Part shown: in pieces, positions 1-45,208 of the stretch | Numbering within the stretch: position 1 is the first letter of the stretch | How the letters are laid out: every line of letters starts with the position of its first letter | NCBI GenBank assembly: GCA_944383835.1 | Contig: CALWRE010000151.1 | Location: forward strand, 1 to 45,208 | Source: an uncultured Lachnospiraceae bacterium | Lineage (GTDB): Bacteria > Bacillota > Clostridia > Lachnospirales > Lachnospiraceae | Direction of reading: 5' to 3' | Length of the DNA: 45,208 bases | Made by a program: the position numbers and the translations under genes | Notes under the pieces: model-generated | The model's database searches: none | Told to the model about the DNA's origin: nothing | The model's input: the letters and a program-made list of their open reading frames with translations, nothing else

Positions 1-473
1 TTCCAGTCCTTGGCGTTGTCGGAGTCAATGGACAGGCCGTCCCGAGTGGCGGTCAGCAGCACGTCGCAACCGTCGTCATAGAGCACATAAGTGCCGCCGG
101 GGATCAGACCCACATCGGCGGTGCCGGCGGACAGGGCCTCGCCTACCGCCTCATAGCTGGTGCCGACGGTAATCTCAACCTCTCCGATGTCATAGCCAAG
201 GGTGGCCAGCTCATCGGTGAGCAGCTGCTTTAACGGCTCGGTAGCGGTGATGATTTCCTCCGGCTCGCGGGAAGGTACGAAGGCGATGCGCAGCGTATCG
301 ATCTGTACATTGGCGCTGCCTGCGCCCTCCGTGCCTGCGTTCTCCGTGCCTGCTGCGTTTGCGGTTTCGGATGCGGCAGAGGTGGTTTCGCTGCCGGCTC
401 CGCCTGAGCAGCCTGCCAGAAGGCTGCCGCAGAGAACCCCCGTCAACAGAAGGGAAAGCAATTTCTTCATCAT
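1..473 (-). CDS. PhnD-type phosphate/phosphonate ABC transporter substrate-binding lipoprotein, partial
   Basis: Minus-strand gene whose 3' end lies beyond the left edge; about 157 residues are visible. The N-terminus is a lipoprotein signal: a double Met, Lys-Lys, a hydrophobic core and an L-A-G-C lipobox with Cys22. A Ser/Thr/Ala/Glu-rich tether follows, then a domain starting LRIAFVPSREPEEI and continuing through GTSYEAVGEALSAGTADVGLIPGGTYVL. That pattern is typical of the PhnD/phosphite-phosphonate binding family, which delivers ligand to an ABC permease at the outer face of the membrane. An AGGAGG site lies 4-7 bases upstream of the two possible ATGs (473 or 470). The gene is 82 bp downstream of a LacI-type regulator on the same strand, so the two may be co-transcribed. 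The permease and ATPase, if present, would be outside the window. The ligand cannot be told from this fragment. Confidence 0.85.
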   Translation of the reverse strand, partial: MMKKLLSLLLTGVLCGSLLAGCSGGAGSETTSAASETANAAGTENAGTEGAGSANVQIDTLRIAFVPSREPEEIITATEPLKQLLTDELATLGYDIGEVEITVGTSYEAVGEALSAGTADVGLIPGGTYVLYDDGCDVLLTATRDGLSIDSDNAKDW

Positions 474-555
474 GTTTCCTCCTTAGTCATTCGTTTTTGT
501 TCTTGGTTTATTATTGTAAGAGAAAATATCTCTTGCAAACAGGATTAAAACGGGA

Positions 556-1533
556 TTATGCGGTGTCCCCGATTTTTAAATGGGGCGGCACCATAACGGT
601 CACGGGCTGCGTCCGGCGCTGTTTAATCCGGCCGAATAAAAGCTCCAGTGCGTTTTCCCAGACATAGTCGGGATATACTTCCAGGCAGGTACCCGTCGGC
701 CATTTGCTTTCCAGGGTCGGGATATCCTGGTAGATGATAACGGCCACATCCTTGGGGACGCGGAGCTTTAACGCGCGGAATGCCTCCAGAGCCCCTTCGG
801 CCACCTCGTCGTTGCCCAGCAGGACTGCCTCGGCCAGGGTGTGGTTTTTTACGGCCTCTTCCGCCAGCTGGTAGCCGCTCTCCCGGCTGATTTCCCCCAC
901 ATGAAAGGTCTGGGGGTCATACTGCCCGCGGGCTTCCAGAATCCTTCGGATCGCAGCCAGGCGCCGCGTCCCGATGGGACCGTTCGGCCCCTCGTAGATT
1001 CCGCCGATATAGCCCAGGCTGGCGTACTGCTTTTGATCGAGAAGATAGGAGACGGCCTTCTGCTGCCCCTGGTCAAAATCAACCTGCACCTGGTCGAATT
1101 CATAATTGTGCTGGTGCGAGTTGACAAAAACGATGGCAAAGGACAGGGAGCGAAGGAAGTCCATTTCCGCCTCGCTGAAAACGCCGAAGGCGATAATGCC
1201 GTCAACCTTCTGCGCTTCTCCAAAAGTCAGCCGTACAAAGGCGACGTCATACTGGTCCGTCATCATCTGCACCAGGCAGGACAGGGTCGAAAGGCGCACA
1301 TTGTGCCGGTCCGGCCGTATAATCCGCCAATCTGCGACGCCGATTACCAGATGGGTTTTGCGCTCCGCCGCCCGGCGCTGTCTGGGCGATACATAGCCAA
1401 GGCTGTGGGCAGCCTGGAAAATCCGCGTGCGCACTTCGGCGCTCACCGAAATATTGTCGTCTTTATTCAGCACTCTTGACACGGTTGCAACGGACACCTG
1501 CGCCGCTTGGGCAACGTCCCGGATTGTCGCCAT
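556..1533 (-). CDS. LacI family transcriptional regulator
   Basis: A 325-residue DNA-binding regulator. The N-terminus MATIRDVAQAAQVSVATVSR is a classic LacI helix-turn-helix, followed by the hinge helix, and the rest is a periplasmic-binding-protein-like effector domain (GYIGG near the middle, GNDEVAEGALEAF in the C-terminal lobe). I start it at 1533 because GGAGGTG sits five bases upstream of that ATG; the frame stays open for seven more codons but without a better start. It precedes the PhnD-type lipoprotein gene on the same strand, so that gene or a sugar operon to the left are candidate targets. Its own promoter (1564-1591) and two tandem palindromes (1596-1617) lie upstream, which would fit autoregulation. 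The effector is not predictable. Confidence 0.9.
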   Translation of the reverse strand: MATIRDVAQAAQVSVATVSRVLNKDDNISVSAEVRTRIFQAAHSLGYVSPRQRRAAERKTHLVIGVADWRIIRPDRHNVRLSTLSCLVQMMTDQYDVAFVRLTFGEAQKVDGIIAFGVFSEAEMDFLRSLSFAIVFVNSHQHNYEFDQVQVDFDQGQQKAVSYLLDQKQYASLGYIGGIYEGPNGPIGTRRLAAIRRILEARGQYDPQTFHVGEISRESGYQLAEEAVKNHTLAEAVLLGNDEVAEGALEAFRALKLRVPKDVAVIIYQDIPTLESKWPTGTCLEVYPDYVWENALELLFGRIKQRRTQPVTVMVPPHLKIGDTA

Positions 1534-1563
1534 TTTGCCACCTCCGTTTCTCATTTCGATTTC

Positions 1564-1591
1564 ATTATATTTGTTTCAAGCATAAAGTCAA
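1564..1591 (-). promoter_or_regulatory. Sigma-A type promoter of the LacI regulator gene
   Basis: Read on the minus strand: TTGACT (1591-1586), 16 bp spacer, TATAAT (1569-1564), about 30 bp upstream of the start at 1533. Five of six and six of six consensus matches. Confidence 0.7.
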
Positions 1592-1595
1592 CCTA

Positions 1596-1617
1596 TTTTA
1601 CTAAAATTTTACTAAAA
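1596..1617. promoter_or_regulatory. Two tandem palindromes TTTTACTAAAA, candidate operator
   Basis: TTTTACTAAAA occurs twice without a gap (1596-1606 and 1607-1617). Each copy is an inverted repeat TTTTA-C-TAAAA. They sit directly upstream of the -35 box of the LacI gene, in the region shared with the two-component system promoter. Operator function is inference. Confidence 0.45.
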
Positions 1618-1853
1618 TATAAAGAGGGCATAACAAATCCTTCGCTCCGTCCGGACGAGCCCGGCCGTTTTGCGCCCGCCCTGGCCGCCGGATGCGCCTG
1701 GCCGTTGACCAGGACAGGAATGCGGGCATCGAATTGAAAAATAATCTGATTAAGAAATTCTTTCTTTTTTCCGGCGCTTTGCTTTCAAAATGACCGCTAT
1801 ACTGTAGGCAGAAAACGGAGAATGGAATGCGCTGGGCGTGCGCCAGGATTGTT

Positions 1854-1882
1854 TTGACACATCTATGCCGATACCGTATAAT
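1854..1882 (+). promoter_or_regulatory. Consensus sigma-A promoter of the two-component operon
   Basis: TTGACA (1854-1859), exactly 17 bp, TATAAT (1877-1882): a perfect consensus. The start codon at 1906 follows a GAGGTGAAG ribosome binding site, leaving a very short leader of about 17 bases. Confidence 0.85.
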
Positions 1883-1905
1883 GGGGGGAGTGAGGTGAAG
1901 AGAAA

Positions 1906-2598
1906 ATGTACAATATTTTAGTTTGCGACGACGATAAGGAAATTGTGGAGGCCATAGAGATTTACCTTTCCCAGGAGGGGTATCACATCTTCAAGGCCTA
2001 TGACGGCGTGGAGGCTTTGAACATTCTGAAAAAGAATGATATCCACCTGCTGATCATCGACGTGATGATGCCGAAGCTGGACGGGATCCGGGCTACGATG
2101 AAGATTCGGGAGTACAGCGGCATCCCGATTATCATCCTGTCGGCCAAATCGGAGGACGTGGATAAGATTCTGGGCCTCAATATCGGGGCCGACGACTATG
2201 TGACCAAGCCCTTCAATCCTCTGGAGCTGGTGGCCAGGGTCCGCTCCCAGCTGCGCCGCTACACGCAGTTAGGCACGCTCAATATGGAGAGTGAGACGGT
2301 TTACCGCACCGGTGATCTTTGCGTTAACGACGACGAAAAGACGGTCACCGTGGACGGGGAACCGGTCAAGCTCACGCCCATGGAATACAATATTCTCCGC
2401 TTTCTCGTAATCAACGCGGGCCGGGTGTTCTCCATCGAACAGATTTATGAAAATATCTGGAACGAGGAGGCGATCGGCGTGGAAAACACGGTCGCTGTGC
2501 ACATCCGCCATATCCGCGAAAAAATCGAGATTGATCCCAAGAATCCCCGCTACCTGAAGGTGGTCTGGGGCCTGGGATATAAGGTGGAGAAGATTTAA
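1906..2598 (+). CDS. OmpR/PhoB-type response regulator (VanR-like)
   Basis: A 230-residue two-component response regulator. The receiver domain (about 1-115) has the acidic pocket D8-D9-D10, phosphoacceptor D52 in LLIIDVMMPKLDG, S79 and K101 in the usual places. The C-terminal winged-helix DNA-binding domain (about 130-230) has the LTPMEYNILRFLV segment and ends in WGLGYKVEKI, typical of the OmpR class. It is driven by a perfect consensus promoter. Its stop overlaps the ATG of the next gene by one base (TAATG), so it is translationally coupled to the sensor kinase. The target genes are unknown; VanR-like regulators often control cell-envelope functions, but nothing here identifies the signal. 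Confidence 0.95.
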   Translation: MYNILVCDDDKEIVEAIEIYLSQEGYHIFKAYDGVEALNILKKNDIHLLIIDVMMPKLDGIRATMKIREYSGIPIIILSAKSEDVDKILGLNIGADDYVTKPFNPLELVARVRSQLRRYTQLGTLNMESETVYRTGDLCVNDDEKTVTVDGEPVKLTPMEYNILRFLVINAGRVFSIEQIYENIWNEEAIGVENTVAVHIRHIREKIEIDPKNPRYLKVVWGLGYKVEKI

Positions 2599-5500
2599 TG
2601 AAGGAAGAAAAAAACAGAGAAGAAAACGTAAGGGAGTTAAGGGAGCGGGAGGAGCAGGATAAGGAGCAGGCTAAGAGCGAAAGGAACGGAAACGGGCCGA
2701 ACAAAAATGTCAGGCCCAAAAAGATAATCGCCTCTCTCTTGGTGGCTGTCAGCATGGCCGTGATTGCGATTATGGCCGGCAATCTGATTATCCTGTCCCG
2801 GACCACCCAGGCCATGAACGTAGACTGGGACGACTGGATTTCCAACCGGGATTATGAGGACAGCTTTACCCTGTCCGTCCATGTGCAGGACGATATGCGG
2901 CAGATTCTGCGCTATATCGGTTTAAAGCAGCGTTTGGAGGAGGCGGACGGCTCCCTCAATCTGGACCGCCCGGCCCTGGTGGTGATGAATGCGGAGGGCA
3001 GGACGGAAACCTACACGATGCGGGAGCTGGTGGCCATGGGGGAAGAGCTGGGCATCTACGTCTATGACGGAGGCGTGAGCCGGGACGACAGCTACGATAC
3101 GTACTACGGCTATTACGGCTACGAGGATTCTTATATCCAATATAACATCAGCTATAACAGCGCCGACCGCGTGCAGGTCCTGTGGAGTCTGATGGATGCA
3201 CAGGACGCTTCTGCCGGAATCGGAGAGGATGTCTGGGCCGTGCGTCAGCAGAAGATCGACGCTGCTTTGGAAGCCCCTCATACCCTTTCTGCCCTGGTGC
3301 CGGGGGATGAGGAGCTTACCCTTTATACAACGCAGGAGCTGATTGACCTGGCTCGTGGGGTGCTTGGCGAAAATGGGGAGGGAGATATCCTGACCGAGAG
3401 CCTGATCGACGGCTGGCAGGAGGAACTCGATGCGATCCGCCGGAATGAAGGAAGCGGGGGAGGACTGTCCGGGGAGATGTCCTCGCCGGGAACAGAGAGC
3501 ACGGAGGAAGAACTGGCGGCCGATATAAGTTCTGAGGAGGAGAGCCTTCGCTCCGCCATGCAGGAGATTCTGAACAGCGTGCGCGAGGAGCAGCTGGAGA
3601 ATAGCCAGTATATCCAGAGGCTGTGCGTCGATTTCCTGCTGAATTACCTGCAGGATTATTATGACTGCCGCAGCCGGATCGACGGAACGGATTCCAATCT
3701 TTCCTGGCAGATCGTACTGACCTCCGGGGAGGCCAGCAAGACATACAGCGACGCCGACACGGCTGCCGCGGGGGAAAGCCTTGCGCTGTCCCAGGATATG
3801 AACGTATATTACGCCTATAACAGCACCAACCAGAGGATCGACAGCACCCTCCAGAGCTGGACCTGGGATGAATTCATCAGCATGCTGAAAAATTACACCT
3901 ACCTGGATTACACCGGCTCGACTATTGTCTGCGGGCTGAACACGGCCGATATGGCCTACGAGGACGCATACAGCGTGGAGCGGGACAGTTACCTGGGCTA
4001 CCGTAGCAGCGTGTTCGGCTCGGTGGGAGCCATGGCTGCCTGCCTGGTGATTATTCTGGCCGCGATGATCTGGCTGATGTTTTTGTCAGGGCACCGGGAA
4101 GGCGTGGAAGGAATCTACTTAAACGGCTTCGACCGCATTCCTACGGAGCCCGCCGCCTGTCTGATTTTTGCCCTGGCTCTGGGCTTCGCGGCGATGCTGT
4201 GGCTGATTGCCTCCGTGGTGCAGGGATATGAAACGATTGGGCAGAGCAACGGCCGCCTGATCATCAGCGCCTGCCTGGCTCTGGAAACCCTGGTTTTGTA
4301 CCTGATTTTGTGGCTGGGCTTCTATGGCCTGGTGCGCCGCGTCAAGGCCCATCGCCTCTGGAAAAACAGCCTGACAGCCCGCTTCCTGCGCTGGTGCCTG
4401 CGGCCCATCCGCTTTGTCGGAAGGCAGCTGCGCCGTCTGTGGGATCTGCTTTTGAACGCAGGGGATACCACCTGGAAAACCCTGGCCGTCTTTGCCGCTT
4501 ACTTTGTGGTCAACTACGTCTGGGGAACCAGCCTGGAATACGCCGGCGCATTGTCCCTGCTTTTGTACTTGCTCTTTAACGCCGCGGTGGCGGTATTCTT
4601 AGTCTGGAAGGGCTTCCAGAAAAAGCAGATTTACCAAGGGGTTAAAAAGATCGCCGACGGCAACCTTAGCTATCACCTGCCGCTGCAGAATTTAAGCGGG
4701 GCGGACCGGAAGGTGGCGGAGCAGGTCAACCGGATCGGCACCGTTTTGAAGGAGGCCATCGACACCTCCGTTAAAAACGAGCGGATGAAGACCGACCTGA
4801 TCACCAACGTTTCCCATGATCTGAAGACCCCTCTGACTTCCATCATCAACTATGTGGATTTGCTGAAGAGGGAAAACATTCAGGATCCGAAGGTGCAGGG
4901 CTATATCGAGGTGCTGGAAAACAAGGCCCAGAGGCTGAAGACCCTGACCGAGGATTTGCTGGAGGCCTCCAAGGCCAGTTCCGGAACCCTCCAGCTGAAT
5001 CTGGAGAAGATCAATTTCATCGAGCTGATCAACCAGACCAATGGGGAGTTCATGGATCGGTTCCAGGCCTGCGGGCTGACGGTGGTGCCGGATATCCCCG
5101 AGACATCCGCCTACATCATGGCCGACGGCCGCTACGTCTGGAGGATTCTCGAGAACCTTTACCGCAATGCGGAGAAATATGCGATGCCGGGCACCCGCCT
5201 CTATATCGACGTCTTTGAGAAGTTCGGCCGGATCTTTTTCGTGATGAAGAATATCTCCCAGGCTCCGCTGAACATTAAGGCGGAGGAGCTGACCGAGCGC
5301 TTTATCCGGGGCGATGTGTCCCGCAGTACCGAGGGCAGCGGTTTGGGCCTTTCCATCGCTAAGGATATGACGGAGCTGATGGACGGCACCTTTAAGATTT
5401 ATCTGGACGGAGATTTGTTCCGCGTGACCATATCCTTTGCGGTGATTCCCGATCAGAAGCCCGATTTAAAGGAGATGGAGGAAAACATTCGCCGCCGGAT

Positions 5501-5738
5501 GAACGAGGAGACGGGGCAGAGGGCGGAGGGTTCGTCCTCCGGCTATCCGGAAGCGGAAGCGGCGGGCGGCGACGTCCGGATGGGCGGTTTCGCCGCGGGC
5601 GAAGAGGAAGGCGGGAAACAGAAGCCCGGACGGAATGCCGGCAAGGGAAGGGCGAAGGGGCTTTTTAGCCGGTTTTCCCGCAGCGGAAAAGGAAAAGAAG
5701 GACGGAAAGAGAACAAGGAAGAACCTACGGAAGAATAA
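2598..5738 (+). CDS. Large membrane sensor histidine kinase
   Basis: A 1046-residue sensor kinase, about twice the usual length. A charged N-terminal tail (1-40) precedes TM1 (about 43-66). A large extracytoplasmic region (about 67-472) follows, with a tyrosine-rich patch and an acidic low-complexity stretch. A cluster of about five membrane segments spans 473-673, then a HAMP-like linker leads to the HisKA domain with the phosphorylated His at 740 (NVSHDLKTPLTSI). In the ATPase domain the N box (ENLYRNAEKYA) and G2 box (GSGLGLS, about 913-919) are clear, but no DxGxG G1 box is visible: the segment reads VMKNISQAPLNI. After the kinase core (about 955) comes a 90-residue Gly/Lys/Glu-rich tail. 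It partners the preceding response regulator. The ligand is unknown. Confidence 0.93.
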   Translation: MKEEKNREENVRELREREEQDKEQAKSERNGNGPNKNVRPKKIIASLLVAVSMAVIAIMAGNLIILSRTTQAMNVDWDDWISNRDYEDSFTLSVHVQDDMRQILRYIGLKQRLEEADGSLNLDRPALVVMNAEGRTETYTMRELVAMGEELGIYVYDGGVSRDDSYDTYYGYYGYEDSYIQYNISYNSADRVQVLWSLMDAQDASAGIGEDVWAVRQQKIDAALEAPHTLSALVPGDEELTLYTTQELIDLARGVLGENGEGDILTESLIDGWQEELDAIRRNEGSGGGLSGEMSSPGTESTEEELAADISSEEESLRSAMQEILNSVREEQLENSQYIQRLCVDFLLNYLQDYYDCRSRIDGTDSNLSWQIVLTSGEASKTYSDADTAAAGESLALSQDMNVYYAYNSTNQRIDSTLQSWTWDEFISMLKNYTYLDYTGSTIVCGLNTADMAYEDAYSVERDSYLGYRSSVFGSVGAMAACLVIILAAMIWLMFLSGHREGVEGIYLNGFDRIPTEPAACLIFALALGFAAMLWLIASVVQGYETIGQSNGRLIISACLALETLVLYLILWLGFYGLVRRVKAHRLWKNSLTARFLRWCLRPIRFVGRQLRRLWDLLLNAGDTTWKTLAVFAAYFVVNYVWGTSLEYAGALSLLLYLLFNAAVAVFLVWKGFQKKQIYQGVKKIADGNLSYHLPLQNLSGADRKVAEQVNRIGTVLKEAIDTSVKNERMKTDLITNVSHDLKTPLTSIINYVDLLKRENIQDPKVQGYIEVLENKAQRLKTLTEDLLEASKASSGTLQLNLEKINFIELINQTNGEFMDRFQACGLTVVPDIPETSAYIMADGRYVWRILENLYRNAEKYAMPGTRLYIDVFEKFGRIFFVMKNISQAPLNIKAEELTERFIRGDVSRSTEGSGLGLSIAKDMTELMDGTFKIYLDGDLFRVTISFAVIPDQKPDLKEMEENIRRRMNEETGQRAEGSSSGYPEAEAAGGDVRMGGFAAGEEEGGKQKPGRNAGKGRAKGLFSRFSRSGKGKEGRKENKEEPTEE

Positions 5739-5885
5739 GAGAAGAAAAGGCGAAGAAAAGGGGCAGGGAAGAAAATGAAATTGCCCCTTGTCCCCCGGCT
5801 GAAATTGCGGTAAGCTTAAACTATAAATAAGCAGAAAATAAGCAGATACAAAAGGCAAGCAAATACAAAAGGGGGCGCACGGACA

Positions 5886-6992
5886 ATGGCAAAGATTTTT
5901 ACGGATAATGTTGCATTCCTGCAGGAGGCAAAAGAGGCTCTTGCAAAATATAAAGAAACGGTAAACCGGGAGGAGGAGCTGACTCTCCAGGAGAAGCAGC
6001 AGGCAAAGATCCTGTCTGCCGAGAAAAAGGCTGTGGAGGATAATGTTGCCGGCACGATCAAGAAGCGCCGCGGGGAGCTGACCGCTAAATACGACACAGA
6101 GCTTTCCCGGATTCAGGACGGACTCAAAAAAATCCGTTCCCAGAGGGAGAAGGCCAAGCAGAAGAGCATGAAGGAGAGGATCGAGGCCCAGAACGCTCCC
6201 TTTAAGGACGAGAACCGGGAGATGCATAATAAGATCCGCGGCCTGTTCCGCCAGGACAGGGTGCCGTCCTTCTGCAATTCCACGCTGTTTTACTCCATCT
6301 ATTATCCGGGAACGGTGAAAGAGATCCTGGTCCTGCTGGCGGTCTTTGCCGTCTGCTGTGTGCTGATTCCCTGCGGCCTCTATTCCCTGCTGCCGCAGAA
6401 GAGGACGCTGTGGCTGATCCTGATCTATGTGGCGGTTATCGTGATCTTCGGCGGAATCTATATTATTGTGGGAAATATAACGAAGGATGCGCACCGGGAG
6501 GCCCTGCTGGAGGCCAGGCAGATTCGCCGCAGCATGGAAAAGAACCGCAAGCGGATGCGGGACAATGCCAGGGCAATCCGTTCCGAGACCAGCGAAGAGC
6601 ACTACGATCTGAGCGAGTTTGACGCGCAGATCAAGGAGAAGGAAGGGGAGAGGGCCAGCCTGGAAAGCCAGAAGGCGGAGGCTTTGGCCGCCTTTGAGCG
6701 GGAAACGGCCCCGGCCATCGAGGCGGAGATTCGCGGCGGCAGCCGTGAACGCCTGGAAACCCTGGAGGCGGAGTATAATGAGACGGCGGCGAATCTGCGC
6801 CGTGAGCAGGCTGCTCTGAAGGAAGCCTCCCTGCGGCTGTCCGACGATTATGAGTCTTATATCGGAAAGGATTTCATGAAGGAGGATCGCCTGGACGCCC
6901 TGATCGGCCTTTTGGAAAGCGGACAGGCCTCCGGCATCACCGAGGCGGAGGAGCTGTATCGGCAGAATCCCAGCCGCAAGCAGAATGGATAA
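5886..6992 (+). CDS. Coiled-coil membrane protein of unknown function
   Basis: A 368-residue protein that I do not recognise. Residues about 10-135 are highly charged (Glu, Lys, Gln) and predicted coiled coil. Two adjacent membrane segments follow (about 147-168 and 177-198) with a short loop. The second half (about 205-345) is again charged and coiled-coil-like, with long Glu/Arg-rich heptad-type stretches. There is no signal peptide and no catalytic motif. Both coiled coils should lie on the same side, probably the cytoplasm, with a hairpin through the membrane. It begins 147 bp after the sensor kinase and ends 33 bp before tadA, so co-transcription with either is possible. A structural or scaffold role is only a guess. 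Confidence 0.7.
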   Translation: MAKIFTDNVAFLQEAKEALAKYKETVNREEELTLQEKQQAKILSAEKKAVEDNVAGTIKKRRGELTAKYDTELSRIQDGLKKIRSQREKAKQKSMKERIEAQNAPFKDENREMHNKIRGLFRQDRVPSFCNSTLFYSIYYPGTVKEILVLLAVFAVCCVLIPCGLYSLLPQKRTLWLILIYVAVIVIFGGIYIIVGNITKDAHREALLEARQIRRSMEKNRKRMRDNARAIRSETSEEHYDLSEFDAQIKEKEGERASLESQKAEALAAFERETAPAIEAEIRGGSRERLETLEAEYNETAANLRREQAALKEASLRLSDDYESYIGKDFMKEDRLDALIGLLESGQASGITEAEELYRQNPSRKQNG

Positions 6993-7025
6993 AGGATGCA
7001 ACAACGATAAGAGGAGCGGCATAGT

Positions 7026-7568
7026 ATGAATCCGGAAATCTGGAGCGACAGAAAGAGGGATCCGAAGGCGGACGAGCGTTTTATGCGGGAGGCCCTGCGC
7101 CAGGCAAAGAAGGCCTATGCCCTGGGCGAATCGCCGATTGGCTGTGTGATTGTCCGCGGCGACCGGATTATTGCCCGCGGCTATAACCGCCGCACCACCG
7201 ACCATAATACCCTGGCCCACGCGGAGGTCATTGCGATTCGCCGGGCCTGCAAAAAGGAAGGGGACTGGAGGCTGGAGGGCTGCCGGATGTATGTGACCCT
7301 GGAGCCCTGCCCGATGTGCGCCGGGGCCCTTCTGCAGTGCCGGATGGACGAGGTGATCATCGGCTGCATGAGCCCCAAGTCGGGCTGTGCCGGCTCCGTG
7401 CTGAATTTGCTGGAGGCCGATGGATTTAACCATAAGGTAAAGGTGATCCGGGGCGTCCTGGAACAGGAGTGCGCCAGTCTGATGAAGGATTTCTTTCGGG
7501 AGCTTCGCGTGAGGGTCAAGGAAGAAAAGCTGGCAAAAAAGTCCGTTGACAAGGCGGACGGCAGATAG
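7026..7568 (+). CDS. tadA: tRNA-specific adenosine deaminase
   Basis: A 180-residue zinc deaminase that converts adenosine 34 to inosine in the anticodon of tRNA-Arg(ACG), needed for decoding CGN codons. The zinc and catalytic residues are all present: H65-A-E67 in the HAEVIAI motif and C95/C98 in TLEPCPMCAGAL. Length and architecture fit the family, with a short charged N-terminal extension and a Lys-rich C-terminus (EEKLAKKSVDKADGR). The last codons contain the -35 box of the promoter for the SRP RNA that follows, and its -10 begins right after the tadA stop. tadA next to the SRP RNA is a common Firmicutes order, which supports the call. Confidence 0.96.
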   Translation: MNPEIWSDRKRDPKADERFMREALRQAKKAYALGESPIGCVIVRGDRIIARGYNRRTTDHNTLAHAEVIAIRRACKKEGDWRLEGCRMYVTLEPCPMCAGALLQCRMDEVIIGCMSPKSGCAGSVLNLLEADGFNHKVKVIRGVLEQECASLMKDFFRELRVRVKEEKLAKKSVDKADGR

Positions 7569-7574
7569 TATACT
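7546..7574 (+). promoter_or_regulatory. Promoter of the SRP RNA, inside the end of tadA
   Basis: TTGACA (7546-7551), 17 bp, TATACT (7569-7574). The expected transcription start at about 7581 coincides with the first base of the closing helix of the SRP RNA, which strongly supports both calls. Confidence 0.85.
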
Positions 7575-7582
7575 CTAAAGGT

Positions 7583-7741
7583 ACTGTGGGGCTGCCCGTT
7601 TCCCGGCGTAGTGAAGTCCGGGTCCTGCGCAACGGCTGCCTGTGAACCGTGTCAGGTCAGGAATGAAGCAGCACTAAGCGGGATTTGTCGTGTGCCGCAG
7701 GTCAGCCTGGGTGGAACACCGGAGGCGGTAACGCCCACAGT
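7583..7741 (+). ncRNA. ffs: Signal recognition particle RNA (SRP/4.5S-type)
   Basis: The RNA scaffold of the signal recognition particle, which binds Ffh and targets nascent membrane proteins. The diagnostic helix 8 apical region is present at about 7650-7680: GUCAGGUCAGGAAUGAAGCAGC followed by CUAAGC, the Ffh binding and GNRA-type loop. It is flanked by complementary arms (CCTGCGCAACGGCTGCC and GCCGCAGGTCAGCCTGG). The ends pair perfectly: ACTGTGGG (7583-7590) with CCCACAGT (7734-7741). At about 159 nt it is longer than the compact small SRP RNA core (about 7615-7715); the extra 5' part can form its own hairpin (CCCGG/CCGGG). It has its own promoter and sits between tadA and a terminator. Confidence 0.92.
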
Positions 7742-7792
7742 ATATAAAAGAAAGCGAATGTGAATCAAAACGCATATCAATGAAAACGATAA

Positions 7793-7841
7793 ACGGCCGT
7801 GAGACGGCGGGAAGGATCCCGTGGGTATGCGGCTGTTTTTT
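7793..7841 (+). terminator. Rho-independent terminator after the SRP RNA
   Basis: ACGGCCG pairs with CGGCTGT (one G-U), with an inner CGGG/CCCG stem, followed by six T residues. It ends the tadA/SRP RNA unit. Confidence 0.8.
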
Positions 7842-7890
7842 GTTTGGGGCGGATATTCCTGCCTGATTATTTCGCCGGGGATGGTCAGGA

Positions 7891-7919
7891 TTGACTTTCC
7901 CTGCTATTGTGATTAAAAT
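7891..7919 (+). promoter_or_regulatory. Promoter of the HxlR regulator gene
   Basis: TTGACT (7891-7896), 17 bp, TAAAAT (7914-7919). The predicted start lies upstream of the repeated TACTT sites at 7944-7991. Confidence 0.7.
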
Positions 7920-7943
7920 TATAGCTGAAATGGAACAATAAGC

Positions 7944-7991
7944 AAGTACGCGCCTTTATGTGCGATACTTACAAAGAGGTCTAATACTTAC
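7944..7991. promoter_or_regulatory. Repeated AAGTA/TACTT sites, candidate HxlR operator
   Basis: AAGTA (7944-7948) is inverted relative to TACTTAC (7966-7972), and a second direct TACTTAC lies 19 bp on (7985-7991). They sit between the promoter and start codon of the regulator gene, where a repressor would block transcription. Binding by HxlR is inference. Confidence 0.45.
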
Positions 7992-8008
7992 CTGAAGGAG
8001 AGCGTGGG

Positions 8009-8344
8009 ATGGATAAGAGATGCATATCGGACGAGTGCCTGAGCGCCACAGGGTTCAGCTATACGCTGTCGCTGATCAACGGGAAATATAAGATGACGAT
8101 CCTCTATACGTTGATGGAATTCGGCGTCGTGCGGTTTAACGAGATGAAGAAATATATCGGAGGAATTTCATATAAGACGTTAAGCTCCACATTAAAAGAG
8201 CTGGAAATGGATAAACTAATTCACAGAGAAGAATATCCGCAGATTCCGCCGAAAGTGGAGTATAGCCTGACAGAGAGGGGAAAATCATTGATTCCGATTC
8301 TGGACGGCATGTGCGAGTGGGGTACGAAAAACAGGATGCCCTGA
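8009..8344 (+). CDS. HxlR family winged-helix transcriptional regulator
   Basis: A 111-residue regulator. The region LSLINGKYKMTILYTLMEFG followed by VRFNEMKKYIGGISYKTLSSTLKELEMDKLI, and then IPPKVEYSLTERGKSLIPIL, is the full HxlR/MarR-like winged helix. Two N-terminal cysteines (C5, C10) are present; in some family members such cysteines sense redox or electrophile stress, but that role is not shown here. An AAGGAG site lies eight bases before the ATG. The gene has its own promoter and repeated candidate operators. It lies 70 bp before the promoter of the Mn2+ riboswitch/ATPase unit, so it is probably a separate transcript; its target is not evident. Confidence 0.92.
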   Translation: MDKRCISDECLSATGFSYTLSLINGKYKMTILYTLMEFGVVRFNEMKKYIGGISYKTLSSTLKELEMDKLIHREEYPQIPPKVEYSLTERGKSLIPILDGMCEWGTKNRMP

Positions 8345-8413
8345 GTGATTTGTCGGACAGAAATGAGTTTTAAGCACGAATTCACACAAATTTAGGACTT
8401 GGCCGCAAATCCC

Positions 8414-8442
8414 TTGACTTTCCCAGCAGGAAGCAGTACAAT
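8414..8442 (+). promoter_or_regulatory. Promoter of the riboswitch-ATPase unit
   Basis: TTGACT (8414-8419), 17 bp, TACAAT (8437-8442). The start at about 8449 lies just upstream of the riboswitch P1 strand. Confidence 0.75.
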
Positions 8443-8460
8443 AATACACCAAGAACCCCC

Positions 8461-8590
8461 GTGAGGGAGTAGCAAGCGTATAAAGTGCGTAACAAGTCAA
8501 CATCACTGGCCGGATAGCGGCCTGGCTTGTTTCAAATTGCGAGACTCATGTATAACCGATACAGCTATACACGTGTCTCATTTTTTTTTA
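8461..8590 (+). promoter_or_regulatory. Mn2+ riboswitch (yybP-ykoY family) with terminator expression platform
   Basis: The leader carries the conserved GGGAGTAGC near its 5' end (8465-8473), a GTCAACAT loop motif (8496-8503) and the 3' GCGAGAC motif (about 8539-8545), as in yybP-ykoY RNAs. P1 is GTGAG (8461-8465) with CTCAT (8545-8549). The second arm is AACAAG/CTTGTT capped by GGCCG/CGGCC. The 3' P1 strand is also part of the 5' arm of a long intrinsic terminator (GAGAC...GTCTC, then nine T, about 8541-8590). The two folds exclude each other: Mn2+-stabilised aptamer should prevent termination and switch on the ATPase gene. Confidence 0.9.
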
Positions 8591-8611
8591 CACATAGGAG
8601 GGAAACAACTT

Positions 8612-11251
8612 ATGCGATTTTATCTTGAAAACGCTGAAGAGGTCTTAAAGGATCTGGGCGCATCCCGCGAGGGATTAAGCGCGGCGGAGGCGCAAGCCCG
8701 CCTGGAGAAGAATGGCAAGAACCGCCTGGAGGCGGCCAAGGGTAAGTCCCTGCTTCGCAGATTCCTGGAACAGCTGGCCGATCCGATGATCATTATCCTA
8801 CTGGCGGCAGCGGCCATCAGCGGCGTGCTGGCCGTTGTGGAGAACGACAGCTTCGCCGATGTGATCATCATTCTGGCGGTGGTTATCGTAAACGCCGTCC
8901 TGGGCGTTTACCAGGAGAGCAAGGCGGAGAAAGCCATCGAGGCCCTGCAGGAGATGTCGGCCGCTACCTCCAAGGTAATGCGCGACGGCAAGGTGCAGGT
9001 GATCCACAGCGAGGATTTGGTGGTAGGAGACATTATCCTCCTGGAGGCGGGCGACGCCGTCCCTGCGGACGCGAGAATATTGGAGAGCGCCAGCCTGAAG
9101 GTGGAGGAGGCCGCCCTCACCGGCGAATCCGTCCCGGTCACCAAGTTTATCGACATCATTAATCTGAAGGAAGGGGAGAAGGATATTCCCCTGGGCGACC
9201 GCAAGAATATGATTTACATGGGCGGCACCATTGTATATGGCAGAGGAACCGCCGTGGTTACGGCCACCGGCATGGACACGGAGATGGGCAAGATTGCCGA
9301 CGCCCTGCAGCAGGCGGAGGACGGACAGACCCCTCTGCAGATCAAGCTGAATCAGCTGTCCAAGATTCTGACCTGGCTGGTTCTGGGTATCTGCGTGATT
9401 GTATTTGGCGTACAGCTTCTGCGGGCCGGCAGCCTGGATTTTGAGCTGATTCTGAATTCCTTTATGATTGCCGTATCCCTGGCCGTGGCGGCTATCCCCG
9501 AGGGCCTGGCCGCTGTGGTTACTGTGGTTTTGTCCATCGGCGTCACCAATATGTCCAAGAGAAACGCCATTATCCGCCGTCTGACCGCTGTGGAGACCCT
9601 GGGCTGCGCCCAGATTATCTGCTCGGATAAGACCGGCACCCTGACCCAGAACAAGATGACGGTGGTGGACTTCTTCGGCGAGGATGAGAAGAAGATTGCC
9701 GCGGCCATGGCCCTGTGCAGCGACGCGGAGATCGACGAGGCGGGAGAGGTCACCGGCGAGCCCACCGAGGCGGCCCTGGTAGCCTGGGCGCACAAGCTGG
9801 GCCTGGAAAAATATAAATTAAAGAAGGAATTTGCCCGCTGCGGCGAAGCGCCTTTTGATTCCGGCCGCAAGATGATGTCCACGGTCCATGTGGACGGACA
9901 GGCCTTTATCCAGTACACCAAGGGTGCGCCGGATGTGGTTATCGGCAAATGTACCCATTACCTGAAGGACGGCAAGCCCGTCCCGATGACGAAGGAATAT
10001 TCCGACCAGATCCTGGCGGCCAATAAGGCTATGGCAGATCGGGCGCTGCGCGTCCTGGCCTGCGCCGAGAGAATCTGGGCGCAGAAGCCGGAGCAGTTTG
10101 AGGCGGATTATCTGGAGCAGGATCTCTGCTTCGTGGGCCTGAGCGGCATGATCGACCCCGTCCGTCCGGAGGTGAAGGACGCTATCGTGGAATGTCGCGG
10201 AGCCGGCATTCGTCCGATTATGATCACCGGCGACCACATCGATACGGCTGTGGCCATCGCCAAGGAGCTGGGTATCCTGACCGACGACACCTGCGCGGTC
10301 ACCGGCTCTCAGTTAAACGATATGAGCGACGAGGAATTCGAGAAGAAATTCCAGAGCATCAGCGTCTATGCCCGCGTGCAGCCCGAGCATAAGACCCGCA
10401 TCGTCAACGCCTGGCGCAAGGCCGGCTATGTCACGGCCATGACCGGAGACGGCGTCAACGACGCTCCCTCGATCAAGTCGGCGGACATCGGCGTCGGCAT
10501 GGGCATCACCGGCACCGACGTGACCAAGAATGTGGCGGATATGGTGCTGGCGGACGACAACTTTGCCACCATTGTGGGCGCTGTGGAGGAAGGCCGCCGG
10601 ATTTACGACAATATCCGTAAGGCGATCCAGTTCCTGCTGGGCTCCAATATGAGCGAGGTCTTGAGCATCTTCTTTGCTACCTTGATGGGCTTTACCATCC
10701 TGCAGCCGGTGCACCTTTTGTGGATCAACCTGGTGACCGACTGTTTCCCGGCCCTTGCTCTGGGCATGGAGAAGGCGGAACCCAATATCATGCGCCGCAA
10801 GCCCCGTGACGCCAAGGCGGGCATCTTTGCCGACGGCATGGGCTTTGATATAGCTTACCAGGGAGCCCTGGTTACCGTTCTGGTCATGGCCTCCTACTTT
10901 ATCGGCCATTTCATCGAGACCGGCAACTGGGCGATTACCAACAGCGCCGACGGTACGACCATGGCTTTCGTGACCATGTCCATGGCCGAGATCTTCCATA
11001 GCTTCAACATGCGCTCCCAGAGACAGAGCATCTTCAAGCTGGGTTCTCAGAACAAGGTGCTGGTATTCGCAGCCATCGGTTCGCTGATTGCAACCACCCT
11101 GGTCTGCGAGGTGCCTTTCCTGGCGGCGGCCTTTGAGTTCACCACCGTTGAGCCTCTGGAGTACCTGATCGCCATCGCCCTGGGCGCCTGCGTGATCCCT
11201 GTGGTGGAACTGGTGAAATTCATTCAGAGAAAGATGGGTAAGACAAAATAA
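8612..11251 (+). CDS. P-type Ca2+/Mn2+-transporting ATPase (P2A type)
   Basis: An 879-residue cation pump that uses ATP to export divalent metal. All P-type landmarks are present: TGES actuator loop, PEGL in M4 (AAIPEGLAAVV), phosphorylation motif CSDKTGTLTQ with D339, KGAPD in the nucleotide domain, and TGDGVNDAPS. M5 (GSNMSEVLS) and M6 (NLVTDCFPALALG) keep the Asn/Glu and Asn/Asp ligands known from SERCA-type pumps. The sequence alone suggests a Ca2+ pump, but the Mn2+ riboswitch upstream argues that Mn2+ is a physiological substrate. I chose the ATG at 8612 because AGGAGGG lies nine bases upstream and the open frame before it overlaps the terminator. A GNAT gene follows with no gap. Confidence 0.95.
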   Translation: MRFYLENAEEVLKDLGASREGLSAAEAQARLEKNGKNRLEAAKGKSLLRRFLEQLADPMIIILLAAAAISGVLAVVENDSFADVIIILAVVIVNAVLGVYQESKAEKAIEALQEMSAATSKVMRDGKVQVIHSEDLVVGDIILLEAGDAVPADARILESASLKVEEAALTGESVPVTKFIDIINLKEGEKDIPLGDRKNMIYMGGTIVYGRGTAVVTATGMDTEMGKIADALQQAEDGQTPLQIKLNQLSKILTWLVLGICVIVFGVQLLRAGSLDFELILNSFMIAVSLAVAAIPEGLAAVVTVVLSIGVTNMSKRNAIIRRLTAVETLGCAQIICSDKTGTLTQNKMTVVDFFGEDEKKIAAAMALCSDAEIDEAGEVTGEPTEAALVAWAHKLGLEKYKLKKEFARCGEAPFDSGRKMMSTVHVDGQAFIQYTKGAPDVVIGKCTHYLKDGKPVPMTKEYSDQILAANKAMADRALRVLACAERIWAQKPEQFEADYLEQDLCFVGLSGMIDPVRPEVKDAIVECRGAGIRPIMITGDHIDTAVAIAKELGILTDDTCAVTGSQLNDMSDEEFEKKFQSISVYARVQPEHKTRIVNAWRKAGYVTAMTGDGVNDAPSIKSADIGVGMGITGTDVTKNVADMVLADDNFATIVGAVEEGRRIYDNIRKAIQFLLGSNMSEVLSIFFATLMGFTILQPVHLLWINLVTDCFPALALGMEKAEPNIMRRKPRDAKAGIFADGMGFDIAYQGALVTVLVMASYFIGHFIETGNWAITNSADGTTMAFVTMSMAEIFHSFNMRSQRQSIFKLGSQNKVLVFAAIGSLIATTLVCEVPFLAAAFEFTTVEPLEYLIAIALGACVIPVVELVKFIQRKMGKTK

Positions 11252-11722
11252 ATGACCGAAGAAACGATCCGGGAAATAGAGGACAGCGCCTGCAAAAGGG
11301 CGGTAGCCCGAGAGATTCTAGAAGATTTGACGGAATGGTTTGGGCTGGTGGATTCGCGGGAGGAGTACATTGCCGACAGCGGTGGGCAGCGCCTATTCGC
11401 AGCTTTCGACGGTAGTGTGCCGGTGGGGTTCCTCTGTCTGAAGGAAACAGGAAAAGATACGGCGGAGCTGGCCGTCATGGGGGTGCGCAGGCAGTATCAC
11501 CGCCGGGGAATCGGACGAAAACTCTTTGCGGCGGCGAAAGAGGCGGCCCGGCAGGCAGGCTGCTCCTTCCTTCAGGTCAAGACGGTACAGATGGGCCGTT
11601 ATGAGCAGTACGACAGGACCAACTTGTTTTACCGCAGCCTGGGCTTCAAGGAGTTTGAGGTATTTCCCACCCTGTGGGATGAAGGGAATCCCTGCCAAGT
11701 ATATGTGATGGCACTGAAATAG
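11252..11722 (+). CDS. GNAT family N-acetyltransferase
   Basis: A 156-residue acetyltransferase using acetyl-CoA. The acetyl-CoA binding motif is clear: ELAVMGVRRQYHRRGIGRKL (about 72-91) with the R/Q-x-x-G-x-G/A core, followed by a long helix and the QVKTV strand, then the C-terminal YRSLGF...F segment. The substrate is unknown. The ATG directly follows the stop of the P-type ATPase (TAA-ATG) and has no good ribosome binding site of its own, so it is probably translationally coupled and under the Mn2+ riboswitch. A link to metal homeostasis is possible but could equally be chance. It converges on greA. Confidence 0.88.
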   Translation: MTEETIREIEDSACKRAVAREILEDLTEWFGLVDSREEYIADSGGQRLFAAFDGSVPVGFLCLKETGKDTAELAVMGVRRQYHRRGIGRKLFAAAKEAARQAGCSFLQVKTVQMGRYEQYDRTNLFYRSLGFKEFEVFPTLWDEGNPCQVYVMALK

Positions 11723-11740
11723 GAACGTTTTATTACGGCA

Positions 11741-11776
11741 GACGCCCTGCGAAGTTTAATAGCTTCGCAGGGCGTC
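11741..11776. terminator. 14-bp perfect hairpin at the greA/GNAT convergence
   Basis: GACGCCCTGCGAAG (11741-11754), loop of eight bases, CTTCGCAGGGCGTC (11763-11776). The loop holds the greA stop codon, so the last greA codons form one arm. No long T tract follows in either direction, so its terminator strength is uncertain. Confidence 0.55.
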
Positions 11777-12259
11777 GCTGCCGTCGTCGACGGTTTTTTC
11801 AATGGAGCGGATTTCCACATAATATCCGGCCTTTTCGTTTATAGCCACGTAGACCCGGTCGCCGACCCGGTGTCCCAGGATGGCTTTGCCCAGAGGGGAA
11901 TCGATGCTGATGAGGCCCTTCAGGGAATTACCGCGCACGGTAGTTACCAGCTTATAGGTTTCCTCCTCGTCGTCGTCCTCGAAGTAGAGGGTGACGGTGT
12001 TGAACAGTCCTATTTCATCCTTGGCAGAATGATCCTCGATCACCTTGGCTGTTTTAATCATCCGCTCCAGATAGCGGATGCGGCTCTCGTTTTTGTTTTT
12101 ATCCTTTTTGGCGGCGTGGTACTCAAAGTTTTCGCTCAGGTCGCCGTGGGCTCTAGCCTCTTTGACAGCCTCCAGGGCTTCCTTTCGGACCACCACCTTG
12201 CGGTATTCGATCTCCTCCTCCATTTTCTTTATATCTTCCTTGGTCAGTTCGTCGTACAT
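11756..12259 (-). CDS. greA: Transcription elongation factor GreA
   Basis: A 167-residue cleavage factor that enters the RNA polymerase secondary channel and rescues backtracked complexes. The N-terminal coiled coil (about 1-75) includes the tip acidic residues in HGDLSENFEYHAAKK, the family signature. The C-terminal FKBP-like domain has SIDSPLGKAILGHRVGDRVYV. It begins MYDELTKEDIKKMEEE. The gene is convergent with the GNAT gene and its stop codon sits in the loop of a 14-bp perfect hairpin. A promoter is visible upstream at 12331-12359. The ribosome binding site is modest (GGAGA eleven bases upstream). Confidence 0.95.
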   Translation of the reverse strand: MYDELTKEDIKKMEEEIEYRKVVVRKEALEAVKEARAHGDLSENFEYHAAKKDKNKNESRIRYLERMIKTAKVIEDHSAKDEIGLFNTVTLYFEDDDEEETYKLVTTVRGNSLKGLISIDSPLGKAILGHRVGDRVYVAINEKAGYYVEIRSIEKTVDDGSDALRSY

Positions 12260-12330
12260 ATCCTGTCGGTCTCCGTTTCTCTTGTTTTCGCGCCTGCTCT
12301 CTGGCAGGAGCCGCGAATTTTCCTGTATCT

Positions 12331-12359
12331 ATTTTAGCAGATTCAGCAGGGGCGTTCAA
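12331..12359 (-). promoter_or_regulatory. Promoter of greA
   Basis: On the minus strand: TTGAAC (12359-12354), 17 bp, TAAAAT (12336-12331), about 70 bp before the greA start. Confidence 0.65.
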
Positions 12360-12492
12360 GACTTGTAATCCCCCTTCTTCGCTGTAAAATAAAAGAGAAC
12401 AGAAAATCAGAAAAGAGGAATATTTTCCCGCCGCCCTGTCAGTCCTCTATAAGGGGAAGAGCGCCAGCCTCTATGTCTGCTCGCCGTAGCAA

Positions 12493-12882
12493 GTGAAAAT
12501 AACGCAGATTCCCCATGAATGCATCAGCGAGGAGCCGGTGCCGGTTATCAGCGAAACGCGGATTCCCGACGTTTATGAAGAACTGCTTCGCCAGGAGAGG
12601 CTGGGCGCCCTCCGGATCCGCCGGTATGAGCAGCTCACCGCGAAAGACCTTGCGCGGATACGGCAGGCGGAAAAAGAGGAGATCCTTAAAAGAGGGCTGC
12701 TCGTAAAGGGAGGTCCCATGGCGGAATATATGCGGCTCCACTATCCGGAAAGCTGGGCCTTGGCCCGCCTGCGTTTTTTGCAGGGGATAGAAGAAAAAGA
12801 AGAAAGAAAAGTGCGGGAGACGACAATTTTTCAACCTGTTTCTATACAAAGTGCACATAAACAAGGGCTTAAAAATATATAA
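12493..12882 (+). CDS. Small hypothetical protein
   Basis: An open frame of 129 codons beginning with GTG two codons after an in-frame stop (TAG at 12487). I do not recognise the product. It is soluble and charged, with a middle section rich in Arg/Glu helices (YEELLRQERLGALRIRRYEQL, then ARIRQAEKEEILKRGLL) and a segment MAEYMRLHYPESWALARLRFL. There is no signal peptide and no convincing ribosome binding site. It lies between the greA promoter and the promoter of the maltodextrin operon, and its end is 36 bp before the -35 box of that operon. It may be a real small gene or a decayed one. Confidence 0.4.
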   Translation: MKITQIPHECISEEPVPVISETRIPDVYEELLRQERLGALRIRRYEQLTAKDLARIRQAEKEEILKRGLLVKGGPMAEYMRLHYPESWALARLRFLQGIEEKEERKVRETTIFQPVSIQSAHKQGLKNI

Positions 12883-12917
12883 ATATAACAAAAGTGAATT
12901 TAAAAAGCAAGATTTTG

Positions 12918-12946
12918 TTGACGTATTACACAAAGGGCGGTATAAT
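12918..12946 (+). promoter_or_regulatory. Promoter of the maltodextrin-type ABC operon
   Basis: TTGACG (12918-12923), 17 bp, TATAAT (12941-12946). The predicted start at about 12953 lies directly upstream of two palindromes. Confidence 0.8.
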
Positions 12947-12960
12947 CAAGCTATCCGAAC

Positions 12961-12988
12961 TGGAAACGTTTCTGGAAACTTTTCCAGA
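12961..12988. promoter_or_regulatory. Overlapping LacI-type operator palindromes
   Basis: GAAACGTTTC (12963-12972) is a perfect palindrome with the central CpG typical of LacI operators. It overlaps a second, 18-bp near-perfect palindrome TCTGGAAACTTTTCCAGA (12971-12988). Both lie just downstream of the predicted transcription start, a roadblock position. The LacI regulator at 16392-17405 is the likely ligand. Confidence 0.6.
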
Positions 12989-13000
12989 GAGCAGAAGAAG

Positions 13001-13018
13001 GCCCGGCGGCGGGCTTTT
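13001..13018 (+). other. Small GC-rich leader hairpin
   Basis: GCCCG (13001-13005) pairs with CGGGC (13010-13014) around a four-base loop, followed by four T. It is weak as a terminator; it could attenuate or stabilise the operon leader. Confidence 0.3.
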
Positions 13019-13097
13019 GGAAGGCTTTCGGGAGGGGTTTCGGAGAAGGGTTTCCGCGGATGAGCACGACGCACAAATTATAAAAGGAGGTCATGAA

Positions 13098-14507
13098 ATG
13101 AAGAAAAGGTTATTGGCATTGGCGCTTGTAGCTGCTTTAGCGTTCTCTGCCCTGTCGGCTTGCAGCAGTACCACCGACGAGACGCAGGCAGGCACAGCGG
13201 CGCCCACATCCGGCGAGACGGCCGCAGGCGAGGCCGAGACGCCGGCTGAGACGGAAGGCGGCACTGCAGCCACCGGTTCCGTTTACTATCTGAACTTTAA
13301 GCCTGAGCAGGATGCCCAGTGGCAGGAGCTGGCGCAGATTTACACGGAGGAAACCGGCGTACCGGTGACGGTAACCACGGCGGCTTCGGGTACATATGAG
13401 ACCATGCTGACCAGTGAGATGGCCTCCAGCGACGCCCCCACCCTGTTCCAGGTAAATGGCCCTGTGGGACTGAACAGCTGGAGAGATTACTGCTATGATC
13501 TGAGCGGCAGCGCCGTATACGGCGAGCTGACCAGTGATGATTATGCCCTGATCGAGGACGGCACCGTCTACGGCATCGCATATGTGATCGAGTCTTACGG
13601 CATTATCGTGAACCAGACCCTGCTTTCCGAGGCTGGCTACACCGTGGACGATATTCAGTCCTTCGCCGACCTGCAGACCGTAGCCGAGGATATCACGGCC
13701 CGCTCTGATGAGCTGGGATTTGCCGCCTTTACGTCGGCCGGCATGGACAGCTCCTCCGACTGGCGCTTTAAGACTCACCTGGCGAATCTGCCGATCTATT
13801 TCGAGTATCAGGAGAGAGGCATTACATCCACCGACGCCATCGAGGGCACGTATCTGGATAATTTCCGGAACATGTGGGATCTGTACATCAACAATTCCAC
13901 CTGCCCCCCTGCTGAGCTGACGGCTAAGACGGCCAATGACTCCCTCAATGAGTTCTTAAACGGCCAGGCCGTGTTCTATCAGAACGGTTCCTGGGAGTAC
14001 GCCAACGTAGTGGGCGAGGGCAAATACACCGATGCGGATGTGACCATGATTCCGATTTACATCGGCGTGGGTGATGAGGCCAACCAGGGCCTGTGCACCG
14101 GCAGTGAGAATTACTGGTGCGTCAATAAGAACGCCAGCGAAGAAGACATCCAGGCTACCCTGGACTTCATGGAGTGGTGCGTTACCGATGAGACCGCCCT
14201 GCAGGCTATGACCGGCGGCGAGGGCGCTATGCCTTCCGGCGGCGCTGGCATGGCATTCGCGATTCCTTTCAAGCAGGCTCCCGAATCCTCCAACCTCTTC
14301 GTGGCTCTGGACGCCCAGATGACGGCTGAGGGCAAGACCCCTGTCAGCTGGAACTTCACCACGATGCCTTCCGAGGAGTGGAAGAACATGCTGGGTTCCG
14401 CTATGGCAGTTTACGCTGCAGATCAGACCGATGATAATTGGGCCGGCGTGGTTTCCGCCTTTGTCGACAACTGGGCAAGCGAGTATGCCCTGGCCAATGG
14501 GGGCTGA
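13098..14507 (+). CDS. Sugar ABC transporter substrate-binding lipoprotein (maltodextrin type)
   Basis: A 469-residue family 1 binding protein. The N-terminus MKKRLLALALVAALAFSALSAC is a lipoprotein signal with Cys22, followed by a Thr/Glu/Ala-rich tether to about residue 60. The mature part has the usual two-lobe pattern (TLFQVNGPVGLNSWRDYCYDL, AYVIESYGIIVNQTLL, NGQAVFYQNGSWEYANV). The protein should sit at the outer face of the membrane and hand sugar to the two permeases that follow. I placed the start at 13098 because AAAGGAGG lies seven bases upstream; the frame is open further upstream but passes through the promoter. MalQ and a MsmK-type ATPase in the same cluster point to malto-oligosaccharides or related alpha-glucosides. 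Confidence 0.93.
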   Translation: MKKRLLALALVAALAFSALSACSSTTDETQAGTAAPTSGETAAGEAETPAETEGGTAATGSVYYLNFKPEQDAQWQELAQIYTEETGVPVTVTTAASGTYETMLTSEMASSDAPTLFQVNGPVGLNSWRDYCYDLSGSAVYGELTSDDYALIEDGTVYGIAYVIESYGIIVNQTLLSEAGYTVDDIQSFADLQTVAEDITARSDELGFAAFTSAGMDSSSDWRFKTHLANLPIYFEYQERGITSTDAIEGTYLDNFRNMWDLYINNSTCPPAELTAKTANDSLNEFLNGQAVFYQNGSWEYANVVGEGKYTDADVTMIPIYIGVGDEANQGLCTGSENYWCVNKNASEEDIQATLDFMEWCVTDETALQAMTGGEGAMPSGGAGMAFAIPFKQAPESSNLFVALDAQMTAEGKTPVSWNFTTMPSEEWKNMLGSAMAVYAADQTDDNWAGVVSAFVDNWASEYALANGG

Positions 14508-14592
14508 TCCCTCCGCAGCGGCAGCGCAAAGCGAATCGAATAAAAATGAAACTTTAGAGCTCCCGGAATCTAACCGGCGCTCATGAAACCGT

Positions 14593-14630
14593 CCGGGCAG
14601 GCCGCTCTATCTGTTGTGCGGCCTGCCCGG
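14593..14630 (+). other. 13-bp perfect hairpin between binding protein and permease genes
   Basis: CCGGGCAGGCCGC (14593-14605) and GCGGCCTGCCCGG (14618-14630) with a 12-base loop and no T tract. It is placed where 3'-end-protecting hairpins are known to raise binding-protein over permease expression. Confidence 0.65.
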
Positions 14631-14667
14631 CTGGCGTAAATGGAGATATTATGAAAGGAGGACGGCT

Positions 14668-15519
14668 TTGAAGAAGGCGTTGAAAAAATACTGGCCGATC
14701 TTTCTGCTGCCTACATTTGCAGCCTTTATCATCGGCTTTATCATTCCGTTCATACAGGGCGTCTATCTGGCCTTCTGCCAGTTTACCACGGTGAGGGACG
14801 CCACCTTTATCGGCTTATCAAATTTCTCGCGGGCCATCAGCGACACCACGTTTCATCATGCTCTCTGGTACAACATTGCCTTCGTGATTGTCAGCACTCT
14901 GGCCATCAACCTGGGAGGGCTGGCCGTCGCGATGATTCTGACCCGTGCGATTCGGGGAAGGAATGCCTACCGCACAGTGTTCTTCATGCCCAACCTGATC
15001 GGCGGCATTGTGCTGGGCTATATCTGGCAGATCCTATTAAACTGCGTCCTGAGCCTTTTGGAAAAGCCTCTGCTTGCCCTGGACGCCACGGCTGGCTTCT
15101 GGGGACTGGTAATCCTGATGTGCTGGCAGCAGATCGGCTATATGATGGTCATTTATATCGCCGGCCTGCAGAGCATACCGGACGCCCTCGTGGAGGCGTC
15201 GGAGATCGATGGGGCTACGCCGCTTCAGACCTTTTTTAAGGTCAAGCTGCCGATGCTGATGCCTTCCATCACCATCTGCCTGTTTTTGACCATTACCAAC
15301 GGCTTTAAGCTCTTTGATCAGAATATGGCGCTGACCGCCGGACAGCCGGCCCATCAGAGCGAGCTGCTGGCGTACAACATCTATTACACCTTCTACGGGC
15401 GCTCAGGCCCTCAGTGGAGAGGAATCGGCCAGGCGAAGGCCGTGATCTTCTGCATTATCGTCGTGGCCATCTCCCTGATTCAGCTGGGAGTCACCCGCAA
15501 AAAGGAGGTGCAGCAATGA
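14668..15519 (+). CDS. Sugar ABC transporter permease (MalF type)
   Basis: A 283-residue inner-membrane permease with six predicted membrane segments, starting with a TTG at 14668 that has AAAGGAGG six bases upstream; the next candidates lack such a site. The ABC-binding EAA loop is visible as EASEIDGATPLQTFFKVKLPML (about 176-197), which docks onto the ATPase. The first helix reads FLLPTFAAFIIGFIIPFIQGVYLAF, typical of MalF-type subunits, but the large MalF P2 loop of enterobacteria is absent, as usual in Firmicutes. Its stop overlaps the ATG of the next permease (ATGA). It forms the channel heterodimer with that protein. Confidence 0.93.
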   Translation: MKKALKKYWPIFLLPTFAAFIIGFIIPFIQGVYLAFCQFTTVRDATFIGLSNFSRAISDTTFHHALWYNIAFVIVSTLAINLGGLAVAMILTRAIRGRNAYRTVFFMPNLIGGIVLGYIWQILLNCVLSLLEKPLLALDATAGFWGLVILMCWQQIGYMMVIYIAGLQSIPDALVEASEIDGATPLQTFFKVKLPMLMPSITICLFLTITNGFKLFDQNMALTAGQPAHQSELLAYNIYYTFYGRSGPQWRGIGQAKAVIFCIIVVAISLIQLGVTRKKEVQQ

Positions 15520-16358
15520 AGGAAAAAACACGCCGCATCAATCGGCTGTGGAGCGTCGTCATGTTTTTCGTGTCGGTGCTCTACATGTATCCGATTTTCA
15601 TGGTGCTGATGAATTCCCTGAAGGTGGAGAGCGCCATCAGTACCAGCACAGCCTTTGAGCTGCCGACGGCGGAAACCTTTGCCGGCTTTGCCAACTATGA
15701 GAACGCCATCAATGCCCAGGGTTTCCTAAGCAGCTTTTTCTATACGGCCTTTATTACCATCACGTCCGTGCTGGCAATCCTCTTTTTCTGCTCGATGTTT
15801 GCCTGGTACATTACGCGGGTGGAGACAAAGGTGACGAAGGCCCTTTACCTTCTGTGCGCCTTCTCCATGGTGGTGCCCTTCCAGATGGTGATGTTCACCC
15901 TCTCGTCCATGGCGGATACCCTGAATCTGGATACCCCCTGGGTGCTCTGGGTTATCTATCTGGGCTTTGGGGCAGGGCTGGCGGTATTTATGTTCTGCGG
16001 TTTTATGCGGAGCGTTCCCGTCGATATTGAGGAGGCCTCGATGATCGACGGCAGCAGCCCCCTGCAGACGTATTTTCATATTGTAATTCCGCTTCTGCGG
16101 CCAACCATGGTATCGGTGGCGATTTTGGAGGCCATGTGGATATGGAACGATTATCTGCTGCCCACGCTGATTCTCGATATCAATAAGTACAGGACGATTT
16201 CGATGTTAATCCAGTTCTTCCGGGGAAGCTACGGGCGCGTGGAGATGGGGCCGATGATGGCCTGTATCATGCTTGCCATTCTGCCGATTATCATTGTATA
16301 CTTGGTGGGGCAGAAACACATTATCAAGGGCGTGGTGGCAGGTGCGGTCAAAGGATGA
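15516..16358 (+). CDS. Sugar ABC transporter permease (MalG type)
   Basis: A 280-residue permease with six membrane segments and the EAA loop EEASMIDGSSPLQTYFHIVIPLL (about 172-194). The start overlaps the previous stop by four bases (ATGA), with AAAGGAGGTG six bases upstream, so the two permeases are made together. The N-terminal helix followed by YPIFMVLMNSLK and the C-terminal VGQKHIIKGVVAGAVKG are hallmarks of MalG-type subunits. It pairs with the MalF-type protein and should be energised by the ATPase at 19020. Confidence 0.93.
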   Translation: MKEKTRRINRLWSVVMFFVSVLYMYPIFMVLMNSLKVESAISTSTAFELPTAETFAGFANYENAINAQGFLSSFFYTAFITITSVLAILFFCSMFAWYITRVETKVTKALYLLCAFSMVVPFQMVMFTLSSMADTLNLDTPWVLWVIYLGFGAGLAVFMFCGFMRSVPVDIEEASMIDGSSPLQTYFHIVIPLLRPTMVSVAILEAMWIWNDYLLPTLILDINKYRTISMLIQFFRGSYGRVEMGPMMACIMLAILPIIIVYLVGQKHIIKGVVAGAVKG

Positions 16359-16391
16359 CGCCGTCCGCCGCGCCGGAGGAAAGGCGCAGAC

Positions 16392-17405
16392 ATGACGATA
16401 AAAGATATAGCTAGATTATCCGGCTACAGTCTGGGAACCGTTTCCCGTGTGCTGAACAACCATCCCGACGTAAGCGAAAAGGCAAGGAAACGGGTGATGG
16501 CTGTGGTGCGGGATTTGGGCTTTGAGCCGAACACAAACGCCAGGCATCTGAAAATGCGGAACAAGACCTCCATAGCGGTGCTGGTAAAAGGAACGCATAA
16601 TCTGCTGTTTTCCGATATACTGGAAAAAATCCAGGCTAAGTTTGCGGCCGCAGGGGAAGAGGTCTATGTGGCTTACCTGGATGAGGACGCCGACGAAGTG
16701 CAGTACGCCCTGCAGCTGTCCCGGCAGAGAAATCCCAAGGGCTTTCTGTTCCTGGGCGGCGATATGGAATTTTTCCGCGAAGGCTTTGAGCAGATGGAGG
16801 TTCCCTGTGTGCTGCTGACCAACAGTGCCGAGGAACTGGGCTTTCCCAATCTGTCCAGCTTTTCCACGGACGACGCGGCTGCGGCCCAGGTGGCGGTCGA
16901 TTACCTCTGCTCCTGCGGGCATCAAAAAATTGGGGTCCTGGGCGGAAATCTCTCCGTCGATCAGATCAGCTACCGCCGCCTCCGAGGGGTGTATCGTTCG
17001 GCCAAAGAAAACGGCATCCCCTTTGATACGACGAAACAGTATGAGCCCTGCCGCTATTCCATGGCGGAGGGCTATCGGGCGGCTGGCCGGCTTTTGCAGA
17101 AGGAGCCGCATCTTACGGCTATCTTTGCCCTGGGCGATGTGATTGCCCTGGGAGCGATGCGGGCCCTGGCAGACCGGGGACTGCGTATACCGGAGGATAT
17201 CTCCGTGGTGGGATACGATGGCATTGTCTCCTCGGAGTACAGCATTCCCAGGCTCACTACGGTGCGGCAGGATACGGAACAGCTGGCGGACCGGGGCGTG
17301 CGGGCCCTGCTTCAGGGCATTCATTACGAGCTGCCGCCCGTCCACGAGGCGGTGCCCTTTGAACTGGTAAGGCGGGAGAGTGTCCGCAGCCTGCAGGACG
17401 GATGA
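16392..17405 (+). CDS. LacI family regulator of the maltodextrin cluster
   Basis: A 337-residue repressor-type protein. The helix-turn-helix is MTIKDIARLSGYSLGTVSRV, the hinge follows (about 50-60), and the effector-binding domain spans about 61-330 (GFLFLGGDMEFF, IGVLGGNLSVDQISYRRLRG, SVVGYDGIVSSEYSIPRLTTVRQD). GAGGAAAGG lies upstream of the ATG. It sits within the sugar cluster between the permeases and malQ, so the palindromes at 12961-12988 are its most likely operators and a malto-oligosaccharide its likely inducer. The last nine codons and stop fall in a 40-bp unit that is tandemly duplicated just after the gene (17375-17454). Confidence 0.93.
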   Translation: MTIKDIARLSGYSLGTVSRVLNNHPDVSEKARKRVMAVVRDLGFEPNTNARHLKMRNKTSIAVLVKGTHNLLFSDILEKIQAKFAAAGEEVYVAYLDEDADEVQYALQLSRQRNPKGFLFLGGDMEFFREGFEQMEVPCVLLTNSAEELGFPNLSSFSTDDAAAAQVAVDYLCSCGHQKIGVLGGNLSVDQISYRRLRGVYRSAKENGIPFDTTKQYEPCRYSMAEGYRAAGRLLQKEPHLTAIFALGDVIALGAMRALADRGLRIPEDISVVGYDGIVSSEYSIPRLTTVRQDTEQLADRGVRALLQGIHYELPPVHEAVPFELVRRESVRSLQDG

Positions 17406-17454
17406 GGAAAAATAGGAGAGCGTCCGCAGCCTGCAGGACAGATAAGGAAAAATA
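17375..17454. repeat. 40-bp tandem duplication at the 3' end of the LacI gene
   Basis: Copy 1 (17375-17414) holds the last codons and stop of the regulator; copy 2 (17415-17454) follows directly. They differ at three positions, one of which changes TGA to TAA. A partial third copy (GGAG) starts at 17455. Confidence 0.9.
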
Positions 17455-17501
17455 GGAGGCTGCCGTCCGCCGGAGCATGGACGGGGCGAAAGGGAGAAAG
17501 G

Positions 17502-19001
17502 ATGTGGGAATATATGAGAAGAGCAGGTATCTTGATGCCGGTTACCTCCCTGCCCTCCCCCTGGGGAGTGGGGACGCTGGGAGAGGCCGCGAGGGACTTT
17601 ATTGATTTTCTTGTCCAGGCAGGACAGTCCTGCTGGCAGGTGCTTCCCATCGGGCCTACGGGATATGGGGATTCGCCCTACCAGTCCTTCTCCTCCTTTG
17701 CGGGAAATCCCTATCTGATCGACCTGGATGATCTATGCAGCGAGGGCCTCCTTCGCGGGGAGGAATACAGGAATATCCCATGGGGGAAGGCGGCGGACCG
17801 GACGGATTACGGACAGCTGTATCAATATCGCTTTTCCGTGCTGGAAAAGGCCGTGAAACGCCTGGAGGAGAGCAGGGACCAGGAGCTTCGCGCATTTTGC
17901 GCCAAGGAGGCGGACTGGCTTGACGACTATGCCCTTTTTATGGCGCTGAAGGAGAAATTCAGCGGAATGCCCTGGAGCCGGTGGCCGGAGGAGCTGCGGG
18001 GGCGAAAGCCGGAGGCGGTTCGCCGGGCGGCAGAGGAACTTGCGGACCAGCTTCGGTTCTGGAAAGGCCTTCAGTTTCTGTTTTTTGCCCAGTGGGAGAG
18101 ATTAAAGAGGCGGGCGGAGGAAAAGGGAGTTTCCATCATCGGCGATATCCCGATCTATGTGGCGGAGGACAGTGCCGATGTATGGGCGCATCCGGAGCTG
18201 TTTCAGATGGATGAAAAGCTGCGGCCCATTCGGGTGGCGGGCTGTCCGCCCGATGGTTTCTCGGCCACAGGACAGCTGTGGGGTAATCCCCTCTTTGACT
18301 GGGAGCGGATGAAGGCCGATGGATACAGCTGGTGGATTCGGCGGATCGCTTTTCAATTCCGGTTTTACGATGTGCTGCGCATCGATCATTTCAGAGGCTT
18401 TGAATCCTACTACGCGATTCCCCGAGAGGCGCGCGACGCCAGTGAGGGGAGCTGGGAGAAGGGGCCGGGGATAGATTTCTTCCGGGCATTGGAAAAGGCC
18501 GTCGGCAAGAGGGAAATCATTGCCGAGGATCTGGGCTTTATCACCCCCGAGGTGCACCGGCTTCTGGAGGAAACCGGCTTTCCCGGCATGAAGGTCCTGG
18601 AATTCGGCTTTGACCGCAGGGACGGGGGCGGAAGGCTCTACCAGCCCCACAATTATCCGAAGAACTGCGTTGCCTATGTGGGGACCCACGACAATGAAAC
18701 CGCCCTTGGATGGATGAAGGACGCCTACCCCGAGGATGCGGCCCTGGCCAGGGAATACCTTCACCTGGACGAAGGGGAAGGGGAAAACTGGGGAATGATG
18801 CGGGCGATTTGGAGCAGCCATGCGGACTGCGCCATTGTGCAGATGCAGGACGTTCTGGGAATCGGCGCACAGGGGCGGATGAACCGACCATCCACCCTGG
18901 GCGGAAACTGGCAGTGGCGGGCCCTGCCTGGCTCCTACGGAACGGAACTTGCACAGAAGCTGCACAGGCAGATGGAGCTCTATGAGCGGCTGCCGGAATA
19001 A
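17502..19001 (+). CDS. malQ: 4-alpha-glucanotransferase (amylomaltase)
   Basis: A 499-residue GH77 enzyme that transfers alpha-1,4-glucan chains between malto-oligosaccharides and releases glucose in the cytoplasm. The family start GILMPVTSLPSPWGVGTLG, LPIGPTGYGDSPYQSFSSFAGNP and the catalytic residues are all visible: nucleophile D295 in RIDHFRG, acid/base E342 in EDLGF and D397 in GTHDNET. Each is offset by two from the Thermus enzyme numbering I know. Length fits the bacterial type without large N-terminal domains. It lies between the LacI regulator and the ATPase gene, so it should process sugars brought in by this transporter. Confidence 0.97.
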   Translation: MWEYMRRAGILMPVTSLPSPWGVGTLGEAARDFIDFLVQAGQSCWQVLPIGPTGYGDSPYQSFSSFAGNPYLIDLDDLCSEGLLRGEEYRNIPWGKAADRTDYGQLYQYRFSVLEKAVKRLEESRDQELRAFCAKEADWLDDYALFMALKEKFSGMPWSRWPEELRGRKPEAVRRAAEELADQLRFWKGLQFLFFAQWERLKRRAEEKGVSIIGDIPIYVAEDSADVWAHPELFQMDEKLRPIRVAGCPPDGFSATGQLWGNPLFDWERMKADGYSWWIRRIAFQFRFYDVLRIDHFRGFESYYAIPREARDASEGSWEKGPGIDFFRALEKAVGKREIIAEDLGFITPEVHRLLEETGFPGMKVLEFGFDRRDGGGRLYQPHNYPKNCVAYVGTHDNETALGWMKDAYPEDAALAREYLHLDEGEGENWGMMRAIWSSHADCAIVQMQDVLGIGAQGRMNRPSTLGGNWQWRALPGSYGTELAQKLHRQMELYERLPE

Positions 19002-19019
19002 AAGAAAGGAGAGAGAGTT

Positions 19020-20195
19020 ATGGCGGAAGTCAGCCTGAGACATATTGAGAAGGTATATCCGAACACGGAAAAAAAGAAAAAGGGAGAGAAAAAGAGCAAT
19101 CTGAAGGTCACGGAGGAAGGCGTGCTGGCCGTCCAGGACTTTAACCTGGACATCAAGGACAGGGAATTCGTCGTGCTGGTAGGGCCGTCGGGCTGCGGCA
19201 AGTCCACCACCCTGCGGATGGTGGCGGGACTGGAGGAGATCACCAGGGGCGAGCTTTATATCGACGGGAAGCTGATGAACGACGCTGCTCCCAAGGACAG
19301 GGACATCGCCATGGTCTTTCAGAGCTACGCTCTCTATCCTCATATGACGGTGCGGGGCAATATGGAGTATCCGCTGAAGCTGAAAAAGATGCCCAAGGAG
19401 GAGATGAACCAGAGGGTGGAGCAGGCGGCGGAGATTCTGGGCATCACACAGTATCTGGACCGCAAGCCCAAGGCCCTGTCAGGCGGGCAGAGGCAGCGCG
19501 TGGCCATCGGGCGGGCCATCGTCCGGGAGCCGAAGGTGCTTTTGATGGATGAGCCCCTATCCAACCTGGACGCCAAGCTGCGCAACCAGATGCGGGCTGA
19601 GATTATCAAGCTGCGCGAGCGGATTGACACGACCTTTATCTATGTAACCCATGACCAGACCGAGGCCATGACTCTGGGCGACCGGATTGTGATTATGAAG
19701 GACGGGGTGATTCAGCAGGTGGGAACGCCCCAGGAGGTATTCGACCATCCGGCGAACCTCTTTGTCGCCGGCTTCATCGGTGTGCCGCAGATGAATTTCT
19801 ACGACGCCGAGCTGATCCGGGACGGGTCCGGTTCCTACACGGTCCAGGTGGAGAATGTACATATTGTGCCCTCCGAGGAGAAGCAGGCAAGGCTGCGGCA
19901 GAATGGGGTGGAGTCCCAGAGCATTACCCTGGGCGTGAGGCCGGAGCATATTACCCTGTTGGGAGAAGGGGAAAACATGCTGCACGGCGCCGTGGAGGTG
20001 ACGGAGATGATGGGAAGCGCCGTCCATCTCCATGTCAATTTCGGCGGCCGGGATACGATTATTATCGCCCAGACCATGAGCCTGGAGGGAAGGAACCCGG
20101 TGCATTTCGGGGGCGGAAACCCGATCTCCTTTACCTTCGGCGGCAATGTAATCCATATGTTCAGCAAAAAAGACGAGAGAAACCTGGAGGCCTGA
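19020..20195 (+). CDS. Sugar ABC transporter ATP-binding protein (MsmK/UgpC/MalK type)
   Basis: A 391-residue ATPase that powers CUT1-type sugar importers. Walker A is GPSGCGKST (55-63), the signature is LSGGQRQR, Walker B is VLLMDEPLSNLD, and the switch His follows in YVTHDQTEAM. A C-terminal OB-type regulatory domain spans about 240-391 (VRPEHITLL, TEMMGSAVHLHVNF). Between the first strand and Walker A there is a Lys-rich insert (EKKKKGEKKSNLK, about 17-29) not usual for MalK; this type occurs in Firmicutes multi-sugar ATPases. It is the only CUT1 ATPase gene in the window, follows malQ by 18 bp and should serve the permeases at 14668-16358, and perhaps others elsewhere. Confidence 0.95.
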   Translation: MAEVSLRHIEKVYPNTEKKKKGEKKSNLKVTEEGVLAVQDFNLDIKDREFVVLVGPSGCGKSTTLRMVAGLEEITRGELYIDGKLMNDAAPKDRDIAMVFQSYALYPHMTVRGNMEYPLKLKKMPKEEMNQRVEQAAEILGITQYLDRKPKALSGGQRQRVAIGRAIVREPKVLLMDEPLSNLDAKLRNQMRAEIIKLRERIDTTFIYVTHDQTEAMTLGDRIVIMKDGVIQQVGTPQEVFDHPANLFVAGFIGVPQMNFYDAELIRDGSGSYTVQVENVHIVPSEEKQARLRQNGVESQSITLGVRPEHITLLGEGENMLHGAVEVTEMMGSAVHLHVNFGGRDTIIIAQTMSLEGRNPVHFGGGNPISFTFGGNVIHMFSKKDERNLEA

Positions 20196-20224
20196 AAAGA
20201 GGACGGAAGGTTTTTCCATAGACG

Positions 20225-20263
20225 AAAATCCCCCTTCGGCACTTGCGCCGCGGGGGGATTTAT
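20225..20263 (+). terminator. Terminator-like hairpin after the maltodextrin cluster
   Basis: AAATCCCCC (20226-20234) pairs with GGGGGATTT (20253-20261). The T tract is short (TTTATTA), so termination may be partial. The hairpin overlaps the candidate dnaX promoter. Confidence 0.6.
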
Positions 20264-20271
20264 TATATACT
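20243..20271 (+). promoter_or_regulatory. Candidate dnaX operon promoter
   Basis: TTGCGC (20243-20248), 17 bp, TATACT (20266-20271). The -35 match is moderate. A leader hairpin ACAGGGGC/GCCCCTGT with four T follows (20279-20307). Confidence 0.5.
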
Positions 20272-20278
20272 GTACAAA

Positions 20279-20307
20279 ACAGGGGCAGTCTGCGCCCCTG
20301 TGGTTTT
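20279..20307 (+). other. Leader hairpin upstream of dnaX
   Basis: ACAGGGGC (20279-20286) pairs with GCCCCTGT (20294-20301), followed by GG and four T. It would lie at the very 5' end of a transcript starting near 20278. Confidence 0.5.
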
Positions 20308-20376
20308 GCGTGGGCCCGGCGGGGAAAGCTGCGCGTGACCATCATCCGCCGGACGGCGGCAGGAAGGACGAGAAGA

Positions 20377-21990
20377 ATGAGCTATACCGCGCTGTATCGA
20401 AAATGGCGTCCCGCGACCTTTGACGAGGTAAAGGGACAGGACCATATTGTTACAACCTTAAAAAATCAGATTAACGGCGGGAGGATCGGCCACGCCTATC
20501 TGTTCTGCGGGACGAGAGGGACGGGCAAGACTTCCGTGGCCAAGATATTTGCGAAGGCAGTCAACTGCGAGCATCCGGTGGATGGGAATCCCTGCGGGAA
20601 ATGCGCTTCCTGCCAGGCCATTGCCTCCGGGGCCTCGATGAACGTGGTGGAAATCGACGCCGCTTCCAATAACGGTGTGGATAATATACGCCAGATCCGG
20701 GATGAGGTGGAATATTCGCCGGCCGACGCCAAATACCGCGTATACATTATTGACGAAGTCCATATGCTTTCCACAGGAGCTTTCAACGCCCTGTTAAAGA
20801 CGCTGGAGGAACCGCCCTCCTACGTGATTTTTATCCTGGCGACGACGGAGGTTCACCGGATTCCGATTACGGTTTTATCCAGATGCCAGAGATATGATTT
20901 CCGCCGCATCGATGGGGACACGATTACCGCCCGGCTTGCACAGATGGCAAAGGCCGAGGGGATTGACGCTGAGGATAAGGCCCTGCGGTATGTGGCGAAG
21001 AAGGGAGACGGCTCCCTGCGCGACTCCATCAGCCTGTTTGATCAGTGCGTGGCCTTTTATTACGGGCAGAAGCTGACCTATGAGCGGGTGCTGGACGTAT
21101 TGGGCGCTGTGGATAATGAGGTTTACAGTCGTTTCTTTCGTACCTTAAGCGGCGGGAACGTGGGCCAGTGCCTGCGGGAGCTGGAGGAGCTGGTATTGTC
21201 CGGCCGTGACCTGACCCAGTTCGTGTCGGATTTTATCTGGTATCTGCGGGGGATGCTGTTAGTCCAGACCGGCGAGGACAGCGGGGATTTCCTCGATATG
21301 TCGCAGGAGGATCTGGACCGCCTTTCGGAGGATTCCCGTCTGGTCTCCCAGGATACGGTGATGCGCTATATCCGGGTGTTGTCGGAGACAATGAATCAGA
21401 TGCGCTACAGCGCGTCGAAGCGGGTCCTCCTGGAGATTTCCCTGATCCGTCTGGCAAAGCCTGCGATGGAGACCAGCCTGGATTCGGTGCTGCAGAGGCT
21501 GGAGGAGGTGGAACGCCAGCTGGCCTCCGGCGTCCTGGTCCAGGCGCCGGCAGGCGGAGGGCAGGGAACGGGCGCAGCCGCTGCCGGAATGCCGGGCGGG
21601 GCAGAGCTTATGGAAGGGAATGCCCGTAAGGCCCAGGAGGAAACCGTCGTGCTGCCGCCGGCCCAGCTGGAGCAGCTGCGTCTCCTTTCAAAGGAATGGA
21701 AACAGATCATTGCGGCGGTTGGGCGAAGCGCCAAGACTATCCTGGCGGACGTGAAGCTGGAACCCAGGGGCGAGGGCCAGCTGGCCTTGATCTTTCACGA
21801 CAAGAGCCATTATGATATGGGGAGCCGCGAAAGCCTCCTGAAGGATTTGAAGGATTACATCGCTTCGGCCTATCAGGTGGATGTGAATCTCACCGCCGTG
21901 CTGGTGGCCGAGGAGGAGTATACCCATAAAAACTATGTCACCGAAGAGGAATTAAAACAAAAATTTAATGTGGATATTATTATGGAATAA
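20377..21990 (+). CDS. dnaX: DNA polymerase III subunits gamma/tau
   Basis: A 537-residue clamp-loader ATPase that opens the sliding clamp and ties polymerase cores together. The start MSYTALYRKWRPATFDEVKG is the family hallmark and fixes the ATG at 20377. Walker A is GTRGTGKT (45-52), the zinc site is C64/C73/C76/C79, Walker B is VYIIDEVHML, and the sensor 1/SRC region is LATTEVHRIPITVLSRCQRY. The C-terminal part is a Gly/Ala-rich linker (about 405-430) and a domain III-tau-like region. No obvious slippery A-run for gamma production was noted. It heads an operon with ebfC, recR, a TPR protein and a CvpA family gene. Confidence 0.96.
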   Translation: MSYTALYRKWRPATFDEVKGQDHIVTTLKNQINGGRIGHAYLFCGTRGTGKTSVAKIFAKAVNCEHPVDGNPCGKCASCQAIASGASMNVVEIDAASNNGVDNIRQIRDEVEYSPADAKYRVYIIDEVHMLSTGAFNALLKTLEEPPSYVIFILATTEVHRIPITVLSRCQRYDFRRIDGDTITARLAQMAKAEGIDAEDKALRYVAKKGDGSLRDSISLFDQCVAFYYGQKLTYERVLDVLGAVDNEVYSRFFRTLSGGNVGQCLRELEELVLSGRDLTQFVSDFIWYLRGMLLVQTGEDSGDFLDMSQEDLDRLSEDSRLVSQDTVMRYIRVLSETMNQMRYSASKRVLLEISLIRLAKPAMETSLDSVLQRLEEVERQLASGVLVQAPAGGGQGTGAAAAGMPGGAELMEGNARKAQEETVVLPPAQLEQLRLLSKEWKQIIAAVGRSAKTILADVKLEPRGEGQLALIFHDKSHYDMGSRESLLKDLKDYIASAYQVDVNLTAVLVAEEEYTHKNYVTEEELKQKFNVDIIME

Positions 21991-22006
21991 GGAGGATGCA
22001 TAAGAG

Positions 22007-22348
22007 ATGGCAAAGAGAGGCGGATTTCCGGGAGGTATGCCCGGCAACATGAATAACCTGATGAAGCAGGCACAGAGGATGCAGCGCCAGATTGAGGAGC
22101 AGGCCAAGGCCCTGGAAACGAAGGAGTACCAGGCCCAGTCCGGCGGCGGTGCCGTTTCGATTACGATGAACGGCAAGAAAGAGGTGCTGAGCCTTACGCT
22201 GAACCCGGAGGTGGTCGATCCCGAGGATATTGAGATGCTCCAGGATCTGATTGTAGCGGCGGTGAATGAGGTCCTCCGTCAGGTGGAGGACGACGCCAAT
22301 GCCGTCATGGGCAGGATGACCGGCGGTATGGGAGGTTTTCCGTTCTAA
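22007..22348 (+). CDS. ebfC: YbaB/EbfC family nucleoid-associated protein
   Basis: A 113-residue DNA-binding protein of the YbaB/EbfC family, which forms tweezer-like homodimers and coats the nucleoid. The first 25 residues are Gly/Met/Asn/Gln-rich (GGFPGGMPGNMNNLMKQAQRM), then a helix and the typical QSGGGAVSITMNGKKEVLSLTLNPEVVDPEDIEMLQDLIVAAVNEVLR. A Gly/Met tail ends the protein (MTGGMGGFPF). It lies between dnaX and recR, the invariant order in many bacteria, and its stop overlaps the recR ATG by one base, so the three are co-translated from one mRNA. Confidence 0.95.
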   Translation: MAKRGGFPGGMPGNMNNLMKQAQRMQRQIEEQAKALETKEYQAQSGGGAVSITMNGKKEVLSLTLNPEVVDPEDIEMLQDLIVAAVNEVLRQVEDDANAVMGRMTGGMGGFPF

Positions 22349-22944
22349 TGGATTACTACAGCACGAAGATAACGGCCCTGATCGAGGAGCTTTCACGGTT
22401 GCCTGGCATCGGGGCGAAATCCGCCGGCCGCCTGGCTTTCCATCTGATCGGGATGCCGCAGGAGGATGTGGACCGGCTGACGGATACCATACAGAAGGCC
22501 AAAAGGACGGTGCGCTACTGCAAGGAATGCTGTACGCTGACAGACAGCGAAATTTGTCCGATCTGCGCCAGCCCCCAGCGGGATCACGCCCAGATTATGG
22601 TGGTGGAAAACACCAGGGATTTGGCAGCCTACGAAAAGACGGGCAAATACAATGGGGTTTACCACGTCCTCCACGGGGCTATTTCACCGGCCTTGGGCAT
22701 TGGTCCGGCGGATATTAAGCTCAAAGAGCTGATGAAGCGCCTGCAGGGGGATGTGGACGAGGTAATTATCGCCACCAACTCCAGCCTGGAGGGGGAGACG
22801 ACAGCCATGTACCTGAGCAAGCTGATCAAGCCGACGGGGATAAAGGTCACCCGCATCGCCAGCGGCGTGCCGGTAGGCGGCGATCTGGAATACATTGACG
22901 AAGTAACGCTGCTGCGGGCTTTGGAGGGCCGTACGCAGCTGTGA
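22348..22944 (+). CDS. recR: Recombination mediator RecR
   Basis: A 198-residue protein that with RecO/RecF loads RecA at gaps and stalled forks. The N-terminal helix-hairpin-helix is LSRLPGIGAKSAGRLAFHL, the zinc finger is C58/C61/C70/C73 (CKECC...CPIC), and the Toprim domain begins IMVVENTRDLAAYEKTGKYNGVYHVLHGAISP. The C-terminus IASGVPVGGDLEYIDEVTLLRALEGR is the family end. Start overlaps the ebfC stop (TAATG). Its own stop overlaps a GTG start of the next gene, so the TPR protein may be translated by coupling. Confidence 0.97.
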   Translation: MDYYSTKITALIEELSRLPGIGAKSAGRLAFHLIGMPQEDVDRLTDTIQKAKRTVRYCKECCTLTDSEICPICASPQRDHAQIMVVENTRDLAAYEKTGKYNGVYHVLHGAISPALGIGPADIKLKELMKRLQGDVDEVIIATNSSLEGETTAMYLSKLIKPTGIKVTRIASGVPVGGDLEYIDEVTLLRALEGRTQL

Positions 22945-25226
22945 CTGCGTACACAGAGGTGAACATTAAATTGGATAAGTACGAATATTCGATAAAAGCA
23001 GAAAAAATAAAAAAACTGGCGGAACGTAGGGATTATGAGACGGCAGCTAAAATTGCCGACGGCATTGACTGGGATCGGATCCGCAATGTAAAGATGCTGA
23101 CCGTTGTGTCCCAGGTCTATGAAAAGGTGGGGCGGTATGGAGACGCCAAGGATATCCTGCTTCTGGCCTATGAGCGGGCCCCTGTGGGGCGGCGCTTCCT
23201 ATATAAGCTGACAGAGCTGGCGGTAAAGCAGGGAGAGTTTGCCGAAGCGGAAGAGTATCTGAAGGAGTTTGCCGTCACCTCCCCCCAGGATCCGAGCCGC
23301 CTGCTGCTGCGCTACGAGATCTCGAAAGCAAAAGGGGCCTCCGTGGAGCAGCTGATTACGATTCTGGAGGCCTATCAGAAGAGGGAGTTTGAGGAAAAGT
23401 GGTCCTATGAGCTGGCTTCCCTGTATTATCAGGCGGGCAAGAATGAGGCGTGCATCAAGCTGTGCGACGAGCTGATCCTATGGTTCGGCGTCGGCCCCTA
23501 TGTGGACAAGGCCCTGGAGCTCAAACAGAAAATCGCTCCCCTCACCCCGGAGCAGATCGAAAAAAAGGAAAATAAAGAAAAGTATCTGCGCCGCCTGGAG
23601 AATCTGCAGAAAGAGGCGGAGGAAAAAGAAGAACGGGAACTCCAGATGCAGCCGGAGCCGGAGCCGGAACCGCGAGCACAGTCTCGAATGCAGCCGGAGC
23701 CGCAGGCGCGGCCTTCACGGCTGTCCAGGCAGGCGGAGGAGGGACGCAGGCAGGCGGAGTTTGAACGCAGCCTGGCCCAGCAGGTCGAGGTGGCTGTAGC
23801 CAAAAAGCCAGAGGAAAAGCCGGAAGAACAGCCAGAAGAACAGACAGAGAGTCGTCCGAAGACAAAGACCTTTGTCTTTGAGGCGCGGGCGATTCGGGAG
23901 GCTCTGCAAAAGGCGCAAGATCAGCCGGTGGATGTCCGGATGGTGGAAAAACGCGCCGAAGAGCTGGAGCGCGAGACGGCCGGGGCGGCTGCGACAACGG
24001 AAGAGCCGACGGAAGAGCCGAAGGAAGAGACGGAAACAGAGGCGGAAGCAGCTGAGGAAGCGGAAGCAGAGCTGGAGGCGGAAACGGCCGGGGAAGCGCA
24101 GGCGGAGCTGGAGCCGAAAACGGTCGGGGAGACTGAGCCGGAGGCAGAGCCCGAGTCCGAGCTGGGAGTCGCCGGGGAGGCTGAGGCCGAAGCAGAGACA
24201 GAGATGCAGGCTGCCGGGGAAACCCAGGCAGAGCCTGCATGGCAGCCTGTCAAGGAAACCGAGCCGGAGCCTGCTGTGGAATGGGGGCAGCCGGAGCTGG
24301 AAAACGACCATTATCTCCTGGTCGCCTGTGACAATGAGGAATCCGGCCTGCATGAATGCGTGGCTTATATCCGCCGCATGCGGGAACAGCTGGGGCGGCC
24401 GGCTACGCAGATGGCCAAAATCCATGGGGAAAAATTGGTTTCCAAGGATCTTGCTAAGACCTTCCGCAAGCTGGGAGGAAGAGACCTGATCATTACGGGG
24501 ATTGCCGCCGTACCGTCTGCTGTTTTGCGGGAAGTAATCGAGCGGGCGCAGGAAGAGCAGGGGGAGAGTTTTGTGGCCCTGCTCGATACGAAAGAAGAGA
24601 TCGATGCGCTCCGGGAACGGGAGGCTTTCTTTGGCGGCTGTCCTATGCTGGACTGCACGCAGAAAGCAGAAGAGGCGAAAAAGGAGCAGAGCCAGAGCCA
24701 TAAAACACTGGCGGAACTGGTGGAGGAGGCCCTGCGGGCCGGCGGCCTGGACGGCATGAACGCGGGTCAGGAGGCGGCCGCCGTTCCTGCGGCACAGCCG
24801 GATCCGGAGCGGAAATCGGAGCCTAAGCCGGAGCCCGAGCCGGAGTTTAAACCCGAACCTAAGCTTGCGCCGGAACCGGAGTCTAAGCTTAAACCGGAAC
24901 TTAAGCCGGAACCGGAACCGCGGGAGCCCGAACCTGCGCCCGGGGCGCCTGCATCCAAGGAAATGACGGCAAAGGAATTCTTTGAATTTGCGGATAATTA
25001 TGCGCGGATGCTGGACGCGATGATTGACGATCTGGGGGGATTGGCTCTTTTTGCCGCGGCGGAGCAGTATCAGCAGGACAGGATTCCGCTTACGGAGGAG
25101 CTTGCGCAGGAGTTGGTGGAGAAGGCAATTCTGCGTGCGGAAAAGCGGTCGTTAAAGAACCTTCTTTCCAACCGCTACAATAAGGAGGGGTATTTGATCC
25201 TGAAGGAAGAGCATTTTAAAGAATAA
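22941..25226 (+). CDS. TPR protein with acidic linkers and a degenerate AAA-like domain
   Basis: A 761-residue protein without a known name. Residues about 25-195 look like tetratricopeptide-type helical repeats, then a charged coiled coil (about 195-232). A long Pro/Glu/Ala-rich acidic linker spans about 233-450. Residues about 452-575 form an alpha/beta domain (YLLVACDNEESG, then DLAKTFRKLGGRDLIITGIAAV, then FVALLDTKEEIDALRER) that resembles part of EccA/CbbX-type AAA domains but has no Walker A. A second Pro/Glu/Lys repeat region spans about 619-668, and a helical domain ends the protein (about 671-761). GTG at 22941 overlaps the recR stop; GTG at 22959 (VNIKLDKYEY) is an alternative. It is followed by a CvpA family gene. 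Scaffold or adaptor work is inference. Confidence 0.8.
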   Translation: MTAYTEVNIKLDKYEYSIKAEKIKKLAERRDYETAAKIADGIDWDRIRNVKMLTVVSQVYEKVGRYGDAKDILLLAYERAPVGRRFLYKLTELAVKQGEFAEAEEYLKEFAVTSPQDPSRLLLRYEISKAKGASVEQLITILEAYQKREFEEKWSYELASLYYQAGKNEACIKLCDELILWFGVGPYVDKALELKQKIAPLTPEQIEKKENKEKYLRRLENLQKEAEEKEERELQMQPEPEPEPRAQSRMQPEPQARPSRLSRQAEEGRRQAEFERSLAQQVEVAVAKKPEEKPEEQPEEQTESRPKTKTFVFEARAIREALQKAQDQPVDVRMVEKRAEELERETAGAAATTEEPTEEPKEETETEAEAAEEAEAELEAETAGEAQAELEPKTVGETEPEAEPESELGVAGEAEAEAETEMQAAGETQAEPAWQPVKETEPEPAVEWGQPELENDHYLLVACDNEESGLHECVAYIRRMREQLGRPATQMAKIHGEKLVSKDLAKTFRKLGGRDLIITGIAAVPSAVLREVIERAQEEQGESFVALLDTKEEIDALREREAFFGGCPMLDCTQKAEEAKKEQSQSHKTLAELVEEALRAGGLDGMNAGQEAAAVPAAQPDPERKSEPKPEPEPEFKPEPKLAPEPESKLKPELKPEPEPREPEPAPGAPASKEMTAKEFFEFADNYARMLDAMIDDLGGLALFAAAEQYQQDRIPLTEELAQELVEKAILRAEKRSLKNLLSNRYNKEGYLILKEEHFKE

Positions 25227-25258
25227 AGTTGAAAGAATAGTGTTTCAAGGAGTGAAAA

Positions 25259-25960
25259 ATGGAGAGTAATTGGCTGTTGATTTTGACAATCGCAATTCTG
25301 GCCGTATCGGTTTTTCTGGGTTACATGCGCGGGCTGATCCGCACGGTCCTGAACCTGGTGATCGGCGTGCTGACCCTGATTCTGGTGATGATTTTCAGTC
25401 CCAGGGTCTGCGATTTTCTGCAGAATAATACGGGCCTTCCGTCCTATGTGGAAACCAGGGTGGAGGCTGTGGTATGGCAGAGCATAGACGGGCAGACCGG
25501 CGGAGCGGCGGACGTGCCCCTGGACGCCGCGGGGCAGGAGGCGGTGATCGATCAGCTGCCCTTTGTGTCGGCGGTGAAGGATGAACTTCTGGAGAGGGGA
25601 CAGGAATACCTGGCGGCAGGTACGGCGGCATTTGCTTCCTTTATCACAACGGAGCTCTCCGAAAAGATTGTCGTGCTGATTGGCTACATCCTTACTTTTG
25701 TGGTGGTATTCTTTGTCCTGCGGATTGTGGTGTTTCTGCTGCGGATCCTGGAGCATCTGCCGATTATCCACGGCCTCAATAAGATAGGCGGCCTGGCGGC
25801 GGGATTGATCGAGGGCTTTCTGGTTGTCTGGATCCTGGGAATTGTCCTGACTGTGGCCGGAACAACGCAGCTGGGGCAGAGCGCCGCCCAGTGCGTCGCG
25901 TCAAGCGAGATTCTGACCATGATTTACGGGAACAATCTTCTACTGCAGATTATTTTTTAA
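25259..25960 (+). CDS. CvpA family membrane protein
   Basis: A 233-residue inner-membrane protein with about four predicted helices: 6-24, 27-45, a pair near 139-162 and one near 178-202. The opening WLLILTIAILAVSVFLGYMRGLIRTVLNLV and the later GLNKIGGLAAGLIEGFLVVWILGIVL fit the CvpA/colicin V production family. The family is linked to envelope stress and colicin V export in enterobacteria; its biochemical role is not settled. An AAGGAG site lies seven bases before the ATG. It is the last gene of the dnaX operon and is followed by a good terminator at 26037-26085. Confidence 0.85.
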   Translation: MESNWLLILTIAILAVSVFLGYMRGLIRTVLNLVIGVLTLILVMIFSPRVCDFLQNNTGLPSYVETRVEAVVWQSIDGQTGGAADVPLDAAGQEAVIDQLPFVSAVKDELLERGQEYLAAGTAAFASFITTELSEKIVVLIGYILTFVVVFFVLRIVVFLLRILEHLPIIHGLNKIGGLAAGLIEGFLVVWILGIVLTVAGTTQLGQSAAQCVASSEILTMIYGNNLLLQIIF

Positions 25961-26036
25961 TGAGCATTTTTACCGGATAATTTTACAAAAAAGTTTACAA
26001 TGGAAAAGGGGCGGAAGGGCCCCGGATAAAGCAAGA

Positions 26037-26085
26037 AAAGCCTCGAAGAGAGAAGGTAAAACTTCTTTCTCCGGGGCTTTGTTTT
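26037..26085 (+). terminator. Rho-independent terminator of the dnaX operon
   Basis: AAAGCC pairs with GGCTTT and an inner GAGAGAAG pairs with CTTCTTTCTC, followed by GTTTT. It lies 76 bp after the CvpA family gene. The rest of 25961-26200 holds no other clear element apart from AT-rich sequence ahead of the peptide operon. Confidence 0.8.
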
Positions 26086-26200
26086 ACATAAAAAGGAAGC
26101 CTTGCCTTAACGGTATTTTAACGAGAGGCCGATTTTGCTTTAATAAACCCCTGCTAGAATCGCTGTGTTTCTTAAAGACAGATAAGGAGAAAGCAAAAAG

Positions 26201-27748
26201 ATGAAAAGACTAATAGCAATCGGACTCAGTATACTGCTTTTGATGGGCCTGGCGGCCTGCTCCTCCGAATCCGCCGGAACACAGGCGGGGACAGACGCGG
26301 CTGGGGCAAACACAGAGGGAACGGCCTCTGCTTCGGAAAAGAATGAACTGGTTATGGCCCTGGGCGTGGATCCGGACGGACTGGATCCCCAGAGGACGAC
26401 GGCGGCCAGCACCTTTCAGATTACCAACAATATCTATGAACCCCTGCTGACCGTGACGGCCGACGGCGAGCTGACGAATGCCCTGGCAGATTCCTGGATC
26501 GTCAGCGAGGACGGCCTGACCATTACCTTCACCCTTCGTGCGGACGCGCAGTTTTCCAACGGCAATCCCTGCGACGCAGACGCGGTCATAGCTTCTTTTG
26601 AACGGCTGAAGGCGGAGGACAGCCCCCGTGCAGGAGATTACGCCAATATCGTTTCCATGGAGGCGCCTGACGCGCAGACGGTTGTTTTCACCATGGGAAC
26701 CCTGGATGTTGCGGCCCTTTCTTCCTTTGCCTATCCCTGGGCGGCAATCGTGGATGTGACGGTGGCGGACACGCTGACCAATCAGCCTGTGGGCACCGGC
26801 CCCTACGTGCTGGAGCAGTGGATCCCCCAGCAGTCTCTGACCCTGACCCGCAATGAGTCCTATCCGGGGACAGTCCATATCGAGACGGTGGAATTCCGGA
26901 TGATGCCGGATGCCGCTTCGCAGATATCCGCTTTCCAGAACGGCGAACTGGATATCATCACCGTTTCCGGCGATCAGGTCGGCGCTTTTGAAAACAATCC
27001 GGACTACAACGTGATCCAGGCCCCGGCCAACTCCCTGCAGCTGATGGCAATGAACCTGGACAACGAGGCGCTGGCGGATATCCGGGTGCGTCAGGCGATC
27101 AATTATGCGGTTGATAAGGACGCCCTGATTGAGACGGTCTGGTGGGGATACGGACAGAAGATCGGTTCCCATTATCCGACGGTATTGAAAGAATATGTGG
27201 ATCACAGCGAGGATTACACCTACGATCCGGATCGGGCCAGGGAGCTGCTTGCGGAAGCAGGCTACGGCGACGGACTGACCCTGCAGATGTATCTGCCGCA
27301 GAACTATACGGCCTATGTCAATGCCGGCCAGGTTATCGCAGACCAGCTGGAGCAGGTGGGCATCCACTGTGAGATCACCATCGTGGAATGGGCGACATGG
27401 CTCAGCGACGTCTATACAAACCGTCAGTATGACCTGACTGTCGTAGGGCATACGGGAAGACTGGATCCTTACGTTCTGCTGGCCCGCTACGACACGGAGA
27501 GCGGCGAGAATTACTTTAACTACAGCAACCCCGAGGTGGATCAGCTGCTTGCCGACTATCAGTCCGAGCAGGACGAGGCGGCGCGGACCGAGATTGTCCA
27601 GAGAATCCAGGCAATCCTGGCGGAGGAGGTTCCGGCCCTGTATATCCAGGATCCCATCTCCCTCTATGTAACCCAGAGCGATGTGGAAGGCTTTGAGACC
27701 TACCCGATTGATATTTATGAGATGAAGAACGTTTCCTTCGTACAGTAA
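26201..27748 (+). CDS. Peptide/nickel-type ABC transporter substrate-binding lipoprotein (SBP family 5)
   Basis: A 515-residue binding protein. The signal peptide MKRLIAIGLSILLLMGLAAC gives Cys20 as lipid anchor, with an Ala/Thr/Glu linker behind it. The mature part follows the DppA/OppA pattern: LVMALGVDPDGLDPQRTT, NIYEPLLTVTADGELTNALADSW, LTITFTLRADAQFSNGNPCDADAV, QPVGTGPYVLEQW, IRVRQAINYAVDKDALIE. It is the first gene of a complete importer (two permeases, two ATPases). The ligand could be a short peptide, but family 5 proteins also bind opines, sugars, metal chelates and other compounds, so it is left open. Confidence 0.93.
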   Translation: MKRLIAIGLSILLLMGLAACSSESAGTQAGTDAAGANTEGTASASEKNELVMALGVDPDGLDPQRTTAASTFQITNNIYEPLLTVTADGELTNALADSWIVSEDGLTITFTLRADAQFSNGNPCDADAVIASFERLKAEDSPRAGDYANIVSMEAPDAQTVVFTMGTLDVAALSSFAYPWAAIVDVTVADTLTNQPVGTGPYVLEQWIPQQSLTLTRNESYPGTVHIETVEFRMMPDAASQISAFQNGELDIITVSGDQVGAFENNPDYNVIQAPANSLQLMAMNLDNEALADIRVRQAINYAVDKDALIETVWWGYGQKIGSHYPTVLKEYVDHSEDYTYDPDRARELLAEAGYGDGLTLQMYLPQNYTAYVNAGQVIADQLEQVGIHCEITIVEWATWLSDVYTNRQYDLTVVGHTGRLDPYVLLARYDTESGENYFNYSNPEVDQLLADYQSEQDEAARTEIVQRIQAILAEEVPALYIQDPISLYVTQSDVEGFETYPIDIYEMKNVSFVQ

Positions 27749-27769
27749 GCGTTCTGCAAGAGTTTCCCT

Positions 27770-27793
27770 GGCCTGAGCCATGCGGTTCAGGCC
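27770..27793 (+). other. Hairpin after the binding protein gene
   Basis: GGCCTGA (27770-27776) pairs with TCAGGCC (27787-27793), followed by TCTTCCTTTTG. It may be a weak terminator or mRNA stabiliser between binding protein and permease. A 12-bp tandem repeat (CGTGTTATCGCC/G, 27831-27854) follows in the leader. Confidence 0.45.
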
Positions 27794-27930
27794 TCTTCCT
27801 TTTGCGCGATATACCCGGCAGGCGGCTGTCCGTGTTATCGCCCGTGTTATCGCGGCGGATAGGGGAAGGAATTTTCTCCTATCCGAAGCAGTGAATTGTC
27901 CCGCCCGGCGGGTAGAAAGGAAAGAGTTTC

Positions 27931-28890
27931 ATGCTGAAAATATTAGGAAAACGCCTGCTCAGTTCTCTGGCGGTTCTGTTTGTTGTTTCCCTGATCACTT
28001 TTTTTATTCTCAAATGGATTCCCGGCGATGCGGCCCAGCTGATTTTGGGAACGGAGGCCTCGCAGGAAAGTTTGGAGGCGCTGCGGGAATCTATGGGCTT
28101 AAATGAGCCGTGGCTCACCCAGTACGGAAATTGGCTTGTCAACCTGTTTCGGGGGGATTGGGGCTCCTCCTATATTTACGGGGAAAGCGTGCGCACCTTG
28201 ATTCTGCAGCGCCTGCCGGTCACCTTTTCCGTAACGATTTTCTCCATGTTGATCGCGGTGCCGGTCGCCGCGCTGATCGGCATCTTATCCGCTTTGTTTA
28301 AGGATAGTCCCATCGATGTTTTTTCCCGGTCGATCATGCAGCTGGGAACGGCGATTCCCTCCTTCTGGCTGGGGATGATTTTTATGATTGTTTTTGCCGC
28401 CAATCTGAAATGGTTTCCTGTCACAGGCTATGTGCCTCCTTCGGACGGCTTTCTTTCCTTCCTTCACAGCATCGCCCTGCCGTCTATCGTCCTTGCCATC
28501 GGGGAACTGGGCATCCTGATCCGCCTTTTCCGTTCTTCGATGCTGACGGCCCTGGAGCAGGATTTCATGCAAAGCGCCCAGGTCAAGGGGCTCTCGCGGG
28601 CAACCGCCATTGTAAAATACGCCCTTCGCAGCGCGGTTATCGCACCGATTACGGTGATCGGAAACCAGACGGCGAAGCTGTTTGGCGGTACGGTGATTAT
28701 TGAGACGATCTTCGCCCTTCCGGGGATCGGCAGACTGCTCCTGACCTCAGTGGAGCAAAGGGACATTGAACTATTGCAGGGGATCGTCCTCTTCATCACC
28801 TTTATGGTGGTCTTCATCAATCTGATTACCGATCTGCTGGTGGCGGCGGCCAACCCACTGATTTGTTTGGAAACAGGAGGAAAAGATTGA
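27931..28890 (+). CDS. Peptide-type ABC transporter permease (DppB family)
   Basis: A 319-residue permease with six predicted helices. The opening LKILGKRLLSSLAVLFVVSLITFFILKWIPGDAA, then LGLNEPWLTQY-type spacing (SMGLNEPWLTQYGNWL) and the cytoplasmic loop QDFMQSAQVKGLSRATAIVKYALR are hallmarks of DppB. The later GGTVIIETIFALPGIGRLLLTSVEQRD is also diagnostic. Its stop overlaps the start of the next permease. It forms the membrane channel with that partner. Confidence 0.94.
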   Translation: MLKILGKRLLSSLAVLFVVSLITFFILKWIPGDAAQLILGTEASQESLEALRESMGLNEPWLTQYGNWLVNLFRGDWGSSYIYGESVRTLILQRLPVTFSVTIFSMLIAVPVAALIGILSALFKDSPIDVFSRSIMQLGTAIPSFWLGMIFMIVFAANLKWFPVTGYVPPSDGFLSFLHSIALPSIVLAIGELGILIRLFRSSMLTALEQDFMQSAQVKGLSRATAIVKYALRSAVIAPITVIGNQTAKLFGGTVIIETIFALPGIGRLLLTSVEQRDIELLQGIVLFITFMVVFINLITDLLVAAANPLICLETGGKD

Positions 28891-29714
28891 AAATGAAAAA
28901 CAAAAAACCTAAATTTTCCGTTATTCTGGGCATGGTTTTGATTTCCATCATCCTGCTTCTGTGCCTGGTCTCCTTTTTCTGGCTCCCCTATGACCCGGAC
29001 CGGATGGATACGGCCAATCGCTTTGCCCTGCCCACCGCGGCCCATCTTTTGGGAACGGATCAGTTTGGCCGGGATGTGCTCAGCCGGATTATGGTGGCCT
29101 CCCGCTCCGCTCTGCTGGTGGGCCTGTGCTCGGTCAGCGTCGGAGCCCTGATCGGCCTGGTGGTCGGAGCCGTTGCCGCGATGTCCGGGCCGCGGCTGCA
29201 GTCGCTGATTATGCGCGTGATCGACGGCTTCATGGCCTTTCCCGGAATTCTTCTGGCGATGATGCTGGTGGCTGTTCTGGGAAAAGGGCAGATCAACGCG
29301 GTGATCGCCATCGGGATTTTTATGATTCCCTCCTTCTCCCGCCTCGTCTATTCGATGATATTGGAGAATAAAACCCGGCTGCATATCAAAGCGGCCCGCA
29401 GCTATGGCTGCGGTCCTGTGCGGATCGTCATCAGCCACATTTTCCCGGACATGCTGCCGCGGATGGTCACCCAGTTTTCCTCCTCCATTGGAGGGGCGAT
29501 CCTGACCGAATCTTCCCTGTCCTTCCTGGGGCTGGGGATCCAGCCCCCTTCCGCCAGCTGGGGGATGATGCTCAGCGAGGCCAGGCAGTACGTCCTCTCC
29601 TACCCCTTTATCGCGGTTGCCCCCGGCGTAGTTCTGCTGATCGCCGTGCTGGGCTTTAACCTGTTGGGCGACGGGCTGAACGACCGCCTGGTCAGAAAAG
29701 GGGTGCGGTCATGA
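28887..29714 (+). CDS. Peptide-type ABC transporter permease (DppC family)
   Basis: A 275-residue permease. I use the TTG at 28887 because AGGAGG ends six bases before it; the ATG at 28893 would leave 12 bases and is the alternative. The first helix is followed by the DppC-type segment HLLGTDQFGRDVLSRIMVASRSALLVGL, and the ATPase-contact loop is HIKAARSYGCGPVRIVISHIFPDMLP. The end ILTESSLSFLGLGIQPPSASWGMML...NLLGDGLNDRL is diagnostic. Its stop overlaps the next ATG (ATGA), so the complex is made stoichiometrically. Confidence 0.93.
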   Translation: MKMKNKKPKFSVILGMVLISIILLLCLVSFFWLPYDPDRMDTANRFALPTAAHLLGTDQFGRDVLSRIMVASRSALLVGLCSVSVGALIGLVVGAVAAMSGPRLQSLIMRVIDGFMAFPGILLAMMLVAVLGKGQINAVIAIGIFMIPSFSRLVYSMILENKTRLHIKAARSYGCGPVRIVISHIFPDMLPRMVTQFSSSIGGAILTESSLSFLGLGIQPPSASWGMMLSEARQYVLSYPFIAVAPGVVLLIAVLGFNLLGDGLNDRLVRKGVRS

Positions 29715-30664
29715 GCGCCCCGGTAATGCAGCTGAAGGGCTGCACGGTGGAGGACGCCCGCAAAAACATCCTGATTCACGACGTGTCTCTGGAGGTCGGG
29801 GAGAATGAATGCGTGGGAATCATCGGAGAGTCCGGATCCGGCAAGACCATGACCGCCAGGGCTATCCTGGGCCTGCTTTCCAGGGATTTAAAGCTGGATG
29901 CAAAGGAAATGACCCTGGACGGGGAGGATCTGCTGGCAATGAACCCGCGCCAGAAGCGGGATACCATCGGCAAAAAAATCGGCTTTGTGCCGCAGAACAC
30001 CGTTGCCTACCTGCATCCTCTGATCCGCATCCGCAGCCAGATTGCGGACGGCTACCAGAAGGCCGGACGGGGAACGAAAAAGGAAGGGGAGGCAAAGGCG
30101 GAAAAGCTGCTTGCCCTGGTGGGGATCCACGATCCGGTCCGGGTGATGAACAGTTACCCCGGCCAGCTGTCCGGAGGAATGCGCCAGAGAGTAAATATTG
30201 CAATGGCCCTGATGTGCGACCCGCGGCTGATCATCGCCGACGAGCCGACGACCGCCCTGGACTGCATTGTCCAGAAACAGGTAACGGAGCTGTTCTTCCA
30301 GCTTCATGAGCAGTACAACACGGCTATTCTGATGATCTCCCACAATCTGACGATGCTGAAAAAATACTGTGACCGGATTGTCGTCATGTACGCCGGGCAG
30401 GTGGTGGAGGCAGGGACAACCGAGGAGGTTTTTGAACATCCCAGCCACCCTTACACGAAGGCGCTGATGGAAGTGATCCCGCGGCTAGACCAGAATCCGA
30501 ACGTACCCCTGCTGGAGATTCCGGGGTATGTCCCGGAGAAGGATCGCGGCCGGTCAAGCTGCCTGTTCGCCGACCGCTGCCCGAACTGCCGGCCCCAGTG
30601 CCGAGAGCCCCTGCAGATTAACGAAGAGCAGACGCATTTTTCACGGTGCGTCGTGCAGGCGTGA
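29711..30664 (+). CDS. Peptide-type ABC transporter ATP-binding protein (DppD family)
   Basis: A 317-residue ATPase. Walker A is GESGSGKT (39-46), the signature is LSGGMRQRVNIA, Walker B is LIIADEPTTALD and the switch His is in MISHNLTML. The C-terminal oligopeptide-transporter extension has four cysteines in CLFADRCPNCRPQCREPL, the motif that binds an iron-sulphur cluster in some members. It overlaps the DppC stop by four bases. It pairs with the second ATPase at 30691. Confidence 0.94.
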   Translation: MSAPVMQLKGCTVEDARKNILIHDVSLEVGENECVGIIGESGSGKTMTARAILGLLSRDLKLDAKEMTLDGEDLLAMNPRQKRDTIGKKIGFVPQNTVAYLHPLIRIRSQIADGYQKAGRGTKKEGEAKAEKLLALVGIHDPVRVMNSYPGQLSGGMRQRVNIAMALMCDPRLIIADEPTTALDCIVQKQVTELFFQLHEQYNTAILMISHNLTMLKKYCDRIVVMYAGQVVEAGTTEEVFEHPSHPYTKALMEVIPRLDQNPNVPLLEIPGYVPEKDRGRSSCLFADRCPNCRPQCREPLQINEEQTHFSRCVVQA

Positions 30665-30690
30665 GCCAGATAGAAAGGAGAGAGTCTGTA

Positions 30691-31506
30691 ATGGAAGATA
30701 TCATCCTCGAAGGAAAACAAATCGTCAAGAATTTCAATCTGAAAAAAGAGGTCTTCTGGGAGAAGCAGAAAGTGCTGCAGGCGGTGGGAGGGATAAATAT
30801 CCAGCTGCGCCGCGGGCAGACCATCGGCATCGTCGGGGAAAGCGGCAGCGGAAAGTCCACGCTGGGCGAGGTTCTGGGCGGACTGCAGCAGCCGACCAGC
30901 GGTACAGTCCTGTACCATGGAAAGGATCTGGCGCAGATGAACCGGGAGGAGCGCCGCCAGTACCGCCGCAATATACAGTTTATTTTCCAGAATCCCAAGG
31001 AGTCGATGAATCCGTATTTTACAATCGAGAAAATTCTGACGGAGCCGCTGAAGCTGCTGGATGAGAGCTATACCCCCGCCTATGCCCGGCAGAAAATCGC
31101 CGAGATCCTGCCGCAGGTCGGGATGGAGCCGGACTGCGTGAAGAAATATCCCAGCGAATTGTCCGGCGGCCAGTGCCAGCGTATCGCAATCGCCCGCGCC
31201 CTCCTGCTTAGCCCGGAAATCATCGTCTGCGACGAGTGCGTTTCGGCTGTGGACGTTTCGGTGCAGGCGCAGATTTTGAATCTGCTGAAATCCCTGCAGC
31301 GCCGCTACGGCACCAGCTATTTGTTCATTTCCCATGATATGGGCGTGATCCACTATATGTCGGACTATGTGCTGGTGATGGTCGGCGGGAAGATCATCGA
31401 GCAGGGAGACGGGGCGACGGTGATGAGCCATCCGGCCGAGGCTTATACCGCCCAGCTGATCAACAGCTCTCTGTTCCAGGAGGAACCGATATGCGCTGCA
31501 CTGTAA
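30691..31506 (+). CDS. Peptide-type ABC transporter ATP-binding protein (DppF family)
   Basis: A 271-residue ATPase starting MEDIILEGKQIVKNF, with AAAGGAGAGAG upstream. Walker A is GESGSGKST (49-57), the Q loop is QFIFQNPKESMNP, the signature is LSGGQCQRIAIARAL. Walker B reads IIVCDECVSAVD, where most relatives have DEPVSALD: the Pro after the catalytic Glu is Cys. The catalytic Glu itself is kept, so activity is expected. The C-terminal extension is short. Its last 16 bases overlap the start of the MBL-fold gene, which ties that enzyme into the transporter operon. Confidence 0.93.
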   Translation: MEDIILEGKQIVKNFNLKKEVFWEKQKVLQAVGGINIQLRRGQTIGIVGESGSGKSTLGEVLGGLQQPTSGTVLYHGKDLAQMNREERRQYRRNIQFIFQNPKESMNPYFTIEKILTEPLKLLDESYTPAYARQKIAEILPQVGMEPDCVKKYPSELSGGQCQRIAIARALLLSPEIIVCDECVSAVDVSVQAQILNLLKSLQRRYGTSYLFISHDMGVIHYMSDYVLVMVGGKIIEQGDGATVMSHPAEAYTAQLINSSLFQEEPICAAL

Positions 31507-32228
31507 TCGGAAACTGGGGCGGCTGCTGCCGGAAAAACGAGGCTTGTTCCGGCTACCTGCTGACGCAGGACGGATTTCATCTGCTGTTAGACTGCGGCAG
31601 CGGCGTCTTAAGCGTCCTGCAGAATATCATCGACCTCAACGACCTGCATCACATTTTCCTTTCCCACTATCATTTTGACCACTACAGCGACGCCGGCTGC
31701 GCCGTTTATTCCAGGCTGGTCAATATGCAGGTCGGCAAAACAAAGCAAAAACTTCATTTTTACGGATTGCCGAATGCAGAGAAATTTTCCGAGCTGACCT
31801 GGGAGCCTTATTCCGACATTACCCCTGTCGCCGCCTCCGGCCGGCTGCAGATCGGCCCCTTTGCCTGCACCTTTCAAAAGACCGTCCATCCTGTGGATTG
31901 TCTGGCAATTCGCGTGGAGGCCGGTGGAAAAAGCCTGGTGTACACCGCGGATACCGGATACTTTGACGGGATGGCTGAGTTTGCCAGGGATGCGGACCTG
32001 CTGATCAGCGAGTGCAGCCTCTATGCCCCTGCCGGCGGCGAAAAGGCAGGCCATCTCAATGCGGAGCAGGCCGGGCTCCTGGGAGCCCGCTCCGGCTGCC
32101 GGACGCTGCTTTTAACCCATCTGCCGCTGTACGGGGAATTGGAGCGGCTGCGCGAGCAGGCGAAGAAAAACTATCATGGCCGGCTGCTGATGGCCGACAA
32201 GTTGATGGCGATTGATTTGGAGGATTAA
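31491..32228 (+). CDS. Metallo-beta-lactamase-fold hydrolase (RNase Z-like subgroup)
   Basis: A 245-residue two-metal hydrolase. The metal site HYHFDH (H59, H61, D63, H64) is complete and further ligands are in TVHPVDC, TADTGYFDG and LLTHLPLY. The short compact form with GSG near the start (LLLDCGSGVLSVLQ) resembles YhfI/RNase Z-like proteins, some of which act on cyclic phosphodiesters or phosphonates; the substrate here is unknown. It overlaps the DppF-type gene by 16 bases and is followed two bases later by a histidine phosphatase, so both enzymes are probably linked to the imported compound. There is no signal peptide, so it acts in the cytoplasm. Confidence 0.85.
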   Translation: MRCTVIGNWGGCCRKNEACSGYLLTQDGFHLLLDCGSGVLSVLQNIIDLNDLHHIFLSHYHFDHYSDAGCAVYSRLVNMQVGKTKQKLHFYGLPNAEKFSELTWEPYSDITPVAASGRLQIGPFACTFQKTVHPVDCLAIRVEAGGKSLVYTADTGYFDGMAEFARDADLLISECSLYAPAGGEKAGHLNAEQAGLLGARSGCRTLLLTHLPLYGELERLREQAKKNYHGRLLMADKLMAIDLED

Positions 32229-32230
32229 AT

Positions 32231-32878
32231 ATGGATACACTTGAGCTGGTATTGGTACGGCATGGATTTTCCCTTGGAAATGAGAAGCATCTGCTCAGCG
32301 GATGGAGCGACGTTCCGCTGACGGACAAGGGCCGCCAGGAACTGCGGCTCCTGCGCCAGAAGATGAATTATCCGCAGACGCAGAAATATTACAGCTCGGA
32401 TCTGTGCCGCTGTACCGAGACCTTTCACATCATCTATGACGGAAGGGCCGAACTGGACGGCCTGCTCCCCCAGTTTCGGGAAATCTATTTCGGCTCTCTG
32501 GAAAACCGCCCGGAATCGGAGATGCCCTCTAGGGAGTTTTTCAGAGCCTGGCTGAAGGGCGAGCAGGCAAGCGGAGGAGAAAGCTTTGACGGGGAAACCT
32601 TCGACGGCTTTCGCCAGCGCATTACCGGGGCCCTTGCCGATCTGGTCCGCCGCTGCCGCGAAGAAGATACGCAAAGCGTCACCCTGGTCACGCACTCCGG
32701 CGTTATCCGGACGCTTTTAATGTCTCTGCGCAATTTGGAGGGGGAGAATTTTCCGTCCATTCCGACGCCCAACGGCCTGGGCTATGTCTTGAATCTGCGG
32801 ACAGACTCGCCCCAGCCGGAGCTGCTTCGGTATGAGCCGATTCCCGCCCGGCAGGCTTTGTCTGGGCAGGTGGGATAA
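32231..32878 (+). CDS. Histidine phosphatase (phosphoglycerate-mutase-like superfamily)
   Basis: A 215-residue member of the RHG superfamily. The phospho-accepting motif is LVRHGFSLGNEKH with R10-H11-G12, the second His is in LVTHSGVIRTLL, and the acid comes from REIYFGSLENRPE. The usual RHGET or RHGQT is RHGFS here. Substrate classes include phosphosugars, nucleotides and cobalamin intermediates, so the function is open. Its GGAGG site overlaps the end of the MBL-fold gene, showing tight coupling. It is the last gene of the transporter operon; a terminator-like hairpin follows at 32966-33010. Confidence 0.88.
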   Translation: MDTLELVLVRHGFSLGNEKHLLSGWSDVPLTDKGRQELRLLRQKMNYPQTQKYYSSDLCRCTETFHIIYDGRAELDGLLPQFREIYFGSLENRPESEMPSREFFRAWLKGEQASGGESFDGETFDGFRQRITGALADLVRRCREEDTQSVTLVTHSGVIRTLLMSLRNLEGENFPSIPTPNGLGYVLNLRTDSPQPELLRYEPIPARQALSGQVG

Positions 32879-32965
32879 AAATCGGCAGAAAGCGAGGCGG
32901 TGAGAAGAAAAAGATTGATAAATGGAGCGGGTTGTGATAAAAATAAATTAACCGATAGAATTCGG

Positions 32966-33016
32966 ACTCCACGGAAGTATAGCCTATTGGTTATGCTTCT
33001 TGTGGAGTTTTCTTAT
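32966..33016 (+). terminator. Terminator or attenuator hairpin before the large lipoprotein gene
   Basis: ACTCCAC (32966-32972) pairs with GTGGAGT (33002-33008), with an inner stem GAAGTATA/TATGCTTC, followed by TTTTCTTATTT. It ends five bases before the ribosome binding site of the lipoprotein gene. If the weak promoter TTGATA-N17-TAAAAA (32915-32943) is used, the hairpin lies in the 5' leader and could attenuate. Confidence 0.6.
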
Positions 33017-33031
33017 TTGGGGAGGGAAAGT

Positions 33032-35422
33032 ATGAAAAGATGGCTGCAAACCGCGCTGGTATTGTTCAGTATTATCCTAGTTGCCGCAGGGCTGACGGGC
33101 TGCCGCGCAGAGGGGGGAGAAATACGGGAGGGGAACAAGGAAGAGATCTTTACAAAAACCATTCATGATTTCGGCGAATTGCGGGTGGAGAACCTGGATG
33201 AGCAGGAGGATACAAATTTTATTGTTTATGCGGAAGACGTCCGGGAAATCGCTATGACAGATCAGGTCAATATACTGACAGAGGCGGACGAGGAAGAACG
33301 GATCTATACTTTTTCCTGTCCGGACGAAGAGCTGCTGTCTATGGAGGAGGGCGATGTTTTTTACGGGGTGAGCGAACGGTATGAGGCAGTATGCGTCAAG
33401 GTCGAGTCCATGGAAGAGACGGATGGTCAGGTAACCATCCATGGTGGTGAACTGGTATTATCCGACTTGTTTGCCTATGTAGATATTGATATGGAAATTG
33501 ATTACACACAGCTCTACTTTGATGCGGATGATGTGCCGGAGGACTGTACCGTAGAATATGAAAACCCGTCTGCTGCCGGAGGTTTGTCTGCCGGTACAGC
33601 TCTGTTGAGTGCTGTGCCGGGCGAAGGGGAAGCGCAGGCGGCTCGGATGGCCATGGCGGCGGCAGGCGGAGCCGGCACGGCCGGCGGGCTGCGGATCGGC
33701 GCCAGCCTGAATATGTCCAGGGATGCTGTCACTGTGCAGGGCGCTTTTTCCTTGTGCATCCAGAGTGTCCAGGTGGAATTCCGCTATACGGAAGGAGTCC
33801 TGTTTTCTTCTTTCGTTGTGAACAGTACAGTGGAGAACGATGCATCCGTAACGCTCAAGGGGGATGTGATCGAGATAGAGAAGCCTTTGTTTGGAATAAC
33901 GGTTCCGGTAGGAGGGCCGATCCTGGGCATGCTCTATCCGTCATTCTTGCTTGAGGCATCTGGGGAGATTCAGATAGGACTGAATTCCAGCCAGAGCTAC
34001 CAGGAGGGATATTCCGTAAGCGCGGGAGCGGATACAGGTTTTCAGTGGGACATGGTCTCAGACTGGGGACAGCCTACCGTGACACCCCGGTTTGAAGATA
34101 TATCAGGCAACGTAAAGGCTGGAGTGCAATTCACAGCATCCTTAAGCTGTATGCGCGTGGCAGATATTCACGCCGCCTTTTTTGGAGGAATGGAAATAAA
34201 AGGGAGTTACGATCCCTTCGCTGTTTCTGTGGAGGAACAGCAGATGGATTCGGTGCATGACTGCCGGGTTTGTATTGATGGAGATGCAAACCTGTTGGGC
34301 GAAATAAGCGTGGGGGCGGGGATTGGCTTCTTGCCTGGACAGCGTCTGTACCAGTCGGAGATGACTTTGGTACATCTTGACTCAAAATTCTGCGATTTTT
34401 ACCTGTCCTTTGGGGACGGCGGCGGACGGGACGCAGAGTTTGGCTGGAATGCCGTCTGTCCGCACAGGAGGTACCGTACGCTGGTGACGGTTTTAGATGA
34501 GGCGGGCGAAAATGCAGACGGGGCGCAGGTAACAGCCACTTACCCCGACGGACGCACGGAGACTGTCGCTGCGGATGGAACAGGAATGGCGGAATTTTTC
34601 CTGCCGGAAGGAGAGAACTCTGTTACAGCCGTCAAGGCGGGGGAACGAGCCAGTATCTCTCTTGCTGTAACGGATCAGCCGCCCATTACAGCCCTGATGC
34701 GGCTGCAGGATCAAAGACAGATCTTTGTCGGGTACCGTTTTTATAAGGACAGTGGGCAGCAATCCCTGGATTCCTATCCGGAGCTAACCAGTCTTATACA
34801 GTCCCAGTATCCGGATGCCGTCTGGATCAATGAAGATGAATGGATGGGACATAGCGGCGGGAATAACAATACGACGTATGGCAACTATACGCTGCAAGGA
34901 ATGCAGGAGGCTTACGGTCTGTCTGCGGGAGATATTATCATATATGTGGCTGCAGGAAATGCGTCTACAGATGGGTACAGTTCAATATCCATCCGGGTTG
35001 GCATGGCTCTTTTGCCGGAGGAGACGGAGGATCCGGATGGCTCAACAGAAAGGGAGGACGCCGGAGCAGGGCAGGATACGCCGTTGGTAGGTTGGTTCTA
35101 CCATATTGATGTACAAACACTTCTCTATACTGGGGGGCACATTGAAAATTCATCTCCCACAGACTATTATGCAGATCGCGTTTATTACCTGATTTGGGAA
35201 TCCATCTATCATGGGCTGGAATACGATGAAGAGTATCGGATTACCAATATTGGGACAGGGTGGACCCAGACGGAACGGGAGGAAGAGGCGCCCAATCCGG
35301 GGACAACAAGTCGGTTTTATGCGTCTTCTATGTACCAGCCTCTGGTCGCACAATATGCGGCGGAGAGCTTTCCTTACGTAGAGCTTTTGCTGGCGGATGA
35401 ATGGCTTATTGATATTGAATAG
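33032..35422 (+). CDS. Large secreted lipoprotein of unknown function
   Basis: A 796-residue protein that I do not recognise. It starts MKRWLQTALVLFSIILVAAGLTGC, a lipoprotein signal with Cys24, and has GGAGGG upstream of the ATG at 33032. Residues about 25-180 are acidic; an Ala/Gly-rich linker lies near 195-225; about 230-490 look beta-rich with alternating hydrophobic residues. Residues about 490-555 resemble a carboxypeptidase-regulatory or Ig-like beta domain (LVTVLDEAGENADGAQVTATYPDG). The last about 240 residues are an alpha/beta domain (LYTGG, IIIYVAAGNAS, YADRVYYLIWESIYHGLEYDEEYR). The gene is a little more AT-rich than its neighbours. It has its own terminator and is flanked by unrelated units. 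Confidence 0.8.
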   Translation: MKRWLQTALVLFSIILVAAGLTGCRAEGGEIREGNKEEIFTKTIHDFGELRVENLDEQEDTNFIVYAEDVREIAMTDQVNILTEADEEERIYTFSCPDEELLSMEEGDVFYGVSERYEAVCVKVESMEETDGQVTIHGGELVLSDLFAYVDIDMEIDYTQLYFDADDVPEDCTVEYENPSAAGGLSAGTALLSAVPGEGEAQAARMAMAAAGGAGTAGGLRIGASLNMSRDAVTVQGAFSLCIQSVQVEFRYTEGVLFSSFVVNSTVENDASVTLKGDVIEIEKPLFGITVPVGGPILGMLYPSFLLEASGEIQIGLNSSQSYQEGYSVSAGADTGFQWDMVSDWGQPTVTPRFEDISGNVKAGVQFTASLSCMRVADIHAAFFGGMEIKGSYDPFAVSVEEQQMDSVHDCRVCIDGDANLLGEISVGAGIGFLPGQRLYQSEMTLVHLDSKFCDFYLSFGDGGGRDAEFGWNAVCPHRRYRTLVTVLDEAGENADGAQVTATYPDGRTETVAADGTGMAEFFLPEGENSVTAVKAGERASISLAVTDQPPITALMRLQDQRQIFVGYRFYKDSGQQSLDSYPELTSLIQSQYPDAVWINEDEWMGHSGGNNNTTYGNYTLQGMQEAYGLSAGDIIIYVAAGNASTDGYSSISIRVGMALLPEETEDPDGSTEREDAGAGQDTPLVGWFYHIDVQTLLYTGGHIENSSPTDYYADRVYYLIWESIYHGLEYDEEYRITNIGTGWTQTEREEEAPNPGTTSRFYASSMYQPLVAQYAAESFPYVELLLADEWLIDIE

Positions 35423-35448
35423 CAAACCGATATATGGGGCAAGAGAAG

Positions 35449-35485
35449 AACAGGGAAGGTTATCGAAGCCTTTCCTGTTTTTATA
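35449..35485 (+). terminator. Rho-independent terminator after the large lipoprotein gene
   Basis: AACAGGGAAGG (35449-35459) pairs with CCTTTCCTGTT (35469-35479, one G-U), followed by five T. Confidence 0.85.
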
Positions 35486-35518
35486 TGAGAATTTGAGGTT
35501 TATTCCCTTGCTCGTCTA

Positions 35519-35570
35519 TTGACAAACAACCTTATATATGTTATTTTATAAACGACTGACCGGTCGGTCA
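35519..35570. promoter_or_regulatory. TetR promoter region with palindromic operator
   Basis: TTGACA (35519-35524) is followed by an AT-rich stretch with TATTTT (35542-35547, 17 bp spacer). Downstream lies TGACCGGTCGGTCA (35557-35570), whose arms TGACC/GGTCA are inverted, typical of TetR-family operators. It lies 28 bp before the regulator start, which fits autorepression. Confidence 0.7.
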
Positions 35571-35597
35571 TAATTTGCATACGAAAAGGAGGCGGCC

Positions 35598-36167
35598 ATG
35601 GGAGGACAGGGAAAACGGAAACAAATTATGGAGGCGGCCATCCGCCTGTTTGCAGAGGAGGGCTTTGAGGCTGCGTCCATGCAGGATATCGCCAACGCGG
35701 CGGGGGTGGCCAAGGGGACGATGTATCTGTATTTCCCGTCGAAGGAAGAGCTGATCGCCCAGGTATACCGCCACTGCTACCGGATGGATGTGGAGGCCTG
35801 CAATGCGGGCCTGGACGAAGAGGGGACGGCCCTGGATAAGCTGTGCCGCCGCCTGGACAATATCATGGATTTTACCCTTTCCCATCCGCTGGAATCCCGG
35901 ATTGAGAGGCTTTACGGAAGCCGGCCGGGCAGTATGCGCCGGCCGGGGGACTGCCTGGAGGAGCTTTATGAGGATATTGAAGCGGTGGTGGAGGAGGGAG
36001 TCAGCCGGGGCGAGTTAAAGAACCTGCCTGCGGATCTGCTGGCCCAGACCTATTATGGGATTGCCACTGCGATGTACCTGTTCTTTCAGGCGGAGCCGGA
36101 GCTCTGGCAGGATGAGGGCGTGCGTTCTCGGTGCAGACAGGTGATACGGGACAGCCTTTCGGCATAG
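35598..36167 (+). CDS. TetR family transcriptional regulator
   Basis: A 189-residue regulator. The N-terminal helix-turn-helix is complete: KQIMEAAIRLFAEEGFEAASMQDIANAAGVAKGTMYLYFPSKEEL. The rest is the helical ligand-binding and dimer domain with no recognisable ligand signature. AAAGGAGG lies five bases before the ATG. A palindrome TGACCGGTCGGTCA precedes the gene, and a different perfect palindrome plus phased repeats lie between it and the flavin reductase gene 113 bp downstream, so that gene is the probable target. The repeats begin inside its stop codon region. Confidence 0.93.
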   Translation: MGGQGKRKQIMEAAIRLFAEEGFEAASMQDIANAAGVAKGTMYLYFPSKEELIAQVYRHCYRMDVEACNAGLDEEGTALDKLCRRLDNIMDFTLSHPLESRIERLYGSRPGSMRRPGDCLEELYEDIEAVVEEGVSRGELKNLPADLLAQTYYGIATAMYLFFQAEPELWQDEGVRSRCRQVIRDSLSA

Positions 36168-36233
36168 TCCGGTACAATTCCGGCACAATTTCGGCACGAT
36201 TCCGGCATAATTGCAGCATGGTTTCGACATAAA
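36157..36233. repeat. Seven phased 11-bp repeats (TCCGGCAyaAT type)
   Basis: Units start at 36157, 36168, 36179, 36190, 36201, 36212 and 36223, each exactly 11 bases, with consensus T(C/T)CGGCA(C/T)(A/G)AT. The first overlaps the TetR stop codon and the last two have drifted. The period is about one helical turn, so the same DNA face is repeated. Confidence 0.85.
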
Positions 36234-36254
36234 CCGCATGGCGGTTTACATAAT
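36230..36254 (+). promoter_or_regulatory. Perfect palindrome and candidate promoter of the flavin reductase gene
   Basis: TAAACCGC (36230-36237), ATG, GCGGTTTA (36241-36248) is a perfect inverted repeat. It is followed by CATAAT (36249-36254) as a possible -10, with TCGACA (36224-36229) as a weak -35 at 19 bp. The palindrome would fill the spacer, a strong repressor position. Confidence 0.55.
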
Positions 36255-36280
36255 AAAAATAAAATGAGGAGGAAGAAACA

Positions 36281-38128
36281 ATGAAGAGAAGAAGTTTGGC
36301 TTTGCTTTTGGCGGCGGCCCTGGTGCTCTCTCTGGCGGGCTGCTCTAGCGGCACCGACGGCACCGAGGGAACTGCGGCAGGCACGCAGGCTCCGACGGCC
36401 GGAGCCGAAACGGAAGAGGCGACGGAGGCGGCCGGCGGCTATACGGCGGGAACCTACACCGGAACTTCTACCGGCATGAACGGTGAGGTGACAGTGGAAG
36501 TGACCTTCGACGAGGACAGTATCACCGCCATCACGGTGACAAACCAGTCCGAGACCTACGGCATTGGCCAGGGCCTTGATACGACGCCGGTGGAGGCCCT
36601 GCCCCAGCAGATGTTAGAGGGACAGACCGTGAATGTGGACTCGGTTACCGGAGCGACCATCACCTCCGCGGCCATCAAGGCGGCGGTGAAGGACTGCGTG
36701 GAGCAGGCCGGAGGCGACGCGGCGGCTATGCCGGAGTATCATCCGGAGTCCGATGTGCCGGAGACGGTCGAGGCGGATGTGATCGTGGTGGGCGCCGGAG
36801 CTGCCGGTCTGTCCGCGGCCATTACGGCGGCCGAGGGCGGCGCGGATGTAGTGGTGATTGAGAAGCAGGGCGTGACCGGAGGATCGACGGCCCGCAGCGG
36901 CGGCAAGATTCTGGCCGCGGGTACCCAGTGGCAGGAGGCACAGGGCCAGGAGGACAATCCGGATCTGATGTATGAGTACCTGATGAGCTTCAGCAATGGG
37001 CTGATCGATGAGGATTTGCTGCGGATGTTCTGCGACGATTCCGCCGAGAACCTGAACTGGCTGGCGGATCTGGGCGTACAGGTACAGGATGTGGAGCCGA
37101 TCCATTCCTCCCTGACTCCCTGGAGGGTGCACAATACCCTGGGAGGCGGCGGACAGACCAGCGGCCATGGCGGCCAGATTACAGTTCCCCTGACCAAGAC
37201 AGCGGAAGGACTGGGCGTCAATATTATCTACAATACCAGCGGCACGGAACTGGTTACCGATGAAAATGGAGCGGTTACCGGCGTGGTGGCTGAGACGGCT
37301 GATGGAAAGACCGTAACCCTGCAGGGCAAGGCTGTCGTTCTGGCGACCGGCGGCTATGCATCGAATCCGGAGATGATGGCCCGTTATTCCGCCTTCCTGC
37401 CGGATAATTCCTACACCAGCGTTCCCAAGGGCAACGTGGGCGACGGCCTGGTCATGGCCGAGGCTGTGGGAGCCCAGGTGTTTGACAGCGAGGGCCTGCA
37501 GCTGGTGTATGTGAGCTATACCTGCGGCGTAGGCATCAATGAGGAATCCGGTCTGATCGTATCCGCCGCCGGCGAGCGCGTGGTGGACGAGTGGACCTAT
37601 CAGTCCCATGTGGCCGAGGCGCTGCGTCTGGCGGAGAGCCCCATTGCCTACTATATCGCCACCGCCAATGATCCGAATCCCACGGTGCAGTATGGCATGA
37701 CCCTGGATTCCACGGTGCAGGCTTCTTCCGTTGAGGAACTGGCCGGCCTTCTGAACATGGATCCCGAGGTGCTGACGGCTACGGTGGATCGCTACAATGA
37801 ACTGTGCGCCGCCGGCGAGGACGAGGACTTCGGCAAGCCTGCGGAGTACATGGTTCCGGTGGAGGGCGATACCTATTATGCCATTGCTATGAACCCCGGT
37901 TCCTCCGCTACCTTCGGCGGCCTGTGCATCAATGAGGATTCCCAGGTCCTGGATACGGAAGATCAGCCGATTGCCGGTCTGTACGCTGCCGGCGAGGTGG
38001 CCTTCACCGGGCTGTTCGGCACGGAATACCCCTGCTGCGGCATGGCCATCGGTTCCGCTGTCTACTTTGGCAGAATTGCCGGAACGAACGCGGCTGCCCT
38101 GGCTGTGGGAGAGACGGAGGCTGAGTAA
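36281..38128 (+). CDS. Surface FMN/FAD reductase lipoprotein (fumarate/urocanate reductase family)
   Basis: A 615-residue lipoprotein with lipobox Cys21 and an acidic tether to about residue 50. Residues about 52-145 form an FMN-binding domain ending in DSVTGATITS; T126 is the threonine that ApbE-type flavin transferases modify with FMN. The FAD domain follows, with Rossmann motif VVGAGAAGLSAAITAAEGGADVVVIEK (about 169-195) and the family pattern GGSTARSGGKILAAG, and it ends with GLYAAGEVAFTGLFGTEYPCCGMAIGSAVYFGR. This is the fumarate/urocanate reductase-like family, which in gut Firmicutes can act as an extracellular terminal reductase fed by a membrane electron path. The acceptor is not identifiable. 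Promoter-side repeats and a TetR gene suggest induction by that acceptor. Confidence 0.93.
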   Translation: MKRRSLALLLAAALVLSLAGCSSGTDGTEGTAAGTQAPTAGAETEEATEAAGGYTAGTYTGTSTGMNGEVTVEVTFDEDSITAITVTNQSETYGIGQGLDTTPVEALPQQMLEGQTVNVDSVTGATITSAAIKAAVKDCVEQAGGDAAAMPEYHPESDVPETVEADVIVVGAGAAGLSAAITAAEGGADVVVIEKQGVTGGSTARSGGKILAAGTQWQEAQGQEDNPDLMYEYLMSFSNGLIDEDLLRMFCDDSAENLNWLADLGVQVQDVEPIHSSLTPWRVHNTLGGGGQTSGHGGQITVPLTKTAEGLGVNIIYNTSGTELVTDENGAVTGVVAETADGKTVTLQGKAVVLATGGYASNPEMMARYSAFLPDNSYTSVPKGNVGDGLVMAEAVGAQVFDSEGLQLVYVSYTCGVGINEESGLIVSAAGERVVDEWTYQSHVAEALRLAESPIAYYIATANDPNPTVQYGMTLDSTVQASSVEELAGLLNMDPEVLTATVDRYNELCAAGEDEDFGKPAEYMVPVEGDTYYAIAMNPGSSATFGGLCINEDSQVLDTEDQPIAGLYAAGEVAFTGLFGTEYPCCGMAIGSAVYFGRIAGTNAAALAVGETEAE

Positions 38129-38149
38129 AACTATATTTGCCTGATTGAG

Positions 38150-38174
38150 CAGGAGGGGGATATTCCCCCTCCTG
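38150..38174. terminator. Hairpin between convergent flavin reductase and RpiR genes
   Basis: CAGGAGGGGGA (38150-38160), TAT, TCCCCCTCCTG (38164-38174): 11-bp perfect arms with a three-base centre. No T tract follows in either direction, so it may rely on the strong stem. Confidence 0.6.
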
Positions 38175-38181
38175 TAATGAC

Positions 38182-38997
38182 TTACTCTTGCTTAGTTTCC
38201 GGAGGCTGGCCGCTGTCTTTGCCGGCCTCCTTCTGCGCTACAAGATATCCGTGATAAATTTCAGTAAATAGAAAACTGAAAACAATGGGGGCAACAGAAG
38301 AATCCACGTACACCGGGTAATTCAGGGAGGCCCAGGTAGGAAGGACGATTACCTCGTCGGCCATTTTTCGCAGAGGATGCTGCTTGGTGTTGGCAATCAG
38401 GACGATATAAGGACGCCTGTGCGGCGGCATGTCCTTCACAAAAGCGAGAAATTTCTGGTGAGTCGCATTTTCCGCTGTAAAAAGGATGACTACATCATTG
38501 GGTTGAACCATGTGGAGGGTTTCGATTTCAAACCCGGGCTGGATGGTGAAGGAACGGGTTCCTCCCAGCATCAGATGCATCGACAGGATGTAGGCGGGAG
38601 GATAGCTGTTGCCATGACCGGTGACAAAAACAGTCGAGGCATTCCGCATCCGCAGGCTGAGCTTTTCCAGCTGCTTCTCCGAGAGCATTTTTTTTGTTTC
38701 CAAAACAAGCTGGGAAAAATAGTAAGCCTGATCGTGAGAGGCCGCCTGCGATTTATCAATAATAGGGCTTGAATGTGTGGCCGCATAGAAAGCCAGACGG
38801 AAATCGCTGTATCCCTCATATCCGATTCGCTTGCAGAAGCGGCTGATGGCGCTTTGCGAAATATTGAATCGGTTCGCCAGGTCGCTGGCAGTGGACGAAA
38901 AGAATAAAAAAGTATGTTTTTGAATCAGCTCGTAAACCTCATGCTCTTTTGGGGTCATTTCTTCTTCGCATTGCTTCATTTTTTCCCAAATGTCCAT
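38182..38997 (-). CDS. RpiR/MurR family transcriptional regulator with SIS domain
   Basis: A 271-residue regulator. The N-terminal RpiR helix-turn-helix is TASDLANRFNISQSAISRFCKRIGYEGYSDFRLAF. The C-terminal SIS domain (about 105-250) includes NASTVFVTGHGNSY and FTIQPGFEIETLHMVQPNDVVILF, the fold that binds phosphosugars, so the inducer is probably a phosphorylated sugar. I use the ATG at 38997 with GGAGG five bases before it; a TTG 12 bases further upstream overlaps that site and is unlikely. The gene is divergent from the PTS operon and the intergenic region carries several TGAA/TTCA palindromes. Confidence 0.94.
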   Translation of the reverse strand: MDIWEKMKQCEEEMTPKEHEVYELIQKHTFLFFSSTASDLANRFNISQSAISRFCKRIGYEGYSDFRLAFYAATHSSPIIDKSQAASHDQAYYFSQLVLETKKMLSEKQLEKLSLRMRNASTVFVTGHGNSYPPAYILSMHLMLGGTRSFTIQPGFEIETLHMVQPNDVVILFTAENATHQKFLAFVKDMPPHRRPYIVLIANTKQHPLRKMADEVIVLPTWASLNYPVYVDSSVAPIVFSFLFTEIYHGYLVAQKEAGKDSGQPPETKQE

Positions 38998-39040
38998 GAT
39001 TGCCTCCAAATGTATTTCATTTCTGTAGCCGTTTCTTCAG

Positions 39041-39069
39041 AGTATAGCATAGAAAGAAGTGCTGGACAA
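39041..39069 (-). promoter_or_regulatory. Promoter of the RpiR regulator gene
   Basis: On the minus strand: TTGTCC (39069-39064), 17 bp, TATACT (39046-39041), about 43 bp before the start at 38997. Confidence 0.65.
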
Positions 39070-39092
39070 GGAAGCGGAGTCTCGGCAATTTT

Positions 39093-39215
39093 ACTAAATT
39101 TTAGTTTTCGATTTTGTTGAAAAATTCATTCAGAAAAATATTGAAAAAGCCATTCAATAGTGCTACCCTATTTGTAGGAATTGGCTGAACCATTCAGATA
39201 AAAAGTGAATGGTAT
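39093..39215. promoter_or_regulatory. Palindrome array in the RpiR/PTS intergenic region
   Basis: ACTAAA-T-TTTAGT (39093-39105); TTGAAAAATTCATTCAG (39117-39133); TTGAAAAAGCCATTCAA (39141-39157), which matches the previous one at 14 of 17 positions 24 bp away; CTGAACCATTCAG (39185-39197); and CCATTCA inverted to TGAATGG nearby (39190-39212). The recurring half-site is TGAA/TTCA. RpiR binding is inference. Confidence 0.6.
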
Positions 39216-39235
39216 AGTCACTCATAGGCGTAAAA

Positions 39236-40084
39236 ATGACAAACAAAGAGGGAAATGGGGGATATGGTATGGTTAGTTTTAGCAGTGAAAAGGTTACTCC
39301 GCATATTACAAGAATACGGGACGGCAGCGATGTATGCGAATACTTGATTGTAGGAAATGACCGTGCTGCGCTGATCGATACGGGGTACGGCATCGGGGAT
39401 CTGAAGGGCTATGTGGAAAGCCTGACGGATAAACCCTACGAGGTATTTATCACCCATGGACATGTGGACCATGCGGCCGGCGCCGCCCAGTTTGAAAAGG
39501 CATATATGAACCTGGCCGACCAGGCTCTGTTTAATGTTCACTGCGAGGTGGAGTTCCGCAAGGAGATGCTGGCCTCCCATGGAGACCTGCAGCTGGAGGA
39601 GGCGGACTTCCTGCCTAAGAGAAAGGCTCCTTTTACCAATATTGAGGATGGTATGGAAGTGGATCTGGGCGGGGTTACCGTTACCTTCCTCCACATTCCG
39701 GGCCATACGCAGGGGATAATGGTTCCGCTGATAAAGGAAGACAGGGCGGTTCTCTTCGGAGATGCCTGCGGCGTCGGCGTACTGCTGCTGCTTCCGGAGT
39801 CCTCTACCGTGGAAGAATATTGTAAGAGCCTGAAGAAACTCCAGACTTATGAACCTTACTACGACACGGTGCTGAGACAGCACGGTACCTGCACTTCGAC
39901 GCCTCATGTGCTGGAGGATAATATTGAAAACTGTGAGAAGATCCTGGCGGGAACGGACGACCATGTGGAAGACAAAATGATGGGCGTGACCTGCTACTGG
40001 GCCCGTGAGATCGATCCGGCCACAGGAATGCGGAAGGATGGAAGAGAGGGGAATATCCGTTATTCCCTGGATCATGTCCGCTGA
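39236..40084 (+). CDS. Metallo-beta-lactamase-fold hydrolase, first gene of the PTS operon
   Basis: A 282-residue metal-dependent hydrolase without a signal peptide. The metal ligands HGHVDH (H74, H76, D78, H79), H157 in HIPGHTQG and D176 in FGDACGVG are all present. This is the general glyoxalase II/lactonase-like shape. MBL-fold lactonases occur in sugar-acid PTS operons (UlaG acts on ascorbate-6-phosphate), which makes a lactone or ester of a phosphorylated sugar a possible substrate, but that is only an analogy. ATG at 39269 (MVSFSSEK) is an equally plausible start; neither has a strong ribosome binding site. It is followed by the PTS IIB gene. Confidence 0.85.
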   Translation: MTNKEGNGGYGMVSFSSEKVTPHITRIRDGSDVCEYLIVGNDRAALIDTGYGIGDLKGYVESLTDKPYEVFITHGHVDHAAGAAQFEKAYMNLADQALFNVHCEVEFRKEMLASHGDLQLEEADFLPKRKAPFTNIEDGMEVDLGGVTVTFLHIPGHTQGIMVPLIKEDRAVLFGDACGVGVLLLLPESSTVEEYCKSLKKLQTYEPYYDTVLRQHGTCTSTPHVLEDNIENCEKILAGTDDHVEDKMMGVTCYWAREIDPATGMRKDGREGNIRYSLDHVR

Positions 40085-40146
40085 AGGGATACAGAAATGA
40101 ATTGTCGGACAGACAATGAAAAAATAAAAAGAAGAGAGGAATAAGT

Positions 40147-40632
40147 ATGGCAAAAGGTATTGTTCATTTTCGTGTTGACGATCGTATGCTCCATGGGATT
40201 GTGTCTACGGACTGGGTTCCGCAGTTTAACGCCACCAGGGCTATGGTAGTCGATGCGACTGCAGCGGGGAGCGATCTGACGAGATCCACTTTGAAGATGG
40301 CCTGCCCGGCGGGCGTGGCGCTTTCGGTACTGGCTCCGGAAAAGGCTGCGGAGAATATTCTGGCAGGCAAGTATGCCGCACAGAAAGTTTTCTGCGTATG
40401 CCGCTATGTGAAAGGCGCTTATGAACTGTTCAAAGCAGGAGTGGAAATTCCGCAGCTGAACCTGGGCAACGTTACCCAGAATAAGGGTGAGACGATTGTC
40501 CTGGACAAGACCGTGCGGGTATCGCCGGAGGAGAGAGACATGCTGCGCGAGATGAGAGACGCAGGGGTTAAAATCACGGCCCGTTTCCGCGTGTCGGATA
40601 CGGAAACAGATGTGAGCAAGCTGTTGGATTAA
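40147..40632 (+). CDS. PTS mannose-family EIIB component
   Basis: A 161-residue cytoplasmic phosphocarrier that takes phosphate from IIA and passes it to the sugar at IIC/IID. The phosphorylated His is H16 in FRVDDRMLHGIV, the family motif (RxDxRxxHGQV type). The remaining domain (VVDATAAGSDLTRSTLKMACPAGVALSVL, LNLGNVTQNKGE) fits the mannose-fructose-sorbose group. It is the first PTS gene; IIC, IID and IIA follow in the same operon, so a complete complex is encoded. Confidence 0.95.
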   Translation: MAKGIVHFRVDDRMLHGIVSTDWVPQFNATRAMVVDATAAGSDLTRSTLKMACPAGVALSVLAPEKAAENILAGKYAAQKVFCVCRYVKGAYELFKAGVEIPQLNLGNVTQNKGETIVLDKTVRVSPEERDMLREMRDAGVKITARFRVSDTETDVSKLLD

Positions 40633-40675
40633 AATCCGAAGAGGGTTTTAATAATAGAAAGGAGGGGCAAACGAA

Positions 40676-41473
40676 ATGTTTAGTCCGTTACAAGTTATTC
40701 TTCTTGCAGTTTTGGTTGCCTTTTGGAAATGGCAGCAAATGAATCTGCAGTGCCTCAACTACGCAGCCGTAGTGACGGTGGGCGCCCTTACCGGTTTGAT
40801 CATGGGGGATTTTGGAACCGGTATGCTCGTCGGCGGTACCATGTGCTTGATGAGTCTGGGACTCTTTGGTGCAGGCGGTTCCAGCGTTCCTGATTATCAG
40901 ACAGGATGCGTCGCTGGCGCGGCTTTTGCTATCGCGATGGGGCAGAGCGGTCAGGATGCTGTGACCACGGCCATGACCATTGGCATCCCGGTAGCTGCGC
41001 TGGGTACGGAGCTGGATGTTCTGGCAAAGACCTCCGGATCCTTCTTCATCCATAAGATGATGAAGTGCTCCGATGCGAAGGACTGGAAGGGAATGGGCCG
41101 CTGGCTGTGGCTTTCCCAGATTCCGGCTCTGGGTGTGTGGGTACTTCCTATGGTATTGCTTACGACTGTAGGCGCTAACTATGTAGAGATTGTTATCAAT
41201 GCGATTCCGCAGTGGCTGAACAACGGCCTGACGGTTGCCAGCGGAATGCTCCCTGCACTGGGCTTTGCTATTCTGCTTCGCCAGCTGCCGTTGAAAAAGT
41301 ATGGTTACTTCTTACTGTTTGGTTTCGTCCTGGCTGCTTACCTGGGCCTGAGCGTACTGGCTATCGCTATGCTGGGCGTTGTGGTTTGTGTGTTCATCTT
41401 CCAGATGAGAGAAGAAAATGATAAGAAAGCGGCCAATGCAGTATATGCAGGAGGTGACAACGAAGATGAGTAA
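40676..41473 (+). CDS. PTS mannose-family EIIC component
   Basis: A 265-residue membrane protein with about seven hydrophobic segments that forms the sugar channel together with IID. The start MFSPLQVILLAVLVAFWKWQQM, the glycine-rich TGLIMGDFGTGMLVGGTMCLMSLGLFG and GCVAGAAFAIAMGQ fit the IIC of the mannose family. AGGAGGGG lies upstream of the ATG. Its end overlaps the IID start by eight bases. Substrate selectivity of the family is set here and in IID and cannot be read from sequence. Confidence 0.95.
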   Translation: MFSPLQVILLAVLVAFWKWQQMNLQCLNYAAVVTVGALTGLIMGDFGTGMLVGGTMCLMSLGLFGAGGSSVPDYQTGCVAGAAFAIAMGQSGQDAVTTAMTIGIPVAALGTELDVLAKTSGSFFIHKMMKCSDAKDWKGMGRWLWLSQIPALGVWVLPMVLLTTVGANYVEIVINAIPQWLNNGLTVASGMLPALGFAILLRQLPLKKYGYFLLFGFVLAAYLGLSVLAIAMLGVVVCVFIFQMREENDKKAANAVYAGGDNEDE

Positions 41474-42269
41474 TGAAACTGTTAAGCTGACAAAAAAAGA
41501 TTTGACGCAGGTGCTTCGCCGTTATGTATTGTCCCGTCAGACCTGCTTTAACTATGAAACGATGCAGTCCGGTCCCTGGGTGTGGTCCATGCATCCTGCC
41601 ATGAAGAAAATCTACGGCGATGATGATGTTCTGGCAGAAAAATATAAGAGCTACTTTAAGTTTTTTAACTGCCATCCCTGGTTTGGCCAGCTGATCCTGA
41701 TGTCCAACCTGGCTGTTGAGTCCACCAAGGATGAGAATGCTACCGAGACGGCTCTGGATGTCCGTACTTCCCTGATGGGACCTCTGGCAGGCCTGGGCGA
41801 CGCGATTGTTTGGGTTCTGCTGCCCACCGTTATGGGCGCTATCGCCGGATATCAGGCGCAGAACGGCAGCATCTTCGGAACGATCCTGGCTATCGCCGTA
41901 AACATTGCCCTCTGGCTGGTGTTCTGGTTCCTGTCCTATCCTGTATATGAAAAGGGAGTGTCCTTCATTACCTCGAAGAGCGCATCCTTACATAATCTGA
42001 CGGAGGCATGCTCCATCCTGGGTATCATCGTAATGGGCGCTATGGTTGCATCCACGGTCAATGTGAATATTACATATTCGTGGACGGTAGGAGACCTGAC
42101 GCAGAATCTGGGCGACCTGCTCAATTCGATCATTCCTTACTTCGCCAATGTGGTTACGACAGCCATCATTTACTGGGCGTTGGGACGCAAGAAAATGACG
42201 TCCGGCAAGCTGATCTGGATTGTTATCATTGTTGCCATCGTTCTGGGCGCATTGGGAATCTGCGGTTAA
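41466..42269 (+). CDS. PTS mannose-family EIID component
   Basis: A 267-residue membrane protein, partner of IIC. The start MSNETVKLTKKDLTQVLRRYVLSRQTCFNYETMQSGPWVWSMHPAMKKIYGDDDVLAEKYKSYFKFFN is the standard IID opening, and SLMGPLAGLGDAIVWVLLPTVMGAIAG is the conserved glycine motif. I placed the start at 41466, inside the IIC end, with AGGAGGTGA eight bases upstream. After its stop a perfect 13-bp hairpin (42282-42313) separates it from the ceramidase-like gene. Confidence 0.95.
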   Translation: MSNETVKLTKKDLTQVLRRYVLSRQTCFNYETMQSGPWVWSMHPAMKKIYGDDDVLAEKYKSYFKFFNCHPWFGQLILMSNLAVESTKDENATETALDVRTSLMGPLAGLGDAIVWVLLPTVMGAIAGYQAQNGSIFGTILAIAVNIALWLVFWFLSYPVYEKGVSFITSKSASLHNLTEACSILGIIVMGAMVASTVNVNITYSWTVGDLTQNLGDLLNSIIPYFANVVTTAIIYWALGRKKMTSGKLIWIVIIVAIVLGALGICG

Positions 42270-42281
42270 GACGTATTGCGT

Positions 42282-42313
42282 GAGGCTCTCTGCAGAAGGT
42301 TGCAGAGAGCCTC
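42282..42313 (+). other. 13-bp perfect hairpin between IID and ceramidase-like genes
   Basis: GAGGCTCTCTGCA (42282-42294), six-base loop, TGCAGAGAGCCTC (42301-42313), then TCTGTGTATTTAT. It may be a partial terminator or a processing/stability element that lowers expression of the downstream genes. Confidence 0.65.
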
Positions 42314-42357
42314 TCTGTGTATTTATAAATGGGATATAAAATGGGAGGAAGCTTAGA

Positions 42358-43611
42358 ATGAAAGTATCGACTGGCAGAAAAGAAATCACACCTACAGGAG
42401 AGTTTTTCCCGTGCCGGCTGTCGGGGCATGCGATTCGGACGGAGCCGGCGGAGGGAATCATGAATCCGCTGTGGACAACCGCTCTACGGTGGGAAATAGA
42501 TGGGGATAACTTGATTTGGGTGACGGTAGAACTAATTGGCCTGGAGAGAAGCTATACGGAGGGGATTGCACAGGAAATATCCTTAAAGTATAATATTCCA
42601 AAGGAAAATATTACAATCTGCTTTACCCATACCCATTCCGCTCCTGAATGCAGGGAAAAATCCTGGCTGGGACCTGGCGCGGTTCCGGGCTACATGGATT
42701 TTGTGCGGGAACAGGTTCTGGCTGTTGTGGAAGAATGCTTTTTGGCGGAAATGCAGCCGGTGGAGTTGTATGCGGGGACGACCGTGATAGAGGGCTGCTA
42801 CGGAAACAGGAACGGGAAGGACAAACCCTGCGATAAAACGGTTACAACGCTGGAATTCCGCAATGGAGATAAGGTGGTGGCCGGTATTGGACATTTCACC
42901 TGCCATTCTACCGTCCTGGGACCGCAGAATCTTCTGGTTAGCAGCGATTTGGCAGGCTATGTGGCCAGAGCGCTGGAAGAAAAATGGGGCGTATATCCGC
43001 TTATTTTTGTCGGCGCGGCCGGGGATATGAGCAACCGCCTGTATCGCCAGGGCAACGATCTGGCAGAGCTGAATCGGGTGGGCAAGGAGATGATGGATCA
43101 GGTTTTTGCCGGAATCCACCCGGAAAAATTGTCCGTTTCCAAACCGGTTATCCGCACATTCCATTTCAGCGAGACCTATTACCCGAAGAAAGAGGAAAAA
43201 CAGGCTCAATATGAAGAAATTCAAAGACGAGTTGCCAATGCTCATACCTTCGATGAAAAGAAGGTGTATTCTTCGGCCCTGGCTGCAGCAAAGGAAGGAC
43301 TGAAATGCGAACCCTTCTGCCTGGATCTGGTCTGCCGCTATATGGATTTGGGAGATCTGCGGATCTTTACGGTTCCGGCGGAGCTTTTCTCCCGCTTCGG
43401 CTTGAAGATCAAGGAACAGATGGGCGGAAAATGCCGAATCTGCTGGTGCTACAGCAATTATTCGGCAGGATATTTAGGCAATAAGGAAGATTACGGCGCA
43501 TCCTTTGAGACGGCCGCCTCCAGCATCCCGGTGGGGACGACGGAGCGGATCGTGGAAGAAATGTGCGCGTTTATTGCGCAATGCAATAAGGAAAGAGAGG
43601 AGACGAAATGA
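42358..43611 (+). CDS. Ceramidase-like (neutral/alkaline non-lysosomal) metal hydrolase, cytosolic
   Basis: A 417-residue protein with the start of the neutral ceramidase catalytic domain: GRKEITPTGEFF at the N-terminus, LIWVTVELIGLE, and ICFTHTHSAPE with H91/H93, the region of one zinc ligand in known ceramidases. A second His motif GHFTCHSTVLGP and VGAAGDMSNR follow, as in the family. There is no signal peptide and the usual C-terminal Ig-like domain is absent, so it is a short cytosolic form. It sits between the PTS IID and IIA genes and overlaps IIA by four bases (ATGA). An amide- or ester-type bond of the imported phosphosugar is a plausible target, not a lipid; this is inference. Confidence 0.85.
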   Translation: MKVSTGRKEITPTGEFFPCRLSGHAIRTEPAEGIMNPLWTTALRWEIDGDNLIWVTVELIGLERSYTEGIAQEISLKYNIPKENITICFTHTHSAPECREKSWLGPGAVPGYMDFVREQVLAVVEECFLAEMQPVELYAGTTVIEGCYGNRNGKDKPCDKTVTTLEFRNGDKVVAGIGHFTCHSTVLGPQNLLVSSDLAGYVARALEEKWGVYPLIFVGAAGDMSNRLYRQGNDLAELNRVGKEMMDQVFAGIHPEKLSVSKPVIRTFHFSETYYPKKEEKQAQYEEIQRRVANAHTFDEKKVYSSALAAAKEGLKCEPFCLDLVCRYMDLGDLRIFTVPAELFSRFGLKIKEQMGGKCRICWCYSNYSAGYLGNKEDYGASFETAASSIPVGTTERIVEEMCAFIAQCNKEREETK

Positions 43612-44009
43612 AAATATTACTGGTAAGCCATGGGGCGTTTGCAGAGGGAATTGCCGCTACGGTCAGAGACTTTTTTGGGGCTGGAAATATATATACGGCC
43701 TGTGTTACACTGGAAAACGGGACAGCCGACCTGACCAAAAAGGTAGAGGAGTATTTGTCCCAGTGGGGAGATGAGCAGGTGGTGATCTGCTCGGACGTAA
43801 AGGGCGGCAGCGCCAACCAGAGCGTTGTTCCCTATATGAACCGCCCGAATACCTTCTTGATTTCCGGGATGAACCTGGCCCTTCTCCTGCAGCTTCACAT
43901 GGAGACGGAGGTTACGGCGGAAAGCCTGCGGGATATGATTGCCGGAGCGAGAGAAGATATGCAGCTGATTAACGACATGAGTTTTGAGTTTGACGAGGAC
44001 GATGAATAA
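43608..44009 (+). CDS. PTS mannose-family EIIA component
   Basis: A 133-residue cytoplasmic phosphocarrier that receives phosphate from HPr. The active-site His is H8 in LLVSHGAFAEGI, the family motif. ICSDVKGGSANQSV and FLISGMNLALLLQL match the rest of the fold. A very acidic C-terminus (EFDEDDE) is present. Its start overlaps the ceramidase-like gene stop (ATGA) and its end overlaps the HAD gene start by eight bases, so the enzyme genes on both sides are tightly coupled to the PTS. Confidence 0.94.
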   Translation: MKILLVSHGAFAEGIAATVRDFFGAGNIYTACVTLENGTADLTKKVEEYLSQWGDEQVVICSDVKGGSANQSVVPYMNRPNTFLISGMNLALLLQLHMETEVTAESLRDMIAGAREDMQLINDMSFEFDEDDE

Positions 44010-44859
44010 GAGGGAAATCGCAGAGAAGGCGAAGGGAATCAAGCTGATCGCCCTGGATATGGACGGCACCAGCCTGAATAACAGGAGCGAAATAACCCCG
44101 CGGACGAGAAAAACCATCCAGGCATTGGTCGACCGGGGGTATATTGTGACGCCGGCCACCGGCAGGGGATTTTACGGACTGCGGGAAAATATGCTGCAGG
44201 TGTCGAATATTCGCTATGTTATCTCCGCCAATGGGGCAGTGGTGACAGACGCGGAAAAAGGCCGTATCGGCGAAAAGCTGATTCCGCAGGCGGAGGCTGC
44301 CCGGTTCGTACAGGAACTGCTGCATGAGGGCTGCTATATTTATCTGCATCGGTACGATGAAAAGAGCACCCATATGTTTGGCTGTCCGAGCAGAGAGGCA
44401 TACATAAAGGGAGCAAGTTTCCGCAAAAAAGATTGGCCCGAGGACAGAGTGCTTTATGGATCGGATTTGGCAGACTTTATCCGCAAAGGCGGCCGTGACG
44501 TGATTAAGCTGGGCCTTGTATTTGAAAAGAGTAAAAGCTTCGCCGATTACGAACCGATCATTCGGAAGGAATTTCCGGATTTGAATTGTTTTCGGGTCTC
44601 GCCAAACAGTTTGGAGATGACCAATGCCCAGGCCAGCAAAGGAAATGCCCTGCGTTTCCTCTGCGAATACCTGGGCATTGACCCGGAACAGGTCTGCGCC
44701 ATCGGCGATCAGGGAAACGATATTTCCATGGTCAGCTACGCCGGGCTGGGCGTGGCCATGGGGAATGCAGTGGATTCCCTGAAAGCAGAGGCGGATTATA
44801 TAGCGGGATCAAACGATGAAGAGGGGGCAGCCGCTTTTTTTGAGGAGTTTTTTCTATAA
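44002..44859 (+). CDS. Cof-type HAD superfamily phosphatase
   Basis: A 285-residue HAD phosphatase. Motif I is LIALDMDGTSLNN (D19 nucleophile, D21 acid/base), motif II is in VTPATGRG, and motif IV is CAIGDQGNDISMVSYAGLGVAMGNA. The C2 cap (about 95-190) marks the Cof/YbjI group, which hydrolyses phosphosugars. I use the ATG at 44002, which overlaps the IIA stop by eight bases; a longer frame from 43984 has no ribosome binding site. It is the last gene of the operon and could dephosphorylate a PTS product that the cell does not further metabolise. No terminator is visible before the rRNA promoter. Confidence 0.93.
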   Translation: MNKREIAEKAKGIKLIALDMDGTSLNNRSEITPRTRKTIQALVDRGYIVTPATGRGFYGLRENMLQVSNIRYVISANGAVVTDAEKGRIGEKLIPQAEAARFVQELLHEGCYIYLHRYDEKSTHMFGCPSREAYIKGASFRKKDWPEDRVLYGSDLADFIRKGGRDVIKLGLVFEKSKSFADYEPIIRKEFPDLNCFRVSPNSLEMTNAQASKGNALRFLCEYLGIDPEQVCAIGDQGNDISMVSYAGLGVAMGNAVDSLKAEADYIAGSNDEEGAAAFFEEFFL

Positions 44860-44893
44860 GAAAATGGGGCGGAAAGAGGCGTTCGGCATATAC

Positions 44894-44955
44894 TGACAAA
44901 AAAACCAAAAAAAATAAAAAAAGCGGTTGACAACCCCAAAAAGCTGTGGTAGTAT
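44894..44955 (+). promoter_or_regulatory. rRNA operon promoter with upstream A-tracts
   Basis: TTGACA (44927-44932), 17 bp, TAGTAT (44950-44955; TATATA overlaps just after). Several A-runs between 44898 and 44922 form an UP-element-like segment upstream of the -35. Confidence 0.75.
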
Positions 44956-44959
44956 ATAC

Positions 44960-45135
44960 AAGCTGTCAGCGAGACAGCAAAAGAAAAGGTAAGAAAAACC
45001 AAGAAAAATCAAGCACCTTGACAACAAAACAGTATATTCCAACCCTGAAGATTCTTTTAAAGAATTTTTGGAACAAAACCTAAAAGGTAAAAACGGAAAG
45101 AATAAGCCAAGAGTTTATTCGGACCAGACAAACTT
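44960..45135 (+). other. 16S rRNA leader
   Basis: A- and purine-rich leader, with CACCTTGACAACAAAACAGTAT (45015-45036), a sequence type commonly seen in Firmicutes rRNA leaders, and a run resembling antitermination/processing elements (TCTTTTAAAGAATTTTTGG). I see no gene in it. Confidence 0.5.

Positions 45136-45208
<73 letters not shown>

Follow-up and report, generated by a model that had tools for sequence, protein, structure and literature searches.

A ceramidase-fold hydrolase in mannose-family PTS operons of gut Firmicutes points to the uncapping of an imported sugar

An operon at positions 39236-44859 of the 45,208-nucleotide stretch analysed here (the window) joins a mannose-family PTS to a short hydrolase with the fold of neutral ceramidases (CER). 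At the sequence level, it comprises a complete EIIABCD, a CER whose active-site positions are conserved, a Cof-type phosphatase (HAD), and an MBL-fold hydrolase (MBL), and the CER-PTS pairing, which recurs in gut Firmicutes, points to an undescribed uncapping of an imported sugar. We propose, at about even chance, that it is an RpiR-linked catabolic module, in which the PTS takes in an acylated sugar, CER deacylates it, and HAD dephosphorylates it. More tentatively, and with somewhat less than even confidence, the short cytosolic ceramidase-fold family would consist of sugar-phosphate deacylases acting after mannose-PTS uptake in gut Firmicutes; the fold would thereby gain a new role, and PTS pathways a new modular class (CER with HAD/PfkB/SIS and MBL/DUF34/YdjC). 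The pairing ties a family known from sphingolipid breakdown to sugar import in gut Firmicutes and predicts capped-sugar nutrients hitherto undescribed; in such genomes, a "ceramidase" annotation may wrongly be taken as a sign of sphingolipid metabolism. If the broader reading is true, DUF34/NIF3 proteins would be placed within sugar metabolism. As the module is compact and recurs in named isolates, a direct test of its substrate is feasible. The literature searched yielded no description of a CER-mannose-PTS operon, nothing on the substrate of such operons, and, in agreement with the preliminary description, no pathway with this gene set.

The operon and its regulatory elements

The gene order is MBL-IIB-IIC-IID-CER-IIA-HAD, with a divergent RpiR gene (Table 1). 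The seven genes and the RpiR gene have the coordinates reported earlier and each scores above its Pfam cut-off, including all four subunits of the mannose-type PTS, which is complete as claimed. The tight spacing with overlaps of 4-8 bases was found at three of the six junctions, namely IIC/IID (8 bases, IID start at 41466), CER/IIA (4 bases), and IIA/HAD (8 bases, HAD start at 44002), but not at the remaining three, which have gaps of 62, 43, and 88 bases. The RpiR gene has two candidate starts, TTG 39009 and ATG 38997. An in-frame ATG at 39269, which by eye has the better ribosome-binding site, may be an alternative start of MBL.

Table 1. Features of the operon and its upstream region (window coordinates)
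Feature	Position	Strand	Basis
RpiR-family regulator (HTH_6 + SIS)	38182..39009	-	Pfam HTH_6 57.5 bits, SIS 30.4; divergent
Putative operator region	39117..39211	.	16-bp boxes TTGAA-N5-CATTCA, variant, inverted TGAATG
MBL-fold hydrolase	39236..40084	+	Pfam Lactamase_B 66.8 bits; HxHxDH-type motif (THGHVDH, by eye)
Mannose-family PTS IIB	40147..40632	+	Pfam PTSIIB_sorb 127.7 bits
Mannose-family PTS IIC	40676..41473	+	Pfam EII-Sor 204.3 bits
Mannose-family PTS IID	41466..42269	+	Pfam EIID-AGA 244.2 bits
Intercistronic hairpin, 14 pairs, IID-CER gap (88 bases)	42282..42313	+	z -4.4
CER, short neutral-ceramidase-fold hydrolase, 417 aa	42358..43611	+	Pfam Ceramidase_alk 51.2 bits, cut-off 32.1
Mannose-family PTS IIA	43608..44009	+	Pfam EIIA-man 48.3 bits
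Cof-type HAD-IIB phosphatase	44002..44859	+	Pfam Hydrolase_3 187.4 bits

Within the putative operator region, the two TTGAA-N5-CATTCA boxes lie at 39117-39132 and 39141-39156, the variant at 39181-39196, and the inverted TGAATG at 39206-39211. CATTCA/TGAATG occurs four times in the window, four times at locus L034, and three times at locus L096, against 0.12-0.17 expected from mononucleotide shuffles. RpiR probably senses a phosphosugar and acts at these boxes. The strong hairpin between IID and CER has a weak T tail and is a putative attenuator, terminator, or processing site. Hairpins occupy the equivalent position at two other loci, with z values of -3.4 for L034 and -2.6 for L197.

Partner enzymes and the proposed pathway

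We compared 32 dereplicated PTS-CER clusters with 20 CER-less operons, the latter being hand-picked IID loci from three genomes (12 from G399, 5 from G000, and 3 from G407), some of them cut by contig ends. HAD occurs in 8 of the clusters and MBL in 7, and neither in any control (Fisher p 0.017 and 0.035, respectively); the corresponding counts are 6/32 against 0/20 for DUF34/NIF3 (p 0.07) and 4/32 against 0/20 for YdjC (p 0.15). Neighbourhood families were assigned to simple ORF picks with HMMs of 1 to 6 seeds, part of which were Pfam-checked. The control figure for HAD refers to genes within the same operon run, and the difference is less marked when either strand within 5 kb is considered (9/22 CER loci against 3/20 controls); by the same measure, SIS is found in 2/20 controls. 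PfkB was rejected as a CER-specific partner, as it is not enriched (7/32 against 2/20 CER-less operons, p 0.45).

Of the three hydrolases in the preliminary description, HAD and MBL are over-represented in PTS-CER operons, but the set is not fixed. MBL in particular is missing from the nearest orthologous operons, which have DUF34/NIF3 in its place, and is an optional part of the module. An essential MBL step is not supported, given its presence at only 4/22 loci of the first set and in 7/32 clusters; moreover, where relatives of the window MBL itself are encoded, none of the 16 loci inspected has CER or mannose-PTS genes nearby. The absence of isomerase and kinase holds for the window operon, whereas sister operons contain PfkB kinases or SIS isomerases, and it is therefore peculiar to this version of the operon.

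In the proposed pathway, the mannose-family PTS would import and phosphorylate an acyl-bearing sugar, most likely an N-acyl amino sugar, and CER would remove the acyl group in the cytosol as a metal-dependent hydrolase, filling the place of NagA/AgaA in ordinary amino-sugar PTS operons. HAD, which exceeds the cut-off of TIGR00099 (Cof-type HAD-IIB, 155.9 bits versus 137) and has YidA among its nearest solved relatives, would release phosphate from the CER product; PfkB or SIS enzymes would replace it in sister operons. MBL and DUF34/NIF3 may be interchangeable or optional auxiliary metal proteins. Taken together, the interpretation in the preliminary description survives for the EII set, the CER-PTS tie, and the over-represented HAD and MBL, but not for a fixed trio of hydrolases.

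The operon substrate would be an amide- or ester-capped sugar. The PTS subfamily gives only a weak Aga leaning and was discarded as a means of assigning the substrate: among substrate-named NCBIfam models, Aga subunits match IIC, IID, and IIA best, all scoring below cut-off (135.4 of 300, 156.7 of 400, and 50.7 of 130 bits, respectively), and the best one for IIB is the mannose subunit, also below cut-off. The genome has four HPr matches. As a further hint of an amino sugar, NagA was found within 6 kb of 0/19 CER-linked and 18/93 other IID genes (p 0.039), a count confined to NagA matches of about 160 bits or more and leaving out 4 of 15 genomes (no IID list) as well as G404 and G406. This apparent exclusion is weak, with p 0.124 at 3 kb and p 0.11 without the sister genome G400.

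It is possible, though rather unlikely, that the bond opened by CER, together with MBL or DUF34, is not an amide but an ester or a lactone, in a sugar or sugar acid imported by the PTS. A precedent is UlaG, which is encoded in a PTS operon and acts on ascorbate-6-phosphate as a lactonase of the MBL fold. The best solved-structure match of the window MBL is a hydroxyacylglutathione hydrolase, a thioesterase, it weakly matches lactonase and SoxH-like models, and GH1 genes adjoin its relatives in L145 and L146. However, the solved enzymes found with the fold of CER are amidases only, MBL is missing from 25/32 CER-PTS operons, and the partners YdjC and GlmU-like point to amino sugars, the latter being a below-cut-off match encoded after SIS in a sister operon.

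Linkage, fold, and origin of CER

The neighbourhood check showed that the pairing of the ceramidase-like protein with mannose EII recurs far above expectation. Among 50 CER genes in 13 genomes chosen for carrying CER, 26 have an IID gene on the same strand no more than 6 kb away, against 1.6 expected (two of 52 matches, in G397 and G401, were dropped as having no IID list). Because of this choice, the 13 genome-selecting matches were set aside in a second, manual count, in which 14/37 were linked. Of 40 further loci, taken down the score list while skipping genomes seen before (family of G399), 27 are in mannose-PTS operons, although the search profile was built mostly from PTS-linked CER and favours that clade. 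At E 1e-60, CER was detected in 56/195 genomes of the Holdemania family and in 5/299 of the sample of the window's phylum; Holdemania filiformis has nine matches.

We consider it distinctly unlikely that CER acts on another cytosolic amide, or in regulation or salvage, with the PTS partnership reflecting co-regulation. Such a role would suit the 33 of 65 dereplicated CER clusters lacking a PTS link, several of the genes standing alone (the overlap filter, which had lost the CER of L004 in an earlier neighbourhood survey, was relaxed for this count). Against it are the tight operons that CER repeatedly forms with mannose-PTS genes, and one loosely supported clade, from an analysis leaving out one CER fragment, that contains 23/25 PTS-linked CER.

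The short ceramidase-family enzyme between IID and IIA is confirmed by its Pfam match and fold. At E below 0.001, its AlphaFold2 model (pLDDT 92.3) matches four PDB entries, all neutral ceramidases, with TM of 0.71-0.77 by query length. The model retains the conserved His, His, Glu, and Tyr positions that serve as ligands in neutral ceramidase. R227 and R230 were rejected as a PTS-specific phosphate site; both are common to CER without PTS linkage and hence are no argument for a phosphosugar substrate. Also weighing against the proposed reading, 6/22 relatives have Gly where the ceramidase motif has serine.

Despite this fold, a true ceramidase or lipid amidase, with the PTS handling the sugar head group, is very improbable. 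CER shares fold and active-site residues with the neutral ceramidases (PF04734; human 4wgk, Pseudomonas aeruginosa 2zws/2zxc), but has about 417 residues versus 646-688, lies in a PTS operon, and scores 22.7 bits in the equivalog model NF041649 (neutral ceramidase), far below the cut-off of 1200. The hexapeptide GDVSPN, a neutral ceramidase motif according to PMC5874051, is GDMSNR in the window CER. No signal peptide was seen in CER by eye, and in the window operon the ORF list and Pfam revealed neither a glycosidase nor a gene of lipid metabolism.

The module was probably acquired horizontally, judging from its nearest relatives being Erysipelotrichaceae, the shared operator boxes, and the empty site in two congeners, and appears to have been gained as one unit. 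The empty sites and the assembly (244 contigs, 3.37% estimated contamination) might also suggest a chance neighbourhood or mis-assembly of the metagenome-assembled contig, but this can practically be dismissed, as recR (93% identical) and a flavoprotein gene (97% and 91%) on the same contig match the congeners, the gene order recurs in other species sharing the operator boxes, and chance co-location is ruled out by the linkage counts and the 32 clusters.

Comparison with known PTS pathways

The Aga (GalNAc/galactosamine) and GlcNAc pathways resemble the window operon in using a mannose-family PTS, in line with the leaning of its IIC, IID, and IIA. Their deacetylases are NagA/AgaA, whereas the window operon contains no NagA, deaminase, or aldolase gene, and CER differs from NagA/AgaA in fold class. 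In the gfr system of Salmonella, cleavage is performed by SIS-fold deglycases, where the window operon has CER instead. This system (gfrABCDEF, glucoselysine/fructoselysine) likewise has a mannose-family PTS, and its N-substituted sugar is cleaved after phosphorylation. The ChbG system also resembles the proposed role of CER, and YdjC genes lie alongside CER in L004, L005, and sister loci. Although the window operon has no YdjC and CER belongs to another family, ChbG (YdjC) of the chitobiose operon likewise deacetylates, in the cytosol, a sugar that the PTS has phosphorylated.

Operon layout and shared putative operator boxes

The seven operon genes, which encode an MBL-fold hydrolase (MBL), the mannose-family PTS subunits IIB, IIC, IID, and IIA, the short ceramidase-fold hydrolase (CER), and a Cof-type HAD-IIB phosphatase (HAD), all pass Pfam cut-offs, as does the divergent RpiR gene; the preliminary description had called and placed them correctly. 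Its overlapping junctions are found at three of six positions (8, 4, and 8 bases), while the rest are gaps of 62, 43, and 88 bases. The 88-base gap, between IID and CER, contains a 14-pair hairpin (z -4.4), and hairpins of differing sequence occupy this gap in the related loci L034 (z -3.4) and L197 (z -2.6). HPr has four matches elsewhere in the window's genome. As the 16S rRNA gene starts at the contig end, the downstream neighbour of the operon is an rRNA operon.

The closest relatives of the operon (L034, L033, and L197) have the order IIB-IIC-IID-CER-IIA-HAD-DUF34 and lack MBL; the L033 order begins at CER because the contig ends there. The window CER is 63–64% identical to those of L034 and L033, and L197 shares its 70% cluster. 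The RpiR-operon gap of the window carries 16-bp boxes TTGAA-N5-CATTCA. CATTCA/TGAATG occurs four times in this gap in the window and in L034, and three times in locus L096, against 0.12–0.17 expected from mononucleotide shuffles. The window's genome has three CER genes, namely the window copy, C230, and C135.

Coordinates and content of selected loci and features
Locus	Positions	Content
Window	36281-38128	Secreted-looking flavoprotein (FMN_bind + FAD_binding_2), 8 matches at 1e-60 in same genome; congener orthologues adjoin rRNA operon
Window	45136-45208	Beginning of 16S rRNA gene, contig end
C230 operon, window's genome		MBL-CER-IIC-IID-IIB-YdjC-u95-IIA
L004, sister CER operon	8318-9022	YajC domain then EIIA-man in single reading frame; possible YajC-IIA fusion
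C135 locus, window's genome		CER-RpiR facing away from YdjC, GH1, and what looks by eye like a cellobiose-type PTS
L005, region of C135: third CER of window's genome, with own RpiR gene	2396-9949	Divergent side has a YdjC deacetylase, GH1, and genes judged by eye to be of a cellobiose-type PTS
L139 (genome G179)	7166-9427	MBL relative inside 753-755 aa open frame also matching GH1; possible MBL-GH1 fusion
L035	15311-16357	348-aa protein between IID and BglG-type regulator, no Pfam match; homologues in L036, L084

Recurrence of CER beside mannose-family PTS genes

An IID gene lies on the same strand within 6 kb of 26 of 50 CER genes from 13 genomes (expectation, 1.6), and a hand count without the 13 genome-recruiting matches gives 14 of 37. 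Among 40 additional CER loci of the Holdemania family, 27 have CER within a mannose-PTS operon. Dereplicated at 70% CER identity, the pooled loci form 65 clusters, 32 PTS-linked and 33 not. In the CER tree of 52 sequences, one loosely supported clade (84/91) takes 23 of the 25 PTS-linked rows; the PTS-link label changes 4 times versus 17.5 when shuffled, with none of 500 shuffles that low. CER is present at E < 1e-10 in 12 of 397 genomes of the window's family and at 1e-60 in 5 of 299 of its phylum sample (window's genome counted in both), and at 1e-60 in 56 of 195 genomes of the Holdemania filiformis family. The number of CER matches reaches nine in H. filiformis and likewise in one Erysipelotrichaceae MAG, where short fragments are among them.

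Operon partners, counted in the same gene run, were compared between the 32 PTS-linked clusters and 20 CER-less IID operons drawn from three of the genomes. HAD (8/32 versus 0/20; Fisher p 0.017) and MBL (7/32 versus 0/20; p 0.035) differ most, followed by LevR/BglG-type regulators (12/32 versus 2/20; p 0.052), DUF34/NIF3 (6/32 versus 0/20; p 0.071), YdjC (4/32 versus 0/20; p 0.15), SIS (3/32 versus 0/20; p 0.28), and PfkB (7/32 versus 2/20; p 0.45); GlmU-like genes (2/32 versus 0/20) and RpiR (1/32 versus 1/20) are rare. In the first set, a 5-kb count that ignores strand puts HAD at 9/22 CER loci versus 3/20 controls, MBL at 4/22 versus 0/20, NIF3 at 6/22 versus 0/20, and SIS at 1/22 versus 2/20. 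A search of 250 genomes from the window's family finds relatives of the window MBL in 36, the window's own genome counted; neither CER nor mannose-PTS genes are near them in 16 loci inspected, within the stretch listed. GH1 genes lie near the MBL relative in L145 and L146. The three PfkB proteins tested score above the hexose-kinase subfamily cut-off and under that of 1-phosphofructokinase. The SIS protein tested is a PRK02947 member, and its gene is followed by one whose product is similar to GlmU-like bifunctional enzymes, under cut-off. An inositol-monophosphatase-family gene follows CER in L232 and, by eye, in L234.

The function of DUF34/NIF3 is debated. The family occurs in or adjoining CER-PTS operons at L033, L034, L035, L041, L042, L096, L197, L199, L200, L216, L220, and L221, which gives it a sugar-PTS setting. 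The main text of a DUF34 survey mentions no PTS, sugar, ceramidase, or phosphatase (PMC8469502).

Origin of the module

The window CER clusters with Erysipelotrichaceae and relatives of that family (100/100 in the CER tree). The flavoprotein gene before RpiR has congener copies 97% and 91% identical in genomes G893 and G065, where the window's post-operon, pre-16S rRNA stretch follows ~220 bases after it; recR of the window contig is 93% identical to both. In two more congeners, G371 and G894, the pre-rRNA stretch is also near the flavoprotein gene, with different sequence between and without the operon. Given this operon-free site in congeners, acquisition of the whole module in one piece is the most likely history here, the less likely alternative being that the congeners lost it.

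Proposed pathway and comparison with neutral ceramidases

The PTS would phosphorylate a capped sugar, CER would deacylate the product in the cytosol, and HAD would then free the phosphate, with PfkB or SIS routes serving in sister operons. The main rival is that CER acts on an ester or lactone. Among models named for a substrate, IIC, IID, and IIA score highest with galactosamine/GalNAc (Aga) subunits, all under cut-off, and IIB with the mannose subunit. Sister CER operons contain YdjC proteins by Pfam; the one tested missed the chitin-disaccharide-deacetylase cut-off. The amino-sugar deacetylase NagA is above cut-off in 15 of 15 genomes. It lies within 6 kb of 0 of 19 IID genes with CER versus 18 of 93 without (p 0.039; 0.11 without sister genome G400), and at 3 kb the counts are 0/18 versus 15/94 (p 0.124). 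That no IID gene has both fits, and does not prove, CER standing in NagA's place. The preliminary idea of a PTS with three hydrolases acting on an amide- or ester-substituted sugar is plausible at its centre, and the precise set that it named is one version among several.

Open-access literature yielded no description of a ceramidase with a mannose PTS in one operon and no paper that names Holdemania filiformis together with ceramidase; open-access papers naming PF04734 are, by title and the start of the abstract, not on this topic. The sequences show the gene set, the fold, the conserved active site, the recurrence, and the boxes shared between loci. This recurrent variant of mannose-family PTS catabolism centred on a short ceramidase-fold hydrolase is real, and apparently undescribed.

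The window CER has 417 residues and, by eye, no signal peptide. Pfam Ceramidase_alk matches residues 6-209 (51.2 bits), and the neutral-ceramidase equivalog model scores 22.7 bits against a cut-off of 1200. An AlphaFold2 model from an alignment of 22 relatives (pLDDT 92.3, pTM 0.91) has four PDB matches with E < 0.001, every one a neutral ceramidase (TM 0.71–0.77); for a profile from the 22 relatives, 2zws/2zxc and 4wgk are the sole matches with E no higher than 0.01. His91, His93, Arg151, His183, Gly222, Glu342, and Tyr372 are 96–100% conserved in each of two groups of 25 relatives, and Asp197 is 100% conserved in one and 84% in the other. Particular to the clade with the most PTS-linked CER are Arg27, Tyr148, Lys156, Asn226, Tyr229, Gly348, and Trp363; Arg227/Arg230 are frequent outside it as well. 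The GDVSPN motif is reported to matter for the activity of ceramidases (PMC5874051). In 6 of 22 relatives, glycine takes the place of its serine. Neutral ceramidases have GDVSPN, whereas the window CER has GDMSNR at that place.
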